Shown: one piece after another, positions 1-64,000 of the stretch | Layout of the letters: each line of letters begins with the position of its first letter | Position numbering within the stretch: position 1 is the stretch's first letter | Assembly: GCF_003143755.1 (NCBI RefSeq) | Contig: NZ_QFRI01000002.1 | Coordinates: 543,953-607,952, forward strand | Source of the DNA: Algibacter marinivivus | GTDB taxonomy: Bacteria > Bacteroidota > Bacteroidia > Flavobacteriales > Flavobacteriaceae | Length of the DNA stretch: 64,000 bases | Direction: 5' to 3' | Position numbers and translations under genes: made by a program | Notes under the pieces: model-generated | What the model was told of the DNA's origin: nothing | Database searches by the model: none | What the model saw: the letters and a program-made list of their open reading frames with translations, nothing else

Positions 1-254
1 CTATGGTTTATCATGCAGCAGCTAACGGCGTTGATATTGAAGGTGCAGAATCTAGCATCCAAGGTAATGCTGATTTACACGGATTCTTAGGATTAGATCC
101 TGAAGTACGTATGGGATTTGACGGTATCAAATTCAGATTAAATGTAAAATCTGATGCCACTGCAGAACAATTAGAAAACTTTGCTAAGTTCTCTCCTGTA
201 TTTGACATGATTAGCAACCCTACTCCAATTTCAATTGAAATTGTAAAGCAGTAG
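1..254 (+). CDS. OsmC-like protein, C-terminal part only (cut by window start)
   Basis: The window opens inside this gene, so the true start is not visible; the reading frame is open from the first base to the TAA at 252-254. The visible part matches the second half of OsmC/Ohr-fold proteins: the segment ADLHGFLGLDPEVRMGF, a following strand with IKFRLNVKSDAT, and the ending SPVFDMISNPTPISIEI. OsmC-family proteins are small cytoplasmic dimers, many of which reduce organic hydroperoxides. In canonical members the second catalytic cysteine sits in a CP(Y/V) motif; here the equivalent place reads SPV, which suggests an OsmC-like subclass rather than classical Ohr. The first cysteine would lie outside the window. 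A good terminator follows, so this is the end of a transcript. Confidence 0.75.
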   Translation, partial: MVYHAAANGVDIEGAESSIQGNADLHGFLGLDPEVRMGFDGIKFRLNVKSDATAEQLENFAKFSPVFDMISNPTPISIEIVKQ

Positions 255-265
255 TAAGCACCTTT

Positions 266-307
266 AAAAAATGGCTACTCGAAAACTATTAGGAGTAGCC
301 ATTTTTT
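266..307 (+). terminator. Rho-independent terminator after the OsmC-like gene
   Basis: A 15-base arm (AAAAAATGGCTACTC) pairs with GAGTAGCCATTTTTT across a 12-base loop, and the 3' arm itself supplies a T run. It lies 11 bases after the OsmC stop and 33 bases before nifJ, so it separates the two units. Confidence 0.85.
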
Positions 308-340
308 ATTTCAAAACTTCATTTCACACACCACTACAAA

Positions 341-3300
341 ATGAAAACTTCAACTCACAGCATCATAAACGCAAATCAAGCCGTTGCACAAATTGCTTAT
401 AAAACTAATGAGGTATTCCCCATTTACCCCATTACACCAGCCTCAGAAATGAGTGAACTAGTTGAGCAATGGCATGCAGAACAAAAGTCAAATGCTTTTG
501 GAAGCTCGACTTCTGTTTTTCAAATGCAAAGTGAAGCTGGTGTTGCAGGCGCAATGCATGGTGCGTTACAAACAGGAAGTTTATCATCAACATTTACAGC
601 ATCACAAGGGTTATTATTGATGCTGCCAAATATGTACAAAATTGCTGGAGAACTTACTCCAAATGTTATTCATGTAGCTACAAGAAGTATAGCCACTCAC
701 GCCCTATCCATTTTTGGAGATCATAGCGATATTATGGCGGTTCGTCAATCAGGTTATGCCATGTTAGGAAGTGCATCGGTTCAAGAAGCTCACGATTTTG
801 CTTTAATTTCTCAAGCGGCTTCATTGGAATCTTCAATTCCGTTTGTGCACTTTTTTGATGGCTTTAGAACCTCTCACGAAATCAATACAATTGAATTAAT
901 TCCAGACGACGTTATTCAGTCCTTAATAAATCAAAATAAAATAAAAGTTCATAGAAATAGAGCTTTAAACCCTAACAAACCTGTTTTAAGAGGAACTTCT
1001 CAAGGTGCAGATGTGTTTTTTCAAAGTAGAGAAGCCATAAATCCTTTTTATGATATGTGTCCAGATATTGTGCAAAGTACCATGGATAATTTTGCTTTAC
1101 TAACAGGAAGACACTATAAGCTTTTTGATTATGCTGGACACCCTGAAGCTGAACACATTATTATTTCAATGGCATCTTCAACAGAAACTATTGAAACAAC
1201 CATCAATCAACTTAACGAAAAAGGCAAAAAATACGGGCTTATAAAAGTTAGATTATTCAGACCTTTTAGCACAAAACATTTAGTTCAGGCATTACCAAAA
1301 TCGGTTAAATCAATTGCCGTTTTAGATAGGACTAAAGAACCAGGTTCTAGCGGAGAACCTTTGTATTTAGATGTGCTTCAATCTATTTCTGAAGCTTTTC
1401 AAAATAACAAACTATCCACTTTTCCAAAAATAGTTGGTGGACGTTATGGCTTGTCTTCAAAAGAATTTACACCATCTATGGTTAATCCTATTTTCAATAA
1501 TCTAAAAGAAGATCAACCTAAAAACAATTTCACTATTGGCATTAATGATGATGTAAAAAATTTAAGCTTAGATTTTTCAGAAGTTATCAAAATAAAAAAT
1601 AACTTGTACGAAGCTATTTTCTATCAAGAAAAAACGGAACATGATAGTTTTTCAAATACTTTGAAACTTATTGCCAAAAAAGAAAACACCTTCGTTCAAG
1701 GCTACACACAATGTGATTATAAAAAATCAAACTCATATAATACGGCTCATTTAAGAATTGGAAGCACACCAATTAAAGCGCCATACTTAATAGAAGAAGC
1801 TGATTTTATTGGCTGTCAAAATGTAAACTTCACTTTAAACGACAACACATTACACAAATTAAAATTTAAGGGAACACTTTTAATTAACACTTCGCAAACG
1901 TCTAAAGCATTTTGGCAGTCGCTATCGGTTAAGAATCAAAAGTTAATCAATGAAAAACAAATCAACGTATTTGTTGTAAACATTGAAGAATTAAAAGCAA
2001 ATCACGTTTTAAAAGACATAAAAATTTCTGAATTTCACGCTTGCTTTTTATCAATCAAAAAGGATTTATTTTATGATGAAAATAGCATCGATTTAAATGG
2101 GTTTATATATAAAGTAAACACTTCTGCTGAAAGCATAACAACAGAAGAACCTGTAACATTTGACAATACGTTTAACGAAAGCCTTTTAGGCAAATTATTA
2201 GCAAAAAAAGGGAATGATGTACCTGTTAGTCTATTACCTGTTGATGGTACATATCCAACAAACACATCGCAATTTAACCCAATTCAAAAGAGCACATATT
2301 TACCAAATTGGAATACAGATTTATGTACACAATGTGGTGCTTGTAGTATGGCTTGCCCTCAAGCTGCACTTAGAATTAAGGTGTATGATGACACTTATCT
2401 AAACGATGCTCCAAAAACTTTTAAACATATTACTTCTGAAGATTTTGATTTAATGAATTACACCATTCTAATTAATCCTGAACAATGTAATGGATGCAAC
2501 AACTGTGTTGATGCTTGTTCTGTAAAAGCTTTAAACTTGGTTGACAAAAATGATAAAAAGGATGAAAATAAAAACTGGAACTACTTTGAAACTATTCCAG
2601 AATTTGACAGAACAAAAATTGATGTTTCAAAAGTAAGTCAGCAACAATTACAAGAACCTTTATTTAAATATTCAAGTGGTGTTGAAGGTTGTGGAGAAGC
2701 GCCTTATCTAAAATTAATGTCTCAATTATTCGGAGACAGGCTATTAATAGCTAATGCAACTGGAGCCAGTTCAATTTTTGGAGGCGCTTTACCCACAACA
2801 CCTTGGGCTAAAAATGAAGACGGACAAGGTCCAGCATGGTCAAATTCATTATTTGAAGATAACGCAGAGTTTGGTTTAGGCTTCAGAATGTCTTTAAACC
2901 AACAAGAAAAACAAGCAACATATATATTAAAAAAGCTAAAACCTGAATTAAACCCAGATTTAGTTGAAGCTATTTTGAATACTGAACAAACTACAGAATT
3001 AGAAATAGCAAAACAGCGAAAAAATATTGAATTACTAAATAAAGAATTATTAAAATTGAATTCAAACGAAGCGAAACAACTTTTAAATATTTCGGATAAT
3101 CTAGTTAAAAAAAGTGTTTGGATTGTTGGTGGCGATGGTTGGGCATATGATATTGGATATGGAGGATTAGACCACGTTATCGCTTCAGGAGAAAATGTAA
3201 ATATCTTGGTTTTAGACAACGAAGTTTATGATAACACGGGTGCTCAAACCTCAAAAGCAACACCTTTTGGAGCTGAAGCGAAATTTGCTTTCAACGGTAA

Positions 3301-3820
3301 ACAAAAACAGAAGAAAGACTTAGGATGTTTAGCCATGACTTACGATAATGTTTATGTCGCCTCAGTTGCCATTGGGGCAAACCAAGAACAAACTTTAAAA
3401 GCTTTTAATGAAGCGGAAAATTTTGATGGAACTTCAATAATTATAGCCTATACCCATAGTGAATCTCATGGAATTGACATGAAGCAACCTAGTAAATATC
3501 ATAAGGCTGCAGTAGATTCAGGGCAATGGTTATTATACAGAAACGACCCGAGACGAGAAGAAAAAAGGTTAAATACATTGCAATTAGATTCAAATGCGGC
3601 TTCAATAAAAATTCAAGAGTATTTGAAATTAGAAAAACGTTTTTCAAAACTTATGAATTCTAATCCTAATGAGTTCAACTCATCTATGAAAGCCCTTCAA
3701 AAACAGGTTAATAATAGATTTGATAAATATCTAGCAATGAGTTTATCTGATTTTAAAATCAATAGAAACAAATTACTTCAAGACAATAAAATCAAACAAC
3801 AATTAAAATATATAAAATGA
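341..3820 (+). CDS. nifJ: Pyruvate:ferredoxin (flavodoxin) oxidoreductase
   Basis: This single-chain, 1159-residue enzyme oxidatively decarboxylates pyruvate to acetyl-CoA with thiamine diphosphate (TPP) and iron-sulfur clusters, passing electrons to ferredoxin or flavodoxin. The N-terminal pyrimidine-binding domain is clear (IYPITPASEMSE, then the QSEAGVAGAMHGAL segment). Two 4Fe-4S motifs lie near residues 661-673 (CTQCGACSMACP) and 716-727 (CNGCNNCVDACS). The GCGEAPYLKL segment near 784 and the TPP motif GDGWAYDIGYGGLDHV near 931 complete the core, and length fits the family. The linker that usually reads EKR just before the first cluster reads NPIQK here, and residues about 400-620 are poorly conserved. 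It has its own start after a terminator. In an otherwise aerobic-looking flavobacterium it may serve low-oxygen growth or a reductive direction. Confidence 0.93.
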   Translation: MKTSTHSIINANQAVAQIAYKTNEVFPIYPITPASEMSELVEQWHAEQKSNAFGSSTSVFQMQSEAGVAGAMHGALQTGSLSSTFTASQGLLLMLPNMYKIAGELTPNVIHVATRSIATHALSIFGDHSDIMAVRQSGYAMLGSASVQEAHDFALISQAASLESSIPFVHFFDGFRTSHEINTIELIPDDVIQSLINQNKIKVHRNRALNPNKPVLRGTSQGADVFFQSREAINPFYDMCPDIVQSTMDNFALLTGRHYKLFDYAGHPEAEHIIISMASSTETIETTINQLNEKGKKYGLIKVRLFRPFSTKHLVQALPKSVKSIAVLDRTKEPGSSGEPLYLDVLQSISEAFQNNKLSTFPKIVGGRYGLSSKEFTPSMVNPIFNNLKEDQPKNNFTIGINDDVKNLSLDFSEVIKIKNNLYEAIFYQEKTEHDSFSNTLKLIAKKENTFVQGYTQCDYKKSNSYNTAHLRIGSTPIKAPYLIEEADFIGCQNVNFTLNDNTLHKLKFKGTLLINTSQTSKAFWQSLSVKNQKLINEKQINVFVVNIEELKANHVLKDIKISEFHACFLSIKKDLFYDENSIDLNGFIYKVNTSAESITTEEPVTFDNTFNESLLGKLLAKKGNDVPVSLLPVDGTYPTNTSQFNPIQKSTYLPNWNTDLCTQCGACSMACPQAALRIKVYDDTYLNDAPKTFKHITSEDFDLMNYTILINPEQCNGCNNCVDACSVKALNLVDKNDKKDENKNWNYFETIPEFDRTKIDVSKVSQQQLQEPLFKYSSGVEGCGEAPYLKLMSQLFGDRLLIANATGASSIFGGALPTTPWAKNEDGQGPAWSNSLFEDNAEFGLGFRMSLNQQEKQATYILKKLKPELNPDLVEAILNTEQTTELEIAKQRKNIELLNKELLKLNSNEAKQLLNISDNLVKKSVWIVGGDGWAYDIGYGGLDHVIASGENVNILVLDNEVYDNTGAQTSKATPFGAEAKFAFNGKQKQKKDLGCLAMTYDNVYVASVAIGANQEQTLKAFNEAENFDGTSIIIAYTHSESHGIDMKQPSKYHKAAVDSGQWLLYRNDPRREEKRLNTLQLDSNAASIKIQEYLKLEKRFSKLMNSNPNEFNSSMKALQKQVNNRFDKYLAMSLSDFKINRNKLLQDNKIKQQLKYIK

Positions 3821-3912
3821 AAATAATCAGCAAAACAAGGCAAATAAACCTCTTAACAATTTGTGTGATCATAAATATAATCATGCTTTTAACCATGATA
3901 TTAACTTTATAA
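3817..3912 (+). CDS. Possible 31-residue membrane peptide coupled to nifJ
   Basis: An ATG overlaps the nifJ stop codon in the arrangement ATGA and opens a 31-codon frame ending in TAA. The product has a basic start (MKIISKTRQ) followed by one long hydrophobic stretch (LLTICVIINIIMLLTMILTL), the layout of a single-pass inner-membrane micropeptide. The overlap would allow translational coupling. No family is recognised, and a frame this short can occur by chance in AT-rich DNA, so the call rests on the ATGA overlap and the clean transmembrane pattern only. Confidence 0.35.
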   Translation: MKIISKTRQINLLTICVIINIIMLLTMILTL

Positions 3913-3986
3913 TATCCAACTAGTAAAAAATGGCTACACAGTTACTGTATATAATACATTCTTCAAATATGATTTAGAGATAAATA

Positions 3987-4829
3987 TTATTTTGAAATTT
4001 GCATAACCAAAAGTGGAATATCAATTTTATAAGCAAACCGCTCAACCGTTTGTGTTTTAAATAGGCGCTCTAAAAATGAATGTTTTTTATTCATTATTGC
4101 CAGTATATTAATGTTGTTATTCTCAATATAATTATACACTACATCATACATATAATCACTAGGAGCATCAATAAATTCATGCTTCGCACTTTTAAAATTA
4201 GTATTTAAAAAATCTACATTATCATGTGCATCATACACCAAATGATTTTGATCTGCTAAATGCAGAATTTGTACAGACGTTTTATTAAGTGCTAATATTT
4301 TACTTAATATTTCTATTTCATTTTGGTTAAACTTTTTCGAATTTGTTGTTGCGAAAGCTAGGTTTTTTATTTTTTCAAATTTACATCCATCAGGAATAGT
4401 TAAAACTGGAACATTACTACGTTGTATAACACGAACTGTATTACTACCAAATAATACTTTTTGCAATCCAGATGCACCCTTAGTTCCCATAATTGTTAAA
4501 TCTATTTGCTCTTTTTCACAAACTTGATTAATAGAATCTATAAAATTATCATAGTCCACTATAGGCATAAAATGATGCTTCTTATTATAAAATTCTTCAT
4601 TAATAGTTTCAATAATATTTAAGATTGATTTTTTAGCAGCTTCTATTAGTGTTTTATATATTGTTGTTGAAGCTCCAACAGTAACCATATCATCTGAAAT
4701 AAAAGAAGACGCTTTCTGAACGTTCAAAATATAAAATTGACATTCTTGATTTCTTAAAAATTCTAAAGCATAACAAATTGCATTAATAGAATTTTTGGAA
4801 AAATCTGTGGGTAAAAGTATCTTTTTCAT
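3987..4829 (-). CDS. Universal stress protein, two-domain
   Basis: The product is 280 residues from the start chosen here, where MKKILLPTDFSKNS is the usual beginning of the first Usp domain. An upstream in-frame ATG would add 20 residues without family resemblance. The first domain carries the complete ATP-binding signature G-2x-G-9x-G(S), read as GTKG followed nine residues later by GSN. The second half (about residues 150-280) keeps the fold (KKHSFLERLF, IDIPLLVMQ) but has lost the glycine signature, as is common in Bacteroidota tandem Usp proteins. These proteins accumulate under starvation, oxidative or redox stress; the exact role here cannot be read from sequence. It is convergent with nifJ. 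Confidence 0.85.
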   Translation of the reverse strand: MKKILLPTDFSKNSINAICYALEFLRNQECQFYILNVQKASSFISDDMVTVGASTTIYKTLIEAAKKSILNIIETINEEFYNKKHHFMPIVDYDNFIDSINQVCEKEQIDLTIMGTKGASGLQKVLFGSNTVRVIQRSNVPVLTIPDGCKFEKIKNLAFATTNSKKFNQNEIEILSKILALNKTSVQILHLADQNHLVYDAHDNVDFLNTNFKSAKHEFIDAPSDYMYDVVYNYIENNNINILAIMNKKHSFLERLFKTQTVERFAYKIDIPLLVMQISK

Positions 4830-5004
4830 TGCTTTAAAGTCTAATTGTCTTGTAAACTTATACCAATCATAGTAAATATAATATGACAAAAATCAGTTAA
4901 TACGTGAAACACTATATTAATAATAAATTAGTATAATAATTTTATGGATTGTATTTTCGGCACAATAAATGATTTGTAGTACGTTATAACCTAAACACTA
5001 TTTT

Positions 5005-5766
5005 ATGAGACGTATTTTTTTTAGTCTACTTTTTTTATCATCAGTAACAATTATAAATGCTCAAAACAATGCGGTTGGTTTTGGAGAAAAATTAACATAC
5101 ACTGCTTCTTACAATATGTCTGGTATATTAAATGATTTGGCAGAGGTAACTATGGAAACAAGTGCTGTTAAAACCTCAAAAGCCACATTACTTCGCTTAA
5201 AATGTAAAGCTACTACGTATAGTAAATGGGACAACTTCTTTAAAATTAGAGATTTGTATGAAAGTTATGTAAGTCCAAAAACCTTGAAACCTTATTTATA
5301 TAATCGAGAAATTAATGAAGGAGGATACCAGAAGAGAGTTAAATATACTTTTAGCCACAAAACCAAAACCGTAAAAACATTACAGACTAAGAAAAAAAAT
5401 AATTGGAAGCAAGAGAAAACAGTATCTATCGGCTCTGACACAAAAGATATTATTTCAACGTTATATACTATCAGAACGTTTGATTTAACTAATTTAAGTT
5501 CAGGAACTAGTAAAACATTTACTATTTTGTTTGATAGAGAGGAAGTAAAAGCAAAAGTGACATACTTAGGAAAAGAAACAATTTCTACAGCTTTAGGAAA
5601 AAAAGCATGTTATAAACTAGCTGTTGGTTCTGCTAATTCCAATACGGTAAACGCTACATTATGGCTTAGTGCAGACGAGAACAAAATCCCTTTGTACGGG
5701 AAATTCAAAATTCCTGTGGGGACTGGAGAGTTAAAAATAAAATCAGCAACTGGCTTAAAACATTAA
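5005..5766 (+). CDS. DUF3108 family exported protein
   Basis: The 253-residue product begins with a Sec signal peptide (MRRIFFSLLFLSSVTIINAQ, cleavage likely after NAQ) and continues as a beta-rich domain matching DUF3108: GEKLTYTASYN near the start, then FKIRDLYESYV, and a C-terminal LWLSADENKIPLYGKFKI. DUF3108 proteins are periplasmic or outer-membrane-associated and of unknown function; a link to cell-envelope lipoprotein transport has been proposed but is not shown here. The next gene starts 12 bases downstream, so the two are probably co-transcribed. Confidence 0.8.
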   Translation: MRRIFFSLLFLSSVTIINAQNNAVGFGEKLTYTASYNMSGILNDLAEVTMETSAVKTSKATLLRLKCKATTYSKWDNFFKIRDLYESYVSPKTLKPYLYNREINEGGYQKRVKYTFSHKTKTVKTLQTKKKNNWKQEKTVSIGSDTKDIISTLYTIRTFDLTNLSSGTSKTFTILFDREEVKAKVTYLGKETISTALGKKACYKLAVGSANSNTVNATLWLSADENKIPLYGKFKIPVGTGELKIKSATGLKH

Positions 5767-5778
5767 ACTTATTTTAAG

Positions 5779-6144
5779 ATGAAAAAACTGTTCACCATTT
5801 TAGCTTTAATTGCTGCTATATTTGCAATTATTTTTTCTGTTTTACCAATATCTAATTTAGCAATCATACCAGCAATAGCTTCTCTTGTTTTTGGTTTGAT
5901 TGCATTTTATCTGTCTAAAAAAACTGGGAGAGTTAAAAAAATTGTACAATTCTCTTTTTTGCTTACTATAATGGCATTAGCACTAACAACTTACAAATCT
6001 ATTTTTAATAAAACTGAAGTTGCAAATACGGATGAAATTGAAGCAACTGAAAATAAATTAGAAGCACAATCTGTTGAAGAACTGGAAGGACTAGATATTG
6101 AAGTTGATGAATCCGAATTAGAAGACATTCCATTTGACGAGTAA
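5779..6144 (+). CDS. Small membrane protein with acidic C-terminal tail
   Basis: The 121-residue product has three hydrophobic segments (about residues 4-22, 26-45 and 57-72). A strongly acidic tail follows, with EIEATENKLEAQSVEELEG and ending DESELEDIPFDE. I do not recognise the family. Its start is 12 bases after the DUF3108 stop, which suggests a shared transcript and possibly a shared envelope role. The tail is likely disordered and could be cytoplasmic or periplasmic; topology is not decided by the sequence. Confidence 0.7.
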   Translation: MKKLFTILALIAAIFAIIFSVLPISNLAIIPAIASLVFGLIAFYLSKKTGRVKKIVQFSFLLTIMALALTTYKSIFNKTEVANTDEIEATENKLEAQSVEELEGLDIEVDESELEDIPFDE

Positions 6145-6278
6145 GTAATTTCTTCTTTAAATTTGCTTATATTTGCTTTCTATTAGACTATGAAACTATA
6201 CAGATTGATATTTTTCTCCAACCCTAACTAGAACAAATTAACTGTAAGTAACATGTGATTAAAAATTGCTTAATATAC

Positions 6279-7331
6279 ATGAAGACTTTTTACACCCTCT
6301 TTCTATTTACATTACTTGGCACGTGTGCAACAAAAAAGTACACAGCAAAAATACAAGACGTTAAAGATAGCATACATATTATAGACAGTTCTTTAGTTTT
6401 AAAATATGCAAATACTATACGTTCAGAAGAATTAAAAAAACATCTATATAAATTTTCGTCTAATGAGTTTTTGGGTAGAAGAGTTGGAGAACCAGGGCAA
6501 AAATTGGCTGCTGAATTTCTAAAAACTTACTACCAAAGTGAACAAATAAAATCTCCATTTGGTGATTCTAACTACTTTCAAACTATTCCTGCTAGCTTTT
6601 TTAATAACAAATACAGAAGTTCAGAAAACGTATTAGCTTTTATTGAAGGCTCTGAATACCCTGAAGATATTATTATTATTTCTGCACATTTAGACCATTT
6701 AGGGATATCAAAAGATGGATTGATAAACAATGGTGCAGATGATGATGGCTCTGGAACTGTAGCACTTATGGAAATGGCTCAAGCTTTTAAGTTGGCTAAA
6801 GACAATGGGGATGGTCCAAAAAGAAGCATTCTATTTCTTCACTTAACGGCAGAAGAAATAGGCAAAAAAGGTTCAGAATATTATATCCAAAATCCAGTTT
6901 TTCCTCTTAAAAACTCTATTACCAATCTTAATATAGACATGATTGGAAGAGTTGACGACCTTCATCAAAACAATAAAGATTATATATATTTAATAGGCTC
7001 TGATAGATTAAGTAAAGAATTACATTATCTCTCTGAAAAAATAAATAGCAGCTTTTTTAATATTAATTTAGATTATAGATATAATGTTGAAGGTGATATT
7101 AATGATTATTATGAACGATCTGATCATTATCATTTTGCCTCACAAAATATTCCTGTAATATTCTACTTTAACGGTGAACATGATGATTACCACGAAGTAA
7201 CTGATACACCAGATAAAATAGATTATCCACTATTAGAAAAACGCACAAAACTTGTTTTTGCTACCGCGTGGCAAATTGCAAATCAAGCACATCGTTTGGC
7301 TATTGACGAAAATAATGAATTGTTAAAATAG
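6279..7331 (+). CDS. M28 family zinc metallopeptidase (first of two tandem copies)
   Basis: The 350-residue product belongs to the M28 aminopeptidase group. Zinc-binding elements are visible in order: SAHLDHLG, NNGADDDGSGTVAL, TAEEIGKKGSEYY, NIDMIGR, and a late SDHYHFASQNIPVIFYF with DDYHEVTDTPD. The start chosen is the ATG at 6279 (MKTFYTLFLFTLLGTCA), which gives an N-terminal export signal and a possible lipoprotein cysteine; a GTG 24 bases upstream is less convincing. A perfect -7 box TATATTTG lies at 6168-6175. The next gene is a close paralogue. M28 enzymes trim N-terminal residues from peptides; a nutritional or envelope-turnover role is inferred. Confidence 0.87.
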   Translation: MKTFYTLFLFTLLGTCATKKYTAKIQDVKDSIHIIDSSLVLKYANTIRSEELKKHLYKFSSNEFLGRRVGEPGQKLAAEFLKTYYQSEQIKSPFGDSNYFQTIPASFFNNKYRSSENVLAFIEGSEYPEDIIIISAHLDHLGISKDGLINNGADDDGSGTVALMEMAQAFKLAKDNGDGPKRSILFLHLTAEEIGKKGSEYYIQNPVFPLKNSITNLNIDMIGRVDDLHQNNKDYIYLIGSDRLSKELHYLSEKINSSFFNINLDYRYNVEGDINDYYERSDHYHFASQNIPVIFYFNGEHDDYHEVTDTPDKIDYPLLEKRTKLVFATAWQIANQAHRLAIDENNELLK

Positions 7332-7394
7332 ACTCAATATTGTCAATTCTATAAGCACATTTTTGTAATATAGCATATCAAAAATATTAGACTC

Positions 7395-8408
7395 ATGAAA
7401 AATTTAGCAATGTTGTTTTGCGCTACTCTTTTTTTAACTTCTTGTAGTTCATCTCAAAACAAAAACAAAAATGACAAAGAAATTAATATTAAAGGGTATT
7501 CAGCCACCATTACATCTGCTGAACTTAAAGATATGCTTTACACTTATGCTTCAGATGATTATGAGGGAAGAAGAACTGGTGAACCTGGACAAAAAAAGGC
7601 TATTGAGTTTATAAAAAACAATTACGAATCTAATAACATCCCATCTCCTATTGCTGAAGGAGATTATTTTCAAGAGATTCCTGCGAGTTATTTTGGAAGT
7701 GGTATAAACGATTCAGAGAATGTTGTAGCATACATTAAAGGAAGTGAAAAACCTGAAGAAGTTATTATTATTTCTGCCCATTTAGATCATATTGGCGTTA
7801 GTAAAAATGGAGATATAAATAACGGTGCAGATGATGATGGCTCAGGAACCGTTGCTATTTTAGAAATAGCAGAAGCCTTTAAAGCAGCAGAAAAAGATGG
7901 AAATGGCCCAAAACGTACAATCGTGTTCTTACATGTTACTGGAGAAGAAATTGGCCTATATGGATCGAGATACTATGCAGATGAAGACCCTATATTTCCT
8001 TTAAAAAATACAGTTGCCAATTTGAATATAGATATGATTGGTCGTATTGACCCTAAACACGAAGCCTCTGGGAAAAACTACTTATATCTTATTGGTGCAG
8101 ATAAATTAAGTAAAGAGTTACATAATATTTCTGAGGAAGTAAATAAAAAATATTTCAATTTAGAATTTGACTATACGTATAATGATGATAATGATCCAAA
8201 TCGTTTTTATTATCGTTCAGATCATTACAATTTTGCAAAAAACAATATTCCTGTAATATTCTATTTTAATGGAACTCATGCTGATTATCATAGACCATCA
8301 GATACTCCAGATAAAATAAATTATGATTTTTTAGAAACACGTGCTAAACTTATTTTTCATACTGCTTGGGAATTAGCAAACAGAGAGGAACGTATAAAAC
8401 TTGATTAA
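7395..8408 (+). CDS. M28 family zinc metallopeptidase, lipoprotein (second tandem copy)
   Basis: The 337-residue product has a clear lipoprotein signal (MKNLAMLFCATLFLTSC) and the same M28 zinc motifs as its upstream neighbour: SAHLDHIG, NNGADDDGSGTVAI, TGEEIGLYGSRYY, NIDMIGR and SDHYNFAKNNIPVIFYF. The tail has a conserved DYHRPSDTPDKI segment with the last histidine ligand. The two genes are 63 bases apart and arose by tandem duplication; they differ mainly in the N-terminal anchor and in charge. It is probably anchored at the outer membrane and acts on peptides in the periplasm or at the surface. A strong terminator follows. Confidence 0.9.
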   Translation: MKNLAMLFCATLFLTSCSSSQNKNKNDKEINIKGYSATITSAELKDMLYTYASDDYEGRRTGEPGQKKAIEFIKNNYESNNIPSPIAEGDYFQEIPASYFGSGINDSENVVAYIKGSEKPEEVIIISAHLDHIGVSKNGDINNGADDDGSGTVAILEIAEAFKAAEKDGNGPKRTIVFLHVTGEEIGLYGSRYYADEDPIFPLKNTVANLNIDMIGRIDPKHEASGKNYLYLIGADKLSKELHNISEEVNKKYFNLEFDYTYNDDNDPNRFYYRSDHYNFAKNNIPVIFYFNGTHADYHRPSDTPDKINYDFLETRAKLIFHTAWELANREERIKLD

Positions 8409-8432
8409 TAATTTAATCTTAATGATAACAAA

Positions 8433-8462
8433 AAAAGCCTTTCAATTTCTTGAAAGGCTTTT
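8433..8462. terminator. Bidirectional terminator between the M28 gene and tRNA-His
   Basis: AAAAGCCTTTCA pairs with TGAAAGGCTTTT around a six-base loop. A-rich and T-rich flanks on both sides let it end the + strand M28 transcript and the - strand tRNA-His transcript. Confidence 0.85.
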
Positions 8463-8470
8463 ACTTTTGG

Positions 8471-8544
8471 GTGGAAGACCGGATTCGAACCGGCGACCCT
8501 TGGTACCACAAACCAATGCTCTAACCAACTGAGCTACAACCACC
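8471..8544 (-). tRNA. tRNA-His (anticodon GTG)
   Basis: Read on the minus strand, the gene shows a D arm (GCTC-AGTTGGTTA-GAGC), an anticodon arm TTGGT-TTGTGGT-ACCAA with anticodon GTG, and a T arm GCCGG-TTCGAAT-CCGGT. The extra 5' G typical of tRNA-His is present and faces a C at the discriminator position. CCA is not encoded. In my pairing of the acceptor stem (GTGGTTG with CTTCCAC), positions 5-68 and 6-67 are U-U, which is unusual; the rest pairs normally. Confidence 0.93.
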
Positions 8545-8634
8545 ATGTAACTTGCATTTTGCAATGCGAGTGCAAATGTAAATTATTTAGTATTTACCGC
8601 AAAGTATTTTTTTCTTTTTTTAAAAAAACACCCT

Positions 8635-9351
8635 TTATTTTAAATCAAACAAACTATCAACAGCAACATAGCGTTCAACAGTAAAACCTTCAGCATGTTC
8701 AACACCGATTAAACGTCCTAAATCTCTAGACCTATAAATAATACTATCAGTGAAATTTTTGCTAGAAATAGGTGTTTCTGGCTCTTTACTATTAGCATCA
8801 AAAAACTGAGTTTTATAAGCCAATACAGCTTCCATCTTCTTATCTATATAACCTGAAATATCAACTGCCAAATCTGGTTCTAAACTTTTCCATTGTATAT
8901 AATGATATACTTGTTTTGGGCGCCAAGGACTTTGAACTGTGTCTTCATCTTTCGTTTCAATTTTCATCAAACCACTTAAAAAACAAGAGTCACTAACTAA
9001 TTTACTGCCTTTTCCATGATCAATATGCCTATCGTCAATAGCATTACAAAGCACTATTTCTGGTTGGTATTTACGTATCATTTTGATAATAGCCAGTTGA
9101 TGTTCTTTATCGTTAATAAAAAAACCATCAGAAAACCCCAAATTAGTTCTTAAGCTTACTCCCAAAATTTTTCCAGCGTTAAACGCTTCTTCATCTCTAG
9201 TTTCTGCAGTACCACGAGTACCTAATTCGCCTCTTGTTAAATCTATTACACCAACTTTTTTACCTTGAGCAACTTCTTTTGCTATGGTTCCACCACAACC
9301 TAATTCTACATCATCTGGATGCGCACCAATAGCAAGAATATCTAATTTCAT
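8635..9351 (-). CDS. bshB1: Bacillithiol biosynthesis deacetylase BshB1
   Basis: The 238-residue product is a PIG-L/LmbE-fold zinc deacetylase. It shows the AHPDDVELGCGGT metal motif at residues 9-21, the DLTRGELGTRGT segment near 37, and the DDRHIDHG motif near 107. These match BshB1, which removes the acetyl group from N-acetylglucosaminyl-malate to give the amine that is later joined to cysteine in bacillithiol, the low-molecular-weight thiol of many Bacteroidota. The length is typical. It stands alone downstream of nothing on its strand; other bsh genes are not in the window. Confidence 0.9.
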   Translation of the reverse strand: MKLDILAIGAHPDDVELGCGGTIAKEVAQGKKVGVIDLTRGELGTRGTAETRDEEAFNAGKILGVSLRTNLGFSDGFFINDKEHQLAIIKMIRKYQPEIVLCNAIDDRHIDHGKGSKLVSDSCFLSGLMKIETKDEDTVQSPWRPKQVYHYIQWKSLEPDLAVDISGYIDKKMEAVLAYKTQFFDANSKEPETPISSKNFTDSIIYRSRDLGRLIGVEHAEGFTVERYVAVDSLFDLK

Positions 9352-9627
9352 ACTTGTTTGTTTAAATTTTAACTCATGTTTTTCACTTTATCAAATCATT
9401 TTTTTTAATAAAAATTTGTAAAAGCATAAAACTCACTATAACGAAAACGTATTCGTTAACGTTTTTTTCACTTTACCTGTTCTAAATATAACAATAATTA
9501 AAAAATCAGCATCTGGTTTAAAGCATGACATTCGTCATAATTCTAAAGCAATATGTACTGTAATTTTATACTATAATTATTAAACAGCATAATATAAAGT
9601 GCTAAAGCTAATAAAGAATTACAATAT

Positions 9628-11469
9628 ATGATCTATTTAATGCTCACCATTTTAATTATAACCATTGGTCTCTTTATATGGGGCAAGTTTACACCAGATA
9701 TAGTGGCTTTGATTTCTATGTTGAGTTTATTTTTAACCGGTATTTTAGACTCTAAAGAAACATTAAGTGGTTTTAGTAACCCTACGGTTATTATGATTGC
9801 TGCACTCTTTATTATAGGAGAAGGTATAGCTCAAACAGGTTGGACAGCTTTAGCTGGTAAGAAATTTGTAGAGTGGGCAGGAAAAAGTGTTCCTAAATTA
9901 CTAATAATCATAACCCTTGGTGGAGGCGTATTATCTGGATTTGTTAGCAATACAGGTACTGTAGCTACCTTAATGCCCCTAACCATTTCTTCAGCTTGGA
10001 GTATTGGCACATTACCATCAAAAATGTTAATGCCCGTGGCTTTTGGGTCTAATACTGGTGGTTTGTTAACTTTAACAGGCACACCTCCAAATATTATAGC
10101 TAGTAATGCTTTAGTTGAAGCTGGTTTTGAAGGGTTTTCTTTCTTTGAGTTTGCGTTAATAGGTTTACCATTACTAATTGTTGCTCTATTATACTTCAGG
10201 TATATAGGTTATAAATTATTACCAGAGAATAAAACCAATAATAAACCAGTAAATATTGATTCTACTCTACACAACTGGATTAAAGCTTATCAAGTTGATA
10301 GTGACTACTATCGCTTGCGTGTTAGATCAATATCTCCTTTACTTAACACAAAAATTGAAGCTTGGAAATTTGAAAATGATTTTAATGTTTCTATTATCCG
10401 AATAAAAAGAAGACATCCAAATCTATTAAAAAAGATACCACAATTTATAGAGTTTCCAAACCCTAGCACAGAATTTCTTTATCATGATATTATTACTGTA
10501 AAAGGAGATACAGAAGCAATTAACAAAATAATGATTACGTTCAGATTAGGACTTTTACCTCTAGAACATATCACTGATGAATTAAAACACAACCTTATTA
10601 ACCAAGAGGTTGGTATGACTGAAGTTATCGTTAATCCTAACTCTATTTTAGTAGGCAGAAAATATAGATTAAACAATTACTTTAAACGATATGGCATTCA
10701 ACTCTTAGCTGCATCTAGAAACAATAAACCACTATTAGAAAAAGAAATTACTGTAAAAGCAGGTGATGCATTCTTACTACGTGGTACTTGGGAACATATA
10801 GATGATTTAAAAAAACAACACGAGAATTTAGTAATTATTGGTAGTCCAGAAGGTATGGCTAAAAACGTTGATAGCCTTAGTTCAAAATCCTTTATTGCAT
10901 TAGGAGCATTAATATTAATGATTGTATTTATGGTCTTTAAGATTGTTCCTGGGTCAATGGCTGCATTAATTTCAGCTGGCATAATTTTACTAACAGGTTG
11001 TGTACCTATTTCAAAAGCATACAAAGGTATTAGCTGGACAAGTGTTGTTATGATTGCTGCCATGATACCTATGGGAATAGCACTTCAAAAGACAGGAACA
11101 GCTCAATTAGTTGCTAATGGGCTAGTCGATTATTTAGGTGCTATACATCCAGTCTTATTATTGGGCGGTGTGTTTTTACTAACTACCACATTTAGTCAGG
11201 TTATTAATAATTCAGCTACAGCAGTATTAATGGCACCTATAGCTATACTTGCTGCCAACTCACTAAACCTATCTCCTGCACCATTTATGATTATTGTTGC
11301 TATTAGTGCATCAACAGCATTTTTAACGCCTATTGGTACTACTACAAACGCTATGGTTATGACCGCGGGAGGGTATAAATTTATGAACTACCTAAAAGTA
11401 GGCGCGCCACTCTTACTCATGTTTTTCATCATATCTCTAATACTCGTGCCAATAATATGGCCATTTTAA
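9628..11469 (+). CDS. SLC13-family (DASS) sodium/anion symporter with two RCK-C domains
   Basis: The 613-residue membrane protein has two hydrophobic halves (about residues 1-195 and 425-613) separated by a soluble part with two TrkA-C (RCK-C) domains (about 225-400). The conserved helix-hairpin sequences are visible: SNTGTVATLMPL with GGLLTLTGTPPNIIAS in the first half and INNSATAVLMAPIA with LTPIGTTTNAMV in the second. SLC13/DASS carriers import dicarboxylates, sulfate or related anions with sodium; the RCK-C insertion is typical of the bacterial branch often annotated as sulfate or general anion transporters. The substrate is not decided. pckA starts 35 bases downstream, which hints at C4-dicarboxylate use, though this is only inference. 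Confidence 0.85.
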   Translation: MIYLMLTILIITIGLFIWGKFTPDIVALISMLSLFLTGILDSKETLSGFSNPTVIMIAALFIIGEGIAQTGWTALAGKKFVEWAGKSVPKLLIIITLGGGVLSGFVSNTGTVATLMPLTISSAWSIGTLPSKMLMPVAFGSNTGGLLTLTGTPPNIIASNALVEAGFEGFSFFEFALIGLPLLIVALLYFRYIGYKLLPENKTNNKPVNIDSTLHNWIKAYQVDSDYYRLRVRSISPLLNTKIEAWKFENDFNVSIIRIKRRHPNLLKKIPQFIEFPNPSTEFLYHDIITVKGDTEAINKIMITFRLGLLPLEHITDELKHNLINQEVGMTEVIVNPNSILVGRKYRLNNYFKRYGIQLLAASRNNKPLLEKEITVKAGDAFLLRGTWEHIDDLKKQHENLVIIGSPEGMAKNVDSLSSKSFIALGALILMIVFMVFKIVPGSMAALISAGIILLTGCVPISKAYKGISWTSVVMIAAMIPMGIALQKTGTAQLVANGLVDYLGAIHPVLLLGGVFLLTTTFSQVINNSATAVLMAPIAILAANSLNLSPAPFMIIVAISASTAFLTPIGTTTNAMVMTAGGYKFMNYLKVGAPLLLMFFIISLILVPIIWPF

Positions 11470-11504
11470 ATAAATAATAATAGGAACCTTAAAATTCAAT
11501 AAAA

Positions 11505-13130
11505 ATGAAAGCAACAGCAACAAAAAATCCAAGTTTAGAACAATACGGATTACAAAATGTGACGGTTAACTGGAATTTATCACCAGAAGAATTACAAAAA
11601 ATCACAGTTGATAAAGGTATGGGGAAAGAAACAGCAAATGGAACCCTAGCTATTAACACAGGTAAATTTACTGGACGTTCTCCTCAAGATCGTTTTCTAG
11701 TAAAAGATGATTACACTACAGACAAAGTGTGGTGGGGCAAAACTAATAAAGCCATATCTCCAGAAAATTTTAATAAACTAGAAAATGAAATTGTAAAATA
11801 TCTTTCTGGAAAAGAAATTTACGCTAGAGACGGCTATGTTTGTGCAGATCCAGAATTTAGAACCAACATAAGGACTGTAACTGAATTACCTTGGTCTAAT
11901 ATGTTTGTTTATAATATGTTTTTAAGACCTAGTACCAAGGAACTAGAAAACTTTGAAGAAGATTGGCTAATACTTTGTGCTCCAGGTTATGAATGTCCAA
12001 ACCCAAAAGCTTTTGGTATACGCCAAGGTAATTTTTCAATCCTGAACTTTACAAAAAAAATAGCTTTGGTTGGAGGGTCTGCTTATACAGGTGAAATGAA
12101 AAAAGGTATTTTTTCTGCATTAAATATGATTTTACCAATTGAACGCGATGTATTACCAATGCACTGTTCTGCAAATGTTGGTAAGTATGGAGATACTGCT
12201 ATTTTCTTTGGCTTATCTGGAACAGGAAAAACAACTTTATCAGCAGATCCAGACCGTAAATTAATTGGTGATGATGAGCATGGTTGGACAGCAGATAATA
12301 CCATTTTCAACTTTGAAGGTGGATGTTATGCAAAAGTCATTGACTTAACAGAAGAGAAAGAACCAGATATCTTTAGAGCTATTAAACCAGGTGCCATCCT
12401 TGAAAATATTGTTTTTAAAGAGAATGGAGAGCCAGATTATATGGATAGTAGCATTACACAAAACACACGTGTAAGCTACCCAATTCATCATATTGATAAT
12501 ATTCAAGAAACACTTTATGCAAACAATCCTAAGAATATCTTCTTCTTGACGTGTGATGCTTTTGGTGTTTTGCCTCCAGTATCTAAATTAACACCAGGTC
12601 AGGCTGCATATCACTTTATATCTGGTTACACTGCTAAGGTAGCAGGAACAGAAGCAGGAATTACAGAACCTGTACCATCATTTTCAGCTTGTTTTGGTGA
12701 GCCATTTATGCCATTACATCCAACGGTTTATGGCGAAATGCTAAGTAAAAAAATGACTGAAGCTGGTGTAAATGTATGGCTAATAAATACCGGATGGAGC
12801 GCAGGACCTTACGGAGTTGGCTCTCGTATAAAACTAAAATATACAAGAGCAATGATTACTGCAATCTTGAATGGAGATTTAGATGATGTAGATTATGATC
12901 AAAACTTTATTTTTGGTTTGTATATGCCTAAATATTGCCCAGGTGTACCAACAGAGATTTTAGACCCTATGAATACATGGTTACAAAAAGGAGCTTATGT
13001 AGGTAAAGCTATTCAGTTAGCACACTCATTCCACTTAAATTTTGAAAAATTTGCTCACCAAGCATCAACACAAATTATTGAAGGTGGACCATTAATTGAT
13101 GAGCATCATCACTTACACGAACACTTTTAA
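11505..13130 (+). CDS. pckA: Phosphoenolpyruvate carboxykinase (ATP)
   Basis: The 541-residue enzyme converts oxaloacetate and ATP to phosphoenolpyruvate, CO2 and ADP, the entry step of gluconeogenesis. The kinase-1a (P-loop) motif GLSGTGKTTLSADP is near residue 236. The metal/nucleotide motif LIGDDEHGW and the TRVSYPI segment follow, and the early GRSPQDRFLV and later INTGWSAGPYGVG segments fit the ATP-dependent family. The length matches the family (about 540). It lies 35 bases after the SLC13 carrier gene and is followed by a strong terminator, so the pair may be one unit: anion/dicarboxylate uptake feeding gluconeogenesis. Confidence 0.97.
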   Translation: MKATATKNPSLEQYGLQNVTVNWNLSPEELQKITVDKGMGKETANGTLAINTGKFTGRSPQDRFLVKDDYTTDKVWWGKTNKAISPENFNKLENEIVKYLSGKEIYARDGYVCADPEFRTNIRTVTELPWSNMFVYNMFLRPSTKELENFEEDWLILCAPGYECPNPKAFGIRQGNFSILNFTKKIALVGGSAYTGEMKKGIFSALNMILPIERDVLPMHCSANVGKYGDTAIFFGLSGTGKTTLSADPDRKLIGDDEHGWTADNTIFNFEGGCYAKVIDLTEEKEPDIFRAIKPGAILENIVFKENGEPDYMDSSITQNTRVSYPIHHIDNIQETLYANNPKNIFFLTCDAFGVLPPVSKLTPGQAAYHFISGYTAKVAGTEAGITEPVPSFSACFGEPFMPLHPTVYGEMLSKKMTEAGVNVWLINTGWSAGPYGVGSRIKLKYTRAMITAILNGDLDDVDYDQNFIFGLYMPKYCPGVPTEILDPMNTWLQKGAYVGKAIQLAHSFHLNFEKFAHQASTQIIEGGPLIDEHHHLHEHF

Positions 13131-13147
13131 TAGGTTCTTATTTTTCC

Positions 13148-13178
13148 GTAAAAGGAGCTCTTTACGAGCTCCTTTTAC
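13148..13178 (+). terminator. Rho-independent terminator after pckA
   Basis: GTAAAAGGAGCTC pairs perfectly with GAGCTCCTTTTAC across a five-base loop (TTTAC), 17 bases after the pckA stop. Confidence 0.88.
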
Positions 13179-13239
13179 ATTCTTAAATATTTTTAAACTC
13201 ATAATTGAAAAATAAAACCTAACAATATATATTTGAACC

Positions 13240-13917
13240 ATGAAAAAACTAATATTACAATTAATCTTAATAATAATTTTTCAAACAAGTTATGCTCAAT
13301 TAACTTCTGAAGAAAAATTAGGGGCTTGGTACGATATTGGAGGTATTCATAAAGTTTCTAAAAAAACAAGTGTTGAAACATATGCGCAATTCTGGTTATA
13401 TGAAGTTAATAATAATTTTAATTTCTTTTTATTTAAGCTTGGATACAATTATAATTTCAACGCTAAACTAAAAGCAACCATTTACTTAGGATATTCGGAT
13501 TTTGATGAAAATATTAATGTAAGTGTTCCTCATACCTATGAAAAAAGGATTACTGAACAAATTTCATTCAAACATAAATTAATAAAATTACCATTAACCC
13601 ATAGAGTAAGAATAGAACATCGTTTTTTTAGAAAAAGTAATTCTAAATCAAAAGTAGCAAGACTTCGCTATCGCTTAGGAACTAAATTCAATTTAAAAAA
13701 CAATTTATTTGCTAATATAAATAACGAGCTATTACTAACTCCTAAAAACAACAATACACCAGAAAACAGGTTTTATGCTGGATTAGGTTTTAATATTTCT
13801 AAATCAAATAATATTCAATTAGGATATATGAATAGAAATACGTCTAACAAAGAGAACTTACATAGAATACAAGTTGGAATTTACTTTAAGACTGATTTAA
13901 GAAAAAATAAAAGTTAA
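13240..13917 (+). CDS. DUF2490 family outer-membrane-type protein
   Basis: The 225-residue product starts with a signal peptide (MKKLILQLILIIIFQTSYAQ). It then shows alternating aromatic/polar strands typical of DUF2490: a first block around LGAWYDIGGIHKVSKKTSVE, then RVRIEHRFF and RLRYRLGTKFN, and a final strand IQVGIYFKTDL. This pattern suggests a small outer-membrane beta-barrel. No function is known. It is convergent with rlmF, only 10 bases away. Confidence 0.8.
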   Translation: MKKLILQLILIIIFQTSYAQLTSEEKLGAWYDIGGIHKVSKKTSVETYAQFWLYEVNNNFNFFLFKLGYNYNFNAKLKATIYLGYSDFDENINVSVPHTYEKRITEQISFKHKLIKLPLTHRVRIEHRFFRKSNSKSKVARLRYRLGTKFNLKNNLFANINNELLLTPKNNNTPENRFYAGLGFNISKSNNIQLGYMNRNTSNKENLHRIQVGIYFKTDLRKNKS

Positions 13918-13927
13918 TTTGAAAGTA

Positions 13928-14809
13928 CTAATAAAAACTCCAAGCAACAACGCGGGACACTTTATTTCCTTGTCCCATATTAATAACTGTAACTCTTTTT
14001 GCTCCTAACTTTTTTAGTGAAGTTTGAATGCCTTTCACAAGTTCTTTTTTAGAAACTAACGTAGTAAACCAAATGCATTGCTTTTTAAATAATGAGCTTT
14101 CGTATAAATAATTATGAATAAATGCCTTCTCACCACCTTTATACCATAGCTCATTTTTAGAGCCTGAAAAATTTCTAATGACTTTATCTCCATCCCTATT
14201 TAAGCCTTTTAATTTTCTAGTTGTTGCTTCTAAAGCATCTGCTTCTGATTTAAAAAATGGAGGATTACACATTGAAATAGAAAATGTATCATCTTTATTT
14301 AAAACCCCTTTCAAAATTTGAGAAGCATCTTTTTGAATTCTCAAAGAAATCAAATCATTCAAACCATTCTTATCAATAATTTTTTGAGCATATTTTAATG
14401 AATCTTCATCAATATCAGTAGCTACAAAATTCCAATTATATTCAGCTTGTCCTAAAATAGGATAAATACAACTTGCTCCCGTACCAATATCTAAAACATG
14501 TATATCACCTGTAATCTTTGATGACTTTAGTAAATCAGCTACATGATGAATATAATCTACACGCCCAGGAATTGGCGGACATAAATTAGTATCTGGAAAC
14601 TCCCAAAACTTAATATTATAGTCTTTAACCAATAAGGCTGTATTTAGTGCCTTAACAGCTTTGGGATTAGCAAAATCAATTGTTTTTGTTTGGTATTTGT
14701 TTTCAAAAACATAAGGCAATACATCTGGATACACTTGACATAAAATCTCTAAATCATATCCTGATTTATGCTTATTTTTCGGATGAAAACTTTTGTTTGT
14801 TTTGATAAT
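13928..14809 (-). CDS. rlmF: 23S rRNA (adenine-1618-N6)-methyltransferase RlmF
   Basis: The enzyme methylates A1618 of 23S rRNA using S-adenosylmethionine. Visible are DFANPKAVKALNTALL, LCPPIPGRVDYIHH, the SAM motif VLDIGTGASCIYP and the catalytic MCNPPFF. The first standard start (GTG at 14734) would remove a conserved N-terminal block: in-frame codons upstream encode HPKNKHKSGYDLEILCQ, matching the HPRNRH...YDL..LCQV start of E. coli RlmF. Between the in-frame stop at 14813-14815 and that GTG there is no ATG, GTG or TTG; only ATC, ATT and ATC stand at 14812-14804. I give the ATT at 14809 as the start, about 293 residues, with the exact codon uncertain. The gene follows the MATE gene closely on the same strand. 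Confidence 0.82.
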   Translation of the reverse strand: MIKTNKSFHPKNKHKSGYDLEILCQVYPDVLPYVFENKYQTKTIDFANPKAVKALNTALLVKDYNIKFWEFPDTNLCPPIPGRVDYIHHVADLLKSSKITGDIHVLDIGTGASCIYPILGQAEYNWNFVATDIDEDSLKYAQKIIDKNGLNDLISLRIQKDASQILKGVLNKDDTFSISMCNPPFFKSEADALEATTRKLKGLNRDGDKVIRNFSGSKNELWYKGGEKAFIHNYLYESSLFKKQCIWFTTLVSKKELVKGIQTSLKKLGAKRVTVINMGQGNKVSRVVAWSFY

Positions 14810-14827
14810 GATTCAGTTTGTTAACTA

Positions 14828-16234
14828 TTAAACTTCTACTTTTTTCCAATTTCCTTTTTTAAACCAAACTATTGCAATAATAGCAATTAAAACTTCTGCA
14901 AGAGTAATTGCCCAAAAAACACCCGATGGTCCAAAGTCTAATGTTACTGCCATGACGTAAGCAAATGGTAATTGTAACAACCAAAAGCAAACAAAGTTTA
15001 TATATGTTGGCGTTTTAGTATCTCCCGCTCCATTAAATGCATTAATAACTACCATACCATATCCATAAAAAATATAACCTGCTGCAATAACACGCAAACA
15101 TAAACTACCATATTTTACAACATCTGGAGTTGTATTAAACAATACAATAATTTGTGGTGCAAAAATTAAATAAACTACAGAAACGATTCCCATAAAAATA
15201 GCAGAATACTTACCTGTTTTCCATACTGATTGTTCTGCACGTTCTGGTTTTTGAGCTCCTAAATTTTGCCCTACTAATGTTGCGGCAGCATTACTCATTC
15301 CCCAGGCTGGCATTAAAGTAAACATCATCACTCTTATGGCTATCGTATAACCTGCTAATACTTCACTACCAAACTCACTCATAATACGCATTAAAAACAC
15401 CCAAGATGAGGTTCCAATTAAAAATTGACCAATTCCTCCTAAAGATACTTTTATCAAATTAAGCATCACTCCTATTTGTAATACTAAATCTTTTACCGCA
15501 ATTTTAATTTTACTAAAACCAAAAAACAAAATCCCAAGTTGAAATAAAACGGCAGTTCCTCGTCCAATGGTTGTAGCTATTGCTGCCCCTTCAACACCAA
15601 AAGCGGGTATAGGACCAAAACCAAAAATGAACATAGGGTCCAAAATAATATTTAACCCATTAGATAAAATGAGCGTCCACATAGCTACCGATGCATCTCC
15701 AGCACCTCTAAAAATAGCGTTTATTAGAAAGAGCAACATTATTGTTACATTTCCTCCTAAAAGTACTTGAGTGTAACCGTAACCCTCTTCTATTAAATCA
15801 GGTTCACCACCCATTAAACCCAAAATTTCTTTCGGGTATATTATCCCTATTACACTTATAATAGCGGCTACAAAAACACCGAGGAAAATAACTTGTACTG
15901 CAGCATTAGACGCCCCATTTATATCTTTCTCCCCAACACGTCTTGCAACAATAGCAGTTGCTGCCATACTTAAACCTATGGCTACTGCATAAACTAAAGT
16001 AATTACAGATTCTGTTAAACCAATAGTTGCAACTGCATTTACACTCACTTGAGACACATACATAATATCTACTAAAGCGAAAATAGATTCCATGAGCATT
16101 TCTAAAATCATGGGAATAGAGAGCATAAAGACAGCCCTACGAATACTGCCAGAAGTAAAATCTTGTTCTTTACCAGTTACAGCTATTTTAAAATATTGGA
16201 TAAATTGTTTTAAAGAAATTTTATTTGATTGCAT
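14828..16234 (-). CDS. MATE family multidrug/cation exporter
   Basis: The 468-residue product has 12 predicted membrane helices in two similar halves, as in the NorM/DinF-type MATE family, which export cationic drugs or metabolites in exchange for H+ or Na+. Family-like segments include FMLSIPMILEMLMESIFALVD near the N-terminus and AGYTIAIRVMMFTLMPAWGMS with ATLVGQNLGAQKPERAE in the second half. The start chosen is ATG at 16234 (MQSNKISLKQFIQYF); a longer frame adds 15 residues without support. rlmF begins about 20 bases after its stop, so they are probably co-transcribed. Confidence 0.88.
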   Translation of the reverse strand: MQSNKISLKQFIQYFKIAVTGKEQDFTSGSIRRAVFMLSIPMILEMLMESIFALVDIMYVSQVSVNAVATIGLTESVITLVYAVAIGLSMAATAIVARRVGEKDINGASNAAVQVIFLGVFVAAIISVIGIIYPKEILGLMGGEPDLIEEGYGYTQVLLGGNVTIMLLFLINAIFRGAGDASVAMWTLILSNGLNIILDPMFIFGFGPIPAFGVEGAAIATTIGRGTAVLFQLGILFFGFSKIKIAVKDLVLQIGVMLNLIKVSLGGIGQFLIGTSSWVFLMRIMSEFGSEVLAGYTIAIRVMMFTLMPAWGMSNAAATLVGQNLGAQKPERAEQSVWKTGKYSAIFMGIVSVVYLIFAPQIIVLFNTTPDVVKYGSLCLRVIAAGYIFYGYGMVVINAFNGAGDTKTPTYINFVCFWLLQLPFAYVMAVTLDFGPSGVFWAITLAEVLIAIIAIVWFKKGNWKKVEV

Positions 16235-16433
16235 TTTTGAAATAATTAAATGTAGAACATTGCCAAATGCACATAACACTTAGCTTTTGTTTTGCTCGAG
16301 AGAACCTCGACGCTATACGGAAGTCAAATTAAACAATCATAAGTAACAAATATTGGAAAAATTATTGAAAACAACAAAATAGATTTCTAGTCTGTTCCTT
16401 TCAATTCACATATATTCGCAAAAAAAAATACAA

Positions 16434-17096
16434 ATGTTGAAAGCTGTTATTTTTGATATGGATGGTGTAATTATTGATAGTGAACCTATGCACAATAAAG
16501 CCTATCATGATATGTTTGATGAAGTTGGTATTGAGGTTTCAACAGAATTATACGAATCCTTCACAGGGCAATCCACCATCAACATTTGCAAACGTTTATG
16601 CGATCATTTTAATTTAGAACAATCTCCAGAAACCCTTGTAGCTATAAAACGTAAACATTACAAACACTTCTTTTACAGTAATTCTGATTTAGGACTTATT
16701 GATGGCGTTTTAGATTTAATAAAAGATTATCACAGCAACGGACTAACTTTAGTATTAGCGTCTTCTGCGGCTATGACGAGTATCAATCAAATTTTTGACC
16801 GTTTTGATTTAAACCAATATTTTGTAGCTAAACTTAGTGGTGGCGACTTAAAACAATCTAAACCGCATCCAGAAATTTTCATTAAAGCTGCACAAGCTAC
16901 TGGTTTCTCTAAAGATGAATGTATAGTTATTGAAGATTCAACAAACGGTGTTGAAGCTGCAAAAGCAGCAGGTATCTTCTGTGTTGGTTTTGATAGTTTT
17001 CACTCAAAAAATCAAGACTATTCAAAAGCTGATATGGTTATTAAAGATTTTAAAGAGATTGAATTTAATAAAGTTAATTCACTACTTAAATTTTAA
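16434..17096 (+). CDS. HAD superfamily phosphatase / beta-phosphoglucomutase-like
   Basis: The 220-residue protein carries all HAD motifs: I FDMDGVIIDSEP at residues 8-19, II with LASSAA near 109, III with KPHPEIF (lysine) near 143, and IV with VIEDSTNGVEAAKAAG near 162. The cap sits between motifs I and II. This places it in the subfamily with beta-phosphoglucomutase and sugar-phosphate phosphatases; the substrate cannot be told. A near-consensus -7 box TATATTCG at 16411-16418 lies just upstream. It is convergent with the TPR lipoprotein gene with an 8-base gap. Confidence 0.88.
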   Translation: MLKAVIFDMDGVIIDSEPMHNKAYHDMFDEVGIEVSTELYESFTGQSTINICKRLCDHFNLEQSPETLVAIKRKHYKHFFYSNSDLGLIDGVLDLIKDYHSNGLTLVLASSAAMTSINQIFDRFDLNQYFVAKLSGGDLKQSKPHPEIFIKAAQATGFSKDECIVIEDSTNGVEAAKAAGIFCVGFDSFHSKNQDYSKADMVIKDFKEIEFNKVNSLLKF

Positions 17097-17104
17097 TTAA
17101 TAAT

Positions 17105-17803
17105 TTAATTAGATTTAGTTTTTTTAATACAATGTTTTCTTAGCATTTCTCTTGCTTCTTTATCTCCTAATTTTGCAGATTTAATAAAACTCTCGCAGGC
17201 GTCAATAGAATCATTCTTTCCAAGAAAAGCTTTTCCAAGTAAAAAATAGCAATCCTTTTTTGCATTATTTACTTCTAATGATTTATTAATATCAAAAATA
17301 GCTTTATCAAATTGATTTTCTTCTAAATAAGCTATTCCTCTTTCAAAGTAAATTTCGCAATCTAACATGCCATAATTAGCATCAAGACTAACTGCTATAC
17401 CAGAAGGTTTTCCTCCAGAACCCACAAAACTTTTTAAAGCTCCTTCTGTTTGAAGAGCTTTAGAGTAATAATATATTGCTTTCTTATTATCAGCTAATAA
17501 ACTATAATTATTACCTAAATTGAAGAGAGCAAATGTATTATCATAATCAAAAGCTAACAACTTCTTATAATCATCTATTCCTCCTACTAAATCTCCTAAT
17601 TCAGTTTTGCAAAAGCCTCTATTTAAAAACGCTTGTTTGAATCTATCTTTTTTTTCAATCGCTATATTAAGATGAAAAATAGCCTCTTTATATTTTTTAT
17701 CTTTTTCTAAATCTACTGCCAAATTATAATGCTCCTCTGCAGAGCTAAAATCACAACTAGATAATAACGTAAATGAAACGAATATGACAAAAAATTTATT
17801 CAA
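17105..17803 (-). CDS. TPR-repeat lipoprotein
   Basis: The 232-residue product starts with a lipoprotein signal (MNKFFVIFVSFTLLSSC) and contains five or so tetratricopeptide repeats (AEEHYNLAVDLEKDKKYKEA, then FLNRGFCKTELGD, ALFNLGNNYSLLADNKKA, and ERGIAYLEENQFDKAIFD). TPR solenoids bind other proteins. The C-terminal part (CESFIKSAKLGDKEAREML) resembles a Sel1-like unit. The DUF2167 gene is 9 bases upstream on the same strand, suggesting one operon of envelope proteins. Confidence 0.82.
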   Translation of the reverse strand: MNKFFVIFVSFTLLSSCDFSSAEEHYNLAVDLEKDKKYKEAIFHLNIAIEKKDRFKQAFLNRGFCKTELGDLVGGIDDYKKLLAFDYDNTFALFNLGNNYSLLADNKKAIYYYSKALQTEGALKSFVGSGGKPSGIAVSLDANYGMLDCEIYFERGIAYLEENQFDKAIFDINKSLEVNNAKKDCYFLLGKAFLGKNDSIDACESFIKSAKLGDKEAREMLRKHCIKKTKSN

Positions 17804-17812
17804 AATAAAAAC

Positions 17813-18709
17813 TTAAACATCATCGCCTTTTCCACCTCCAAATAATTTCTTTCTAAAACCACTAAAAAGAGCTACAGCGCCAATAGCAATAAACTTCCAG
17901 AATTTTAAAATCAAAGCAAAAAAACCAGCTTTAGCCAAAATTTTTCCTGCTATTAAACCGCCTATTCCATAGGCTGCAACCTTATCAATATCAGGATTGA
18001 AATCAGAATACCTGTTCCCTGCTGTAAATTCTACACTATGCAGAATATCTTCTCTGTCTGCATTAAAAGTGCTTAACATATTAATATCACCAATGGCGTT
18101 TAAATTCAAATAACCTTTACGTCCTAAAACTCTAATATTATAGTTTAGCGTGTTAACATCATAACCTTCAAACTTTAACTCTTTTGCCCAGTGTAATTTT
18201 TTATTTTTTTGATCATAATACGGCGGAGACGCCCAACCTACTAATTCCATCGTTTCATAACCTTGCGCTTTTCGCTCTGGATTTGCTGCTTTGATATCTT
18301 CCTGCATTTCTTCAAGTAAATCATCATAATCCAAATCCTCAGCTTCATCATCTTCAATATAGCCTTCTTCAGCATATTCTATTTCTACTGCATACGTAAA
18401 GTTATCATGCATTGGTGTCATATCCTCAGGAAACAATAACCCAATAGGTTCACTTGGAGGGTTTCCCCATAAATCTGTCAATACACGTTTACTCTGTTCG
18501 CTATCTAAGAACTTAAAACCTTCTGGCACATTAAGTATTGCTAAACCATTATTAAGTATAACTTCCCCAGTTTGATAGGTAAAAGAATTATTAATACTAT
18601 CTAAGGCCTTTTGATAACTTGCTACATCAAAGGCTAAAGAATCAACCTCTTCTTGAGCATTCAAGTGCATAGCAAAAAACAATAATAAAGCAACAGTAAG
18701 TTTGTTCAT
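17813..18709 (-). CDS. DUF2167 family membrane protein
   Basis: The 298-residue product has a signal sequence (MNKLTVALLLFFAMHLNAQ), a large extracytoplasmic domain and a C-terminal hydrophobic region (about residues 245-285) ending in a basic, glycine-rich tail. The core matches DUF2167: FLDSEQSKRVLTDLWGNPP, the VEIEYAEEGYIEDDEAEDLD segment, and VGWASPPYYDQKNKKLHWAKEL. The function is unknown; DUF2167 proteins are often fused or linked to stress and secretion functions in Gram-negatives, but nothing here decides it. Confidence 0.85.
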   Translation of the reverse strand: MNKLTVALLLFFAMHLNAQEEVDSLAFDVASYQKALDSINNSFTYQTGEVILNNGLAILNVPEGFKFLDSEQSKRVLTDLWGNPPSEPIGLLFPEDMTPMHDNFTYAVEIEYAEEGYIEDDEAEDLDYDDLLEEMQEDIKAANPERKAQGYETMELVGWASPPYYDQKNKKLHWAKELKFEGYDVNTLNYNIRVLGRKGYLNLNAIGDINMLSTFNADREDILHSVEFTAGNRYSDFNPDIDKVAAYGIGGLIAGKILAKAGFFALILKFWKFIAIGAVALFSGFRKKLFGGGKGDDV

Positions 18710-18753
18710 AATAAAGATATATTGGTTATAGTTTGTTATCTCAAAAATAACTT

Positions 18754-18915
18754 TTATTTTGAATTACCCGAATTTTCTTGCATTTTTTTCACAATATTCT
18801 TTAGACGTTCTTTCCGCAATTCAGCCTCAGACTTCTTTTTATTTTTCTTCTGAGCCATTAACTTAGAATGTTTAGCTTTATTCTTCGTATTCTTTTCTCT
18901 TCCTTTTTTTGCCAT
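18754..18915 (-). CDS. 53-residue lysine-rich protein
   Basis: A 53-codon frame lies between mscL and the DUF2167 gene on their strand, beginning MAKKGREKNTKNKAK and ending ENSGNSK. It is extremely basic, with one predicted amphipathic helix (SEAELRKERLKNIVKKMQ). Its start is 12 bases after the mscL stop. Such small Lys-rich proteins may bind nucleic acid, but no family is recognised. The ordered frame, placement in a tight gene row and helix pattern make it more likely real than chance. Confidence 0.6.
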   Translation of the reverse strand: MAKKGREKNTKNKAKHSKLMAQKKNKKKSEAELRKERLKNIVKKMQENSGNSK

Positions 18916-18927
18916 AATACCTAATAA

Positions 18928-19371
18928 CTATTGTTTTGCTTTTAATAAGGCATTTTGCTCTTCCATAAGTTCTGTAAGATGCGATAATAATTCAATATCC
19001 TTAGGTGTCACTACAGTTTCATCCTTAGTATCCTGGGCTTTATTCCTAAGTCTATTCATAAACTTAACTACAATAAAAACAGTAAATCCAATGATTAAGA
19101 AATCCAATAATGCTTCTCCCAAAGCACCATAACCTATGGCAACTTCATCAGTTAAAATAGCTCCTGAAGCATCATTAACAGCATCTTTTAAAATGATTTT
19201 TTTATTCTGAAAATTTACACCATCTGTTAACAAAGATAATGGCGGTAGAAATACTTTTTTCACCAATACATCTATCACTTTATTAAAAGATGCACCAATG
19301 ATGATACCTATAGCCATATCCATCATATTTCCTTTTACAGCAAACTCTTTAAATTCTTTAAATAATTTCAT
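18928..19371 (-). CDS. mscL: Large-conductance mechanosensitive channel MscL
   Basis: The 147-residue protein is a pentameric inner-membrane channel that opens under membrane tension to relieve osmotic downshock. It shows the N-terminal amphipathic helix and first pore helix (FKEFAVKGNMMDMAIGIIIGASFNKV), an external loop (residues about 48-80), the second helix LLDFLIIGFTVFIVVKFMNRL and a C-terminal charged helix bundle. The length is typical. A perfect -7 box lies just upstream, and the basic 53-residue protein follows it. Confidence 0.95.
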   Translation of the reverse strand: MKLFKEFKEFAVKGNMMDMAIGIIIGASFNKVIDVLVKKVFLPPLSLLTDGVNFQNKKIILKDAVNDASGAILTDEVAIGYGALGEALLDFLIIGFTVFIVVKFMNRLRNKAQDTKDETVVTPKDIELLSHLTELMEEQNALLKAKQ

Positions 19372-19398
19372 ACCTAAACTCTTTTATATTTTCTAATG

Positions 19399-19406
19399 CA
19401 AAGATA
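19399..19406 (-). promoter_or_regulatory. -7 box of the mscL promoter
   Basis: On the minus strand the sequence reads TATCTTTG, a perfect match to the Bacteroidota -7 consensus TAnnTTTG, 28 bases before the mscL ATG. The -33 TTG element is not obvious. Confidence 0.5.
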
Positions 19407-19470
19407 TTAGATTGTAATTGGGTTTATTAGTCCTTTCAATATAATAATATCATCTTTTCAACTAATAAGC

Positions 19471-19529
19471 AATATTATTACCTTTTAAGCTAATATTTAA
19501 TATTATTAGTTTTTAAGCTAATAATTTTG
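19471..19529 (+). promoter_or_regulatory. Tandem 28-bp iterated operator overlapping the SatD-like gene promoter
   Basis: Two adjacent 28-base copies (19471-19498 and 19499-19526) share 25 of 28 bases. Each has AATATTATTA, two variable bases, then TTTTAAGCTAATA. The second copy runs into TAATTTTG (19522-19529), a perfect TAnnTTTG -7 box. The likely start codon lies 49 bases further on. A partial third unit (CTAATAAGC) precedes the array. The geometry is that of a repressor or autoregulator site covering the promoter; the SatD-like protein, which has a C-terminal helix-turn-helix, is the obvious candidate to bind it. Confidence 0.6.
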
Positions 19530-19577
19530 TTTTCTTCAATAAATAATGATACATTTGATAATATCTTATACCAAAAC

Positions 19578-20180
19578 ATGACAAGTATAATAACAGGAGA
19601 TATTATAAACTCTAAAAAAAGCACTCCAAAAAACTGGCTAGAAGCGCTTAAAAACACGCTTAATAGTTTCGGTAAAACACCGCATACTTGGGAAGTATAT
19701 AGAGGAGATAGTTTTCAATTAGAAGTACATCCAGAACAAGCCTTACAAGCCTGCATGCTTATAAAAACCACCATAAAACAATTTGAACATTTAGATGTAC
19801 GTTTAGCCATTGGTATAGGCGAAAAAACATATCAATCTAAAAATATAACCGAATCCAACGGAAGCGCTTTTGTAAACTCAGGTGAGTGTTTCGAGAATCT
19901 TAAAAAAACAACTTTAGCCATAAAATCGCCTTTCAATAGCTTTGATACTGCATTAAACATCATGCTAGAATTAGCACAATTAACTATAAATAATTGGTCA
20001 AGCACCTCAGCAATATTAGTAAAAACAACTTTAGAAAATCCAAACTTAAACCAAAACCAATTAGCCAAAATATTTAATAAAACTCAAGGAAACGTAAGCC
20101 AAGGGCTAAAAAGAGCTGGTTTCGATGAGATTTCAAAACTACTAGACTATTACAAAACCCAAACACAAAGCTTATGTTAA
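19578..20180 (+). CDS. SatD-like protein with C-terminal helix-turn-helix
   Basis: The 200-residue product starts MTSIITGDIINSKKS, matching the SatD family N-terminus (TGDII(N/D)SK). It continues through WEVYRGDSFQLEV and VRLAIGIGEK, which resemble a nucleotide-cyclase-like fold fragment. The last 60 residues include LNQNQLAKIFNKTQGNVSQGLKRAG, a clear helix-turn-helix. The start at 19578 is preferred over an upstream TTG. SatD proteins are of unknown biochemical function; the HTH and the iterated operator upstream suggest self-regulation. The DUF3307 gene overlaps its end by 7 bases, a constant pairing in which the regulator probably controls a membrane partner. Confidence 0.75.
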   Translation: MTSIITGDIINSKKSTPKNWLEALKNTLNSFGKTPHTWEVYRGDSFQLEVHPEQALQACMLIKTTIKQFEHLDVRLAIGIGEKTYQSKNITESNGSAFVNSGECFENLKKTTLAIKSPFNSFDTALNIMLELAQLTINNWSSTSAILVKTTLENPNLNQNQLAKIFNKTQGNVSQGLKRAGFDEISKLLDYYKTQTQSLC

Positions 20181-20896
20181 CCCTAGCCATAAAACTTATA
20201 TTAGCCCATGCCATTGGCGATTTCCTATTTCAACCTTACAAATGGGTTCAGCATAAAGAAAAGTACAAGCACAAATCTAAGTACCTCTATTGGCACATTT
20301 TAATTCATGCTATAGCACTAATTGTGTTACTGCAATTCAATTTTAAATATTGGATAGCCTTAATCATCATACCCGTTTCACATTACATAATTGACGTTAT
20401 AAAACTCCACCTCAACGCCAAAATAAATTCGCGTCTACTTTTTGGTTTAGATCAGCTCGCACACCTCCTAGTCATAGCCTTGGTAGTTAAAATATATCAA
20501 CCTTACGATATCAATTTAGAATTCCTTTTCAAGCCAAAAACCCTCTTATTTTTAACCTGCATATTAGGAATCACAAAAGCGTCAGCAATCATCATGCGTA
20601 CTATTATATCCAAATGGGATTTATCCGAGTATAATAAAGAATCTACCCTTGAAGATGCCGGTGCATATATAGGTGTTCTCGAGCGCCTTTTCGTATTTAT
20701 GTTCATCATCACAAACCATTGGGAAGGCGTCGGGTTCCTCATAACCGCAAAATCCGTATTCCGTTTCAGCGATTTATCCAAAGCCAAAGACCGCAAACTC
20801 ACAGAATACATCCTCATCGGGACACTTATCAGTTTTGGATTAGCCATCGCTTTCGGGTTAGGTTACGAGTATGTATTAACACTTATCGAAAAATAA
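20174..20896 (+). CDS. DUF3307 integral membrane protein
   Basis: The 240-residue protein has about six hydrophobic segments. The DUF3307 signature is at the N-terminus: LILAHAIGDFLFQPYKWV with histidines and aspartate in the first helix, then YWHILIHAIAL and PVSHYIIDVIKLHL. The regularly spaced His/Asp residues in membrane helices look like a metal- or lipid-headgroup site, as in other membrane hydrolase folds; this is inference. It overlaps the SatD-like gene by 7 bases and is surely co-expressed with it. Its 3' part is somewhat richer in G and C than its neighbours. A dispersed repeat follows directly. Confidence 0.82.
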   Translation: MLTLAIKLILAHAIGDFLFQPYKWVQHKEKYKHKSKYLYWHILIHAIALIVLLQFNFKYWIALIIIPVSHYIIDVIKLHLNAKINSRLLFGLDQLAHLLVIALVVKIYQPYDINLEFLFKPKTLLFLTCILGITKASAIIMRTIISKWDLSEYNKESTLEDAGAYIGVLERLFVFMFIITNHWEGVGFLITAKSVFRFSDLSKAKDRKLTEYILIGTLISFGLAIAFGLGYEYVLTLIEK

Positions 20897-20897
20897 A

Positions 20898-21048
20898 TTT
20901 GGGCGTTACCACAAGGGTCAGGCTTTTATTCATGCATTTCTATTTTAAATTTTTGAATTCATGAACATAAATGTTTCGTTACAAGTCCTCGCACCTCTCC
21001 CGATAGCTATCTGGATCATGCTGTGGTCTATCCACTACAATCCCTAAC
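20898..21048 (+). repeat. Dispersed intergenic repeat, copy 1 (long form)
   Basis: This copy begins TTTGGGCGTTACC and ends ATCCCTAAC, with internal blocks CGTTACAAGTCCTCGCACCT, CCGATAGCTATC and CTGTGGTCTATCCACTA shared with the other copies. It starts two bases after the DUF3307 stop and fills half of the 307-base gap before the next gene. The rest of that gap holds no gene; it contains a perfect 10-base inverted repeat GATTACTTAA (21083-21092) / TTAAGTAATC (21181-21190), the second arm just before the next start codon. Confidence 0.85.
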
Positions 21049-21203
21049 ATATGCATTTACTAACTTATATTTTCAATTACAAGATTACTTAATTTCTCCA
21101 TAAATATTAGTTTACAATGTATTATATGAAAAATAACCAATATTGGGTATTTCATAATCCTTACCAAACAATTTACTTTGTTAAGTAATCAAAAAATAAG
21201 ATC

Positions 21204-22634
21204 ATGAAGAAACATCTATTCAAGCTTTTTATAGCGCTTACAGTATTTTACTCTTGCTCTTCTGAAGATTCAGCATCTTCAGAAAAAGGTGAAATCTCAT
21301 CAAATTTCACCATAATGACAAACATAAACGATCCTTTGCTAGCAATTTATGAAGAAGGCGACTTAAAAACTTATTATTATGGGAATCGAGATAATAATGG
21401 AATTCCATTAAAAATCAATTTAGTAGAAATTACAAGACCAAATGACACAACATTAATAGAAATTAATGATGTAGGAAGACCAGATAAAATTTTTGCTCAA
21501 AATGGGGTCAAAATTAGTTTGGATTGGCTTTCTGATGAGAGTGCATCTGTAGTAATGATTTCGCCCAATGGAGAGCAACAAATGAATTTTATTGTTGACC
21601 CAAATAATATTTCGTCTAAATCATCTACCAAAAAAACTTTAAAGAGTAATAGAAAGCATAGGAAAATTATTCAAAGTACTAATTCTGAAATAGTAACAAA
21701 AGTATCAAGTTCAATTAGTGCAAATAAAAACACTAATAACAGCAATGTTAAAATTAATATCTCTAGTTGTTTTGAACCAGCAAATGTTCAAAGAGTTGAT
21801 CTGATAGTTAAAAGTGATGTAACAGGCTTTTTAAAAGGTAGATTTCCTGCAGTAAATGGTACAAACAATGGGGAATACTATTCAACCATACCAACATCAA
21901 TAGCAGATGAAGTTCATGTTAAAGAAGACATATGTGTTCCATTAGCAAAAGCATTCAATTTAACATGTGATGTAGCAACTAAAACAGTTTTTCTTGATGC
22001 ATTTTGTACATCGATGTCTGCTGCCATAGCTACATCAGGTATTGCAACTATAGCTGCTGCTCCCTTTTTTGCAGCTTGTGAAGGAGCTGTTACAGAATTA
22101 AGAATATTATGCATTTTTAACAAAGGTGCTGTAGGAGGCCCAACCTTAGCATCAACTTTATGCAATTCGCAAGAATTTAATAGAACATTTACAGAATCAC
22201 TAAAAATTCATGCAGTTGCTTCAGGTAGTTACTTAAATGCTAACGGCGGCACCACATTTATTAGTGCTACTAAAACAGTTGAAGGAAAAGGGCCTTATCC
22301 CAACCTTCAAATTGATTTAGGCTCAGAAACATCCATGAGTTCATTAAAAGTATCACCATCTGTCCCAAATAATGAACAAGATTACACTGTATCTCTAGAT
22401 TTATTTTGTGTTTACCAAAATACGAAAGTTGAATTTAAAGTTGTTGGCACTGATGAATATAGTGATTCCGCAGTATGGCTTTCAAGCACACCTTCATTAC
22501 TACCAGTAAAGAATGAACGATTTTCATTCACAGTACCTGGAGCTGAGTCTGGAGTTAGAGATAATATTACTTTTAAAATCACCTTACCAAATGGAACTAC
22601 AAAAATCAAGAAAGCTTCTTTAGTATTTGGCTAA
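21204..22634 (+). CDS. Lipoprotein of unknown family
   Basis: The 476-residue product has a lipoprotein signal (MKKHLFKLFIALTVFYSC) followed by a low-complexity Ser/Glu linker. A middle part (about residues 130-190) is rich in Ser, Lys and Asn. A cysteine-containing, helix-like region follows (about 240-320), with DVATKTVFLDAFCTSMSAA and AAPFFAACEGAVTEL. The C-terminal domain (about 365-476) is beta-rich and resembles an immunoglobulin-like fold (TVSLDLFCVYQNTKVEFKV and ITFKITLPNGTTKIKKASLV). I recognise no catalytic motif. It stands alone between a dispersed repeat and a terminator, in the manner of recently acquired surface proteins. Confidence 0.75.
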   Translation: MKKHLFKLFIALTVFYSCSSEDSASSEKGEISSNFTIMTNINDPLLAIYEEGDLKTYYYGNRDNNGIPLKINLVEITRPNDTTLIEINDVGRPDKIFAQNGVKISLDWLSDESASVVMISPNGEQQMNFIVDPNNISSKSSTKKTLKSNRKHRKIIQSTNSEIVTKVSSSISANKNTNNSNVKINISSCFEPANVQRVDLIVKSDVTGFLKGRFPAVNGTNNGEYYSTIPTSIADEVHVKEDICVPLAKAFNLTCDVATKTVFLDAFCTSMSAAIATSGIATIAAAPFFAACEGAVTELRILCIFNKGAVGGPTLASTLCNSQEFNRTFTESLKIHAVASGSYLNANGGTTFISATKTVEGKGPYPNLQIDLGSETSMSSLKVSPSVPNNEQDYTVSLDLFCVYQNTKVEFKVVGTDEYSDSAVWLSSTPSLLPVKNERFSFTVPGAESGVRDNITFKITLPNGTTKIKKASLVFG

Positions 22635-22660
22635 CCTGAGTGTTTCATCTTAATAAAACA

Positions 22661-22703
22661 AAGGCTTAAAGTTGTTACCATATTAGCACAACTCTTAAGC
22701 CTT
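22661..22703. terminator. Hairpin terminator between the lipoprotein gene and ccsBA
   Basis: AAGGCTTAAAGTTGT pairs with ACAACTCTTAAGCCTT around a 12-base loop with one bulged position. It lies between two convergent genes and probably serves both. Confidence 0.75.
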
Positions 22704-22733
22704 ATTGTTTCAAGATTGTCTTATGCAAAAAAG

Positions 22734-25700
22734 CTACTTTTTGTAATACTTAGCATACCCACGATATCCAAAAAAGCCTAAAACAGCTACTAAACCACAA
22801 GCAATACTAATAAACTTAACACTCACAATCTGATCGCCACTAGCATAACTATGCAAACCAGCTAAGTAGAAATTCACTCCAAAATAAGTCATTAAAATAC
22901 TAGAAAATGCTACAATAGACATTAAGTTAAAAAACCATCGTCCACGTAATCCGGGAACCAATCGCATATGGATTACAAAAGCATAAATCATAATACTAAT
23001 AAGCGCCCAAGTTTCTTTCGGGTCCCAACCCCAATAGCGCCCCCAACTCTCATTGGCCCACATACCACCTAAAAAGTTTCCAATGGTAAGCATCACTAAA
23101 CCAACCGTTAAGGCCATTTCGGTTATAGTAGTTAGCTCTTTAATGTTTAAATCCATTTTAGCTTTATTCGCTTTGGTAGTAAAAATCATGAGTAATAACG
23201 ACACAACCCCTAAAATCATACCCAAAGTAAACGGACCATAACTAGCCACAATCACAGCTACGTGAATCATTAACCAATAACTATTTAATACTGGTTGCAA
23301 ATTTGCAATCGCAGGATCCATCCAATTCCAATGTGCAATCATTAAAATCATGGATGTCACAAAGGCTCCAGAAGCAATAGTCAAATCAGAAGTTTTTCTT
23401 TTTCCTAGAATAGACAAAACAATACCTGCGATATCATTTTTATGAATCTTATTGTCTTTCTTACTCATACCCACTATAAATCCAAATAACATTGTAGACC
23501 AAGCCACATAAATCATAGACTCATAAGCATCACTCCAAGGTGCGTGACCAGAAATATACCAACGTGTTATTAAACCAGCAGTGTGTAATATAAACAAGCC
23601 AAAAATGACAAATTTTAAAACTATTACAGACACATTAACAAACTTACGCTTGTCATTAAATATCTGAACAATCAACAATATAAACAACAAAGTACCAGCA
23701 TACATGTACCAGCTAAATAGCTTCTTAAAAATGTCGTACTTATTGTAAAGCACTTCGGTTTTTACTTTATCATCACTTAGCATTACCTCGCCACCGTATT
23801 TATGTTGCGTTTTCTTAAATGCAGCAAGTAGCTTTTCAGCCTCTTTAAAATCACCAGTTTGCTTCGCTTGGTTTAAAGTATACAAGTAAGCTCTAAATCC
23901 GTTTTTTATAAAATTACTATACAGTGAGTCTTTTATTTTTGAAGTATCTTTTCTGTAATCAAAAGTTGAAATCCACTTGTTGTTTTCATCCTCAGGAATC
24001 GGAAATATTTTTAAAGACATCCCTTCAATAGTGTTATATAATAGATTAACACGTTGATCGGTTTCTTTAAATTCCTTTTGAAATCCGTTTGGTATTTGTG
24101 CTTTATAAGCTTCATCTAAAAATGGTGCTAATTTGTACTCACCTCTTTCTGAAAAGAAATCTGCAAGTGGCACGTATTTAACATCTTTTTCAACTCCAAT
24201 AAGCTTTCTAATAGAATCGCCTTTTTTAGCTTTCAAATAAATAACAGGCACATTGTACCAAAGCATCGGACTTTCTTGAATAGAAAGAAACACTTGGTTG
24301 GCATCAAAATCTTCATACGTATCACTTTTACTTAACTTCCTTAGCATTTCAGAAGCAAAAGTGTTTACAGGCATCATTCGTCCGCTTAAATCCTGAATTA
24401 CTAAATGCCCAAATTTATTAGCATGTGCTTTAGGTGCTATATTTGCTTTTAATATAGAGTCTATTTGCGCTTTTGTGGGTTTTGAAGCATGGTCATGACC
24501 ATCACCTTCATGGTGCTCTTGTGTAAATCCACTAAGTCCTAAACCTAAAACAAGAATAGTAAGCAACTTTGCTTTTTTAGCTTTTGTTTTTTCTAAATAA
24601 CGCTTTAAGTCTGCAAAGCGAGAATGTTTAGAAAACAGAATTGCCATAAGTCCAAAATACAGCATAAAATAGCCAATGTAGGTAATTAAGGTTCCCCAAT
24701 AATCGTGGTTTACAGAAAGTATAGTTCCTTTTTCATCAGGATCAAAACCCGATTGAAAGAATCGATAACCATCATGATCTAAAATATTATTCATAAATAT
24801 TTTATAATCATAATCTTCAGTTCTATCGTCTAAAACAGTCACTTCACTTGAGTAAGCCGAATATCCGCGTTCTGTTCCTGGATAACGTTCAGCCTCAAAA
24901 TCGTTTAACTTTAAAGAAAATGGTAATTCTAAAACTTTAGAACCGTATTTTAGTGCCACATCTAAACCACCAACTTTAATTTGTTTAAAATTACTGTTTG
25001 TGCCTTTTCCGCCTAATAGTCCAACACGTTTGGTTTCGCCATTGGTAGTAACGTTTAAAACCACACCGTCTTCATCATTTTTTAATAACTGCGATTTCTG
25101 GACCACATCAAAAACACCTTTTACAACAGGCTTTGGAAACACCATTTGCATATTCCCGATAACGTATCTAGAACGCAAGTGTAAAGACTGTAAACTGTCT
25201 TTAACCAATTTCCCTTGAGCCCTAGTAGCCATAGTCATATACTCGCCTTCAAATGGGGATTTTATGGTTAACGAATCACCTTGATATGTAATATTAATAG
25301 CGCCATCTGTTGGTTTATTTAAAGCAAAAAGGATGTTGTGAATACTAGATACCTCCCCTACTTTTAAGAAATGATTATGCGGACCGCTACTCCCCGCTTC
25401 CACAATTTTAAGATAGGATTCTCCGTTTTCGTTTGGAATAATATCTTCTTCTGCGCCAACTATAAACTTTTCTAATTCAATAGTTACTGGTTGCGCACCA
25501 TAGTCTGTATTGATTTTAAAATCGTTGTCTAAACGCCCTGAGAAATCAACTTCACTTTCTAGAAAACGTTGCTGTACTTGTCCGTCAATTTCATAATCCC
25601 CATCAATGTATGCTGTGATATATGTTTTTTGAGAAAGAAATGTATTTTCTGTAGCGCCTTCTCTAATAGCCATCATACCTTCAAAACTGGCATAGCGTGT

Positions 25701-25994
25701 AATAAAAGCTCCTAATAGAATAAAAATGAAAGCTAAATGCAAAATGAATGTTGCCCACTTTTCTTTTTTGTACAGTCTGAATCTGAAAATATTTCCAGTG
25801 AAATTAATTATAAAAAATACCATAATTGCCTCAAACCACCACGCGTTATAAATCAGGGTTCTGGTGTATGGTGTTGGCGATGTTTCTTGTCCTGAATCTA
25901 AAATAGTTCCGGTTGCCATAGCCACAGCAAAAAGGATAAATAAAACAGCAGTAAGTCTTGTTGAGAAGAAAATATTGGCGAGCTTTTTTTGCAT
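22734..25994 (-). CDS. ccsBA: Fused ResB-CcsA cytochrome c biogenesis protein
   Basis: The 1086-residue membrane protein joins a ResB/CcsB half and a CcsA/CcmC half, which together bring haem across the membrane and ligate it to apocytochrome c (System II). The N-terminal half has three early helices (for example WWFEAIMVFFIINFTGNIF) and a large periplasmic domain (about residues 110-420). A loop near 490-510 contains a histidine cluster (EHHEGDGHDH). The CcsA half (about 740-1086) carries the haem-handling WWD motif, read as WGRYWGWDPKETWAL near 980-995, with flanking histidines. The fused form is usual in Bacteroidota. Truncated haemoglobin is encoded next to it. Confidence 0.93.
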   Translation of the reverse strand: MQKKLANIFFSTRLTAVLFILFAVAMATGTILDSGQETSPTPYTRTLIYNAWWFEAIMVFFIINFTGNIFRFRLYKKEKWATFILHLAFIFILLGAFITRYASFEGMMAIREGATENTFLSQKTYITAYIDGDYEIDGQVQQRFLESEVDFSGRLDNDFKINTDYGAQPVTIELEKFIVGAEEDIIPNENGESYLKIVEAGSSGPHNHFLKVGEVSSIHNILFALNKPTDGAINITYQGDSLTIKSPFEGEYMTMATRAQGKLVKDSLQSLHLRSRYVIGNMQMVFPKPVVKGVFDVVQKSQLLKNDEDGVVLNVTTNGETKRVGLLGGKGTNSNFKQIKVGGLDVALKYGSKVLELPFSLKLNDFEAERYPGTERGYSAYSSEVTVLDDRTEDYDYKIFMNNILDHDGYRFFQSGFDPDEKGTILSVNHDYWGTLITYIGYFMLYFGLMAILFSKHSRFADLKRYLEKTKAKKAKLLTILVLGLGLSGFTQEHHEGDGHDHASKPTKAQIDSILKANIAPKAHANKFGHLVIQDLSGRMMPVNTFASEMLRKLSKSDTYEDFDANQVFLSIQESPMLWYNVPVIYLKAKKGDSIRKLIGVEKDVKYVPLADFFSERGEYKLAPFLDEAYKAQIPNGFQKEFKETDQRVNLLYNTIEGMSLKIFPIPEDENNKWISTFDYRKDTSKIKDSLYSNFIKNGFRAYLYTLNQAKQTGDFKEAEKLLAAFKKTQHKYGGEVMLSDDKVKTEVLYNKYDIFKKLFSWYMYAGTLLFILLIVQIFNDKRKFVNVSVIVLKFVIFGLFILHTAGLITRWYISGHAPWSDAYESMIYVAWSTMLFGFIVGMSKKDNKIHKNDIAGIVLSILGKRKTSDLTIASGAFVTSMILMIAHWNWMDPAIANLQPVLNSYWLMIHVAVIVASYGPFTLGMILGVVSLLLMIFTTKANKAKMDLNIKELTTITEMALTVGLVMLTIGNFLGGMWANESWGRYWGWDPKETWALISIMIYAFVIHMRLVPGLRGRWFFNLMSIVAFSSILMTYFGVNFYLAGLHSYASGDQIVSVKFISIACGLVAVLGFFGYRGYAKYYKK

Positions 25995-26020
25995 AATCTT
26001 AAGCCTTTTAAAAGGTTGTG

Positions 26021-26028
26021 CAAATTTA
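26021..26028 (-). promoter_or_regulatory. -7 box of the ccsBA promoter
   Basis: On the minus strand the sequence reads TAAATTTG, matching TAnnTTTG, 27 bases before the ccsBA ATG. No clear -33 element is seen. Confidence 0.5.
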
Positions 26029-26195
26029 AGGATTAATGTTTATTTGGAAGTGTTAAAGTGTGGTAAAAGTTTAGTACTATAAGCAAGAAGTTTGAAGATG
26101 TTTTTCAGCTTACATTTTTCTATTTTTTGTCACGTAAAAGAACTAACTCTCAAAGATCAATGTAAATCACTGAAAACTTTGACTGCGACTCAATA

Positions 26196-26594
26196 CTATT
26201 TTGACCTTGCTTCGAAAATTTTGAGATACAGGAACGTTCCCATTTTTCTAGCGCGTCGTTTGGCATTTTCGGCATATTCGCCTTGAAAAAGTTCTTCGAT
26301 GGTTTCAAACCAAAGGTTTAGCCAGAGTCCGAAATGTAATTCTGTAATGCTATTGTTGTTTTCTCTATCAACTTTTACGTGTACTTCTAGTGGATCGCCA
26401 TGGTATTTATGTTCTAGTTTTCTGGTCATAAACAAACTTGTTTCCCAAAAGGTGGTAAGTTTTTCAAGATGTGCATCCCAATCTTTTATAACATCGTTAA
26501 AGAATGGTCCGAGTAAATCATCAGCTCTCACCTTTTTGTAGAATTCTGTGACTAGTAAATTTACGTCTGCTCGGGTTTGGAGGTCTTGTTTCAT
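26196..26594 (-). CDS. Group III truncated haemoglobin
   Basis: The 132-residue protein fits the short 2-over-2 globins of group III. Tyr19 (in VTEFYKKVR) fits the conserved B10 tyrosine, His72 (in GDPLEVHVKV) fits the proximal F8 haem ligand, and Trp91 (in FGLWLNLW) is near the expected G8 position. The KLTTFWETSLF segment and the final AKRRARKMGTFLYL helix are typical. Group III globins bind oxygen very tightly and are linked to nitric-oxide or peroxide stress. It lies upstream of ccsBA on the same strand with a 201-base gap in which I see no gene. Confidence 0.9.
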   Translation of the reverse strand: MKQDLQTRADVNLLVTEFYKKVRADDLLGPFFNDVIKDWDAHLEKLTTFWETSLFMTRKLEHKYHGDPLEVHVKVDRENNNSITELHFGLWLNLWFETIEELFQGEYAENAKRRARKMGTFLYLKIFEARSK

Positions 26595-26601
26595 GGTATT
26601 A

Positions 26602-26609
26602 CAAATTTA
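26602..26609 (-). promoter_or_regulatory. -7 box upstream of the truncated haemoglobin gene
   Basis: The minus strand reads TAAATTTG, a perfect TAnnTTTG match, only 7 bases before the ATG. If used, the transcript would be nearly leaderless. Confidence 0.4.
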
Positions 26610-26690
26610 ATTCTTTATTGACGATTTCTGGTATATACTTCTGCAAACATTTACTTTATTTAGGCCTTAAAATAACCTTAGCAAATAGCT

Positions 26691-26789
26691 ACGCAAGGGA
26701 TAGAAGTGGATAGCCCACAGCTTTTGCGCCCTAGCGCAGAAGCGAGGACTTGTAACGGATAGCCCGACCCTTTTGGGATGCGCCCAAAA
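26691..26789 (-). repeat. Dispersed intergenic repeat, copy 2 (degenerate)
   Basis: In reverse orientation to copy 1: ACGCAAGGGATAGAAGTGG, TAGCCCACAG, then GCGAGGACTTGTAACGGAT, AGCCCGACCC and GCGCCCAAA. The central part differs from copies 1 and 3. It lies in the divergent gap between the haemoglobin gene and the DUF2520 gene. Confidence 0.8.
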
Positions 26790-26838
26790 ATTAATAATTC
26801 AGGGGGTTTAATTCATATTTCATTAGTATTTTAGCAGT

Positions 26839-27606
26839 ATGATTTCTGTTGTATTACTTGGCGCTGGTAATGTTGCCACACATTTATTTAAAGGTTTTGA
26901 TAAAACGAGTGAAGTTTCTGTTATCCAATGGTATAATAGGAGCATACATGCTATAAAACCGTATGCGAATTCGGTTGATATTACCGACGATTTAAATGAC
27001 CTAAAGGACGCCGATATTTATATTTTGGCGGTTAGTGATGATGTGATTTCGGAAGTGTCGAAAAACCTGCCTTTTGATGATAAATTAGTGGTGCATACTT
27101 CTGGAAGTGTAAGTGTGTACGATTTGGATATGAAACATAAACGTGGCGTTTTGTACCCGTTGCAAAGTTTTAGTAAATCAGCTGAAATGGATTTTGCTAA
27201 CGTGCCAATTTGTATTGAAACAATTGATAAAAAGAGCTACCCTTTGTTGAAAAAAATTGCTGTGAGTTTGGGTAGCCCAACAAAACGCATTAACAGCGAC
27301 CAAAGGCGTGTACTGCATTTGGCGGCGGTTTTTGTGAATAATTTCACAAATCAACTCTATAGAATTGGGCATGAAATTACAGAAAGTGAGGGTGCTGAAT
27401 TTGATTTATTAAAACCCCTAATTTTGGAAACTGCTAAAAAAATTCAGGAGATGTCGCCTTTTAAAGCACAAACAGGTCCTGCGAAACGGAATGATAAAAA
27501 AACGATTAAAAAACACTTAAAACAATTGGAAAATGAGCAGCATAAAGCGATTTATGAACTGCTTACAGACTCTATAAAAGCAACCCATGGAAGAAAAAAG
27601 TTATAA
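26839..27606 (+). CDS. Rossmann-fold DUF2520 protein (ProC/F420-reductase-like)
   Basis: The 255-residue protein begins with a dinucleotide-binding motif (VVLLGAGNVATHLFKGF) and has a DUF2520 C-terminal helical domain (RINSDQRRVLHLAAVFVNNFTNQ, LKPLILETAKKI, AQTGPAKRNDKKTIKKHL). It resembles NADP-dependent imino-acid or ketoacid reductases in layout, but the substrate is unknown. The downstream KdsC-like gene overlaps it by 20 bases, so they are translated from one message. It opens the + strand gene row that extends to corA. Confidence 0.85.
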   Translation: MISVVLLGAGNVATHLFKGFDKTSEVSVIQWYNRSIHAIKPYANSVDITDDLNDLKDADIYILAVSDDVISEVSKNLPFDDKLVVHTSGSVSVYDLDMKHKRGVLYPLQSFSKSAEMDFANVPICIETIDKKSYPLLKKIAVSLGSPTKRINSDQRRVLHLAAVFVNNFTNQLYRIGHEITESEGAEFDLLKPLILETAKKIQEMSPFKAQTGPAKRNDKKTIKKHLKQLENEQHKAIYELLTDSIKATHGRKKL

Positions 27607-28117
27607 GGAATATTTAGAGCATATTACCACATTTATTTTTGATGTTGATGGTGTTTTAACAGATGGATCGGTGACGGTGACTACTACTGGCGAGATGCTA
27701 AGAACCATGAACATTAAGGATGGATACGCTTTAAAAACAGCTGTTGATGCGGGTTTTAATGTATGTATTATTTCTGGTGGTAGTAATGAAGGGGTTCGGA
27801 TTAGATTATCTGGTTTGGGCATTACTGATATTTATTTAGGCGCTCATAATAAAATTGAACAGCTTGATGATTACTTTTCTAAGAAGGGTGTAAAATCTAA
27901 AAATGTATTGTACATGGGCGATGACATTCCTGATTATCCGGTAATGAAAGGTATTGGCTTACCATGTTGCCCACAGGATGCGGTTCCTGAAATTAAAGGG
28001 ATTTCAAAATACATTTCTCATAAAAAAGGTGGTAAAGGCGCCGTACGCGATGTGATTGAACAGGTTTTGAAAGTGCAAGGAAAATGGAATGGTAATTTTG
28101 GGGCTAAATATGATTGA
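27587..28117 (+). CDS. KdsC-type HAD phosphatase (Kdo-8-phosphate phosphatase-like)
   Basis: The 176-residue protein shows HAD motif I IFDVDGVLTDG (residues 18-28), motif II ISGGSNEGVRIR near 65 and motif IV YMGDDIPDYPVM near 108, without a cap domain. This is the KdsC pattern: a tetrameric phosphatase releasing Kdo from Kdo-8-phosphate for lipopolysaccharide. In Bacteroidota related proteins also act on other nine-carbon or eight-carbon sugar phosphates. Its start overlaps the DUF2520 gene by 20 bases. Confidence 0.85.
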   Translation: MEEKSYKEYLEHITTFIFDVDGVLTDGSVTVTTTGEMLRTMNIKDGYALKTAVDAGFNVCIISGGSNEGVRIRLSGLGITDIYLGAHNKIEQLDDYFSKKGVKSKNVLYMGDDIPDYPVMKGIGLPCCPQDAVPEIKGISKYISHKKGGKGAVRDVIEQVLKVQGKWNGNFGAKYD

Positions 28118-28214
28118 TTTTGTGTTCAGTGTTTAATCTCAGTAGCAGGAAAGACTTTAAAATATTCGTTAATCCGTGGCAACTTCTAACTTCTAACTTC
28201 TAACTTTCAGATAA

Positions 28215-29132
28215 TTGCTTAACATTTTAAACCTCATCCGCTGGAAAAATTTAATAATGATTGCCCTTGTGCAATTACTTATTAAATATGTGTTTCTAGA
28301 ACCTTTTGGGGTGCAAACTACTTTGGATGGTTTGGGTATTTCTCTTTTAATTTTAGCTACCGTTTGTATTGCCGCTGCGGGTAATATTATTAATGATATT
28401 TACGATATTGAAACTGATTTAGTAAACAAACCGAACAAGGTTATTATTGATAAATCTATTTCAGAAAAAACAGCTTATAACTTGTTTATCGGACTTAATT
28501 TAGTTGGTGTTGGTCTTGGGTTTTATGTATCACATATGGTTGGCAGAGCACCTTTTTTCTCCATATTTGTTGTTATTTCTATTTTACTTTATGTGTATGC
28601 TTCTTTTTTAAAACGCATGCTTTTAGTTGGTAATATTGTAATTTCTGTACTTGTAGCACTAAGTTTAATTATAGTGGCTGTGTTTGAATTAATCCCAGCA
28701 ATGACACCCTCAAACCAGTCCACCCAAGTTGTGTTTTTTAAAGTTGTTTTTGATTATGCCTTGTTTGCTTTTTCGATAAATTTATTACGAGAAATAGCTA
28801 AAGATATTGAAGATATTGATGGCGACTACAAAACAGGCATGTACACACTACCCATTGCTATTGGAAGAGAACGTGCAAAAAACATACTAACGGTATTGAG
28901 TTTTATTCCTCTAGTTGGTATTATTTTTTACGTGGTTTCAGATTTATATAAACAACCCGTGGCTGTTGGCTATTTTTTACTATTTATTATTGGCCCACTT
29001 ATTTATACAAGCATAAAAACCTTTAGTGCTTCAACAAAAAAAGACATGCATCATATTAGTAATATGTACAAATTAGTAATGCTTTTAGGGATGCTTTCCT
29101 TACTTTTATACAAGTACGTTATTCTGAGCTAG
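28215..29132 (+). CDS. UbiA-family prenyltransferase
   Basis: The 305-residue membrane protein has about eight or nine helices and both aspartate-rich motifs of the UbiA family: NIINDIYDIETD near residue 60 and DIEDIDGD near 200. Flavobacterial members of this branch are usually annotated as geranylgeranylglycerol-phosphate geranylgeranyltransferase-like; the acceptor substrate is uncertain. The start is a TTG at 28215, giving MLNILNLIRWKNL, in which RWKNL is the usual UbiA start; the next ATG (28257) would cut this off. The gap upstream has three copies of TCTAACT(T) in a row (28185-28206). Confidence 0.82.
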   Translation: MLNILNLIRWKNLIMIALVQLLIKYVFLEPFGVQTTLDGLGISLLILATVCIAAAGNIINDIYDIETDLVNKPNKVIIDKSISEKTAYNLFIGLNLVGVGLGFYVSHMVGRAPFFSIFVVISILLYVYASFLKRMLLVGNIVISVLVALSLIIVAVFELIPAMTPSNQSTQVVFFKVVFDYALFAFSINLLREIAKDIEDIDGDYKTGMYTLPIAIGRERAKNILTVLSFIPLVGIIFYVVSDLYKQPVAVGYFLLFIIGPLIYTSIKTFSASTKKDMHHISNMYKLVMLLGMLSLLLYKYVILS

Positions 29133-29202
29133 AATTATATCTCTCAGAGATTCGCTGAATAAAAAAAATGTCGCGCAAAGGCGCTAAAGCGCAAAGAAAA
29201 CC

Positions 29203-29271
29203 ACTGCGACTGCGACTGCGACTGCGACTGCGACTGCGACTGCGACTGCGACTGCGACTGCGACTGCGACT
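29203..29271 (+). repeat. Hexanucleotide tandem repeat (ACTGCG)11 upstream of maf
   Basis: Eleven perfect copies of ACTGCG run from 29203 to 29268, followed by ACT. The array ends 12 bases before the maf ATG, so it lies in the leader or promoter of maf. It is much richer in G and C than its surroundings. Just before it is TCGCGCAAAGGCGCTAAAGC, itself a short inverted pattern. Confidence 0.95.
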
Positions 29272-29283
29272 AAAAAAACAAAA

Positions 29284-29877
29284 ATGCTAAACGAAAAACT
29301 AAAAGACTTCAACATTATCCTCGCTTCAGGGTCTCCTAGAAGACAAGAATTTTTTAAAAATCTAGAACTCGATTTTGAAATTCGATTAAAACCCGTAAAA
29401 GAAGAATATCCCCCAAGATTAACCCATTTTGAAATCAGTAATTATCTCGCTCAATTAAAAGCATTAGCGTTTAAAAAAGAGTTACAATCCAACGATATTT
29501 TAATTACCAGTGATACCATTGTTTGGCACAACAACAAAGCTTTAGGAAAACCAAGAGACGCCGATGAAGCCTTCAGCATTTTAAAATCCCTGAGCGGTGC
29601 AACACACGAAGTTATTACTTCAGTTTGTTTTACTACCCCATCTTTTGAAAAAACACTTCATAATATTACAAAAGTAACTTTCAAGGAGCTTTCTGATAAA
29701 GAAATAAACTATTATATCAAAACTTATAAACCTTTTGATAAAGCTGGAGCATATGGCATTCAAGAATGGATAGGACAAATAGGCGTTACTAAAATTGAAG
29801 GCTCTTACTTTAACGTCATGGGGTTACCCGTTCATCTTGTTTACAAAACGTTAAATACCATTGCAGAAACAACTTAG
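29284..29877 (+). CDS. maf: Maf-like nucleotide pyrophosphatase
   Basis: The 197-residue protein matches the Maf family, which hydrolyses non-canonical or modified nucleoside triphosphates (dTTP/UTP-type in the YhdE branch) and is linked to septum control. The start motif LASGSPRRQEFF (residues 14-25) and the SDTIVWHNNKALGKP (about 79-93) and YGIQEWIGQIGVTKIEGSYFNVMGLP (about 157-182) segments are all present. The gene lies immediately after the ACTGCG array and is followed 17 bases later by a lipoprotein gene. Confidence 0.92.
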   Translation: MLNEKLKDFNIILASGSPRRQEFFKNLELDFEIRLKPVKEEYPPRLTHFEISNYLAQLKALAFKKELQSNDILITSDTIVWHNNKALGKPRDADEAFSILKSLSGATHEVITSVCFTTPSFEKTLHNITKVTFKELSDKEINYYIKTYKPFDKAGAYGIQEWIGQIGVTKIEGSYFNVMGLPVHLVYKTLNTIAETT

Positions 29878-29894
29878 CGTTGTAAATTTATGGT

Positions 29895-30857
29895 ATGGAT
29901 ACGCTATATAAATTAAAAAAAATCATAAAAGCCGAAGTACTATTTTGGCTATTCGCAGGAATCATATCGTTAATAACGTCTTGCAAAGAGCAAACAAAAT
30001 CTAAGGATTTAGCAATAAGCACCAATACAACTCCTAAAGAAGAAAAAGCTATTGAGACTTTTAAAAAATCTCCAGAATTCAACACCTATTGGTACACTGG
30101 AGAAGCCGAAATTTCATCATATAAATTAGAACAAGCTCGGTATGGTGAAATACGAGAAGGAACAGCAGTTCTAGTTTATGTCACAGAAGATTTTCTTCCA
30201 AAAGTGCAAGTAAAAGCTGATTATCAAAACCCTAAAAATATTCCAGTTTTAAAACTTAATGCAACTAAAAATTTCAACACAGGCATTTACCCTTACTCTA
30301 TTATGCAAAGTACCTTCTATCCTGTATCAAATAATAAACATGCCTTAAAAGTATCAAGTTCTATGCAAGAATGGTGCGGACACGTATATGCGCAACTTAA
30401 TAACAGAGATCAATTTCAAGTAATGTCTCATTCCTATTTTGAAGGCGAAGCAGACCAAAATTTCAAACTCGATAAAGCCATATTAGAAAACGAATTATGG
30501 ACCAAACTCCGCATCAACCCAAAATCATTACCAACAGGGGATCTGAAAATTATTCCGTCTTTTGAGTATTCAAGATTACGTCATATTAATATTAAACCTT
30601 ATCAAGCTTCAGCCATATTAAAATCAAATTCATATACCATTTCATATCCAGAACTTAACAGAACACTATCAATAACATTCAACCCTAATTTTCCTTATGA
30701 TATCTTAAGCTGGAAAGAAACCTTTAAAAGTGGTTTTGGCCCTCAAGCAAAAATATTAACCACAAAAGCAACAAAACTGAAAACCATCAAATCTGCTTAT
30801 TGGCAAAAGAATAGTAATAAAGATGAAGCACTAAGAGAAACCCTTCTATTAAATTAA
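29895..30857 (+). CDS. Lipoprotein conserved downstream of maf, function unknown
   Basis: The 320-residue product has an N-terminal hydrophobic stretch ending in a lipobox (AGIISLITSC). The domain that follows is beta-rich, with FNTYWYTGEAEISSYKLEQ, GTAVLVYVTEDFLPK and SMQEWCGHVYAQL. Homologues next to maf in flavobacteria are sometimes wrongly named after Maf; it shares no Maf motif. I see no catalytic signature. The N-terminal extension before the hydrophobic stretch (MDTLYKLKKIIKAE) is longer than usual for a lipoprotein. Confidence 0.72.
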   Translation: MDTLYKLKKIIKAEVLFWLFAGIISLITSCKEQTKSKDLAISTNTTPKEEKAIETFKKSPEFNTYWYTGEAEISSYKLEQARYGEIREGTAVLVYVTEDFLPKVQVKADYQNPKNIPVLKLNATKNFNTGIYPYSIMQSTFYPVSNNKHALKVSSSMQEWCGHVYAQLNNRDQFQVMSHSYFEGEADQNFKLDKAILENELWTKLRINPKSLPTGDLKIIPSFEYSRLRHINIKPYQASAILKSNSYTISYPELNRTLSITFNPNFPYDILSWKETFKSGFGPQAKILTTKATKLKTIKSAYWQKNSNKDEALRETLLLN

Positions 30858-30907
30858 AATTATGTTTTTTTGAGTGTATCTTTGTTTCATACTTAAACTC
30901 AACCAAT

Positions 30908-31444
30908 ATGTTTTTTGAAACTTACCAAAGCGAACTTATTGCAACAGGTATAATTTTAATTTCTCTTTTAATTATTCGGTTCATTATACATTTTACCATT
31001 TCAAAAATTGCAAAAAAAAATGGTATAAATGAAGCTAGAATACGATTAATGAAACGTTATGTAACGGTAATATTACTATTAGTTGCAACACTTATTGAAG
31101 CCTTTATTTTTGGAGCCAAATTTGAAGATTTAGCAGTTGTTTTTTCATCTGTTTTTGCTATTATAGGTATTGCTCTATTTGCTATTTGGTCCATTTTAAG
31201 CAACATAACTTCTGGTATCATTATGTTTTTCAACTTCCCTTACAAGGTAGGTGATAAAATAGAAATTCACGATAAAGATTTTCCAATCACAGCTATTATA
31301 GAAGACATCAGAGCCTTCCAACTGCATTTAAGACTAGAAAACGGCGATTTAGTAACCTACCCTAATAATCTTATGCTTCAAAAAGCAGTAACACTTGTTG
31401 AAAAAGATGCTATTGATAGTGATGATGGCACTGATGCTGTTTAA
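30908..31444 (+). CDS. Small MscS-type mechanosensitive channel
   Basis: The 178-residue protein has three hydrophobic segments, the last (about residues 75-110: FSSVFAIIGIALFAIWSILSNITSGIIMFF) being the MscS pore helix. It is followed by the short beta domain (FPYKVGDKIEIHDKDF, then YPNNLMLQKAVTLV). It lacks the large cytoplasmic cage of E. coli MscS, so it is a minimal family member. It probably contributes to osmotic relief, alongside MscL at 19 kb. It sits between the maf lipoprotein and corA. Confidence 0.85.
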   Translation: MFFETYQSELIATGIILISLLIIRFIIHFTISKIAKKNGINEARIRLMKRYVTVILLLVATLIEAFIFGAKFEDLAVVFSSVFAIIGIALFAIWSILSNITSGIIMFFNFPYKVGDKIEIHDKDFPITAIIEDIRAFQLHLRLENGDLVTYPNNLMLQKAVTLVEKDAIDSDDGTDAV

Positions 31445-31477
31445 ATATTCCATATATTTAAAGTATAATTTTTAGAA

Positions 31478-32545
31478 ATGCCAAAAAAAAGAGTTTATCG
31501 GTCTAAAAAGAAATTAGGACAAATACCCGGAAGTGTAGTCTACACAGGAGAACGCTCCAAAGAAAAACTACACCTTGAAGCCTTCGATTATACAAAGGAA
31601 AACTGTACCGAATTAGACTTAAAATCTGTTACAGAAAGTTTTGATTTCAAACACACAAACTCCACCACTTGGATAAATGTTAACGGCTTAAACTACGTTG
31701 ACGAGATAGAACAATTAGGTAATCATTACGAATTACACCCACTAGTTCTAGAAGATATTGTAAACATCGCACAACGCCCAAAAATTGATGAGTATGACAA
31801 TTATCTATTCGTGGTTTTAAAAATGCTGTATTACGATAAAAATCAAAACATCGTTTCAGAACAAGTTAGTTTTATTTTAGGCAAAAACTATGTGCTATCC
31901 TTTCAAGAAGCTGAAGGTGATGTTTTTGATGCCGTAAGAGACCGCATCCGGCAAGCCAAAGGGCGCGTACGCCATATGCAAGCCGATTATTTATTGTACA
32001 CCCTAATCGATGCCATAGTCGACCATTATTTTAGTGTCATAGAAATTTTAGGCGATAAAATAGAAGACTTTGAAACCGCTATTTTTTCGGGTGAAGTAGA
32101 TGATGATATCAGTCAAAAAATCCAAAACCTAAAACGCGAAATTCTAAGAGTGCGTCGTGCTATTTTCCCATTACGCGAAGTTATTAATCGTATCGAAAAA
32201 AACGAAAGCCCGCTTATTCAAAAAAAGACAATCACCTATTACAGAGATATTTACGACCACCTAATTCAAGTCTCAGAAAACATCGATATCTACCGCGAAA
32301 TGATATGGAGTTTAATGGATATGTACATGACCACCATCAGCAATAAAATGAACGAAGTCATGAAAGTCCTCACCATAATGGCATCCATTTTCATCCCGCT
32401 CACCTTCATCGCAGGTATCTACGGCATGAATTTCGAGTACATACCAGAACTCCAATACAAATACTCCTACTTCATCCTCTGGGGCGCCATGATTGTCATG
32501 TTTTTAGGCATGCTCTATTATTTCAGGAAGAAAAAGTGGCTCTAA
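31478..32545 (+). CDS. corA: CorA family magnesium/cobalt transporter
   Basis: The 355-residue protein has the long cytoplasmic helical domain of CorA and two C-terminal membrane helices. The first pore helix ends in the signature YGMNF near residues 315-319, and the last helix ends in the basic tail FRKKKWL. The conserved PKIDEYDNYLFVVLKML segment near residue 105 also fits. CorA pentamers carry Mg2+ (and Co2+/Ni2+). It ends the + strand row begun at 26.8 kb. Confidence 0.94.
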   Translation: MPKKRVYRSKKKLGQIPGSVVYTGERSKEKLHLEAFDYTKENCTELDLKSVTESFDFKHTNSTTWINVNGLNYVDEIEQLGNHYELHPLVLEDIVNIAQRPKIDEYDNYLFVVLKMLYYDKNQNIVSEQVSFILGKNYVLSFQEAEGDVFDAVRDRIRQAKGRVRHMQADYLLYTLIDAIVDHYFSVIEILGDKIEDFETAIFSGEVDDDISQKIQNLKREILRVRRAIFPLREVINRIEKNESPLIQKKTITYYRDIYDHLIQVSENIDIYREMIWSLMDMYMTTISNKMNEVMKVLTIMASIFIPLTFIAGIYGMNFEYIPELQYKYSYFILWGAMIVMFLGMLYYFRKKKWL

Positions 32546-32563
32546 ATTATTAGTATTTGGGAG

Positions 32564-32583
32564 CCTGCCTGCCGGTAGGCAGG
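32564..32583. repeat. Near-perfect palindrome after corA
   Basis: The 20-base sequence CCTGCCTGCCGGTAGGCAGG is almost its own reverse complement and is GC-rich in an AT-rich gap. It has the look of a short dispersed palindromic unit, and may fold as a hairpin in the corA transcript end. Confidence 0.7.
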
Positions 32584-32686
32584 TTACCATAAGGTATTTC
32601 TTAGAAAAGGACATTACAAATATTTTAGTTAAATTTTACTAAAAGAAGCTCATAATTAATTAAGCTACTAGTATTTATCTGAAATA

Positions 32687-32724
32687 AAAAAGAGTCTGTT
32701 TAAATTATTAAACAGACTCTTTTT
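32687..32724. terminator. Bidirectional terminator between corA and a lipoprotein gene
   Basis: AAAAAGAGTCTGTTTAA pairs with TTAAACAGACTCTTTTT around a short loop, with A and T runs on both sides. It lies between convergent genes. Confidence 0.88.
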
Positions 32725-32760
32725 ATAAGTTTCTAATAACGTAGTTATACTAAGCTATAA

Positions 32761-33657
32761 TTAATTATTTCTAAATTTTGTATTGACATTACGCCATAGA
32801 ATAGCAGCTTCTCCTCCTTTACATCTGTATGCACCCATGCGCAATTTAGCCTGTAATGCTTGATCTGCTCTTGGAACTGGGAAACTTTTAAATACGCCGT
32901 TTATAGTCGAATTTACATAATGTCTTAAACTACCATCACTATTTGTACTAAAACCTGTTCTAACTTTAACATCAAAATCTCTATTTTTCTTAACTCTAGT
33001 AATGTATACTAGTCTTCTATCATTACCAGATCCACCTCTTTTTTTTATTTCCTCGCGATAAATATTAAAATAATCTTGACCATTAACCTTAGTTGCCTTT
33101 GCTATAAATAGAGCAATTGCTGGATCAGGTGATCCATTACCACTTGTATCTCTACCTTTTGCTTGTATAAAGTAGGTTCCATCTCTATTACTCATACTCC
33201 CAAGAGATCTAGTCTCATTAGGAAATTCACCAGCCTTAGCAATTCTTACTGTTCCACTTATTTCAATATAATTTCCACTTTTCACCTTAGTAACTACCTT
33301 ACTAGCTCTTTCAATTCTTGTTTGGTTACCATCAGAACTTGTATTGGCTCTTAATCTATAAAATCCCCAAGTATTGGGCGTACCATATGTTGTTTGGGCA
33401 TAATTATAAACACAAGATCTATCATCAATAATAGTATTAACATTTTTATTAACATCAAAACCTCCTCCATAAGTATACATTGTAGTACTACAAGTACTAG
33501 CTAAGTTACTATTTTCAAGGGTAGTATTTAAATCCGGAGTTACATTTAAATCATCTTCTAACATGTCTTGTTCATCATTAGAACAAGATGTTACAAATAC
33601 AGATAATGCAAGCATTACTAGCATTTTTGTTTTCATTAAGTTTAATGGTTTTTTCAT
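32761..33657 (-). CDS. Secreted lipoprotein with a predicted beta-sandwich domain
   Basis: The 298-residue product has a lipoprotein signal (lipobox VFVTSC; ATG at 33657 or the internal one seven codons on). A linker of about 35 residues follows, then a domain of about 220 residues rich in beta strands: NYIEISGTVRIAKAG, RDGTYFIQAKGRD, PAIALFIAKA, YFNIYREEI, and the end LRMGAYRCKGGEAAILWRN. The pattern resembles jelly-roll polysaccharide-lyase or carbohydrate-binding domains, but I cannot assign a family or identify a catalytic residue. It stands alone, divergent from the PIG-L operon. Confidence 0.68.
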   Translation of the reverse strand: MKKPLNLMKTKMLVMLALSVFVTSCSNDEQDMLEDDLNVTPDLNTTLENSNLASTCSTTMYTYGGGFDVNKNVNTIIDDRSCVYNYAQTTYGTPNTWGFYRLRANTSSDGNQTRIERASKVVTKVKSGNYIEISGTVRIAKAGEFPNETRSLGSMSNRDGTYFIQAKGRDTSGNGSPDPAIALFIAKATKVNGQDYFNIYREEIKKRGGSGNDRRLVYITRVKKNRDFDVKVRTGFSTNSDGSLRHYVNSTINGVFKSFPVPRADQALQAKLRMGAYRCKGGEAAILWRNVNTKFRNN

Positions 33658-34034
33658 ATTAATATTTAGATTATGGGGTTAAAAAATAAATTATTCTCAA
33701 AAATAATTCTAATATTCTATTAATTTATCATGAGGCTATTCCAAATCTATCCTGCACTATCCTGTAATATCTGTTTTCTTTTAAAAATATCATGAAATTT
33801 ATCATAATATTGTATTTCATCTATAAAACACTAATTACAAAATAGATATATTTAAATATTTATTATCTCTTCAAATAATATAAATACAAGATAAACTCAT
33901 AAAAAAATCACTTTTATATAACCAAAAAAGTATGGTAGAACTCTATATATATTTTTCAAAGCGTTAAAGAAACATTAAAAGCTGTATGCCTACTGGTTTA
34001 CTTTTCTATATTTGATTTTACTTAACTACAATCC
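33658..34034. other. AT-rich divergent intergenic region (377 bases)
   Basis: The gap separates two divergent genes and holds no reading frame of note. It is very AT-rich with several short dyads, and contains the promoter of the PIG-L operon near its right end. Nothing else is supported. Confidence 0.6.
34007..34014 (+). promoter_or_regulatory. -7 box of the PIG-L/symporter operon
   Basis: TATATTTG matches the Bacteroidota -7 consensus and lies 20 bases before the ATG at 34035, giving a short leader. No clear -33 TTG at the right spacing is seen. Confidence 0.5.
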
Positions 34035-36560
34035 ATGCAAAAAACAATACTTTACATCTTAATAGGTATTTTATTCATTACAAATAGTAACGCACAAAAA
34101 CCAAAAACACCTTCATCTTCAGAGATTTACGAATCCATCCAAAAACTAAACTTTTTAGGTTCGGTATTGTATGTGGCAGCACATCCCGATGATGAAAACA
34201 CGCGTTTAATCTCATACATGTCCAACCACGCAAAAGCAAGAACAGCGTATTTATCGTTAACCCGTGGCGATGGCGGGCAAAACCTAATTGGTCCAGAAAT
34301 CAGAGAACTTCTAGGTGTCATTAGAACACAAGAACTTCTAGCTGCAAGACGTGTAGATGGTGGCGAACAACTATTCACTAGAGCAAACGATTTTGGCTAT
34401 TCCAAACACCCAGATGAAACTTTAGAAATCTGGAACAAAGACCAAGTATTAAGCGATGTGGTTTTAGCCATCAGACAATTTAAACCCGACATCATCATCA
34501 ACAGATTTGACCACCGAAGAGCAGGACAAACACACGGGCACCACACCACATCTGCCATGTTAAGCATGGAGGCTTTTGAATTAGCAAACGATGAGTCAGC
34601 ATATTCTAACCAACTAAAACAAACTAGCTTGTGGCAACCAAAACGTTTATTTTATAACACCAGTTGGTGGCGTTACGGCAGTAGAGAAGCCTTTGATAAA
34701 ATTGATAAAAGCAACATGATTTCGGTTGATATTGGCACCTACTACCCATTAAAAGGCATGAGTAATAACGAACTGGCTTCCATAGCGAGTAGCCAGCATT
34801 TGTGCCAAGGCTTCGGACGTGTTTCTACGCGTGGTACCCAACAAGAATATATTGAGTTTTTAAAAGGTGATCCGCTTGATGGCAACGAAACTGTTTTTGC
34901 GGGTATTGATACCTCTTGGAAACGTGTAAAAGGTGGAGAAGCTATTGGAAATATTCTAAATGCTATTGAAAAGAATTTTAATTTTCAAAATCCAAAAACC
35001 CATATTTCACAATTAGTTAAAGCCTATAAACTTCTACAAAAAATTGATGATGCCCATTGGAAAGCTCAGAAATCAAAAGAACTTAAAGCAATTATCGAAA
35101 TGTGTGCTGGTTTATATTTAGAAGCTTCAGCTGAAACCAATTGGGCAACCCAAGGTGAAATCATCAAGCTTAATATTGAAGTACTAAACCGTAGCGAATA
35201 TCCGATTGTTTTACAAAGCTTAACCAATGCTAGTGGTTTAAATATTCAAAAAAGTATGCCATTAGAAAACAACACAAAATTTGATTTTAAAGAAGTGGTG
35301 AAAATTGAATCTAATGCGCAACCCACAACACCTTATTGGTTAAATGAAAAAGGATCTTTGGGCATGTATAAAGTTAAAGACGCCAATCTTATTGGTAAGC
35401 CAGAAACTCCAAGAACCTACAATATAGATTTTAATGTTCTTATAGATAACACACCAATAACCTTTACAAAACCTATTATTCAAAGGTTTTCAAAACCTGA
35501 TAAAGGCGAATTGTATCGTCCGTTTGAAATTATCCCAGAAGCTTCTGCTAAAATCACTGAGAAAGTCATTATTCTAAATAACGACCAACAACGCGATATC
35601 ACTGTAGTTGTAAAAGCTGGAAGAAATAACCTTGAAGGCGATGTGGAAGTATGTCACCCTGACGATTGGAGTGTTTTTCCTAAAAAGCAAAAAGTTTCTA
35701 TTGCCCACAAAGGCGAAGAACAAACACTCGTTTTTACCGTTATCCCACCTAAAAACCAAAGCGAAGGTTTTATAAGCCCTATTGTACACATTGCAGATAA
35801 AGACTATACTAAAGAACTTATCGAGATTGATTATGAGCACATTCCTTTTCAAACAGTTTTATTACCAAGTGAAAGTAAAATTGTGCGTTTAGACATTCAA
35901 AAACGAGGTGAGAATATTGCTTATATCCAAGGTGCTGGCGATGTGGTTCCTGAAAGTTTAGAGCAAATTGGTTACAACGTTAGAATATTAACACCAGAGG
36001 ATATTAACGCAGAAACGTTAAGCAGATTTGATGCTGTAGTTGTTGGTATTCGTGCATACAATACCGTTGAAAACCTAAGTTTTAAGCAACAACAATTATT
36101 TGATTTTATTGGCAATGGTGGCAATATGATTGTACAATACAACACGAGTTACAGATTAAAAGCGGACAATATTGCGCCTTACGATTTAAAACTCTCTCGC
36201 GATAGAGTTACAGATGAAACTGCAGAAGTTCGTTTTTTAAATCCAGCTCACGAAGTACTGAACTTCCCAAATAAAATTACCCAAAAGGATTTTGAAGGAT
36301 GGACACAAGAACGTGGTTTATATTTTCCTAACAAATGGGGAAGTGAGTTCACTCCTATTCTATCCATGAACGATAAAGGCGAACCTGCAAGAGACGGTAG
36401 TTTATTGATTGCAAAACATGGTAAAGGCCATTACATCTATACCGGATTAAGCTTTTTTAGAGAGTTTCCTGCGGGTGTTTCTGGAGCTTATAGATTATTT
36501 GCAAACATGTTGTCTTTAGGAAAAGACAATATTAAGGAGAACCAAAAATTAAACGATTAA
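34035..36560 (+). CDS. Exported PIG-L family deacetylase, large form
   Basis: The 841-residue product starts with a signal peptide (MQKTILYILIGILFITNSNAQ). The PIG-L/LmbE zinc deacetylase domain occupies about residues 40-280, with the metal motif VAAHPDDEN near 47 and the DHRRAGQTHGHH segment near 160. A long middle region (about 350-610) looks like a set of beta-sandwich domains. The C-terminal part (about 620-830: VPESLEQIGYNVRILT, FDAVVVGIRAYNT, GGNMIVQYNT) resembles a glutamine-amidotransferase-like fold without an obvious catalytic cysteine. This large periplasmic form probably removes acetyl groups from amino sugars before uptake by the symporter encoded downstream. Confidence 0.85.
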   Translation: MQKTILYILIGILFITNSNAQKPKTPSSSEIYESIQKLNFLGSVLYVAAHPDDENTRLISYMSNHAKARTAYLSLTRGDGGQNLIGPEIRELLGVIRTQELLAARRVDGGEQLFTRANDFGYSKHPDETLEIWNKDQVLSDVVLAIRQFKPDIIINRFDHRRAGQTHGHHTTSAMLSMEAFELANDESAYSNQLKQTSLWQPKRLFYNTSWWRYGSREAFDKIDKSNMISVDIGTYYPLKGMSNNELASIASSQHLCQGFGRVSTRGTQQEYIEFLKGDPLDGNETVFAGIDTSWKRVKGGEAIGNILNAIEKNFNFQNPKTHISQLVKAYKLLQKIDDAHWKAQKSKELKAIIEMCAGLYLEASAETNWATQGEIIKLNIEVLNRSEYPIVLQSLTNASGLNIQKSMPLENNTKFDFKEVVKIESNAQPTTPYWLNEKGSLGMYKVKDANLIGKPETPRTYNIDFNVLIDNTPITFTKPIIQRFSKPDKGELYRPFEIIPEASAKITEKVIILNNDQQRDITVVVKAGRNNLEGDVEVCHPDDWSVFPKKQKVSIAHKGEEQTLVFTVIPPKNQSEGFISPIVHIADKDYTKELIEIDYEHIPFQTVLLPSESKIVRLDIQKRGENIAYIQGAGDVVPESLEQIGYNVRILTPEDINAETLSRFDAVVVGIRAYNTVENLSFKQQQLFDFIGNGGNMIVQYNTSYRLKADNIAPYDLKLSRDRVTDETAEVRFLNPAHEVLNFPNKITQKDFEGWTQERGLYFPNKWGSEFTPILSMNDKGEPARDGSLLIAKHGKGHYIYTGLSFFREFPAGVSGAYRLFANMLSLGKDNIKENQKLND

Positions 36561-36562
36561 TT

Positions 36563-36673
36563 ATGAGTGAAGAGAAACCACCAAAGCAACCTTGGCTTAA
36601 ACTATACTCTATTGTTTTAATTGCTAATGCAGTCTATATTATTCTTTTTTATCTGATAACAAAATCCTTTTAA
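36563..36673 (+). CDS. 36-residue single-pass membrane peptide
   Basis: An ATG two bases after the PIG-L stop opens a 36-codon frame ending one base before the symporter start. The product has a charged N-terminus (MSEEKPPKQPWLK) and one hydrophobic helix (LYSIVLIANAVYIILFYLI). Its fit into the otherwise empty gap, with no wasted base on either side, supports a real gene. It may be an accessory subunit of the sodium:solute symporter, as seen for other secondary carriers with small membrane partners; that role is inferred. Confidence 0.65.
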   Translation: MSEEKPPKQPWLKLYSIVLIANAVYIILFYLITKSF

Positions 36674-36674
36674 A

Positions 36675-38489
36675 ATGACACAGACTTTAGATTGGATTGA
36701 TTGGGCTGTTTTAATTTCTACGCTACTTGCTATTGTTGGTTATGGCACATGGAAAACAAAAAACAGTAGTAATAGTGTTCAAGATTATGTTCGGGGCGGA
36801 AACACATCAAAATGGTGGACCATTGGCTTGTCAGTAATGGCTACTCAAGCTAGTGCTATTACATTTTTATCAACTACAGGTCAAGCTTTTTCAGATGGCA
36901 TGGGCTTTGTCCAATTCTATTTTGGTTTACCTATAGCCATGGTTATTATTTGTTTAGTATTTATACCCTTATACCATCGTCTTAAAGTATATACAGCTTA
37001 TGAGTTTTTAGAGAATCGATTCGATTTAAAAACCAGAAGTTTAGCTGCTATTTTATTTTTAATTCAACGTGGACTTGCTGCAGGAATAACCATTTTTGCT
37101 CCTGCTATTATTTTGTCTATAGTTCTAGGTTGGCCTATTATATATCTAAATGTAACAATAGGCATTTTAGTTATAATTTACACTGTTTCTGGCGGTACAA
37201 AAGCGGTAACTGTAACCCAGAAGCAACAAATGTTAGTCATTTTTGCAGGTATGTTTGCAGCGCTATTTATCATATTGGATTTAATTCCTGAAGATGTTTC
37301 GTTTAAAGAAGCTATTGATATAGCTGGTGCAAGTGGCAGAATGGAAGTTCTAGATTTTTCTTTTGATTTAGAAAACAGATATACTGTTTGGACTGGTTTA
37401 ATTGGAGGAACTTTTTTGGCGCTAGCTTATTTTGGAACAGATCAAAGTCAAGTGCAACGCTACCTATCAGGTAAATCCATGAAGGAAATGCAAATGGGTT
37501 TAATTTTTAATGGCTTATTAAAAGTACCTATGCAATTCTTTATTTTATTAGTTGGTGTTATGGTTTTTGTTTTTTACCAATTTAATCAAGCACCTTTAAA
37601 CTTTATAGATGCATCAACTAAAACCGTTTTAAATTCTGAATACGCCGAAAACTACCAAAAACTACAGCAAAAACAAACCGAGCTATTTAACTCAAAAAAA
37701 GAACTGAGTATTCAGTATTCTAGAAATAATGACCCAATAACAAAAAACAAACTGTTTCGGCTAGATAGTATAGAAAAAACATATCGTTTAAAATCAAAGT
37801 ATTTAATTAAAAGAGCTATTGATCCGGTTTATGATAACAATTTCAAAAAACTTAGTGGCGAATTGTTAAAATTAAATTTAAACTCAACCGCTTATCAAAC
37901 AAAAAAGGAAGAATTAAACGATTTGTATAAAGCTTCAGCAAAAGACACCGCTACCAACGATAGAGATTATATGTTTATATCGTTTATTCTTAAATACCTT
38001 CCAAAAGGTTTAATTGGTTTGCTTTTAGCCGTAATTCTATCTGCAGCTATGTCTTCAACAGCATCAGAAATTAATGCTTTGGCAACCATTACATCTATTG
38101 ATTTATATGGCAGAAATGTTAAAGGTGAAAAAGATGAAAAACACATGGTTAAGATGACTAAAATTTTCACTTTAGTCTGGGGTATAATCGCTATTATAAT
38201 TGCATGTTTTGCAAATCTTGCTGAAAACTTAATTCAACTTGTAAATATTATTGGTTCCATTTTTTACGGCAATGTACTAGGTATTTTCTTGTTAGCATTT
38301 TTCGTTAAATATGTTAAAGCAAACGCTGTTTTTGTTGGTGCTTTAATTACGCAATGTATTGTCATAATTGGATGGTGGTTTGATTGGATGCCCTATTTAT
38401 GGCTTAATCTTTTTGGTTGTGTTCTAGTTATGGTTATTGCTTTTTTAATTCAAATTGTAAGTTCTAATGACGAAAAATCAACCGCTTAA
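36675..38489 (+). CDS. Sodium:solute symporter (SSS family)
   Basis: The 604-residue membrane protein has the SSS fold of about 13-14 helices. Family segments are visible: GGNTSKWWTIGLSVMATQASAITFLSTTG (about residues 41-69), GGTKAVTVTQKQQM near 175, FGTDQSQVQRYLSGKS near 255, and LAVILSAAMSSTASEINALATI near 458. A hydrophilic insert of roughly 120 residues (about 315-435), rich in Lys and Gln, interrupts the helices. SSS carriers import sugars, sialic acid, amino acids or similar solutes with sodium. Together with the exported deacetylase and the dehydrogenase that overlaps its end by 23 bases, a sugar or amino-sugar substrate is likely. Confidence 0.9.
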   Translation: MTQTLDWIDWAVLISTLLAIVGYGTWKTKNSSNSVQDYVRGGNTSKWWTIGLSVMATQASAITFLSTTGQAFSDGMGFVQFYFGLPIAMVIICLVFIPLYHRLKVYTAYEFLENRFDLKTRSLAAILFLIQRGLAAGITIFAPAIILSIVLGWPIIYLNVTIGILVIIYTVSGGTKAVTVTQKQQMLVIFAGMFAALFIILDLIPEDVSFKEAIDIAGASGRMEVLDFSFDLENRYTVWTGLIGGTFLALAYFGTDQSQVQRYLSGKSMKEMQMGLIFNGLLKVPMQFFILLVGVMVFVFYQFNQAPLNFIDASTKTVLNSEYAENYQKLQQKQTELFNSKKELSIQYSRNNDPITKNKLFRLDSIEKTYRLKSKYLIKRAIDPVYDNNFKKLSGELLKLNLNSTAYQTKKEELNDLYKASAKDTATNDRDYMFISFILKYLPKGLIGLLLAVILSAAMSSTASEINALATITSIDLYGRNVKGEKDEKHMVKMTKIFTLVWGIIAIIIACFANLAENLIQLVNIIGSIFYGNVLGIFLLAFFVKYVKANAVFVGALITQCIVIIGWWFDWMPYLWLNLFGCVLVMVIAFLIQIVSSNDEKSTA

Positions 38490-39456
38490 AACTATAAATT
38501 GGGGCATTATTGGCTTGGGAAATATTGCTCATAAATTTGCTGAAGATTTATTCAACGTTAAAGGTGCTAAACTGCACGCTGTAGCTTCTAGAAATCAAGA
38601 AAAAGCAAATGCCTTTGCATCAAAATATAACGCCACTAAAGCTTATAATAGCTACGAAATCTTAGCACAAGATAAAAATATTGACGCGGTATATATTGCA
38701 ACACCGCATGCGCTTCATAAAGCAAATACCTTACTGTGTTTAGAACATGGTATTGCGGTTTTGTGCGAAAAACCATTTGCTATGAATAGCGATGAAGTTT
38801 CTGAAATGATTACTAAAGCCAAAGCTAAAAATGTGCTTTTAATGGAAGCCTTGTGGACTTATTTTTTGCCACACTACAAATACGTTTTAAACTTACTGGA
38901 AGAAAAAAAGTTTGGTAATATTTTAAAACTGGAAGCCGATTTTGGATTTTACAGAGCTTTTGATAATTCTTCTAGATTATTCAACAAATCTTTAGGTGGT
39001 GGTAGTTTACTAGATATTGGCATCTACCCTATTTTTGCTGCACTTTCTACGCTTGGAATTCCTAAAAACATTGATGCTAAAGCAACATATTTTGATAATG
39101 GTGCAGACTCCTCTTGTGATATGGTTTTTGAATATGATAATAATGTGAACGCTTATTTAAAAAGTACATTAGTTGAAGATACCGCTACTGAAGTTATATT
39201 TTATTGCGAACGTGGTACTATTAAAATAAATAGTATGTTTCATATGCCAACAACCGTAACAATTATTCCTAAAAATGGCTCACCAAAAACCATAGATTTT
39301 GGATACAATACTATAGGATACAATTACGAAGCTATCCATTTTAATGAATTACTTAGACAGCAAAAAACTGAAAGCAATGTGATGACTTTTGAGTTTAGTA
39401 AACAACTTATTGAAGCTTTGGATGCTGTTAGAAAGCTGATTAACCTAAGCTATTAA
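38467..39456 (+). CDS. Gfo/Idh/MocA family oxidoreductase
   Basis: The 329-residue protein begins with a Rossmann motif (WGIIGLGNIAHKFAEDL) and has the catalytic EKPFAMN segment near residue 99 and the GGGSLLDIGIYP segment near 176, typical of the trans-dihydrodiol dehydrogenase/sugar dehydrogenase branch. It probably oxidises or reduces a sugar or sugar derivative with NAD(P). It overlaps the symporter gene by 23 bases, so expression is tied to transport. Confidence 0.9.
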   Translation: MTKNQPLKTINWGIIGLGNIAHKFAEDLFNVKGAKLHAVASRNQEKANAFASKYNATKAYNSYEILAQDKNIDAVYIATPHALHKANTLLCLEHGIAVLCEKPFAMNSDEVSEMITKAKAKNVLLMEALWTYFLPHYKYVLNLLEEKKFGNILKLEADFGFYRAFDNSSRLFNKSLGGGSLLDIGIYPIFAALSTLGIPKNIDAKATYFDNGADSSCDMVFEYDNNVNAYLKSTLVEDTATEVIFYCERGTIKINSMFHMPTTVTIIPKNGSPKTIDFGYNTIGYNYEAIHFNELLRQQKTESNVMTFEFSKQLIEALDAVRKLINLSY

Positions 39457-39484
39457 TTTATAAAAACAACCTTGGCAAACAAGC

Positions 39485-39604
39485 GCGTTAGGGATAGCAG
39501 TGGAAAGCCCACAGCCCGATCCCGACCCCAATAGCTATCGGGGTTAAGGGAGAGGTGCGAGGACTTGTAACGGATAGCCCGACCCCTTGCGGGTAACGCC
39601 CAAA
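39485..39604 (-). repeat. Dispersed intergenic repeat, copy 3 (long form)
   Basis: Reverse orientation: GCGTTAGGGATAGCAGTGG, AAGCCCACAGCCCGATCCCG, the dyad CCCCAATAGCTATCGGGG, AGAGGTGCGAGGACTTGTAA, CGGATAGCCCGACCCC and GGTAACGCCCAAA. It is the most complete long copy and lies between convergent genes. Confidence 0.88.
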
Positions 39605-39605
39605 T

Positions 39606-39637
39606 AAAGAGCGCAACCATAACTGATTGCGCTCTTT
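39606..39637. terminator. Bidirectional terminator after the oxidoreductase gene
   Basis: AAAGAGCGCAA pairs with TTGCGCTCTTT around a 10-base loop, with a T run after it. It lies directly beside repeat copy 3 between convergent genes. Confidence 0.85.
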
Positions 39638-39660
39638 TTATATTTCTAAAAAAGTCTAAA

Positions 39661-40518
39661 TTACATAGCACCCCATTCTTTTAATACTTCTTCATTTTTT
39701 CTGATATAAGCATCATATTTAGCTTCTTTTGCCAAGGCTAAAGACGATTTTGCAGCAGCAATAGCGGCTTTTTTGTCGCCAGACTTAGCATGGATTAAAG
39801 CTTGTTGGTGGATCCACCAGAACTTTGGTTTATCTTTAGACATATCTACAGCTTTATCAATCCAAGTAACTGCCTTAGCAATGTCTCCTCCAGACTCCAA
39901 ATTATATACCGCAGCAGCGTAATAATCATCTCCAGATGGTCCGTTCATCACCTTAGCAATGTTTGCAGTTACCTTAGCATTTGTTGGTACTGTAAAAGGA
40001 ACAGCAGCATAAGATTTCTCCCAGATTAGCTCTAAAACTGCGCTATCGTTTTTAATATTATTAATATCAATAGCAAATGTCTCAACGTTAAACGGAACTT
40101 CTTCAACCTTAACATTAGCAGTTGCTACTACTTTACTGTCATCCCATTTTTTTGGAGAAGGCGTCCCCCAATTATTGGTATCATTATAAAACATAACATC
40201 CCAAGATGTAGCTGAGTTTAATCTTGTAAAAATAGCGTAAGATCCTGCTTTCACATCCTGTCCAGCAATTTTAACGTCGTCGCTAAACGTAATAATTGTG
40301 TTTTTGTTTGCACCAGTTCTCCAAATGGTTCCAAAAGGCTCTAATCCTCCAAATATTTTACGCCCTTTTACTCCAGGTCTAGAGTATTCAATAGTAATAT
40401 CTGTAAGGCCTACTTTCTGCTCTAATTTTGCAGATGGACTAGGTTGTGGTGTTTCTATTTGTGCATTTACCGAGTAAATAGTGGTGCACATTAAAAATAA
40501 TACAAGTAATTTTTTCAT
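39661..40518 (-). CDS. DUF2911 family exported protein
   Basis: The 285-residue product has a signal peptide (MKKLLVLFLMCTTIYSVNAQ) and the DUF2911 core: PSPSAKLEQKVGLTDITIEYSRPGVKGRKIFG (about residues 26-57), WRTGANKNTIITFSDDV, and GSYAIFTRLN. The C-terminal 90 residues form TPR-like helices (YYAAAVYNLESGGDIAKAVTWIDKAVDMS). The function is unknown; the family is abundant in Bacteroidota and periplasmic. Repeat copy 4 lies upstream in the divergent gap. Confidence 0.88.
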   Translation of the reverse strand: MKKLLVLFLMCTTIYSVNAQIETPQPSPSAKLEQKVGLTDITIEYSRPGVKGRKIFGGLEPFGTIWRTGANKNTIITFSDDVKIAGQDVKAGSYAIFTRLNSATSWDVMFYNDTNNWGTPSPKKWDDSKVVATANVKVEEVPFNVETFAIDINNIKNDSAVLELIWEKSYAAVPFTVPTNAKVTANIAKVMNGPSGDDYYAAAVYNLESGGDIAKAVTWIDKAVDMSKDKPKFWWIHQQALIHAKSGDKKAAIAAAKSSLALAKEAKYDAYIRKNEEVLKEWGAM

Positions 40519-40610
40519 TTCAATTGTTATTAATAGTTAAGATTTTATCAGCCTAAAATTAACTATAATAAAATCGGTTAATGTTAACAAAAGCTTAAAA
40601 TAAGACGTTG

Positions 40611-40618
40611 TATCTTTA
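40611..40618 (+). promoter_or_regulatory. Likely -7 box of the MIP channel gene, upstream of repeat copy 4
   Basis: TATCTTTA is identical to the -7 box proposed upstream of the TetR-like gene (41482-41489) and stands 11 bases before repeat copy 4. If it is the promoter, the repeat forms the 5' leader of the channel mRNA. Confidence 0.4.
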
Positions 40619-40628
40619 CAGCATAAAA

Positions 40629-40736
40629 TTTGGGCGTTACCTATCTCCTGAATTTAGTTCAGGAAATAGGTCGGGCTTTCCGCTATATCTTTTTTGCTTT
40701 TATGGCAAAAAAGGATGTCGCTTCAATCCCTAACGC
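40629..40736 (+). repeat. Dispersed intergenic repeat, copy 4 (short form)
   Basis: Forward orientation: TTTGGGCGTTACC, a hairpin CTATCTCCTGAA / TTCAGGAAATAG, GGTCGGGCTTTCCGCTATAT, then an A/T-rich hairpin around TTTTTTGC and GCAAAAAA, and GTCGCTTCAATCCCTAACGC. The inner part differs from the long form and matches copy 5. It ends 15 bases before the MIP start codon. Confidence 0.88.
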
Positions 40737-40751
40737 AAAACACGAACTATA

Positions 40752-41408
40752 ATGAAACAATATATCTCCGAAACAATAGGCACATTCGCCATGGTATTCT
40801 GTGGTTGTGGCGCCATGACTATTAACGAAATAACAAGTGGAAGTATCTCTCACGCTGGTGTTGCAGCAACATGGGGACTTATAGTTATGGCCATGATTTA
40901 CGCTTTTGGTGAAATCTCAGGCGCACATTTTAACCCAGCTGTAACTATAGGTTTTGCATTTGCTAAAAAATTTGCTTGGAACAAAGTACCAAAATACATT
41001 TTAGCCCAAGCTGTAGGTGCTATTTTTGCTGCATTCTTATTATGGTTCCTATTTCCAGGAAGTCAATTTCTAGGCGAAACCACACCAGCAGAAGGTTTCC
41101 CACCATACAAAGCAGCCATTTTAGAATTTATACTCACCTTTTTTTTAATGGTCGTTATTATTAATGTATCAACAGGCAGTAAAGAAATTGGCACTATGGC
41201 CGCTATTGCAGTTGGTGGTGTTATTTTATTGGAAGCCATGTTTGCTGGCCCAATGACTAAAGCATCCATGAACCCTATTCGTTCTATCGCTCCTGCCCTT
41301 TTTACTGGTAATTTCCAGTATTTATGGTTATATATTTCTGCACCAATTTTAGGCGCTATTACTGCCGTTTCTAGCTGTAAATTGGTTAAGGATGAGCAGT
41401 GTTGTTAA
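40752..41408 (+). CDS. MIP family channel (aquaporin/glycerol facilitator type)
   Basis: The 218-residue protein has six membrane helices and two half-helices. The first pore motif is standard (SGAHFNPAVT near residues 56-65). The second reads ASMNPIRS near 170-177, with isoleucine in place of the usual alanine of NPA but with the selectivity-filter arginine kept. Such variants occur in MIP proteins that pass solutes other than water, for example metalloid acids or glycerol; the substrate is not decided. The C-terminus ends in two cysteines (EQCC). It lies just upstream of the light-response cluster but before its first operator, so it is likely outside it. Confidence 0.87.
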   Translation: MKQYISETIGTFAMVFCGCGAMTINEITSGSISHAGVAATWGLIVMAMIYAFGEISGAHFNPAVTIGFAFAKKFAWNKVPKYILAQAVGAIFAAFLLWFLFPGSQFLGETTPAEGFPPYKAAILEFILTFFLMVVIINVSTGSKEIGTMAAIAVGGVILLEAMFAGPMTKASMNPIRSIAPALFTGNFQYLWLYISAPILGAITAVSSCKLVKDEQCC

Positions 41409-41443
41409 GCTTCAATAATAAAATCTTATAGTAGTATTTATTA

Positions 41444-41490
41444 TTTTGTTTAACTTATTTAAATATTTGTTAAACATTTTGTATCTTTAC
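41444..41490 (+). promoter_or_regulatory. Operator-promoter of the first half of the photolyase cluster
   Basis: The 47-base element holds the perfect inverted repeat TGTTTAAC (41447-41454) / GTTAAACA (41469-41476) with a 14-base spacer, followed by the -7 box TATCTTTA (41482-41489). The ATG of the TetR-like gene is 18 bases after the -7 box, so the leader is short. The same element, with equal length and spacing, stands at 50024-50070, with most bases identical. The dyad next to the -7 box fits a DNA-binding dimer that represses or activates this promoter. Confidence 0.7.
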
Positions 41491-41506
41491 CATAAATATA
41501 ATCATT

Positions 41507-42163
41507 ATGGCAAAGAAAAAAACAGTTTCAAAAAACGATATTATAACCTGGTATATGGATTATGTCCTAGAACATAATCAAAATCCTAAGACCATATTTG
41601 CTTTTGCCAAAATGAATAATTTTGAAGAAGCAAAGTTCTACGAACATTTTGCGTCCTTTGAAGCTGTAGAGAAAGGCATTTTTGAAGCCTTCTTTACAAA
41701 TTCTGTAAATGCTTTATACAAAAGTGAAGACTACAAAATATTCGATGCAAGAAATAAACTACTAAGCTTTTACTACACATTTTTTGAAAACCTAACAGCA
41801 AACAGAAGTTACGTAAAGCACGTATTAGATAAGTATAAAAACGACTTAAAAGGCCTGAAAATGCTATCTGATTTAAAAACACATTTTACTATCTATGTAA
41901 GCGAGTTAGAGATTCAGATGTTAGACGTAAAACAAGAACAACTTGAAAAAATTCAAGATAAAGCATTAAAAGAATCAGCATGGTTGCAATTACTATTAAC
42001 CATGAAGTTTTGGCTAGATGACACCTCTGCTTCTTTCGAAAAGACAGATGTTTTCATTGAGAAATCAGTAAACACCACTTTTGATGTGTTAGATATTGCG
42101 CCCCTAAAAAGTGTTTTGGATTTAGGAAAATTTCTATTCAAAGAAAAATTTCAAATGAACTAG
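41507..42163 (+). CDS. TetR-like regulator, first gene of the photolyase cluster
   Basis: The 218-residue, mostly helical protein resembles flavobacterial TetR-type proteins. The N-terminal 50 residues (KNDIITWYMDYVLEHNQNPKTIFAFAKMNNFEEAKFYEHF) follow the TetR helix-turn-helix layout, and the rest resembles a ligand-binding helical domain with WLQLLLTMKFWLDD near 160. The HTH is more divergent than in typical TetR repressors, and FASFEAVEKGIFEAFF replaces the usual FxxKxxL segment. It could bind the dyad immediately upstream. The AarF gene follows after 6 bases; these two genes are commonly paired in this group as far as I know. Confidence 0.72.
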   Translation: MAKKKTVSKNDIITWYMDYVLEHNQNPKTIFAFAKMNNFEEAKFYEHFASFEAVEKGIFEAFFTNSVNALYKSEDYKIFDARNKLLSFYYTFFENLTANRSYVKHVLDKYKNDLKGLKMLSDLKTHFTIYVSELEIQMLDVKQEQLEKIQDKALKESAWLQLLLTMKFWLDDTSASFEKTDVFIEKSVNTTFDVLDIAPLKSVLDLGKFLFKEKFQMN

Positions 42164-42169
42164 AGTCCT

Positions 42170-43483
42170 ATGAAAACTATAGATAAAATACCAACTTCAA
42201 AAATACAACGTGCAACCAAATTGGTTTCTACGGGTGCAAAAGTTGGTGTAAATTATTTAAAATATTACGGCGATAAAATTGTAAATACTGAAGACGAGGC
42301 CAAAGCACGTCTCAATAAAAACAACGCTTCAGATATTTATGATGGTCTAAAACAATTAAAAGGGAGCGCCTTAAAAGTGGCACAAATGTTAAGTATGGAA
42401 AAAAGCATATTGCCACAGGCTTATGTTGAAAAATTCTCTTTAGCACAATTTTCAGTACCGCCATTGTCTGCGCCACTAGTAATAAAAACATTCAAAAAAT
42501 ATTTTGGAAAACATCCAAATGACATATTCGATACTTTTAACGCAACTTCTGTAAACGCTGCTAGCATCGGTCAAGTGCATATAGCAACTAAGAATGGGAA
42601 AAAACTTGCTGTGAAAATCCAATATCCGGGAGTTGCGGAGAGTATTGCTTCAGATTTAGCTATGGTTAAGCCTATAGCAATGAGTATGTTTAACATTAAA
42701 GGAAAAGACTCTGATAAATACTTTAAAGAAGTAGAAAATAAACTGGTTGAGGAAACAAACTATGTGTTGGAAATGAAGCAAAGCAAAGAAATTGCTTTAG
42801 CTTGTTCTCATATTTCCAATCTAGAGTTTCCAAAATATTATGAGGAGTTTTCATCTGAACGTATCATCACTATGGATTATATGGATGGTGAACATCTTTC
42901 TGAATTTACAGCATACAATACAAATCAAGATATTGCAAACAAATTAGGGCAAGCCCTCTGGGACTTCTATATGTACCAAATTCATAATTTGAAAAAAGTA
43001 CATGCAGACCCACACCCAGGAAATTTTTTAGTAAATGAAAAAGGAAAATTAATAGCGTTAGATTTCGGGTGTATGAAAACCATTCCTATGGCATTTTATA
43101 CACCCTATTTCGAATTAGCCAAACCAGAAAATATCAATAATCAGGACTATTTTGTTAAAAAACTCTATGAGTTAGAAATATTACGTGAAGATGACTCTGA
43201 AGAAGAATTAGCCTTTTTTACTGCCATGTTTCATGAGATGTTGAGCCTATTTACACAACCATTTCATCAAGATACTTTCGATTTTTCTGATGCTGAATTC
43301 TTTGGAAAAATTGCAGAGTTAGGAGAGCGCTATTCAAAAAGCACAGATTTAAAGAAGATGAATGGTAACCGTGGTTCCAAACATTTTATTTATATCAATA
43401 GAACCTTCTTTGGGTTATATAATTTAATGTTCGATTTAAAAGCAGAAAACATCAAAATCAACAATTATTTAAAATTGTCATAA
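42170..43483 (+). CDS. AarF/ABC1/UbiB family atypical kinase
   Basis: The 437-residue protein has the ABC1 kinase-like fold. The family KxGQ motif reads KVAQM (near residues 67-71), the alanine-rich nucleotide loop is AASIGQVH (near 124-131), the VAIK-type lysine is in VKIQYPG (near 147), the catalytic loop is HADPHPGNF (near 278-286) and the metal motif is LDFG (near 296-299). ABC1 proteins regulate quinone or other isoprenoid lipids, and plant and cyanobacterial members are linked to photo-oxidative stress. Flavobacteria use menaquinone, so a classic ubiquinone role is unlikely. The Gly-to-Ala change in KxGQ is a visible oddity. Confidence 0.9.
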   Translation: MKTIDKIPTSKIQRATKLVSTGAKVGVNYLKYYGDKIVNTEDEAKARLNKNNASDIYDGLKQLKGSALKVAQMLSMEKSILPQAYVEKFSLAQFSVPPLSAPLVIKTFKKYFGKHPNDIFDTFNATSVNAASIGQVHIATKNGKKLAVKIQYPGVAESIASDLAMVKPIAMSMFNIKGKDSDKYFKEVENKLVEETNYVLEMKQSKEIALACSHISNLEFPKYYEEFSSERIITMDYMDGEHLSEFTAYNTNQDIANKLGQALWDFYMYQIHNLKKVHADPHPGNFLVNEKGKLIALDFGCMKTIPMAFYTPYFELAKPENINNQDYFVKKLYELEILREDDSEEELAFFTAMFHEMLSLFTQPFHQDTFDFSDAEFFGKIAELGERYSKSTDLKKMNGNRGSKHFIYINRTFFGLYNLMFDLKAENIKINNYLKLS

Positions 43484-43484
43484 G

Positions 43485-44117
43485 ATGAAACACTTTAGTG
43501 AGGCAGATATTAAGAATTTAGACCATATCTATAAAATCAATTTGATTAATAGTTGTTCAGGCTACAAGTCTGCAAATTTAATTGGTACTGTTTCAGAAGA
43601 TGGCATCGAGAATGTTGCGGTGTTTAGTTCTGTAACTCACATTGGTTCAAGTCCTGCTATGTTGGGTTTCTTTTTAAGACCAACTACAGTTATTAGAAAC
43701 ACCTATGATAATATAAAAGCTTCCGGGTTTTATACCATAAATCATATTCACAAAAACATCATAAGTGATGCACATCACACCTCTGCAAAATATAAAAGTG
43801 AGATTTCAGAATTTGATGTTACCAATCTAAACCCAGAATACAAACCAAAATTTCAAGCACCTTTTGTGAAAAACGCCCCCGTTCAATTGGGAATGCAATA
43901 CGTTGAAGAATACGATATTAAAACAAATAATACCATTTTAGTGGTTGGTAAAATAGTGGGGTTGTATGTAAACGATAACCTTATTGAAGATGATGGCTTT
44001 ATCAACTTGTCAAAAGCTGAAGTCGCAGCTATTAATGGATTAGATGGTTATGCGGTAGCAGAAACTAAAACACGCTTTGGTTACCAAAGACCAAAAGCGT
44101 TAATACAACAGTCATGA
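43485..44117 (+). CDS. Flavin reductase-like FMN-binding split-barrel protein
   Basis: The 210-residue protein matches the flavin reductase domain of the FMN-binding split-barrel fold: SANLIGTVSEDGIENVAVFSS (about residues 28-48), PAMLGFFLRPTTVIRNTYDNI near 64-84, and the SGFYTINHI segment. Members reduce flavins with NAD(P)H or bind FMN tightly. In a cluster with four FAD enzymes, a role in flavin supply or reduction is plausible but inferred. It starts 1 base after the AarF stop and its end overlaps the next gene by 4 bases. Confidence 0.85.
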   Translation: MKHFSEADIKNLDHIYKINLINSCSGYKSANLIGTVSEDGIENVAVFSSVTHIGSSPAMLGFFLRPTTVIRNTYDNIKASGFYTINHIHKNIISDAHHTSAKYKSEISEFDVTNLNPEYKPKFQAPFVKNAPVQLGMQYVEEYDIKTNNTILVVGKIVGLYVNDNLIEDDGFINLSKAEVAAINGLDGYAVAETKTRFGYQRPKALIQQS

Positions 44118-45583
44118 ATATACTCGTAACAGGTGCAACTGGCTATATAGGCAAACGTTTAATTCCTTTTCTATTGAATGAAGGACATACTGTTATTTGT
44201 GTTGTTCGAGATAGATTAAGAGCAGAAAAGAGTTATTTTGAAGATGAAAATGTATATGTTATTGAAGCTGATTTTTTAAAACCTGAAACGCTTCAAAATA
44301 TTCCAAAGAAAATTGATGTTGCATATTACCTGATTCATTCTATGTCTAACTCTTCGAAGGATTTTGAAAGTTTAGAAGAGCGTTGTGCTATAAATTTCAA
44401 AAACTATATAGAAACTACCGATGTAAAACAAGTTATTTACTTAAGCGGTATCACTAATGAAGATAAGCTCTCTAAGCATTTACAATCCCGGAAAAATGTT
44501 GAAGACAAACTTGCATCAGATAACTATGCGCTTACCATTTTTAAAGCTGGTATTATTGTAGGCTCTGGCAGTTCTTCTTTTGAAATTATAAGAGATTTAG
44601 TAGAAAAATTACCATTTATGATTGCTCCAAAATGGCTGAATACAAAAACGCAACCATTGGCAGTTAGAGACGTTCTAGGGTTCTTATCTAAAGCAGCAGG
44701 CAATGAAGCAGTGTATAATGAAACCTATGATGTTTTTGGACCAGAAGTGATTACCTATAAAGATATGTTACTACAATTTGCTGAAGTTAGGGGCTTAAAA
44801 CGGTACATATTAACAGTGCCTGTGATGACGCCTAAATTGTCTTCTTACTGGCTATATTTTGTAACATCCACCTCATACAAATTAGCATCGTCTTTAGTGG
44901 ATAGTATGGGGATTCAAATCATAGGAAAAGAAAGTGATATTAATGCATTATTAGAGGTTAATCCAATAACCTATAAAGAAGCAGTTGCACTAGCTTTTGA
45001 AAAAATTGAGCAGAATAGTATTGTTTCCAGTTGGAAAGACTCTATGGTAAGTAGCGGCAGACTTAGAAATAATTTACATAAATATGTGAATGTACCTAAG
45101 TTTGGTTGTTTTAAAGATTACAAAGAACGCTATGTGATTGATACCAAGGAAACCATTGAAAAAATATGGAGTATTGGCGGTACTAATGGCTGGTATTATG
45201 GCACCATCTTATGGCGTATTAGAGGCTATATCGATAAACTTTTTGGCGGTATTGGTTTAAGACGAGGACGTACAAACCCAACTGAGTTGAAAGCAGGTGA
45301 TGCTTTAGATTTTTGGCGTGTTATTTTTGCCAATAAATCCCAACAAAAACTACTGCTTTATGCAGAAATGCGCTTACCTGGAGAGGCTTGGTTAGAATTT
45401 AAAATAGAAGACAATAAATTAAAACAAACAGCAACTTTTAGACCTCGCGGACTTTGGGGTAGATTATACTGGTACACTGTACTTCCCTTCCATGGATTTA
45501 TTTTTTCTGGAATGATTAATAAACTTGTTAAAGTTGAGTCACAAAAAGCAACATTTACCACAGAAAACGTGTCTAATTTGTAA
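44114..45583 (+). CDS. NAD(P)-binding SDR with C-terminal DUF2867
   Basis: The 489-residue protein has an atypical short-chain dehydrogenase N-terminal half ([40 protein letters not shown]) of about 300 residues. The C-terminal DUF2867 domain (about 320-480: [28 protein letters not shown] and [32 protein letters not shown]) is related to SRPBCC-like lipid-binding folds. The substrate is unknown. Its ATG overlaps the preceding stop by 4 bases, and its last 50 bases overlap the DUF2256 gene. Confidence 0.87.
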
Positions 45584-45680
45584 ACGCCCTTTCGCATGGA
45601 GAAAGAAATGGGAAAAGAATTGGGAACATGTAAAATATTGTAGTGAACGATGCAGGAGAAACAAAACAATATCGGCTTAG
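45534..45680 (+). CDS. DUF2256 zinc-ribbon protein (48 residues)
   Basis: A 48-codon frame starts with TTG at 45534 and reads [17 protein letters not shown], then [19 protein letters not shown] and SERCRRNK. This is the full DUF2256 signature, including a CxxC at residues 13 and 16 and CxxxC at 36 and 40, which should bind one zinc ion. It overlaps the end of the upstream SDR gene by 50 bases and the start of the Cry-DASH gene by 31 bases in different frames. The family is frequently encoded beside cryptochromes and photolyases; its function is unknown. There is no ATG in frame, so TTG is the only plausible start that keeps the conserved HKKQHLP beginning. Confidence 0.9.
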
Positions 45681-46960
45681 TATGGTTTAGAAACGATTTA
45701 AGAGTTGAAGATAATACCGTTTTAAACCAAGCCATTAAAAACCATAAACACGTTATTGCAGTTTACTGTTTTGACCCAAGGCATTTTGAAATGGACAAGT
45801 TTGGTTTCAAAAAAACGGAACAATTTAGAGCCAAGTTTTTAATTGAAACTATACATGATTTAAAAAAAAATTTAAAGGCTTTAAATATTGACTTGCTCGT
45901 TTATATAGAAAAACCTGAAATAGCTATTAAAGCTATCATTGAAACTTTCAATATTAATAGTGTTTACCTTCAAAAGGAATGGACAACCGAAGAATCATCA
46001 GTATTTCAAAATGTAAAATCCGCTTTATCACATACTATCTTATTTAAAGGCTATTTTGATCAATTTCTATTTCATCCAAAAGATATTGATATGTCTTTTT
46101 CTGAAATCCCGAAAGTGTTTACTAATTTCAGAAAGCATATTGAGAAACAGAGTAAAGTAAGATTTTCTGTTGAAAATAACGAAATCAAAAATAATATCTC
46201 ATCTGAAAACAACACACAAATACCTACGCTTAAAGATTTAGGTTTTGAAGATTTTGAAGCTCATCCTAATACTGCTTTTCCATTTAAAGGCGGAGAAACA
46301 AACGCTATAGAGAGGTTACAGCATTATTTTTTTGAAACAAAAAAACTTGGGTTTTACAAAAAGACAAGAAATGGTTTAATTGGAAAAGACTACAGCTCAA
46401 AATTTTCGCCTTGGTTAGCAAATGGTAGTATTTCAGCTAGAACCATTTATTGGCAAGTGAAACAATTTGAAAAAGAACATTATAAAAATCAATCCACATA
46501 TTGGCTCATTTTTGAATTAATCTGGCGCGATTATTTTAAATACATTTCGCTAAAACATGGAAGTAATATCTTCAAAATTGGTGGCATTCTTCAAAAAGAT
46601 TACGAGTGGAAGAATGATAAAAATGTAATTCAAAAATGGATTAATGGAGAAACAAAATCGGCTTTTGTAAATGCCAATATGATTGAACTAAAAAAAACAG
46701 GCTGGATGAGTAATAGAGGGAGACAAAACGTAGCCTCTTATTTTGCAAAAGACCTTAAACTAGATTGGAGAATTGGTGCTGCTTATTTTGAGTCAATGCT
46801 TATTGACTATGATGTACATAGCAATTATGGTAATTGGTTGTATGTGTCTGGTGTTGGTAACGACCCCAGAGATAGAAAGTTTAATGTGAATTTACAGACT
46901 GAACGTTATGATTCGTCTGGTAAATTTCAAAATTTATGGTTACAAGAAACCTTATTTTAA
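45650..46960 (+). CDS. Cryptochrome DASH
   Basis: The 436-residue protein starts with the antenna-domain motif [13 protein letters not shown] (residues 10-22). The FAD domain shows [36 protein letters not shown] (near 350-372) and [27 protein letters not shown] (near 386-412), the last being characteristic of the DASH group. DASH proteins repair cyclobutane dimers in single-stranded or looped DNA and may also signal light. The asparagine that faces the flavin N5 is kept (SNYGNW). Its start overlaps the DUF2256 gene, and the next photolyase gene begins directly after its stop. Confidence 0.93.
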
Positions 46961-48493
46961 ATGAAAATACTTAGGCTCATATTAGGTGATCAACTGAACA
47001 TCAAACACTCGTGGTTTAAGGAAACAAACGATGCTATTATGTATTGCATGTTTGAAATGCGTCAAGAAACAGACTATGTAGCCCATCATATTCAAAAGGT
47101 TATCGGTTTTTTTGCTGCAATGCGTGAGTTTTCAAAAGACATGAAGAGCAAAGACCACAAGGTTATTTATTTAAAAATTAATGATGAAGATAACACTCAA
47201 AGTCTTGCCGATAATCTTTCATTTTTAATAAAGAAGCTTGAGATTGAAACTTTTGAATACATCTATCCTGATGAGTATAGATTAGATGAACAATTACATA
47301 CATTCTGTAAATCATTATCCATCCCCTCAAAAGTAGTTTCGGCAGAACATTTTTATACAAAACGTGAAGATTTAAGCAATTTCTTCAAAGGCAAAAAGCA
47401 ATATCTCATGGAAAACTTCTATAGAGACATGCGTAAAAAGTACAATATCTTAATGATTGCCAATCAACCTGAAGGTGGTAAATGGAACTACGATAAAAGC
47501 AACAGAAATAAATGGAAAGGCGATGTTGAAATCCCAAATTACAAACTATTTAAAAATGATGTTTCAGAAATAGCAAAAGACATAGAAAACACTAAAATTA
47601 AAACCATTGGAACCTTTGAAACCAAAACATTCTCCTACCCTATTTCTCGTACTCAAGCCTTAGAACAGCTCAAATATTTTTGCGAACATCTGCTAATTCA
47701 TTTTGGCGATTATCAAGATGCTATGCATACTGATGAAGACTATTTATTTCATTCACGATTATCATTTGCAATGAATTTAAAACTCATTTCTCCAAAAGAC
47801 ATTGTAACTACAATAATGAATTATTATAGGAAACATGGAGAACACATCAACATCTCTCAAGTAGAAGGTTTTATTAGACAAATAATTGGCTGGCGGGAAT
47901 ATATGCGTGGAATGTATTGGACATTTATGCCTGAATACAAAACTAAAAACGAACTCGAAAATCATAATAAACTACCCGACTTTTTCTGGACAGGTAATAC
48001 CAAAATGAATTGTTTAAAACACGCCATTACTAATTCTCTGGACAATGGTTATGCACACCACATTCAACGTTTGATGATTACTGGAAACTACGCTCTTTTA
48101 ACACAAACTAATCCAGACGAAGTTGATGCTTGGTATTTGGGTATTTATGTAGATGCAATAGAGTGGGTTCAACTTACCAATACTAGAGGTATGAGTCAAT
48201 TTGCTGATGGTGGTAAAATTGCAACAAAACCTTATGTGTCTTCAGGGTCATACATCAATAAAATGAGCAATTATTGTTCGGGTTGCCATTACAACAAAAG
48301 CAAGAAATTAGAAGACGATGCATGTCCGTTTAACAGCCTATACTGGAATTTTTTAGATGAAAAACGCGAATATTTAGGAAATAACTTCAGAATGGGGATG
48401 ATGTATAATTTACTTGATAAGATGGATAAAACCGAACTACAAAATATAAAAGAAAAAGCGCAACATATCATAGCAAATCAGGATGACTACTAA
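46961..48493 (+). CDS. Iron-sulfur bacterial cryptochrome/photolyase (PhrB-type, 6-4 photolyase)
   Basis: The 510-residue protein matches the FeS-BCP group: ILGDQLNIKHSWF at the start, VEGFIRQIIGWREYMRGMYW near 304-323 and a C-terminal iron-sulfur region. Four cysteines stand at residues 351 (KMNCLK), 439 and 442 (YCSGC) and 455 (DACPFN), the same spacing as the 4Fe-4S ligands of Agrobacterium PhrB. PhrB-type enzymes repair (6-4) photoproducts and use a ribityllumazine antenna instead of folate. The gene begins at the first base after the Cry-DASH stop, and its end overlaps the next gene by 11 bases. Confidence 0.93.
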   Translation: MKILRLILGDQLNIKHSWFKETNDAIMYCMFEMRQETDYVAHHIQKVIGFFAAMREFSKDMKSKDHKVIYLKINDEDNTQSLADNLSFLIKKLEIETFEYIYPDEYRLDEQLHTFCKSLSIPSKVVSAEHFYTKREDLSNFFKGKKQYLMENFYRDMRKKYNILMIANQPEGGKWNYDKSNRNKWKGDVEIPNYKLFKNDVSEIAKDIENTKIKTIGTFETKTFSYPISRTQALEQLKYFCEHLLIHFGDYQDAMHTDEDYLFHSRLSFAMNLKLISPKDIVTTIMNYYRKHGEHINISQVEGFIRQIIGWREYMRGMYWTFMPEYKTKNELENHNKLPDFFWTGNTKMNCLKHAITNSLDNGYAHHIQRLMITGNYALLTQTNPDEVDAWYLGIYVDAIEWVQLTNTRGMSQFADGGKIATKPYVSSGSYINKMSNYCSGCHYNKSKKLEDDACPFNSLYWNFLDEKREYLGNNFRMGMMYNLLDKMDKTELQNIKEKAQHIIANQDDY

Positions 48494-49964
48494 ACCACAA
48501 ATACATATAGTTTGGTTGAAGCGTGATTTACGCCTTCAGGATAATGAAGCCATTTTTAATGCGCTAAAATCTAAAAAAACTGTACTTCTATTATATTGTT
48601 TTGAACCCTTACTTATCAATGATCCTCATTATAGCAAACGCCATTGGAATTTTATAAAAGAATCCATTTTAGATTTAAATAAAACGCTAGAAACCCACAA
48701 CTCTAAAATACTTGCTATTCAGTCTGATATTATCGCCGCAATTAATCAATTACAAAATCATTATAGTATTTCAGACATCTATTCACATCAAGAAACAGGC
48801 ATTTTAACAACTTTTGAACGTGATAAAAATTTTAAGCGATATTGTAAAAACAATCTAATTAATTGGCACGAAAACGTAAACAATGGTGTTCAAAGAGGGT
48901 TAAAAAACAGAGATAGTTGGAATAAAATGGTAGATGCTTTTTATGCCCTAGAACCATTACCATTTAATCCTAGTGAAAATCAATTATTATCTATTCAAGA
49001 TATTACTATTTTAGAACAAAACTTCAATCTTCCAGAGTTAAAAACACCTGAGCAGACCCCATTTCAAAAAGGCGGACGCACTATGGGGCTTAGATATTTA
49101 AAATCGTTTTTTGAGGGTCGTTATCAAAATTACATGTTCAATATTTCTAAACCAGAACAAGCAAGAACAAGCTGCAGTAGAATTTCGCCATACATTGCTT
49201 GGGGTAATTTATCAGTAAGAGAAGTGTATCATCTGGCCTATCATTTAAAGAAAACATCAAAACACAAAAAAGCTTTAGAAGCCTTTATGTCTCGTTTACG
49301 TTGGCAAACGCATTTTATTCAAAAGTTTGAAATGGAACACACCATGGAAGAAGCTAGCGTAAATAAGGGGTTTCATAAATTAAAAAAAGCCATTTCAAAA
49401 CAATACCAAATAGCTTGGAAAACAGGACAAACAGGCTACCCACTAGTTGATGCCTGTATGCGTTGTTTGAATGAAACAGGTTATTTAAATTTTAGAATGC
49501 GTGCTTTAGTGGTTTCTTTTTTTACACATAATCTTTGGCAACCATGGCAAGAAGCTACTACACACCTTTCACAAATGTTTTTGGATTTTGAACCTGGAAT
49601 CCACTTTCCACAACTGCAAATGCAGGCTGGAGAAACTGGAACAAACATGTTACGCATATATAATCCTGTTAAGAACAGTTTGGAACACGACCCTGATGCT
49701 ATATTCATTAAGAAGTGGGCTCCAGAATTAAAACATTTGGACACACCTTTTGTGCACGAGCCTTATTTAATGACAGACATGGAACAACAATTCTATAATT
49801 TCAAATTAGGTGTTGATTATCCAAATCCGATTGTAGATATAGAAACAACAAGAAAAAAGGCAGGAGATACACTCTGGAATCTCAGAAAAAACAAAACTGT
49901 AATAAAAGAAAGTAAAAGAATACTCCAAAAACATACCCAAAGAAAACGTTCACCTAACACGTAA
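48483..49964 (+). CDS. Divergent cryptochrome/photolyase-family protein
   Basis: The 493-residue protein has the photolyase N-terminal domain (IVWLKRDLRLQDNEAIF, residues 9-25) and FAD domain (GGRTMGLRYLKSFF, RISPYIAWGNLSVREVY, LVDACMRCLNETGYLNFRMRALVVSF). The region that normally reads D-Y-D-x-A-S-N-x-G-N-W-Q-W instead reads DFEPGIHFPQLQM. In an ungapped alignment the flavin-facing Asn becomes His and the WQW pair becomes LQM. That argues for a changed photochemistry or a receptor-like role; DNA repair is uncertain. It ends the first unit of the cluster. Confidence 0.88.
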   Translation: MTTKPQIHIVWLKRDLRLQDNEAIFNALKSKKTVLLLYCFEPLLINDPHYSKRHWNFIKESILDLNKTLETHNSKILAIQSDIIAAINQLQNHYSISDIYSHQETGILTTFERDKNFKRYCKNNLINWHENVNNGVQRGLKNRDSWNKMVDAFYALEPLPFNPSENQLLSIQDITILEQNFNLPELKTPEQTPFQKGGRTMGLRYLKSFFEGRYQNYMFNISKPEQARTSCSRISPYIAWGNLSVREVYHLAYHLKKTSKHKKALEAFMSRLRWQTHFIQKFEMEHTMEEASVNKGFHKLKKAISKQYQIAWKTGQTGYPLVDACMRCLNETGYLNFRMRALVVSFFTHNLWQPWQEATTHLSQMFLDFEPGIHFPQLQMQAGETGTNMLRIYNPVKNSLEHDPDAIFIKKWAPELKHLDTPFVHEPYLMTDMEQQFYNFKLGVDYPNPIVDIETTRKKAGDTLWNLRKNKTVIKESKRILQKHTQRKRSPNT

Positions 49965-50023
49965 CTCTATAAATATCAAAAACTTAAACTAGCTATAAGT
50001 TTTATCAATACTATGATTTTATT

Positions 50024-50070
50024 TTTTGTTTAACTTTTTTTATAATAAGTTAAACATTTTGTATATTTGA
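50024..50070 (+). promoter_or_regulatory. Operator-promoter of the second half of the photolyase cluster
   Basis: This is the second copy of the element at 41444: the dyad TGTTTAAC (50027-50034) / GTTAAACA (50049-50056) with a 14-base spacer, then the perfect -7 box TATATTTG (50062-50069). A TTG that could begin the next frame overlaps the -7 box and cannot be the start if this promoter is used; the ATG at 50088 lies 18 bases after the box, as in the first copy. Confidence 0.7.
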
Positions 50071-50087
50071 AGTATCAAGTAATAAAA

Positions 50088-50516
50088 ATGATACTAGATA
50101 CTACATACCTCGACAAAAAACATAAACACCTATTAAGTGATTTAGTGGGTAGATCTTTCACTTTATTAGAGTCTTTGAAAATGAAAGGTATTGGTTCTAA
50201 ACGCATGATAATTGAAGATGTTAGCCCAAACTTACAATCTTACATGAATACAGTGTCAGACGCTAACTATGCAAATATAGAATTACGGAAAAATGGCATT
50301 TTACTATTCATAAATAAAGGATTACAAAATTTTACTTGGGCAATCCCTTACTATCAATTAGTTATTTACAAAACAAACGGAGCTAGTATTCATGCGCAAG
50401 GAAAATTTATTCACTTTAAAAACAATAAAACATTTAAAGAGAATAAGCGATTTTTTGAGAAAATGCTAGATGAAAAGATTAAATATGACGAACAGTATAA
50501 ATTTCAAAATATATGA
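50088..50516 (+). CDS. Unknown 142-residue protein, first gene of the second photolyase unit
   Basis: I do not recognise this family. The start is ATG 50088 (MILDTTYLDKKHKHLLSDLV); a longer frame from a TTG would begin inside the -7 box. The protein looks soluble and alpha/beta, with a middle part IELRKNGILLFINKGLQNF and YYQLVIYKTNGASIHAQGKF and a charged helical C-terminus (FKENKRFFEKMLDEKIKYDE). There are no cysteines or obvious cofactor motifs. It stands directly behind the shared operator-promoter and overlaps the TIGR03643 gene by 4 bases, the place often held by a regulator or by a gene central to the unit. Confidence 0.75.
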   Translation: MILDTTYLDKKHKHLLSDLVGRSFTLLESLKMKGIGSKRMIIEDVSPNLQSYMNTVSDANYANIELRKNGILLFINKGLQNFTWAIPYYQLVIYKTNGASIHAQGKFIHFKNNKTFKENKRFFEKMLDEKIKYDEQYKFQNI

Positions 50517-50785
50517 CTTTAACTGTTGAAGATATTGATAGAATTATAGAAATGGCTTGGGAAGACCGAACTACTTTTGAATCTATACATTTTCAATTTG
50601 GTTTAAAAGAGCAGGAAGTTATTGAATTAATGCGAAGAGAAATGAAACCTAGTAGTTTCAGAATGTGGCGCAAACGGGTTCAAGGGCGTTCCACAAAACA
50701 TGAAAAATTAAGAGTATTTGAAAAGGGACGCTTTAAATGTAGTAGACAGAAACAGATAACACACAATAAAATATCAAAACGTTAA
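50513..50785 (+). CDS. TIGR03643/DUF2805 family protein
   Basis: The 90-residue protein shows the full family signature: DIDRIIEMAWEDRTTFESI at residues 7-25, FGLKEQEVIELMRREMKPSS near 29-48 and RMWRKRVQGRSTKH near 50-63. The first 45 residues look like a helix-turn-helix; the tail is basic. The function is unknown. The family, like DUF2256, is commonly found next to photolyases and cryptochromes, so both markers occur in this cluster. It overlaps the previous gene by 4 bases and lies 50 bases before folE. Confidence 0.9.
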   Translation: MTLTVEDIDRIIEMAWEDRTTFESIHFQFGLKEQEVIELMRREMKPSSFRMWRKRVQGRSTKHEKLRVFEKGRFKCSRQKQITHNKISKR

Positions 50786-50835
50786 CGTGCTTTGATTGGT
50801 TGTAATAGATTAAGACAGCACATAAAAAAGAAGCT

Positions 50836-51525
50836 ATGCAATTAGAAAAATTAAGAACAAACGGACACAAGTTAAACGGATTCTCTTTAGATGATATTGG
50901 AGATGACCATCTCTATACAGGTCTAGAAACACCAATGAAAGCTGATGCTTTCAAATTATCTGACGAAGAAAAAAAAGAACGTATTGCCATTTTGTTTGAA
51001 GAAATAATGGATGTTATGGGCTTAGATTTAACTGATGATTCGTTACAAGGCACTCCTAAACGTGTTGCAAAAATGTACATAGATGAAATATTTTCAGGTT
51101 TAAACCCTGCTAATAAACCAAAAGTAGCCTTGTTTGATAATAAGTATCAATACAATCAAATGTTGGTTGAGAAAAACATCACGTTCTATTCAAATTGTGA
51201 GCATCATTTTGTACCTATTATTGGTAAAGCACATGTGGCTTACATTTCATCTGGAAAAGTAATTGGCCTTTCAAAATTAAACAGAATAGTACAATATTAT
51301 GCGAAACGCCCGCAAGTTCAAGAGCGTTTAACAAACCAAATAGCTAACGAGTTAAAATCAATTTTAGACACAGAAGATGTAGCAGTAATAATAGATGCTA
51401 AACATTTATGTGTGTCTTCTAGAGGTATTAAAGATGATACTTCTTCGACGGTTACCGCGTTTTATGGCGGACAATTTAATACTTCAGAAAAAATTACAGA
51501 ATTGCAAAATTATTTAAACAGTTAA
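50836..51525 (+). CDS. folE: GTP cyclohydrolase I
   Basis: The 229-residue enzyme converts GTP to 7,8-dihydroneopterin triphosphate, the first step to folate and biopterin. Zinc ligands are visible as Cys121 and His124 (SNCEHHFVPI) and Cys192 (KHLCVSSRGIKDD), with GLSKLNRIVQYYAKRPQVQERL between them. The N-terminal 40 residues are an extension of the type common in flavobacteria. Placement inside a photolyase cluster suggests a supply of the methenyltetrahydrofolate antenna of photolyases or of protective pterins; the housekeeping copy may lie elsewhere. Confidence 0.97.
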   Translation: MQLEKLRTNGHKLNGFSLDDIGDDHLYTGLETPMKADAFKLSDEEKKERIAILFEEIMDVMGLDLTDDSLQGTPKRVAKMYIDEIFSGLNPANKPKVALFDNKYQYNQMLVEKNITFYSNCEHHFVPIIGKAHVAYISSGKVIGLSKLNRIVQYYAKRPQVQERLTNQIANELKSILDTEDVAVIIDAKHLCVSSRGIKDDTSSTVTAFYGGQFNTSEKITELQNYLNS

Positions 51526-51529
51526 TATT

Positions 51530-51748
51530 ATGGAATTAATAAACAGAGCCTTAGAATTTGAGCAAAGAAAAATGAGATCATTGTCTACTAGCGATCGTGT
51601 TAAAATCTCTAGAGAAGCAAAAGCATTAATATTAGATTTAAATCAAATCTATAAACAGCATAAAGATGAGCATATAATGGATATCATGAAGCGCTTAACC
51701 GTTATTAAAAGAAAAGTGGAAAAGCGATTAAAAGGACGTTTATTATGA
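51530..51748 (+). CDS. Small helical protein, paralogue A (72 residues)
   Basis: This 72-residue product (MELINRALEFEQRKMRSLST...) is all-helical and strongly charged. It shares most of its length with the 71-residue product of the gene at 51906: ALEFEQR, SREAK/SREVK, LILDLNQIY/LILGLNDIY, IMDIMKRLTVIK/IMDLMKRLTVIK and KRLKGR. It has no cysteine or cofactor motif. It starts 4 bases after folE, so it is in the same message. The function is unknown. Confidence 0.75.
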   Translation: MELINRALEFEQRKMRSLSTSDRVKISREAKALILDLNQIYKQHKDEHIMDIMKRLTVIKRKVEKRLKGRLL

Positions 51749-51905
51749 TAGTATAACTTTCAATATATATATTGAAATATTAGTAAATATTAAATTTTAC
51801 CTAATAATCATCAATAAAAATAGTTAATCTCACATAATTTACTATATTGGCAAAATTGGTATGCAAATTGCACCAATTAAGATAGATTAAAGATTAAAAA
51901 AAATT

Positions 51906-52121
51906 ATGGAGATTATTGACAAAGCTTTAGAGTTCGAGCAACGTAGACACACGTTTAAGACAACGAGTGAGCGTATCGAGTCATCTAGAGAAGTAAAAAG
52001 TTTAATATTAGGTTTAAACGATATCTACAAAGTAGAAAAAGATCCTGAGATTATGGATTTAATGAAGCGTTTAACAGTCATTAAACAAAAAATAGAAAAG
52101 CGGCTAAAGGGCAGGCCATAA
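51906..52121 (+). CDS. Small helical protein, paralogue B (71 residues)
   Basis: This is the paralogue of the 72-residue protein upstream, with the same frame layout: MEIIDKALEFEQR, SREVKSLILGLNDIY, then PEIMDLMKRLTVIK and KRLKGRP. A 157-base AT-rich gap precedes it and may hold a promoter; the gap has no dyad like those at 41.4 and 50.0 kb. The SDR gene follows 21 bases later. Retention of two copies in tandem suggests a useful dosage or a heterodimer; the role is unknown. Confidence 0.75.
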   Translation: MEIIDKALEFEQRRHTFKTTSERIESSREVKSLILGLNDIYKVEKDPEIMDLMKRLTVIKQKIEKRLKGRP

Positions 52122-52142
52122 AAACTAAATGCCCTGAAACCC

Positions 52143-52826
52143 ATGAAAACGATAATAGTAGTTGGTGGAAGTAAGGGCATTGGAAAAGCTTTAGTTGAAA
52201 AACTATTAGCCAATTTTAATGTTATAAACATTAGCAGAAGTACTCCAGAAATATCGCACAACAACCTAACTCACCACCAATGCGATGTTACACAAGACGA
52301 ATTACCAGAAATTGATAATGCAGACGGACTTGTTTATTGTCCTGGGAGCATTAACTTAAAACCTATAGGACGTTTAGGTATTGATGATTTTAAAAATGAT
52401 TTTGAAATCAATGTACTTGGTGCTGTAAAAGTGATTCAAAAATATCTTCCAATCTTAAAGAATGGAAGCAAACCTTCTATTGTTTTATTTAGTACTGTGG
52501 CAGCAAAACTAGGTATGCCTTACCACGCTAGTATAGCAGTTGCAAAATCGGGTATTGAAGGCTTAGTAAAATCATTAGGTGCAGAACTAGCGCCTACCCT
52601 ACGTATAAATGCAATTGCGCCAACAGTAACTGATACAGATTTAGCTTCAAAGCTATTACGAAACGAGAAGATGATAGAAAATATTACTGATCGTCATCCA
52701 CTAAAGAAATTTTTATCTCCAGAGGAAGTTGCAGATATGGCTGCATTTCTATTATCTGAAAAGTCATCATCTCTTTCAGGGCAAATATTTGAAATGGATT
52801 GTGGTATTGTAAGTTTTAAAATTTAA
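52143..52826 (+). CDS. Short-chain dehydrogenase/reductase, atypical active site
   Basis: The 227-residue protein has the SDR cofactor loop (VVGGSKGIGKAL, residues 6-17), the CPGS-type motif in place of NNAG (VYCPGSINLK) and LFSTVAAKLGMP with the active-site serine region. The usual Y-x-x-x-K is replaced: the lysine sits in AVAKSGIEGLV and the nearest tyrosine is eight residues before it (YHASIAVAK), not four. This may indicate an altered or enoyl-reductase-like arrangement. It lies 4 bases upstream of the peroxidase gene in the cluster. Confidence 0.83.
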   Translation: MKTIIVVGGSKGIGKALVEKLLANFNVINISRSTPEISHNNLTHHQCDVTQDELPEIDNADGLVYCPGSINLKPIGRLGIDDFKNDFEINVLGAVKVIQKYLPILKNGSKPSIVLFSTVAAKLGMPYHASIAVAKSGIEGLVKSLGAELAPTLRINAIAPTVTDTDLASKLLRNEKMIENITDRHPLKKFLSPEEVADMAAFLLSEKSSSLSGQIFEMDCGIVSFKI

Positions 52827-52829
52827 ATT

Positions 52830-53369
52830 ATGAATACACTAAAAGCATTTGTAGCAACATTCAGTTCAAAATCAACAGTTAAAAAGATGGATATAGACTC
52901 TATTTATGATATTAAAATTAATGCTCTTAACGATAAACCTATTGACTTAGCTAATTTTAAAGGAAAACACGTCCTTTTTGTAAATGTAGCTTCAAAATGT
53001 GGTTTTACGCCGCAGTATGAAGGTTTACAAAAGCTACACGATACTCATAAAGATAAAATTCAAATTATCGGTGTGCCTTGTAACCAATTTGGTGGACAAG
53101 AGCCTGGTAATGCTGAAGCTATAGAATCCTTTTGTCAGGTAAATTATGGTGTTACATTTCAAATTACAGAAAAAATTGATGTTAAAGGAAAGCACCAACA
53201 CCCTTTGTATACTTGGTTAACACAAAAAATTAATAATGGCGTAAAAGATTCTTCTGTAAAATGGAATTTTCAAAAATATTTAATTGATCCAGATGGCAAT
53301 TTGATAGATTATTTCTTTTCATCTACAAATCCATTAAGTTCAAAAATCACAACACATTTAAAAAAATAA
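52830..53369 (+). CDS. Glutathione peroxidase-family thiol peroxidase
   Basis: The 179-residue protein has the GPx motifs NVASKCGFTPQYEGL (peroxidatic Cys near residue 57), GVPCNQFGGQEPG (near 84-96) and VKWNFQKYLIDPDG (near 145-158). A cysteine stands where selenoproteins have selenocysteine. Bacterial members usually take electrons from thioredoxin and reduce lipid or hydrogen peroxides. The first 19 residues precede the conserved DIYDI start; an internal ATG (residue 20) is an alternative. In this cluster it would handle peroxides formed under light. Confidence 0.92.
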   Translation: MNTLKAFVATFSSKSTVKKMDIDSIYDIKINALNDKPIDLANFKGKHVLFVNVASKCGFTPQYEGLQKLHDTHKDKIQIIGVPCNQFGGQEPGNAEAIESFCQVNYGVTFQITEKIDVKGKHQHPLYTWLTQKINNGVKDSSVKWNFQKYLIDPDGNLIDYFFSSTNPLSSKITTHLKK

Positions 53370-53373
53370 AGTT

Positions 53374-53550
53374 ATGTTCGGATTATTTAAAAAGAAATCA
53401 AAATTAGAAAAACTAGAAGACAAGTTTAAAAAACTGATGAAAGAATGGCATGAGTTATCTACCATAAACCGGTCTGCAAGTGATGAAAAATATGCAGAAG
53501 CGCAAATTATTGCAGAACAAATTAATGCATTAAGAAATGAAGCTGCTTAA
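53374..53550 (+). CDS. 58-residue Lacal_2735-like small protein
   Basis: The frame starts MFGLFKKKSKLEKLEDK and continues LMKEWHELSTINRSASDEKYAEAQ, the pattern of the small flavobacterial family named Lacal_2735. It is helical with a likely coiled coil and no cysteine. Its start is 4 bases after the peroxidase stop, and its last 14 bases overlap the TspO gene, so it is translated with both. The function is unknown. Confidence 0.8.
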   Translation: MFGLFKKKSKLEKLEDKFKKLMKEWHELSTINRSASDEKYAEAQIIAEQINALRNEAA

Positions 53551-53998
53551 ATACATCTTTGTCTTTTTAATAATAAATTTTGGTGCCTTAGCTATTGGCA
53601 GTTGGCTTATGGATAATGGCCCTCAAACTGTATGGTATACCAATTTAAATCAAGCACCTTGGACACCTCCAGGATGGGTTTTTGGTGTTGCTTGGACTAC
53701 TATAATGATTTGTTTTTCAATCTACATGGCATATTTATATAAATTGAAACCAAACGCAACAGTCATCTTTTTATTTGTTGTTCAATTTATATTTAATGTT
53801 ATTTGGAACTATATTTTTTTCAATCAGCATTTGATTGGTTTTGGATTTACAACCATTTTATTACTAACTTTTATTGTTGCTACATTTACTTTTTACTTCA
53901 AAAAAGATATGGGTGCAAAAACACTTCTTATTCTCCCATATCTAATTTGGCTTTGTATTGCTACCTCTTTAAATGGATATATTTTACTGAATAACTAA
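53537..53998 (+). CDS. TspO/MBR family protein
   Basis: The 153-residue membrane protein has five helices with the TspO signature: LNQAPWTPPGWVFGVAWTTIM (residues about 37-57), NVIWNYIFF near 89, and IWLCIATSLNGYIL near the end. Bacterial TspO proteins bind porphyrins and haem and are linked to oxidative stress and to control of light-harvesting genes. It overlaps the small Lacal_2735-like gene and is followed 2 bases later by the SRPBCC gene. Confidence 0.93.
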   Translation: MKLLKYIFVFLIINFGALAIGSWLMDNGPQTVWYTNLNQAPWTPPGWVFGVAWTTIMICFSIYMAYLYKLKPNATVIFLFVVQFIFNVIWNYIFFNQHLIGFGFTTILLLTFIVATFTFYFKKDMGAKTLLILPYLIWLCIATSLNGYILLNN

Positions 53999-54000
53999 AT

Positions 54001-54462
54001 ATGAAAATATACAGACTTCATAAAAAACAGAATTTACCAATTACTATAGATCAAGCTTGGGATTTTCTATCAGACCCTAAGAACTTGAAAACTATTACGC
54101 CCGATTATATGGGGTTTCATATTCTATCTGGTGCAGACAGACCTATGTTTGCAGGACAAATTATTCAATACATCGTAACTCCAGTATTAGGTATTAAAAC
54201 CAAATGGGTTACGGAGATTACACATAGTGTTGATAAGCATTATTTTGTAGACGAGCAACGCTTTGGCCCTTATGCACTATGGCATCACAAGCATTTTATT
54301 AAAGAAATTAAAGGTGGTGTAGAAATGGAGGACATTATTGATTATAAAGTGCCTTTTGGTTTGCTAGGGCAACTTGTACACCCTATTTTAGTAAAACCAA
54401 AATTGGAAGAAATTTTTAGTTATAGAACTGAAAAACTAGAGGAACTTTTTGGTAAATACTAA
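54001..54462 (+). CDS. SRPBCC-fold ligand-binding protein
   Basis: The 153-residue protein begins MKIYRLHKKQNLPITIDQAWDFLSDPKNLKTITP, the typical start of the START/Bet-v1-like SRPBCC fold, and ends with a long C-terminal helix (IFSYRTEKLEELF). A central segment TKWVTEITHSVDKHYFVDEQ leads to GPYALWHHKHFI and the VPFGLLGQLVHPILV region. Such proteins bind lipids or pigments; members are regularly encoded beside photolyases in proteobacterial light-induced clusters. The CPD photolyase gene starts 30 bases downstream. Confidence 0.87.
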   Translation: MKIYRLHKKQNLPITIDQAWDFLSDPKNLKTITPDYMGFHILSGADRPMFAGQIIQYIVTPVLGIKTKWVTEITHSVDKHYFVDEQRFGPYALWHHKHFIKEIKGGVEMEDIIDYKVPFGLLGQLVHPILVKPKLEEIFSYRTEKLEELFGKY

Positions 54463-54492
54463 TTCTATTGTCATTAAATTTATTTTTTTTAA

Positions 54493-55800
54493 ATGAAACA
54501 AACAGTAAATATATTCTGGTTTCGTCGTGATTTAAGATTAAATGATAATGTTGGTTTTTACGAAGCTTTAAAAGGTAAAAATCCTGTTTTACCCATTTTT
54601 ATTTTTGATTCTGAAATTTTAGATAAACTCCCTGAAGACGATGCTCGTGTAATGTTTATACACGAAACACTTCAGGAAATGAAATCTACTTTACAAGACA
54701 AACACAACAGTAGCATTGCTTTGTTTTATGGTAAACCGATAAGTATTTACAAAGCATTAATTGAGGCATATAATATTGAAGCGGTTTACACCAATCATGA
54801 TTACGAGCCTTATGCTAAAAAGCGTGATGCTGAAATAGACACGTTTTTATCTAAACATCATATTCAATTTAACACTTTTAAAGATCAGGTTATTTTTGAA
54901 AAAGACGATGTAACAAAAAGTGATGGTAATCCGTATTTGGTATACACACCATACATGAAACGTTGGAAAGAAACGTTTAGGAAACTGGATTTTAAAATTT
55001 ATACTTCTGAAAAATTGCTTGATAATTTAATTTCGGGAGTAGATTTACCAAGTTTAAATTTATCGGATATTGGATTTAAAAAATCTAACCAAAAGATTGA
55101 ACCCTATACTGTAAATCCAAAATTGATTCAAGACTACGAAGCTACACGAAATTTCCCTGCACAAGATGCGACTTCTAAATTAGGACCACATTTGCGTTTT
55201 GGAACAGTAAGTGTACGTAAAATGGTAAAAAAAGCCATTGCTGAAACCAATGAAATATTTTGGCAAGAACTTATTTGGCGCGAGTTTTTTATGCAGATTC
55301 TTTGGCATTTTCCTCATACAAAAGATTCCAGTTTTAAGCCAAAGTACGACCGTATTGAATGGCGTAATAACGAAAACGAGTTTAAAGCTTGGTGTGAAGG
55401 TAAAACTGGCTACACGTTAGTTGATGCTGGTATGCGCCAACTAAATCAAACTGGGTTTATGCATAACCGTGTACGTATGTTAGTAGGTAGTTTTTTATGC
55501 AAACATTTACTTATTGATTGGCGCTGGGGAGAAGCCTATTTTGCAGAAAAACTCCACGATTACGATATGGCAAGCAATGTTGGTAACTGGCAATGGGTTG
55601 CTGGTTGTGGTGTTGATGCTGCACCTTACTTCAGGATTTTTAACCCAACTACACAAATACAAAAGTTCGATAAGGATTTAAACTACATAAAACAATGGGT
55701 TCCAGATTTTCAGGAACTGACGTATCCACAACCTATTGTAGATCATAAATTTGCTAGAGAACGCTGTTTGGAGACATATAAGCGTGCTTTGAATTTGTAA
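54493..55800 (+). CDS. phr: Class I CPD photolyase (deoxyribodipyrimidine photolyase)
   Basis: The 435-residue enzyme uses light to split cyclobutane pyrimidine dimers. It starts with IFWFRRDLRLNDN (residues 6-18). The FAD domain has IFWQELIWREFFMQILW, TGYTLVDAGMRQLNQTGFMHNRVRMLVGSFL and DYDMASNVGNWQWVAGCGVDA, the flavin-facing Asn and the WQW tryptophan being intact. The length is shorter than E. coli PhrB (472) but typical for flavobacteria. It ends the cluster and is followed by a weak hairpin. Confidence 0.95.
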   Translation: MKQTVNIFWFRRDLRLNDNVGFYEALKGKNPVLPIFIFDSEILDKLPEDDARVMFIHETLQEMKSTLQDKHNSSIALFYGKPISIYKALIEAYNIEAVYTNHDYEPYAKKRDAEIDTFLSKHHIQFNTFKDQVIFEKDDVTKSDGNPYLVYTPYMKRWKETFRKLDFKIYTSEKLLDNLISGVDLPSLNLSDIGFKKSNQKIEPYTVNPKLIQDYEATRNFPAQDATSKLGPHLRFGTVSVRKMVKKAIAETNEIFWQELIWREFFMQILWHFPHTKDSSFKPKYDRIEWRNNENEFKAWCEGKTGYTLVDAGMRQLNQTGFMHNRVRMLVGSFLCKHLLIDWRWGEAYFAEKLHDYDMASNVGNWQWVAGCGVDAAPYFRIFNPTTQIQKFDKDLNYIKQWVPDFQELTYPQPIVDHKFARERCLETYKRALNL

Positions 55801-55856
55801 ATAAAAACTACGCAAAACAACGTTTATAATTAATTACTAGTATTCAACTACCTACA

Positions 55857-55874
55857 AAAAACCATGTGGTTTTC
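55857..55874 (+). terminator. Weak hairpin terminator after phr
   Basis: AAAACC pairs with GGTTTT across a four-base loop, followed by only a mixed C/T tract. It is a plausible but weak end for the photolyase cluster. Confidence 0.4.
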
Positions 55875-55957
55875 TATTTGATTAGTATTTGTTAAATTAG
55901 TTCCTCAAATACTCAACGACATTATACACAAAGCCGCTAATTCAAAATCAAATAAAG

Positions 55958-56335
55958 ATGAAAGTTACTGCAGAAAAAAATGAAAAAGTCGCTAATATGA
56001 TATTTGCATTCATTTATCCGCTTTACTTGAATAGGCTGGTGAAAAATGATAGAACAAAAGAAGAACTTGACCAAGTAATAGAATGGTTTACTGGTTTTGA
56101 TAAAGATGATTTACAAACACTTATAAAAGATAAAGTAACTTTTGGAACATTTTTTAAAAAAGCAAAAATACACCCTAATGCACACTTGATTAAAGGTGTT
56201 GTTTGTGGTTATAGAATTGAAGACATAGAAGAAGAATTTGAATTGTACAAACAGTGCAGACAAATGGAAAAGCTGATTGATGAATTAGCAAGAGGTCGTA
56301 AAATGGATAAAATTTTACGGGAAGAAAAGAAATAA
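55958..56335 (+). CDS. DUF2200 family protein
   Basis: The 125-residue protein matches DUF2200: NMIFAFIYPLYLNRLVKNDRTKEELDQVIEWFTGF (about residues 13-47), then VTFGTFFKKAKIHPNAHLIKGVVCGYRIEDIEE (about 58-90). It is small, soluble and of unknown function. Whether it belongs to the photolyase cluster is uncertain; it is separated by 157 bases and a weak hairpin. Confidence 0.88.
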   Translation: MKVTAEKNEKVANMIFAFIYPLYLNRLVKNDRTKEELDQVIEWFTGFDKDDLQTLIKDKVTFGTFFKKAKIHPNAHLIKGVVCGYRIEDIEEEFELYKQCRQMEKLIDELARGRKMDKILREEKK

Positions 56336-56459
56336 ATCTGGTGTTTAAAAAATAATTAACTTGAAGCTACTTTGATAAATCATATTCAAATACGCTAAAA
56401 CTAACCTCTCCAAAAGTAATATACCTGTTAATTAAAAACTTAAGCTTTCAAACCGACCC

Positions 56460-56543
56460 GCGTTAGGGATTGCAGCGGCATCCTTTTTTGAGGTACGATA
56501 AAAAGATATAGCGGAAAGCCCGACCCTTGTGGTAACGCCCAAA
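56460..56543 (-). repeat. Dispersed intergenic repeat, copy 5 (short form)
   Basis: Reverse orientation: GCGTTAGGGATTGCAGCGGC, ATCCTTTTTTGAGG, AAAAAGATATAGCGG, AAGCCCGACCCTTGTGG and TAACGCCCAAA. It shares the short inner part (TCCTTTTTTG ... AGATATAGCGG) with copy 4. The rest of the 298-base gap has no gene. Confidence 0.85.
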
Positions 56544-56633
56544 CAAATACACAAAAAAATCATAACATTTTATTAAGGTTTGTGTGTTTAAAATTTTAGT
56601 ACTTTTATAATTCATCAAAAACAAACTAAAATT

Positions 56634-56996
56634 ATGAATACGCAAGAAGTAGCAAATAAATGGGCGCAAATGTGCCGTGAGGGAAAGAATTTAGAGTGTA
56701 TACAAGAACTTTATGGCGAGCATGTAACGAGTAAGGAAATGCCTGGGGTGCCTTATAGCGAAGTAGTTACGGGTAAGCAACATGTTTGGGAGAAAAGCAA
56801 ACAGTGGTTGGACAACGTGGTGGAGTTTCATGGTGGTGAGATTAGCGATCCTGTGGTGGCTGATAATCATTTTACTAGTAAAATGAGTTTTGACGTGACG
56901 TTTAAAGATCGTGGAAGACAGCAAATGGAGGAAGTTTGTGTGTTTGAGGTTAACGACGGTAAGATTGTGAACGAGCAGTTTTTCTATACGATGTAG
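56634..56996 (+). CDS. SnoaL-like (NTF2-fold) protein
   Basis: The 120-residue protein fits the NTF2/SnoaL-like fold: an N-terminal helix (QEVANKWAQMCREGKNLECIQELYGEHVTSKE), a GKQHVWEKSKQWLDNV segment, and ending strands EEVCVFEVNDGKIVNEQFFY. The polyketide-cyclase active site is not obvious, so it is probably a small ligand-binding or stress protein. Upstream codon use is normal, though it has more G than its neighbours. Confidence 0.8.
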   Translation: MNTQEVANKWAQMCREGKNLECIQELYGEHVTSKEMPGVPYSEVVTGKQHVWEKSKQWLDNVVEFHGGEISDPVVADNHFTSKMSFDVTFKDRGRQQMEEVCVFEVNDGKIVNEQFFYTM

Positions 56997-57053
56997 GCTT
57001 TTAAAACTCTTAATATTAAATTCTAATAAGGTTATACTACTTTTAAAAATAGA

Positions 57054-57656
57054 ATGATGAAAAAGATTTATTCGGTTGAAGAGTATATTGAGGAGCACGA
57101 AAATTTTGGTGAAGCCTTAACGCTTCTTCGATCTATTATAACATCTACAGAGGTTGGAGAAACCGTAAAGTGGAGCGCGCCTGTTTATACCGTAAATGGC
57201 AAAAATGTTTTAGGGCTAGGTGCTTTTAAAAACCACTTTGGTATATGGTTTTTTAATGGTGTTTTTCTTAAAGACCAACATAATTTACTGGTTAACGCCC
57301 AAGAAAACAAAACTAAAGCCTTGAGGCAAATGCGCTTTAAATCGATTGATGACATTGACAAAAACATTGTGCTGAGCTACGTCAAGGAAGCTATTGAAAA
57401 TCAAAAATTGGGTAAAGAAATTAAACCCGATAGAAAGAAAAAGGAAACGGTTATACCTGTGGAGCTTAAAAGTGTTTTAGATGCTAATACGGAGTTAAAC
57501 TTGGCGTTTAATAACTTATCGCCATATAAACAACGGGAATACTGTGAATATATACAAACAGCCAAACGAGAAGCTACCAAACAAACAAGATTGGAAAAAA
57601 TAACGCCTATGATTATACAAGGTGTTGGATTACATGATAAATATAAAAATTGTTAG
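57054..57656 (+). CDS. DUF1801/YdeI-type protein
   Basis: The 200-residue protein has an N-terminal DUF1801 domain (EVGETVKWSAPVYTVNGKNVLGLGAFKNHFGIWFFNG, about residues 28-64) and a C-terminal YdeI-like omega domain (NLAFNNLSPYKQREYCEYIQTAKREATKQTRLEKITPMI, about 157-195). Domains of this kind are found in small stress- or frataxin-like proteins of unknown role. The start at 57054 has two ATGs in a row (ATGATG). Confidence 0.85.
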   Translation: MMKKIYSVEEYIEEHENFGEALTLLRSIITSTEVGETVKWSAPVYTVNGKNVLGLGAFKNHFGIWFFNGVFLKDQHNLLVNAQENKTKALRQMRFKSIDDIDKNIVLSYVKEAIENQKLGKEIKPDRKKKETVIPVELKSVLDANTELNLAFNNLSPYKQREYCEYIQTAKREATKQTRLEKITPMIIQGVGLHDKYKNC

Positions 57657-57690
57657 GTTTTATTGCTGATTCTTAATTTAAATTCATAAA

Positions 57691-57716
57691 AAAAGCTTCC
57701 AAAAATGGAAGCTTTT
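57691..57716. terminator. Terminator between the DUF1801 gene and yajC
   Basis: AAAAGCTTCCA pairs with TGGAAGCTTTT across a four-base loop, with A and T runs on either side. It serves the convergent DUF1801 and yajC transcripts. Confidence 0.85.
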
Positions 57717-57739
57717 ATATTTTATTGCAATTAGCTAAA

Positions 57740-58036
57740 TTACTTTACAGTAGCAGGAGCATTAAGTTTAGAACTCATTTCCATAGAAATAGCAGATCTA
57801 TCAAACTTTAACTTTCCAGCCATAGTTTCAATAACACAACTATTATCTTTATCATTTAAATCTGCAATTTTACCATGTAAACCGCTTTTGGTAATTACTC
57901 TATCACCACGTTTTAATTCGGCTGCAAATTTCTTTTCTTTTTTAGCTCGTTTCATTTGTGGTGCAATCATAAAGAAATACACTACAACAAACATTAGCAC
58001 AAATGGTAGTAAACTACCGAATCCTCCTTCTCCCAT
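57740..58036 (-). CDS. yajC: Preprotein translocase subunit YajC
   Basis: The 98-residue protein has one N-terminal membrane helix (LLPFVLMFVVVYFFMIAPQMKR) and the conserved YajC cytoplasmic part (KRAKKEKKFAAELKRGDRVITKSGLHGKI). It is part of the SecDF-YajC accessory complex of the Sec translocon. It lies 12 bases after the DUF1573 gene on the minus strand, an order with nusB that is common in Bacteroidota. Confidence 0.95.
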   Translation of the reverse strand: MGEGGFGSLLPFVLMFVVVYFFMIAPQMKRAKKEKKFAAELKRGDRVITKSGLHGKIADLNDKDNSCVIETMAGKLKFDRSAISMEMSSKLNAPATVK

Positions 58037-58048
58037 TATTTAATTTAT

Positions 58049-58531
58049 TTAGCTTTTGGCTGCTACAGGTTTAACAACTTTATTAGGGTCTGGTTTTACA
58101 AAAGCTGTAATTCTTACAGTTTCAGAACCTTTTTCAGTATTAGCAGTAACTGTTATTGTTTTAGATACTTTGTTAGATCCACTTCCGTTAAACTTAACAG
58201 AAAACTTTCCAGATTCTCCTGGTAATAATGGTGCTCTACTCCAATCTTGAGGTACTGTACAACCACAAGAACTTTTAATATCAGTAATTACTAAAGGAGC
58301 ATCACCAGAATTTTTATAGTTAAATGTAGTTTCTACAGCTGTTTTAGCTTCAATTTCACCAAAATCATGTTCTTTTTTATCGAACTCAATTACAGGAAAT
58401 TTTGTTGCTACAGCATCTCTTTCAGCTGCTGCTGCGATATTTGTTTCGTCAATTTTTTTAGCTGCATTCTCTTTACAAGAAGCAAATGCAATTAAACACA
58501 TTGCGCTAAGGCCTAATATTATTTTCTTCAT
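58049..58531 (-). CDS. DUF1573 lipoprotein
   Basis: The 160-residue product has a lipoprotein signal (MKKIILGLSAMCLIAFASC). The DUF1573 domain follows (FDKKEHDFGEIEAKTAVETTFNYKNSGDAPLVITDIKSSCGCTVP), which is an immunoglobulin-like beta-sandwich with the typical SSCGCT cysteine pair. It is presumably located in the periplasm; its role is unknown. It is co-directional with nusB and yajC. Confidence 0.93.
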   Translation of the reverse strand: MKKIILGLSAMCLIAFASCKENAAKKIDETNIAAAAERDAVATKFPVIEFDKKEHDFGEIEAKTAVETTFNYKNSGDAPLVITDIKSSCGCTVPQDWSRAPLLPGESGKFSVKFNGSGSNKVSKTITVTANTEKGSETVRITAFVKPDPNKVVKPVAAKS

Positions 58532-58637
58532 AATAGATATTTTTAATATTTTTTTAGTTGAGCAAAAATAGTAATTATTTAACCGATTAAAAATTTTTGT
58601 ATTCTTCTTAACAATAATTTACACTTATTAATACTAT

Positions 58638-59585
58638 TTACATTAAGCCTCTGCCCATTTTATTTAGTTCTCCAGCAGCTTCATACTCTTTAACCAACTT
58701 ATCTAAAATACCATTAATAAAAATGCTGCTTTTTGGTGTAGAGTATTCCTTAGAAATTTCTAAATACTCATTAATAGTCACTTTTACAGGTATAGAAGAG
58801 AAGTTTTTTAACTCGCAAATAGCCATTTGTAACAACACAAAATCAACAGTAGCAATACGTTCAGAATCCCAATTTTTGGTTTTTAAATCAATCTCCTTAT
58901 TAATAGCTGTTCTGTTTAAAAGTGTTTTCTTAAATAAATCCACAGCAAACTGTTTATCATCTATATCTTTATACAGTTTTGGTGTAAAATAATTCTCAGG
59001 TGCATTTACTTTCACCTTTCTAAGTAGCTTCAAAATGGTAGTATTCACCGTTGGAAGATCATCTAACCAAGTTAGGTTTTTATCCTCCATATAGTCATAA
59101 AGCTTATCGTTTGGTGCAATAATATCCTTAAAAACATCAACAATAAAATCTTTATCTTCCTTAAAATCAGACACCCTAGTTTTCATATAATCCTTATACA
59201 AATCACTAGCAATAATAGCCTTAAAAATAACATCAATATACTCCCCGTCAAGCTCCCAATTAGTAATTTTATGGGCTTCTAGTTGGTTTTTTAACTGGAC
59301 ATTTTCTTTAAGCAGTTTCAATAACTGGTTGTTAACAAACTTCCTATTAGGGTCTTTGTCTTCTTTAGTGGCAAGATGTTTTTTTTGCTTCTTTTGTAAG
59401 TCGTTTTCGGCTCTTTTCTGAACCTCAATCAATAAAGACATCAACAATAAATACAAGTTGTACATATTATCAATACTAAAAAGTAAAAATTTCTGATCTT
59501 TAGCAAAATCATCACTCTCATTACCTTTAAAAGCATACATAGTCTGCATCACTTTTACACGTATATGTCTTCTATTTAGCATCAT
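58638..59585 (-). CDS. nusB: Transcription antitermination factor NusB, extended form
   Basis: The 315-residue protein ends in the NusB RNA-binding helical fold (RTAINKEIDLKTKNWDSERIATVDFVLLQMAICELKNFSSIPVKVTINEYLEISKEYSTPKSSIFINGILDKLVKEY, written here as the order of visible elements rather than as evidence of length). The N-terminal 180 residues are a helical extension typical of Bacteroidota NusB. NusB acts with NusE, NusA and NusG in rRNA antitermination. The start MMLNRRHIRVKVMQTMYAF is conserved. Confidence 0.92.
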   Translation of the reverse strand: MMLNRRHIRVKVMQTMYAFKGNESDDFAKDQKFLLFSIDNMYNLYLLLMSLLIEVQKRAENDLQKKQKKHLATKEDKDPNRKFVNNQLLKLLKENVQLKNQLEAHKITNWELDGEYIDVIFKAIIASDLYKDYMKTRVSDFKEDKDFIVDVFKDIIAPNDKLYDYMEDKNLTWLDDLPTVNTTILKLLRKVKVNAPENYFTPKLYKDIDDKQFAVDLFKKTLLNRTAINKEIDLKTKNWDSERIATVDFVLLQMAICELKNFSSIPVKVTINEYLEISKEYSTPKSSIFINGILDKLVKEYEAAGELNKMGRGLM

Positions 59586-59637
59586 TACAAAGAACTTTTT
59601 TAAAAATTATGAAATACTTTCATTGTTTTTAGAGCTG

Positions 59638-59645
59638 CAAAAATA
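59638..59645 (-). promoter_or_regulatory. -7 box of the nusB operon
   Basis: The minus strand reads TATTTTTG, matching TAnnTTTG, 53 bases before the nusB ATG. No clear -33 element is seen. Confidence 0.4.
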
Positions 59646-59685
59646 ACACTATATTTTAGTACACAATAATATAATTAAAGTTATT

Positions 59686-59811
59686 TGGCCGTTACCCAAA
59701 AAGGGTCGGGATAAAGTTTATCCTGAGCGCAGTCTAAGGGTTACAAATCCTCGCACCTCTTCCGATAGCTATCGGGATCGGGCTGTGGGCTATCCACTAC
59801 TCTCCCTAACG
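59686..59811 (+). repeat. Dispersed intergenic repeat, copy 6 (long form)
   Basis: Forward orientation: GGCCGTTACCC, GGGTCGGGATAAAG, TTACAAATCCTCGCACCTCT, the dyad CCGATAGCTATCGG (59761-59774), ATCGGGCTGTGGGCTATCCA and CTCCCTAACGC. It occupies the middle of the 365-base divergent gap between nusB and the ABC exporter gene; the rest of the gap holds the two promoters and no gene. Confidence 0.88.
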
Positions 59812-59919
59812 CAATCATACTTAAAAACACCAGCTCATATTCCATACTTATTTCATTTTTTTAAAGGATATTTAACACTTTGCAAACCTTATAAACCATC
59901 ATATTCCTTATTAATAAGT

Positions 59920-59927
59920 TATATTTG
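59920..59927 (+). promoter_or_regulatory. -7 box of the ABC exporter gene
   Basis: TATATTTG is a perfect -7 box, 23 bases before the ATG at 59951. Confidence 0.5.
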
Positions 59928-59950
59928 CAATCCTATTCCCAATAGTATAA

Positions 59951-61714
59951 ATGAAAGAATTAAGGCATCTAAACAAATACTTTTTTAAATACAGATTGCA
60001 CCTTATAATTGGTTCTATAATAACCATTGTAGCACGTTTGTTTTTACTTTACACACCGCGTTATGTAAAGAAAATATTTATTGCCATCGAAAAATATTTT
60101 GATAAATCTATCTCTGAAGATGTTTTTAGAGCAGATTTACTAGAAGCCATTTTATATATTATTGGTGCCGCAATTATTGCTGCTATCCTCACCTTTTTCA
60201 TGAGGCAAACTATTATTAATGTGTCTCGTTATATTGAGTACGATTTAAAAAATGAAATTTATGCGCAATACCAAAGGTTATCCTTAAACTTTTACAAACA
60301 AAACAGAACTGGTGATTTAATGAATCGTATCACTGAAGATGTTTCAAGAGTTAGAATGTATGGTGGTCCAGCCTTAATGTACAGTATCAACACGCTTGCG
60401 CTTTTCGTTATTGTAATTATTTACATGATAAATGCATCACCAAAATTAACGCTGTACACAATAGTACCGCTTCCTATTCTGTCGGTTATCATTTATAAAT
60501 TAAGTAAAGAAATACACAAGCGAAGCACTATTGTACAAGAATACCTTTCGAAACTTTCAACCTACACACAAGAATCTTTTAGTGGTATTTCTGTAATTAA
60601 AGCCTATGGCATAGAGCCACAAACGTCTGTAAATTTCAAAACACTTGCTGCAGAAAGTAAAGCAAAACAAATAAACTTAACTAAAGTACAAGCTTGGTTT
60701 TTTCCAATGATGATATTACTTATAGGCACAAGTAACCTTTTGGTAATTTACATTGGTGGCATGCAATACATCAACGGAGAAATTGAGAGTATTGGCACCA
60801 TTGCAGAGTTTATTATATATGTAAATATGCTCACATGGCCAGTGGCAACTGTAGGCTGGGTAACATCCATTGTTCAACAAGCTGAAGCTTCTCAAAAACG
60901 AATTAACGAGTTTTTAAAAATAGAGCCTGAAATTAAAAACACTGTAAATACACAAACAGAAATTACTGGAGATATAGCTTTTAAGAATGTCTCCTTTACT
61001 TATGATGACACTAACATACAAGCATTAAAAGACGTTAATTTTGAAATAAAAACAGGACAAACCTTGGCCATTCTAGGAAAAACTGGATCGGGAAAATCAA
61101 CTATTTTAGATTTAATAGGTCGGCTTTATGACATTGATGCAGGTTCCATTTCAATTAATAACACAGAAATTGATAAGCTAAATTTAACAGATTTGCGCGA
61201 TAGCATTGGTTATGTCCCTCAAGATGCTTTCTTGTTTTCAGACACCATAAAAACTAATATTAAGTTTGGAAAACAAGATGCTACAGATGATGATGTTATT
61301 GAAGCAGCCAAAAATGCACAAGTACACAAAAACATCATAAAGTTTAATAAAGGTTATGATACCGTTTTAGGAGAACGTGGTATTACATTATCCGGTGGAC
61401 AAAAACAGCGAGTATCAATTGCTAGAGCGATTATTAAATCGCCTAAAATCTTATTGTTTGATGATTGTTTATCGGCAGTAGACACTGAAACTGAAGAGAA
61501 AATCCTAAAAAACCTCAGCAAAATTTCTAAAGGCAAAACATCAATTATAGTAAGTCATAGAGTGTCCTCAGCAAAAAATGCTGACAAAATAATTGTTTTA
61601 GATGATGGTAAAATTGTACAAGAAGGCAAACATGACACACTTATAGATATTGATGGTTACTACAAAGATTTATATCTAAAACAACTAAGCGAAACCTCTT
61701 CCAATACGTCTTAA
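59951..61714 (+). CDS. ABC exporter, fused membrane and ATPase domains (MsbA-like)
   Basis: The 587-residue half-transporter has an N-terminal membrane domain with about six helices (residues 15-320) and a C-terminal ATPase: Walker A LGKTGSGKST near 376-385, Q-loop VPQDAF near 422, signature LSGGQKQR near 480, Walker B ILLFDDCLSAVD near 501 and H-loop VSHRVSS near 535. It works as a dimer and exports lipids or drugs; the substrate cannot be told from sequence, but this gene beside nusB is common in flavobacteria. Confidence 0.92.
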   Translation: MKELRHLNKYFFKYRLHLIIGSIITIVARLFLLYTPRYVKKIFIAIEKYFDKSISEDVFRADLLEAILYIIGAAIIAAILTFFMRQTIINVSRYIEYDLKNEIYAQYQRLSLNFYKQNRTGDLMNRITEDVSRVRMYGGPALMYSINTLALFVIVIIYMINASPKLTLYTIVPLPILSVIIYKLSKEIHKRSTIVQEYLSKLSTYTQESFSGISVIKAYGIEPQTSVNFKTLAAESKAKQINLTKVQAWFFPMMILLIGTSNLLVIYIGGMQYINGEIESIGTIAEFIIYVNMLTWPVATVGWVTSIVQQAEASQKRINEFLKIEPEIKNTVNTQTEITGDIAFKNVSFTYDDTNIQALKDVNFEIKTGQTLAILGKTGSGKSTILDLIGRLYDIDAGSISINNTEIDKLNLTDLRDSIGYVPQDAFLFSDTIKTNIKFGKQDATDDDVIEAAKNAQVHKNIIKFNKGYDTVLGERGITLSGGQKQRVSIARAIIKSPKILLFDDCLSAVDTETEEKILKNLSKISKGKTSIIVSHRVSSAKNADKIIVLDDGKIVQEGKHDTLIDIDGYYKDLYLKQLSETSSNTS

Positions 61715-61906
61715 ATATTTAAAATATAAGCATATAAATTGTGTATTTAATTTTTAGTTTCATAAAATTGATGAAAATCAATTTTAAATTAAATGCAACA
61801 AAATTGAATATTTTAAAAAGAAAATTTATTATTTATTGGTTATTACCGTTTTTTTTTAGATTTTTGATACTATAATTAGATAATAAATTTATAGAATTTT
61901 AATGAT

Positions 61907-62284
61907 ATGATGGAGAAAGAGGAAATTTTTTCGAAAGTATTAAGAGCAGGCAGAAGAACCTATTTTTTTGATGTAAGAGCTACTAAAGCTGAAGATTATT
62001 ACTTAACAATTACAGAAAGTAAAAAATTCACTAATGACGATGGATCGTTTCATTACAAAAAACATAAAATTTACATTTACAAAGAAGACTTTGCTGAGTT
62101 TAAAGAGATTTTAGCTGAAATGACTGATTATATTATTGCTGAAAAGGGTGATGAAGTAATTAGTGACCGTCATCAAAAAGATTTCAAAAAGGAATATGAA
62201 GACGACGGATCTCGAGTTACTGAAGCAGATTTAAAAACTAAAACACCAGAAAGTTTTACTGATATAGATTTTGATGATATTTAA
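61907..62284 (+). CDS. DUF3276 (PUR-alpha-like) nucleic-acid-binding protein
   Basis: The 125-residue protein contains one PUR repeat: KVLRAGRRTYFFDVRATKAEDYYLTITESKKF (about residues 9-40), then HYKKHKIYIYKEDFAEF, with an acidic C-terminal tail (VTEADLKTKTPESFTDIDFDDI). Bacteroidota PUR proteins resemble eukaryotic Pur-alpha and bind single-stranded DNA or RNA. Two ATGs stand in a row at the start (61907 and 61910). A possible promoter (TTG at 61836 and TAGATTTT at 61857) lies upstream. A strong terminator follows. Confidence 0.92.
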   Translation: MMEKEEIFSKVLRAGRRTYFFDVRATKAEDYYLTITESKKFTNDDGSFHYKKHKIYIYKEDFAEFKEILAEMTDYIIAEKGDEVISDRHQKDFKKEYEDDGSRVTEADLKTKTPESFTDIDFDDI

Positions 62285-62301
62285 TCTTCAAAAAAATAAG
62301 T

Positions 62302-62334
62302 AAAAAAACCGCAATTTTAAGTTGCGGTTTTTTT
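62302..62334. terminator. Terminator between DUF3276 and the acyltransferase gene
   Basis: AAAAAAACCGCAA pairs with TTGCGGTTTTTTT across an eight-base loop, with long A and T runs. It serves both convergent transcripts; its right end meets the acyltransferase stop codon. Confidence 0.88.
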
Positions 62335-63364
62335 ATGCCTTAACTGCAACTATAGAAATAATTATTATAGCTATTAAACATAAAGAAGCTAAACTCCAAC
62401 TTAAAGTAACTCCAAAAGCTAGAAATAAAATAATTAACCATACTGGAGCTAAAGTTACAACAGCTGCAAATCTAAAAGTTGATAAAAACTCTATTTCTTT
62501 AATTCTTGGTTTTATTAAAAACTTCCATAAAATATAAGGGATTGGAAATATTAAAATTAAAAGGAATTTAGAGAAATACTCTAAAAACATGTTTCGTCTT
62601 ACCTTCTTTATTTTACAATCTTTAAAGTTAAAGTCTATGCATGCATTAACAGCTTTCGGGTTTAAAAAATCAGTTTCCATTAACTTTAACTTCCCTAAAA
62701 TAACTTCATAATCGTCTTTTGGAATATTTGTAGTTAATTGAGAGATTTCAGATTGAATTTTAGACTTCAAACTAACTACATCATTATTTTTATCTCCTGA
62801 AATATAATTTTTAGCTTCAATTGTTTTTCCAAAATAAATTGCAGTACTATCGGGAAATTTTACAGCATCTTGATAGTTTAATCCAACAGGAAGCAACTGT
62901 AAATCTATATTAGGGTATTTTTCAAAAGTGTTTAAAACTATTCTTGTAAAACCTTTGCTTAACGGTCTTACTCTTCGCATTAAATTATGATTGCCTTCAG
63001 GAAAAATAACAACACATTCCTTTTTATTTAAAAGCTCAGAGCAGGTTTCAAAAATAGCATTGTTATTACTTAAATTACCCCAACCATCTCTAACTCTATA
63101 AACTGGGAGCATTTGTAAACTCTTCAATAATTTTGCTACAAAAGGTTTTTGAAAAACACCAGCTCTAGTCAAGAAATAAGAATATCTATTTGATTTTGTA
63201 GCAATCAATAGAGCGTCTAAAAGCGCATTTTGATGATTGCTTAATAGCAAAACGGATTTGTTTTTAGGAATATTTTCAATACCAAAAACTTTAATCCTTC
63301 TAAAATAGAAAAACATTCCAGCGCTTATATAAGCTCTAACACATAATAACCAAATACGTCTCAA
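62333..63364 (-). CDS. PlsC-type 1-acyl-glycerol-phosphate acyltransferase
   Basis: The 343-residue protein has the PlsC acyltransferase domain (about residues 20-215): SNHQNALLDALLI (an HX5D variant of the usual HX4D, as in some long-form acyltransferases) near 42, VIFPEGNHNLMRR near 117 and LPVGLNY near 155. Two or three hydrophobic helices follow at the C-terminus (about 270-343). It transfers an acyl chain to a lysophospholipid or related acceptor. Its start overlaps the upstream transporter stop by 4 bases (ATGA). Confidence 0.87.
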   Translation of the reverse strand: MRRIWLLCVRAYISAGMFFYFRRIKVFGIENIPKNKSVLLLSNHQNALLDALLIATKSNRYSYFLTRAGVFQKPFVAKLLKSLQMLPVYRVRDGWGNLSNNNAIFETCSELLNKKECVVIFPEGNHNLMRRVRPLSKGFTRIVLNTFEKYPNIDLQLLPVGLNYQDAVKFPDSTAIYFGKTIEAKNYISGDKNNDVVSLKSKIQSEISQLTTNIPKDDYEVILGKLKLMETDFLNPKAVNACIDFNFKDCKIKKVRRNMFLEYFSKFLLILIFPIPYILWKFLIKPRIKEIEFLSTFRFAAVVTLAPVWLIILFLAFGVTLSWSLASLCLIAIIIISIVAVKA

Positions 63365-64000
63365 ATCTGTTCTTTTTTTCTAGACCAAAAAAAGGCTAAT
63401 AACAATCCTGATATAATATGCCATATTCCCCAAAAAGCTGCCAGAATTGCCATTCCACCTAAATCATTAAAAAACGAAAAAATTAATAACAAGCCTAGAC
63501 CAGAGTTTTGTATTCCCGTTTCTATAGCTAATGTTTTTTGATTTTTAAAAGATAGTTTAAATAACTTCGCTATACCAAAACCAAGTAAAAGTGCCAATAT
63601 ATTATGCGCAATTCCCAAAGCTAAAACATGATGTATGTATGTATTAAAAACATCTATATTTTTTGAAAAAGCAATAACAACAATTGCTACAAATACCAAA
63701 ATGGATAATGGCTTTAAGAATTTAGATAACTTTATTGCTAAAAGTGGACATTTAAACCGAAGTAACATTCCCAAAACCAGAGGGATTCCTAAAATAAGTA
63801 ATACGAGTTTCACCAATGCAAACCCGTCTAATTGAACTGTTTTTAATATCTCAGCAGTAGGTTCGTATAATCCACTATAAAACTGAAAGTTAAATGGCGT
63901 CATAAACATAGCCAAAAAGGTTGCAAATGCTGTCAAGCTAACTGATAATGCCGTATTTCCTTTTGCCAAATGCGTCATGAAGTTTGAAATATTACCACCA
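63361..64000 (-). CDS. Bile acid:sodium symporter (BASS/SBF) family, C-terminal part
   Basis: The gene enters from the right edge of the window, so its N-terminus is missing; the frame is open to base 64000. The visible 212 or so residues show the family motif SNFMTHLAKGNTALSVSLTAF and several membrane helices, ending in the helix GGMAILAAFWGIWHIISGLLLAFFW and a basic tail. BASS proteins import organic anions or export them with sodium. Its stop overlaps the acyltransferase start. Confidence 0.87.
   Translation of the reverse strand, partial: GGNISNFMTHLAKGNTALSVSLTAFATFLAMFMTPFNFQFYSGLYEPTAEILKTVQLDGFALVKLVLLILGIPLVLGMLLRFKCPLLAIKLSKFLKPLSILVFVAIVVIAFSKNIDVFNTYIHHVLALGIAHNILALLLGFGIAKLFKLSFKNQKTLAIETGIQNSGLGLLLIFSFFNDLGGMAILAAFWGIWHIISGLLLAFFWSRKKEQI

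Follow-up and report, generated by a model that had tools for sequence, protein, structure and literature searches.

The window, a stretch of 64,000 nt from Algibacter marinivivus, holds a dense run of photolyase, cryptochrome, pterin and peroxide-defence genes. Do these genes form a regulon that responds to light and in which repair has only a share, as a sequence-only reading had proposed, and if so, what would control them? Linkage and a shared operator both support the regulon, while its description as one of light comes from homology and gene content.

Extent and gene content of the cluster

Nineteen closely spaced genes lie at 41507-55800 on the + strand. All genes named in the sequence-only reading were recovered on this strand and closely spaced by profile and PDB matches, including the four kinds of photolyase/cryptochrome that it counted: Cry-DASH, an FeS (6-4)-type enzyme, a divergent cryptochrome-like protein and a class I photolyase. 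The span it gave was right in gene content and wrong in its end. The next gene, DUF2200 (55958), was considered as a member and rejected, and the cluster is taken to end with phr at 55800 rather than at 55874, because DUF2200 is present in 0/80 homologous loci of the closest 80 of 451 relatives. The same 80 loci served for the whole conserved-locus comparison. Gene order is maintained in 74/80 of them and the first and last genes are both present in 71/80, so the conserved linkage that had been set beforehand as a test was found. The proposal of a single module stood as regards linkage, but the cluster is not one block, because a 123-bp gap (49965-50087) holding a second promoter divides it into halves. 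The promoter regions of the two halves are repeats of each other (79% identical across 61 nt), and the halves are presumably transcribed as two adjacent operons of about 8.5 and 5.7 kb.

Half 1 starts with a TetR-family regulator (TetR_C_23; 41507-42163; PF17931, E 8.8e-45), followed by an ABC1/AarF atypical kinase (42170-43483; PF03109), a flavin reductase-like protein (43485-44117; PF01613) and an NmrA-type SDR with a C-terminal DUF2867 (44114-45583; PF11066, PF13460). The open reading frame of a small Cys protein, DUF2256 (45525-45680; PF10013, E 2.3e-22), has a TTG start and overlaps both of its neighbours. Cry-DASH (45650-46960; PDB 6kii, 1np7) scores 512.8 bits with TIGR02765, for which the cut-off is 317.05 bits. 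The DPRP/FeS-BCP gene at 46961-48493 (PF04244) has as its top PDB match 7ykn ('6-4 photolyase (FeS-BCP, CryPro)', E 1.6e-162), with 4dja at E 3e-124, and its product is an FeS-BCP/PhrB homologue and a predicted (6-4) photolyase. The half closes with the divergent cryptochrome/photolyase-like protein (48483-49964; PF03441), which stays under the curated cut-off of every family in the profile listing and has PDB matches across several classes, none of them close.

Half 2 opens with U149 (50088-50516), a 142-aa protein without Pfam match. Its start was set at ATG 50088 because the other candidate considered, TTG 50067, falls within the -7 box of the second promoter. The U149 structure model has a pLDDT of 92.8, and a fold search gave weak PH/PTB/FERM-like matches, none with E < 0.001. 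The following genes encode DUF2805/TIGR03643 (50513-50785; PF10985, TIGR03643), GTP cyclohydrolase I (folE; 50836-51525; TIGR00063) and two small paralogues, a 72-aa protein (51530-51748, an open reading frame in repeat D1) and a 71-aa protein (51906-52121), the second copy being 72% identical to the first in DNA across 149 nt. These are followed by an SDR oxidoreductase (52143-52826; PF13561), a glutathione peroxidase-like protein (52830-53369; PF00255), a small protein of the Lacal_2735 family (53374-53550; NF033487 81.8 bits, cut-off 32), TspO (53537-53998; PF03073), an SRPBCC-like protein (54001-54462; PF03364 20.4 bits, under the cut-off of 23.4) and the class I photolyase phr (54493-55800; PF03441/PF00875; PDB 1tez, 1owl).

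A palindromic operator shared with the carotenoid operon

Both halves open behind an identical perfect palindrome, TGTTTAAC-N14-GTTAAACA, found as operator 1 at 41447-41476 and as operator 2 at 50027-50056, and in none of 100 shuffles of the window. A -7-like box starts 5 nt past each operator on the + strand, TATCTTTA at 41482-41489 and TATATTTG at 50062-50069. The operator thus stands directly upstream of the -7 box at the cluster promoters, where the -33 region falls, and TAnnTTT is found at the same 5-nt offset in 36/48 TetR sites and 29/32 U149 sites. At crtI (n=25, a set that includes loci retrieved by the operator pattern) the -7 box lies inside the operator, the end of which adjoins the first ATG, and the crtI transcript is predicted to have little or no leader. 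A generic promoter/terminator scan gave no excess over shuffles (59 vs 71.0; 7 vs 6.8).

In the 3.34-Mb genome the exact palindrome has exactly three copies, and the third is on another contig, flanked by a MerR/CarH-like gene and a carotenoid operon. This common operator links the two halves with one another and with the carotenoid genes. A search of the own genome with two mismatches was noisy, giving 12 sites vs 5 in the reversed control. Besides the three exact sites, only the fasciclin pair was taken from that set.

Among 149 family genomes the exact palindrome was found in 57 (86 sites), compared to 2/149 for the reversed control. Of 79 sites examined, 76 fall in five settings: 27 at MerR-crt, 22 and 12 at the cluster promoters before TetR and U149, 7 at a fasciclin gene and 8 at further genes that have homologues in the cluster. 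The other 3 are elsewhere; the seven outside this count comprise four that adjoin a MerR gene by coordinates, one at a fasciclin gene (L190) and two others. With up to two mismatches allowed, a site precedes TetR in 48/61 loci (the window and 60 of 106 matches, mostly best-scoring; control 0/61) and U149 in 32/37 (control 0/37). In the closest 80 of 451 relatives, the corresponding values are 71/72 for TetR (control 0/72) and 78/80 for U149 (control 1/80). Nine sites from a second family of the order stand at MerR-ECF sigma gene pairs, and class-wide loci likewise have the operator at such pairs.

A CarH-like candidate regulator and its alternatives

The sequence-only reading had reported no MerR-type B12 sensor, which holds for the cluster but not for the genome, in which a CarH-like protein is encoded beside crtI at the third operator copy. 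The MerR gene is on contig C1 at 16703-17602 (the cluster is on C4), directly upstream of crtI in an operon with crtB, a probable crtZ and a lycopene cyclase. Its product has an N-terminal MerR HTH (PF13411 52.4 bits, cut-off 21.6) and a B12-binding helical domain (PF02607 37.4 bits, cut-off 23). The C-terminal Rossmann B12-binding domain scores under its cut-off (PF02310 14.1 vs 32.1 bits), and the match to CarH reaches residue 228 in it. The best PDB matches are CarH entries. Residues of W-x9-EH and ExHxxG have roles in CarH. Both motifs are present when the protein is aligned with 5c8d, and across the homologues W144, E154, E192 and H194 are found in 91/91, H155 in 89/91 and G197 in 88/91. 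These 91 loci include 19 retrieved via the operator pattern (9 of the family, 10 of another family), two picked as operator-bearing genomes (L175, L176) and one retrieved via TetR (L147), and the unbiased figures for a MerR-adjacent site are therefore those from MerR-only retrieval: 28/30 for the closest homologues (control 0/30), and 12/39 for more distant genes, with the site missing in 27/39 (control 0/39).

The CarH half-site is given as nAnnTnnACAn (PMC8156234). All six operator arms of the own genome fit its TnnACA part and 4/6 fit it in full; the arms are inverted, and do not form the tandem direct repeats of CarH operators. In imperfect sites, 88 of 94 substitutions fall at positions that are free in the CarH consensus, 75 of them at one position; this count covers sites with at most four mismatches (52/61 TetR, 35/37 U149) and leaves out one TetR row (G071) in which the best match appeared unrelated. 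In a genome with a far-diverged MerR (G035) both cluster operators are shifted to TGTCTAA/TGTATAA...TTAGACA, and the TTAGACA arm is upstream of 6/10 strongly diverged merR genes.

The shared operators with their conservation and position, the gene order, the CarH-type residues, the half-site match and a cobalamin adenosyltransferase encoded in the genome, all of them computed, suggest that the two cluster operons and the crt operon are one regulon, most likely repressed in the dark by the CarH-like MerR acting in trans and released by light. In the dark, AdoCbl-bound MerR would occupy TGTTTAAC-N14-GTTAAACA and so shut off the promoters. On illumination the Co-C bond would be cleaved and MerR would leave the DNA, so that pigment, photolyase, pterin/flavin and peroxide-defence genes would be induced together. 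This agrees with the likeness to LitR/CarH light-induced clusters that had been noted from the window. Several observations do not fit this reading easily. Characterised tetrameric CarH binds tandem direct repeats and not inverted ones (PMC9304148). The exact operator is missing from 92/149 family genomes, yet a MerR match is found in 132/149, and the site is absent beside many distant MerR genes, as counted above. One genome (G022) has an exact operator before TetR though its MerR is just 33% identical; three with diverged MerR (G013, G037, G142) have no recognisable site there, and two (G030, G111) keep the MerR-adjacent site and have none before TetR.

The same MerR could bind the operator and sense redox state or singlet oxygen, or act with a partner, instead of being a B12 antenna. 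The low Rossmann-domain score would agree with this, and such proteins exist, as described for the B12-independent CarA (PMC9304148) and for class II LitR, which is without one B12 domain (PMC9758184). Against it, the W-x9-EH and ExHxxG positions are near-invariant and the adenosyltransferase is encoded, and we consider this alternative unlikely.

A further candidate for the binding protein is the cluster's own TetR, which would control both halves and crt in response to a ligand, for example a lipid or a product of photooxidation. Binding to a palindrome in the promoter of their own gene is common among TetR proteins. The TetR gene adjoins operator 1 and accompanies the cluster in 73/80 loci of the closest 80 of 451 relatives, and G022 combines the pre-TetR site with only a distant MerR. 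However, nine genomes without TetR match retain the MerR-adjacent site, other families place the site at MerR-ECF sigma pairs, the arms match the CarH half-site, and in G052, the only TetR-bearing genome without MerR match, TetR is not preceded by the site (6 mismatches). On these four grounds TetR was rejected as sole regulator, and its role as the binder appears improbable compared to that of MerR. That the linkage is a mere conserved DNA-repair island, with operators that reflect promoter conservation in an AT-rich genome, is hardly credible: although the -7 box and its flanks are AT-rich and the two promoters may derive from duplication (79% across 61 nt), reversed-pattern controls are near zero (2/149, 4/246, 0/61, 0/37, 0/69, 1/80, 0/72, 4/296) and unlinked crt, fasciclin and folE genes carry recurrent sites too.

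The proposed wider regulon and its relation to described systems

In Streptomyces LitR-LitS, a MerR/LitR gene stands beside an ECF sigma gene. The MerR-ECF pairs of other Bacteroidia families are similar, whereas the A. marinivivus genome has no ECF gene beside MerR and has its operator at structural operons. For the class Bacteroidia, the evidence leans somewhat toward an ancient CarH-type B12 light sensor with its own inverted operator, which would act via an ECF sigma gene in several families and, in Flavobacteriaceae, directly on a dispersed sunlight regulon of carotenoids, four photolyase/cryptochrome lineages, pterin and peroxide defence. A fasciclin lipoprotein that may bind carotenoids also appears to belong to this regulon, as does retinal synthesis in one relative. 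A rhodopsin search of the A. marinivivus genome (PF01036) gave no match, and its control was likewise without any match. If the Flavobacteriaceae regulon is directly under such a sensor, then the capacity of many flavobacteria for UV repair would be set by one sensor of visible light and would depend on B12. Many marine bacteria must take up B12. The preferred reading predicts B12-dependent sun protection in these bacteria; it offers a candidate photoreceptor, with an operator and a set of genes, for Flavobacteriaceae light responses, and assigns U149, DUF2256, DUF2805, Lacal_2735 and the 72-aa pair to a putative regulon of sunlight defence.

Among the open-licence papers listed, no title or abstract start described such a regulon in Bacteroidota, and no open-licence paper was found to combine at least two of the terms DUF2256, TIGR03643 and photolyase. 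For a paper on cobalamin-photoreceptor mining (PMC11796333), a word search did not return Bacteroid-, Flavobact-, photolyase or operator. The crt genes of Chryseobacterium lacus are light-induced; neither a car nor a lit operon was found in that study, and its authors suggested a new regulator (PMC7064467).

The candidate regulator resembles CarH of Thermus thermophilus (5c8d), Myxococcus and Bacillus megaterium, and class I LitR, in its MerR HTH, aligned B12-region residues, adjacency to crt genes and half-site TnnACA (PMC8156234, PMC9304148). It differs in that the two units of the operator are inverted, with a spacing of 22 bp, rather than repeated directly in tandem, and in that a fasciclin protein and operons for photolyases and antioxidants are among the putative targets. 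Operator design has been described as plastic, with inverted repeats at the CarA site (PMC9304148). In Pseudomonas putida/mendocina, class II LitR controls light-induced photolyase, SDR, cryB and folE genes, a similar set, but these regulators retain only one B12 domain out of two and act together with LOV proteins (PMC9758184), whereas the candidate here keeps the B12 residues and is unlinked to the cluster, which has no LitR-type gene inside. The Pseudomonas clusters also include ufaM, for furan fatty acid synthase (PMC9758184), which by family is absent from the 19 cluster genes. Algal AstaP, a carotenoid-binding fasciclin, shares FAS1 domains and a setting of photo-oxidative stress (PMC10147662, PMC7477208) with the fasciclin protein; the domain alone is common, however, and carotenoid binding by the bacterial protein is putative. 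A MerR-like gene, VCA0056, belongs to a predicted photolyase operon in Vibrio cholerae and is required for part of its blue-light response (PMC5241685); there the regulator is linked to phr, whereas here it is unlinked.

Two putative operons and their shared palindrome

Nineteen tightly packed genes occupy 41507-55800 on the + strand and form two halves separated by 123 bp. The first half (41507-49964), whose genes overlap or stand at most 6 bases apart, consists in order of TetR, AarF, flavin reductase, SDR-DUF2867, DUF2256, Cry-DASH, FeS-BCP photolyase and a divergent cryptochrome-like protein (48483), which fell below every family cut-off in a curated-family profile search. The second half (50088-55800) consists of the 142-aa protein U149, DUF2805/TIGR03643, folE, two small paralogues, SDR, glutathione peroxidase, Lacal_2735, TspO, an SRPBCC-like protein and a class I photolyase. 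We assigned photolyase classes using TIGR02765 and PDB matches. The small paralogues (51530-51748 and 51906-52121) are a tandem duplicate with 72% identity over 149 nt. No Pfam family was found above cut-off for either copy, and the 157-bp gap between them may contain an internal promoter. The high-confidence predicted structure of U149 (pLDDT 92.8) is a strand-rich domain ending in a C-terminal helix; solved structures matched this model weakly, the 50 listed being by title mostly PH, PTB, EVH1 or FERM-domain proteins. Flavo-1 RNAs (RF01705) lie on both sides of the cluster in opposite orientation, at 40665-40741 (-) and 56447-56529 (+).

Both halves are headed by the perfect palindrome TGTTTAAC-N14-GTTAAACA, at 41447-41476 and 50027-50056, which did not turn up when the window was shuffled 100 times. 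The promoter regions themselves repeat one another over 61 nt at 79% identity. The whole genome has three exact sites, these two included, and the third sits on another contig, with a MerR-family gene on one side and crtI (NF058655 and TIGR02734, both above cut-off) on the other. Downstream of crtI are a phytoene synthase-type gene (PF00494), a 151-aa gene without family match that we take to be crtZ, and a lycopene cyclase (PF18916). The genome search with two mismatches was noisy, giving 12 sites versus 5 for the reversed pattern that served as control. Two tandem two-mismatch operators (L010; G000:C5:199308-199337 and 199351-199380, in the window's own genome) stand in front of a fasciclin-domain lipoprotein-like gene, in the stretch that separates it from an mnmA-like gene. 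The fasciclin product brings to mind AstaP, an algal carotenoid-binding FAS1 protein, a resemblance that may serve as a lead.

Conservation of the operator

The exact palindrome is present in 57 of 149 family genomes, with 86 sites in total (control 2/149). Placement of 79 of these sites gave 27 at MerR-crt, 22 before TetR, 12 before U149, 7 before a fasciclin gene, 4 at SRPBCC, 2 at folE, 2 at Lacal_2735 and 3 elsewhere; downstream of the last three lie genes for an ALO/FAD-binding oxidase, for a ferritin-like protein, and for CIA30, this one with SDR2 and Lacal_2735 homologues behind it. With at most two mismatches, the operator precedes 48 of 61 TetR genes (60 of 106 matches, mostly the best-scoring, and the window) and 32 of 37 U149 genes (controls 0/61 and 0/37). 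We also collected all exact inverted repeats of 8 bp in front of TetR with neither sequence nor spacing preset (spacings 0-25). Spacing 14 was the peak (23/61 loci), followed by spacings 12 and 16 with 10 loci each and all others with at most 4.

Among the closest 80 of 451 relatives (Algibacter, Jejuia, Hyunsoonleella, Psychroserpens, Winogradskyella, Lacinutrix and others, some named only as Bacteroidia or Flavobacteriales), the operator, again with at most two mismatches, precedes U149 in 78/80 and TetR in 71/72 (controls 1/80 and 0/72). Of these 80 loci, 74 keep an unbroken gene order, 71 contain TetR as well as phr, and 41 have the full gene set, counting the small pair as one and with some loci cut by contig ends. 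The block from DUF2256 through Cry-DASH and the FeS photolyase to the cryptochrome is jointly missing from the locus in G045, G005, G118 and G021 (L106, L107, L116 and L139), where both operators and the remaining cluster genes stay. In one relative (L189) an exact operator precedes a gene for beta-carotene 15,15'-dioxygenase, an enzyme of retinal synthesis.

Exact sites were found in 39/246 genomes of the order and 39/296 of the class (control 4 in each), in draws that overlap in the window's own genome and some of its relatives; in the order draw, every genome with the label f4 or f15 lacks the exact site. Of the sites read in another family of the order, nine accompany a MerR-ECF sigma gene pair and one stands at MerR-crtI. 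At class level 14 loci were read, and in 11 of them the site is close to a MerR, ECF sigma, SRPBCC or folE gene. The placement at MerR-ECF sigma pairs outside the family suggests that a LitR/LitS-like layout is ancestral in Bacteroidia.

Candidate regulator and known systems

The MerR protein contains PF13411 and PF02607, and among PDB entries it is most similar to 3whp ('probable transcriptional regulator', E 4.4e-14) and to 5c8d (CarH, E 5.3e-14). The CarH alignment pairs W144, E154-H155 and E192-x-H194-x-x-G197 with positions that hold B12 in CarH. Across 91 MerR homologues (19 fetched by operator pattern) W144, E154, E192 and H194 are invariant, with H155 in 89 and G197 in 88. The genome also encodes a cobalamin adenosyltransferase (PF01923). 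CarH operators are tandem 11-bp units nAnnTnnACAn (PMC8156234, PMC9304148), whereas the Algibacter arms form an inverted pair with their centres 22 bp apart; TnnACA fits 6/6 arms and the whole unit 4/6. The 59 imperfect sites carry 94 substitutions, 88 of them where the CarH consensus is free, but the spacer-side arm position accounts for 75 of the 88, and excluding it leaves 13 versus 6, so the substitution test supports the CarH match modestly.

From these comparisons, MerR is most likely the common regulator acting through the shared operator. It is improbable that TetR, the first gene of the cluster, instead binds the palindrome and controls both halves and crt, since nine genomes without TetR match (G017, G019, G040, G063, G105, G114, G123, G124, G137) retain the operator beside MerR, the operator stands at MerR-ECF sigma pairs outside the family (L193, L198-L205, L327, L332, L333, L335), and G052 has TetR while lacking both a MerR match and the site. 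Control by TetR would be favoured by G022, with an exact site before TetR and a MerR just 33% identical. We counted this genome against MerR, together with G013, G037 and G142 (diverged MerR, no site before TetR) and 27 loci, out of 39 with a more distant MerR, that lack the site at up to two mismatches. In favour of MerR, a TTAGACA-arm site precedes 6 of 10 strongly diverged merR genes (identity below 0.35, leaving aside the other family of the order). In G035 (L125, L210) both cluster promoters have shifted operators, TGTCTAA/TGTATAA...TTAGACA, and a similar TGTCAAA...TTAGACA precedes a strongly diverged merR, which looks like protein-DNA co-evolution.

Carotenoid control by LitR/CarH is already known. 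Class II LitR is reported to control photolyase, SDR, cryB and folE genes in Pseudomonas (PMC9758184), and a Vibrio cholerae MerR-like protein, in a predicted operon with photolyase, is required for part of the blue-light response (PMC5241685). Searches of open-licence papers turned up no description of a comparable regulon in Bacteroidota. The flavobacterial system would share the switch type and similar gene content with these systems, but differs in phylum, inverted operator, candidate trans-encoded B12-type sensor and larger putative target set.

Promoter geometry

Bacteroidota promoters have the -7 consensus TAnnTTTG and a -33 position. All 25 crtI operators, pattern-fetched loci included, contain TAnnTTT at positions 16-22, and in 22 of them the first ATG lies 0-3 nt past the operator end; if translation starts at this ATG, the mRNA would have no leader or almost none. 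At the cluster promoters TAnnTTT begins exactly 5 nt past the operator in 36/48 TetR and 29/32 U149 sites, whereas 26% of shuffles have it at any place within the 14-nt range. Either arrangement is compatible with steric repression. Imperfect operators upstream of merR (L043, L046, L058, L236, L242) have the right arm ATGAACA, apparently overlapping the merR start codon, which would suggest autoregulation.
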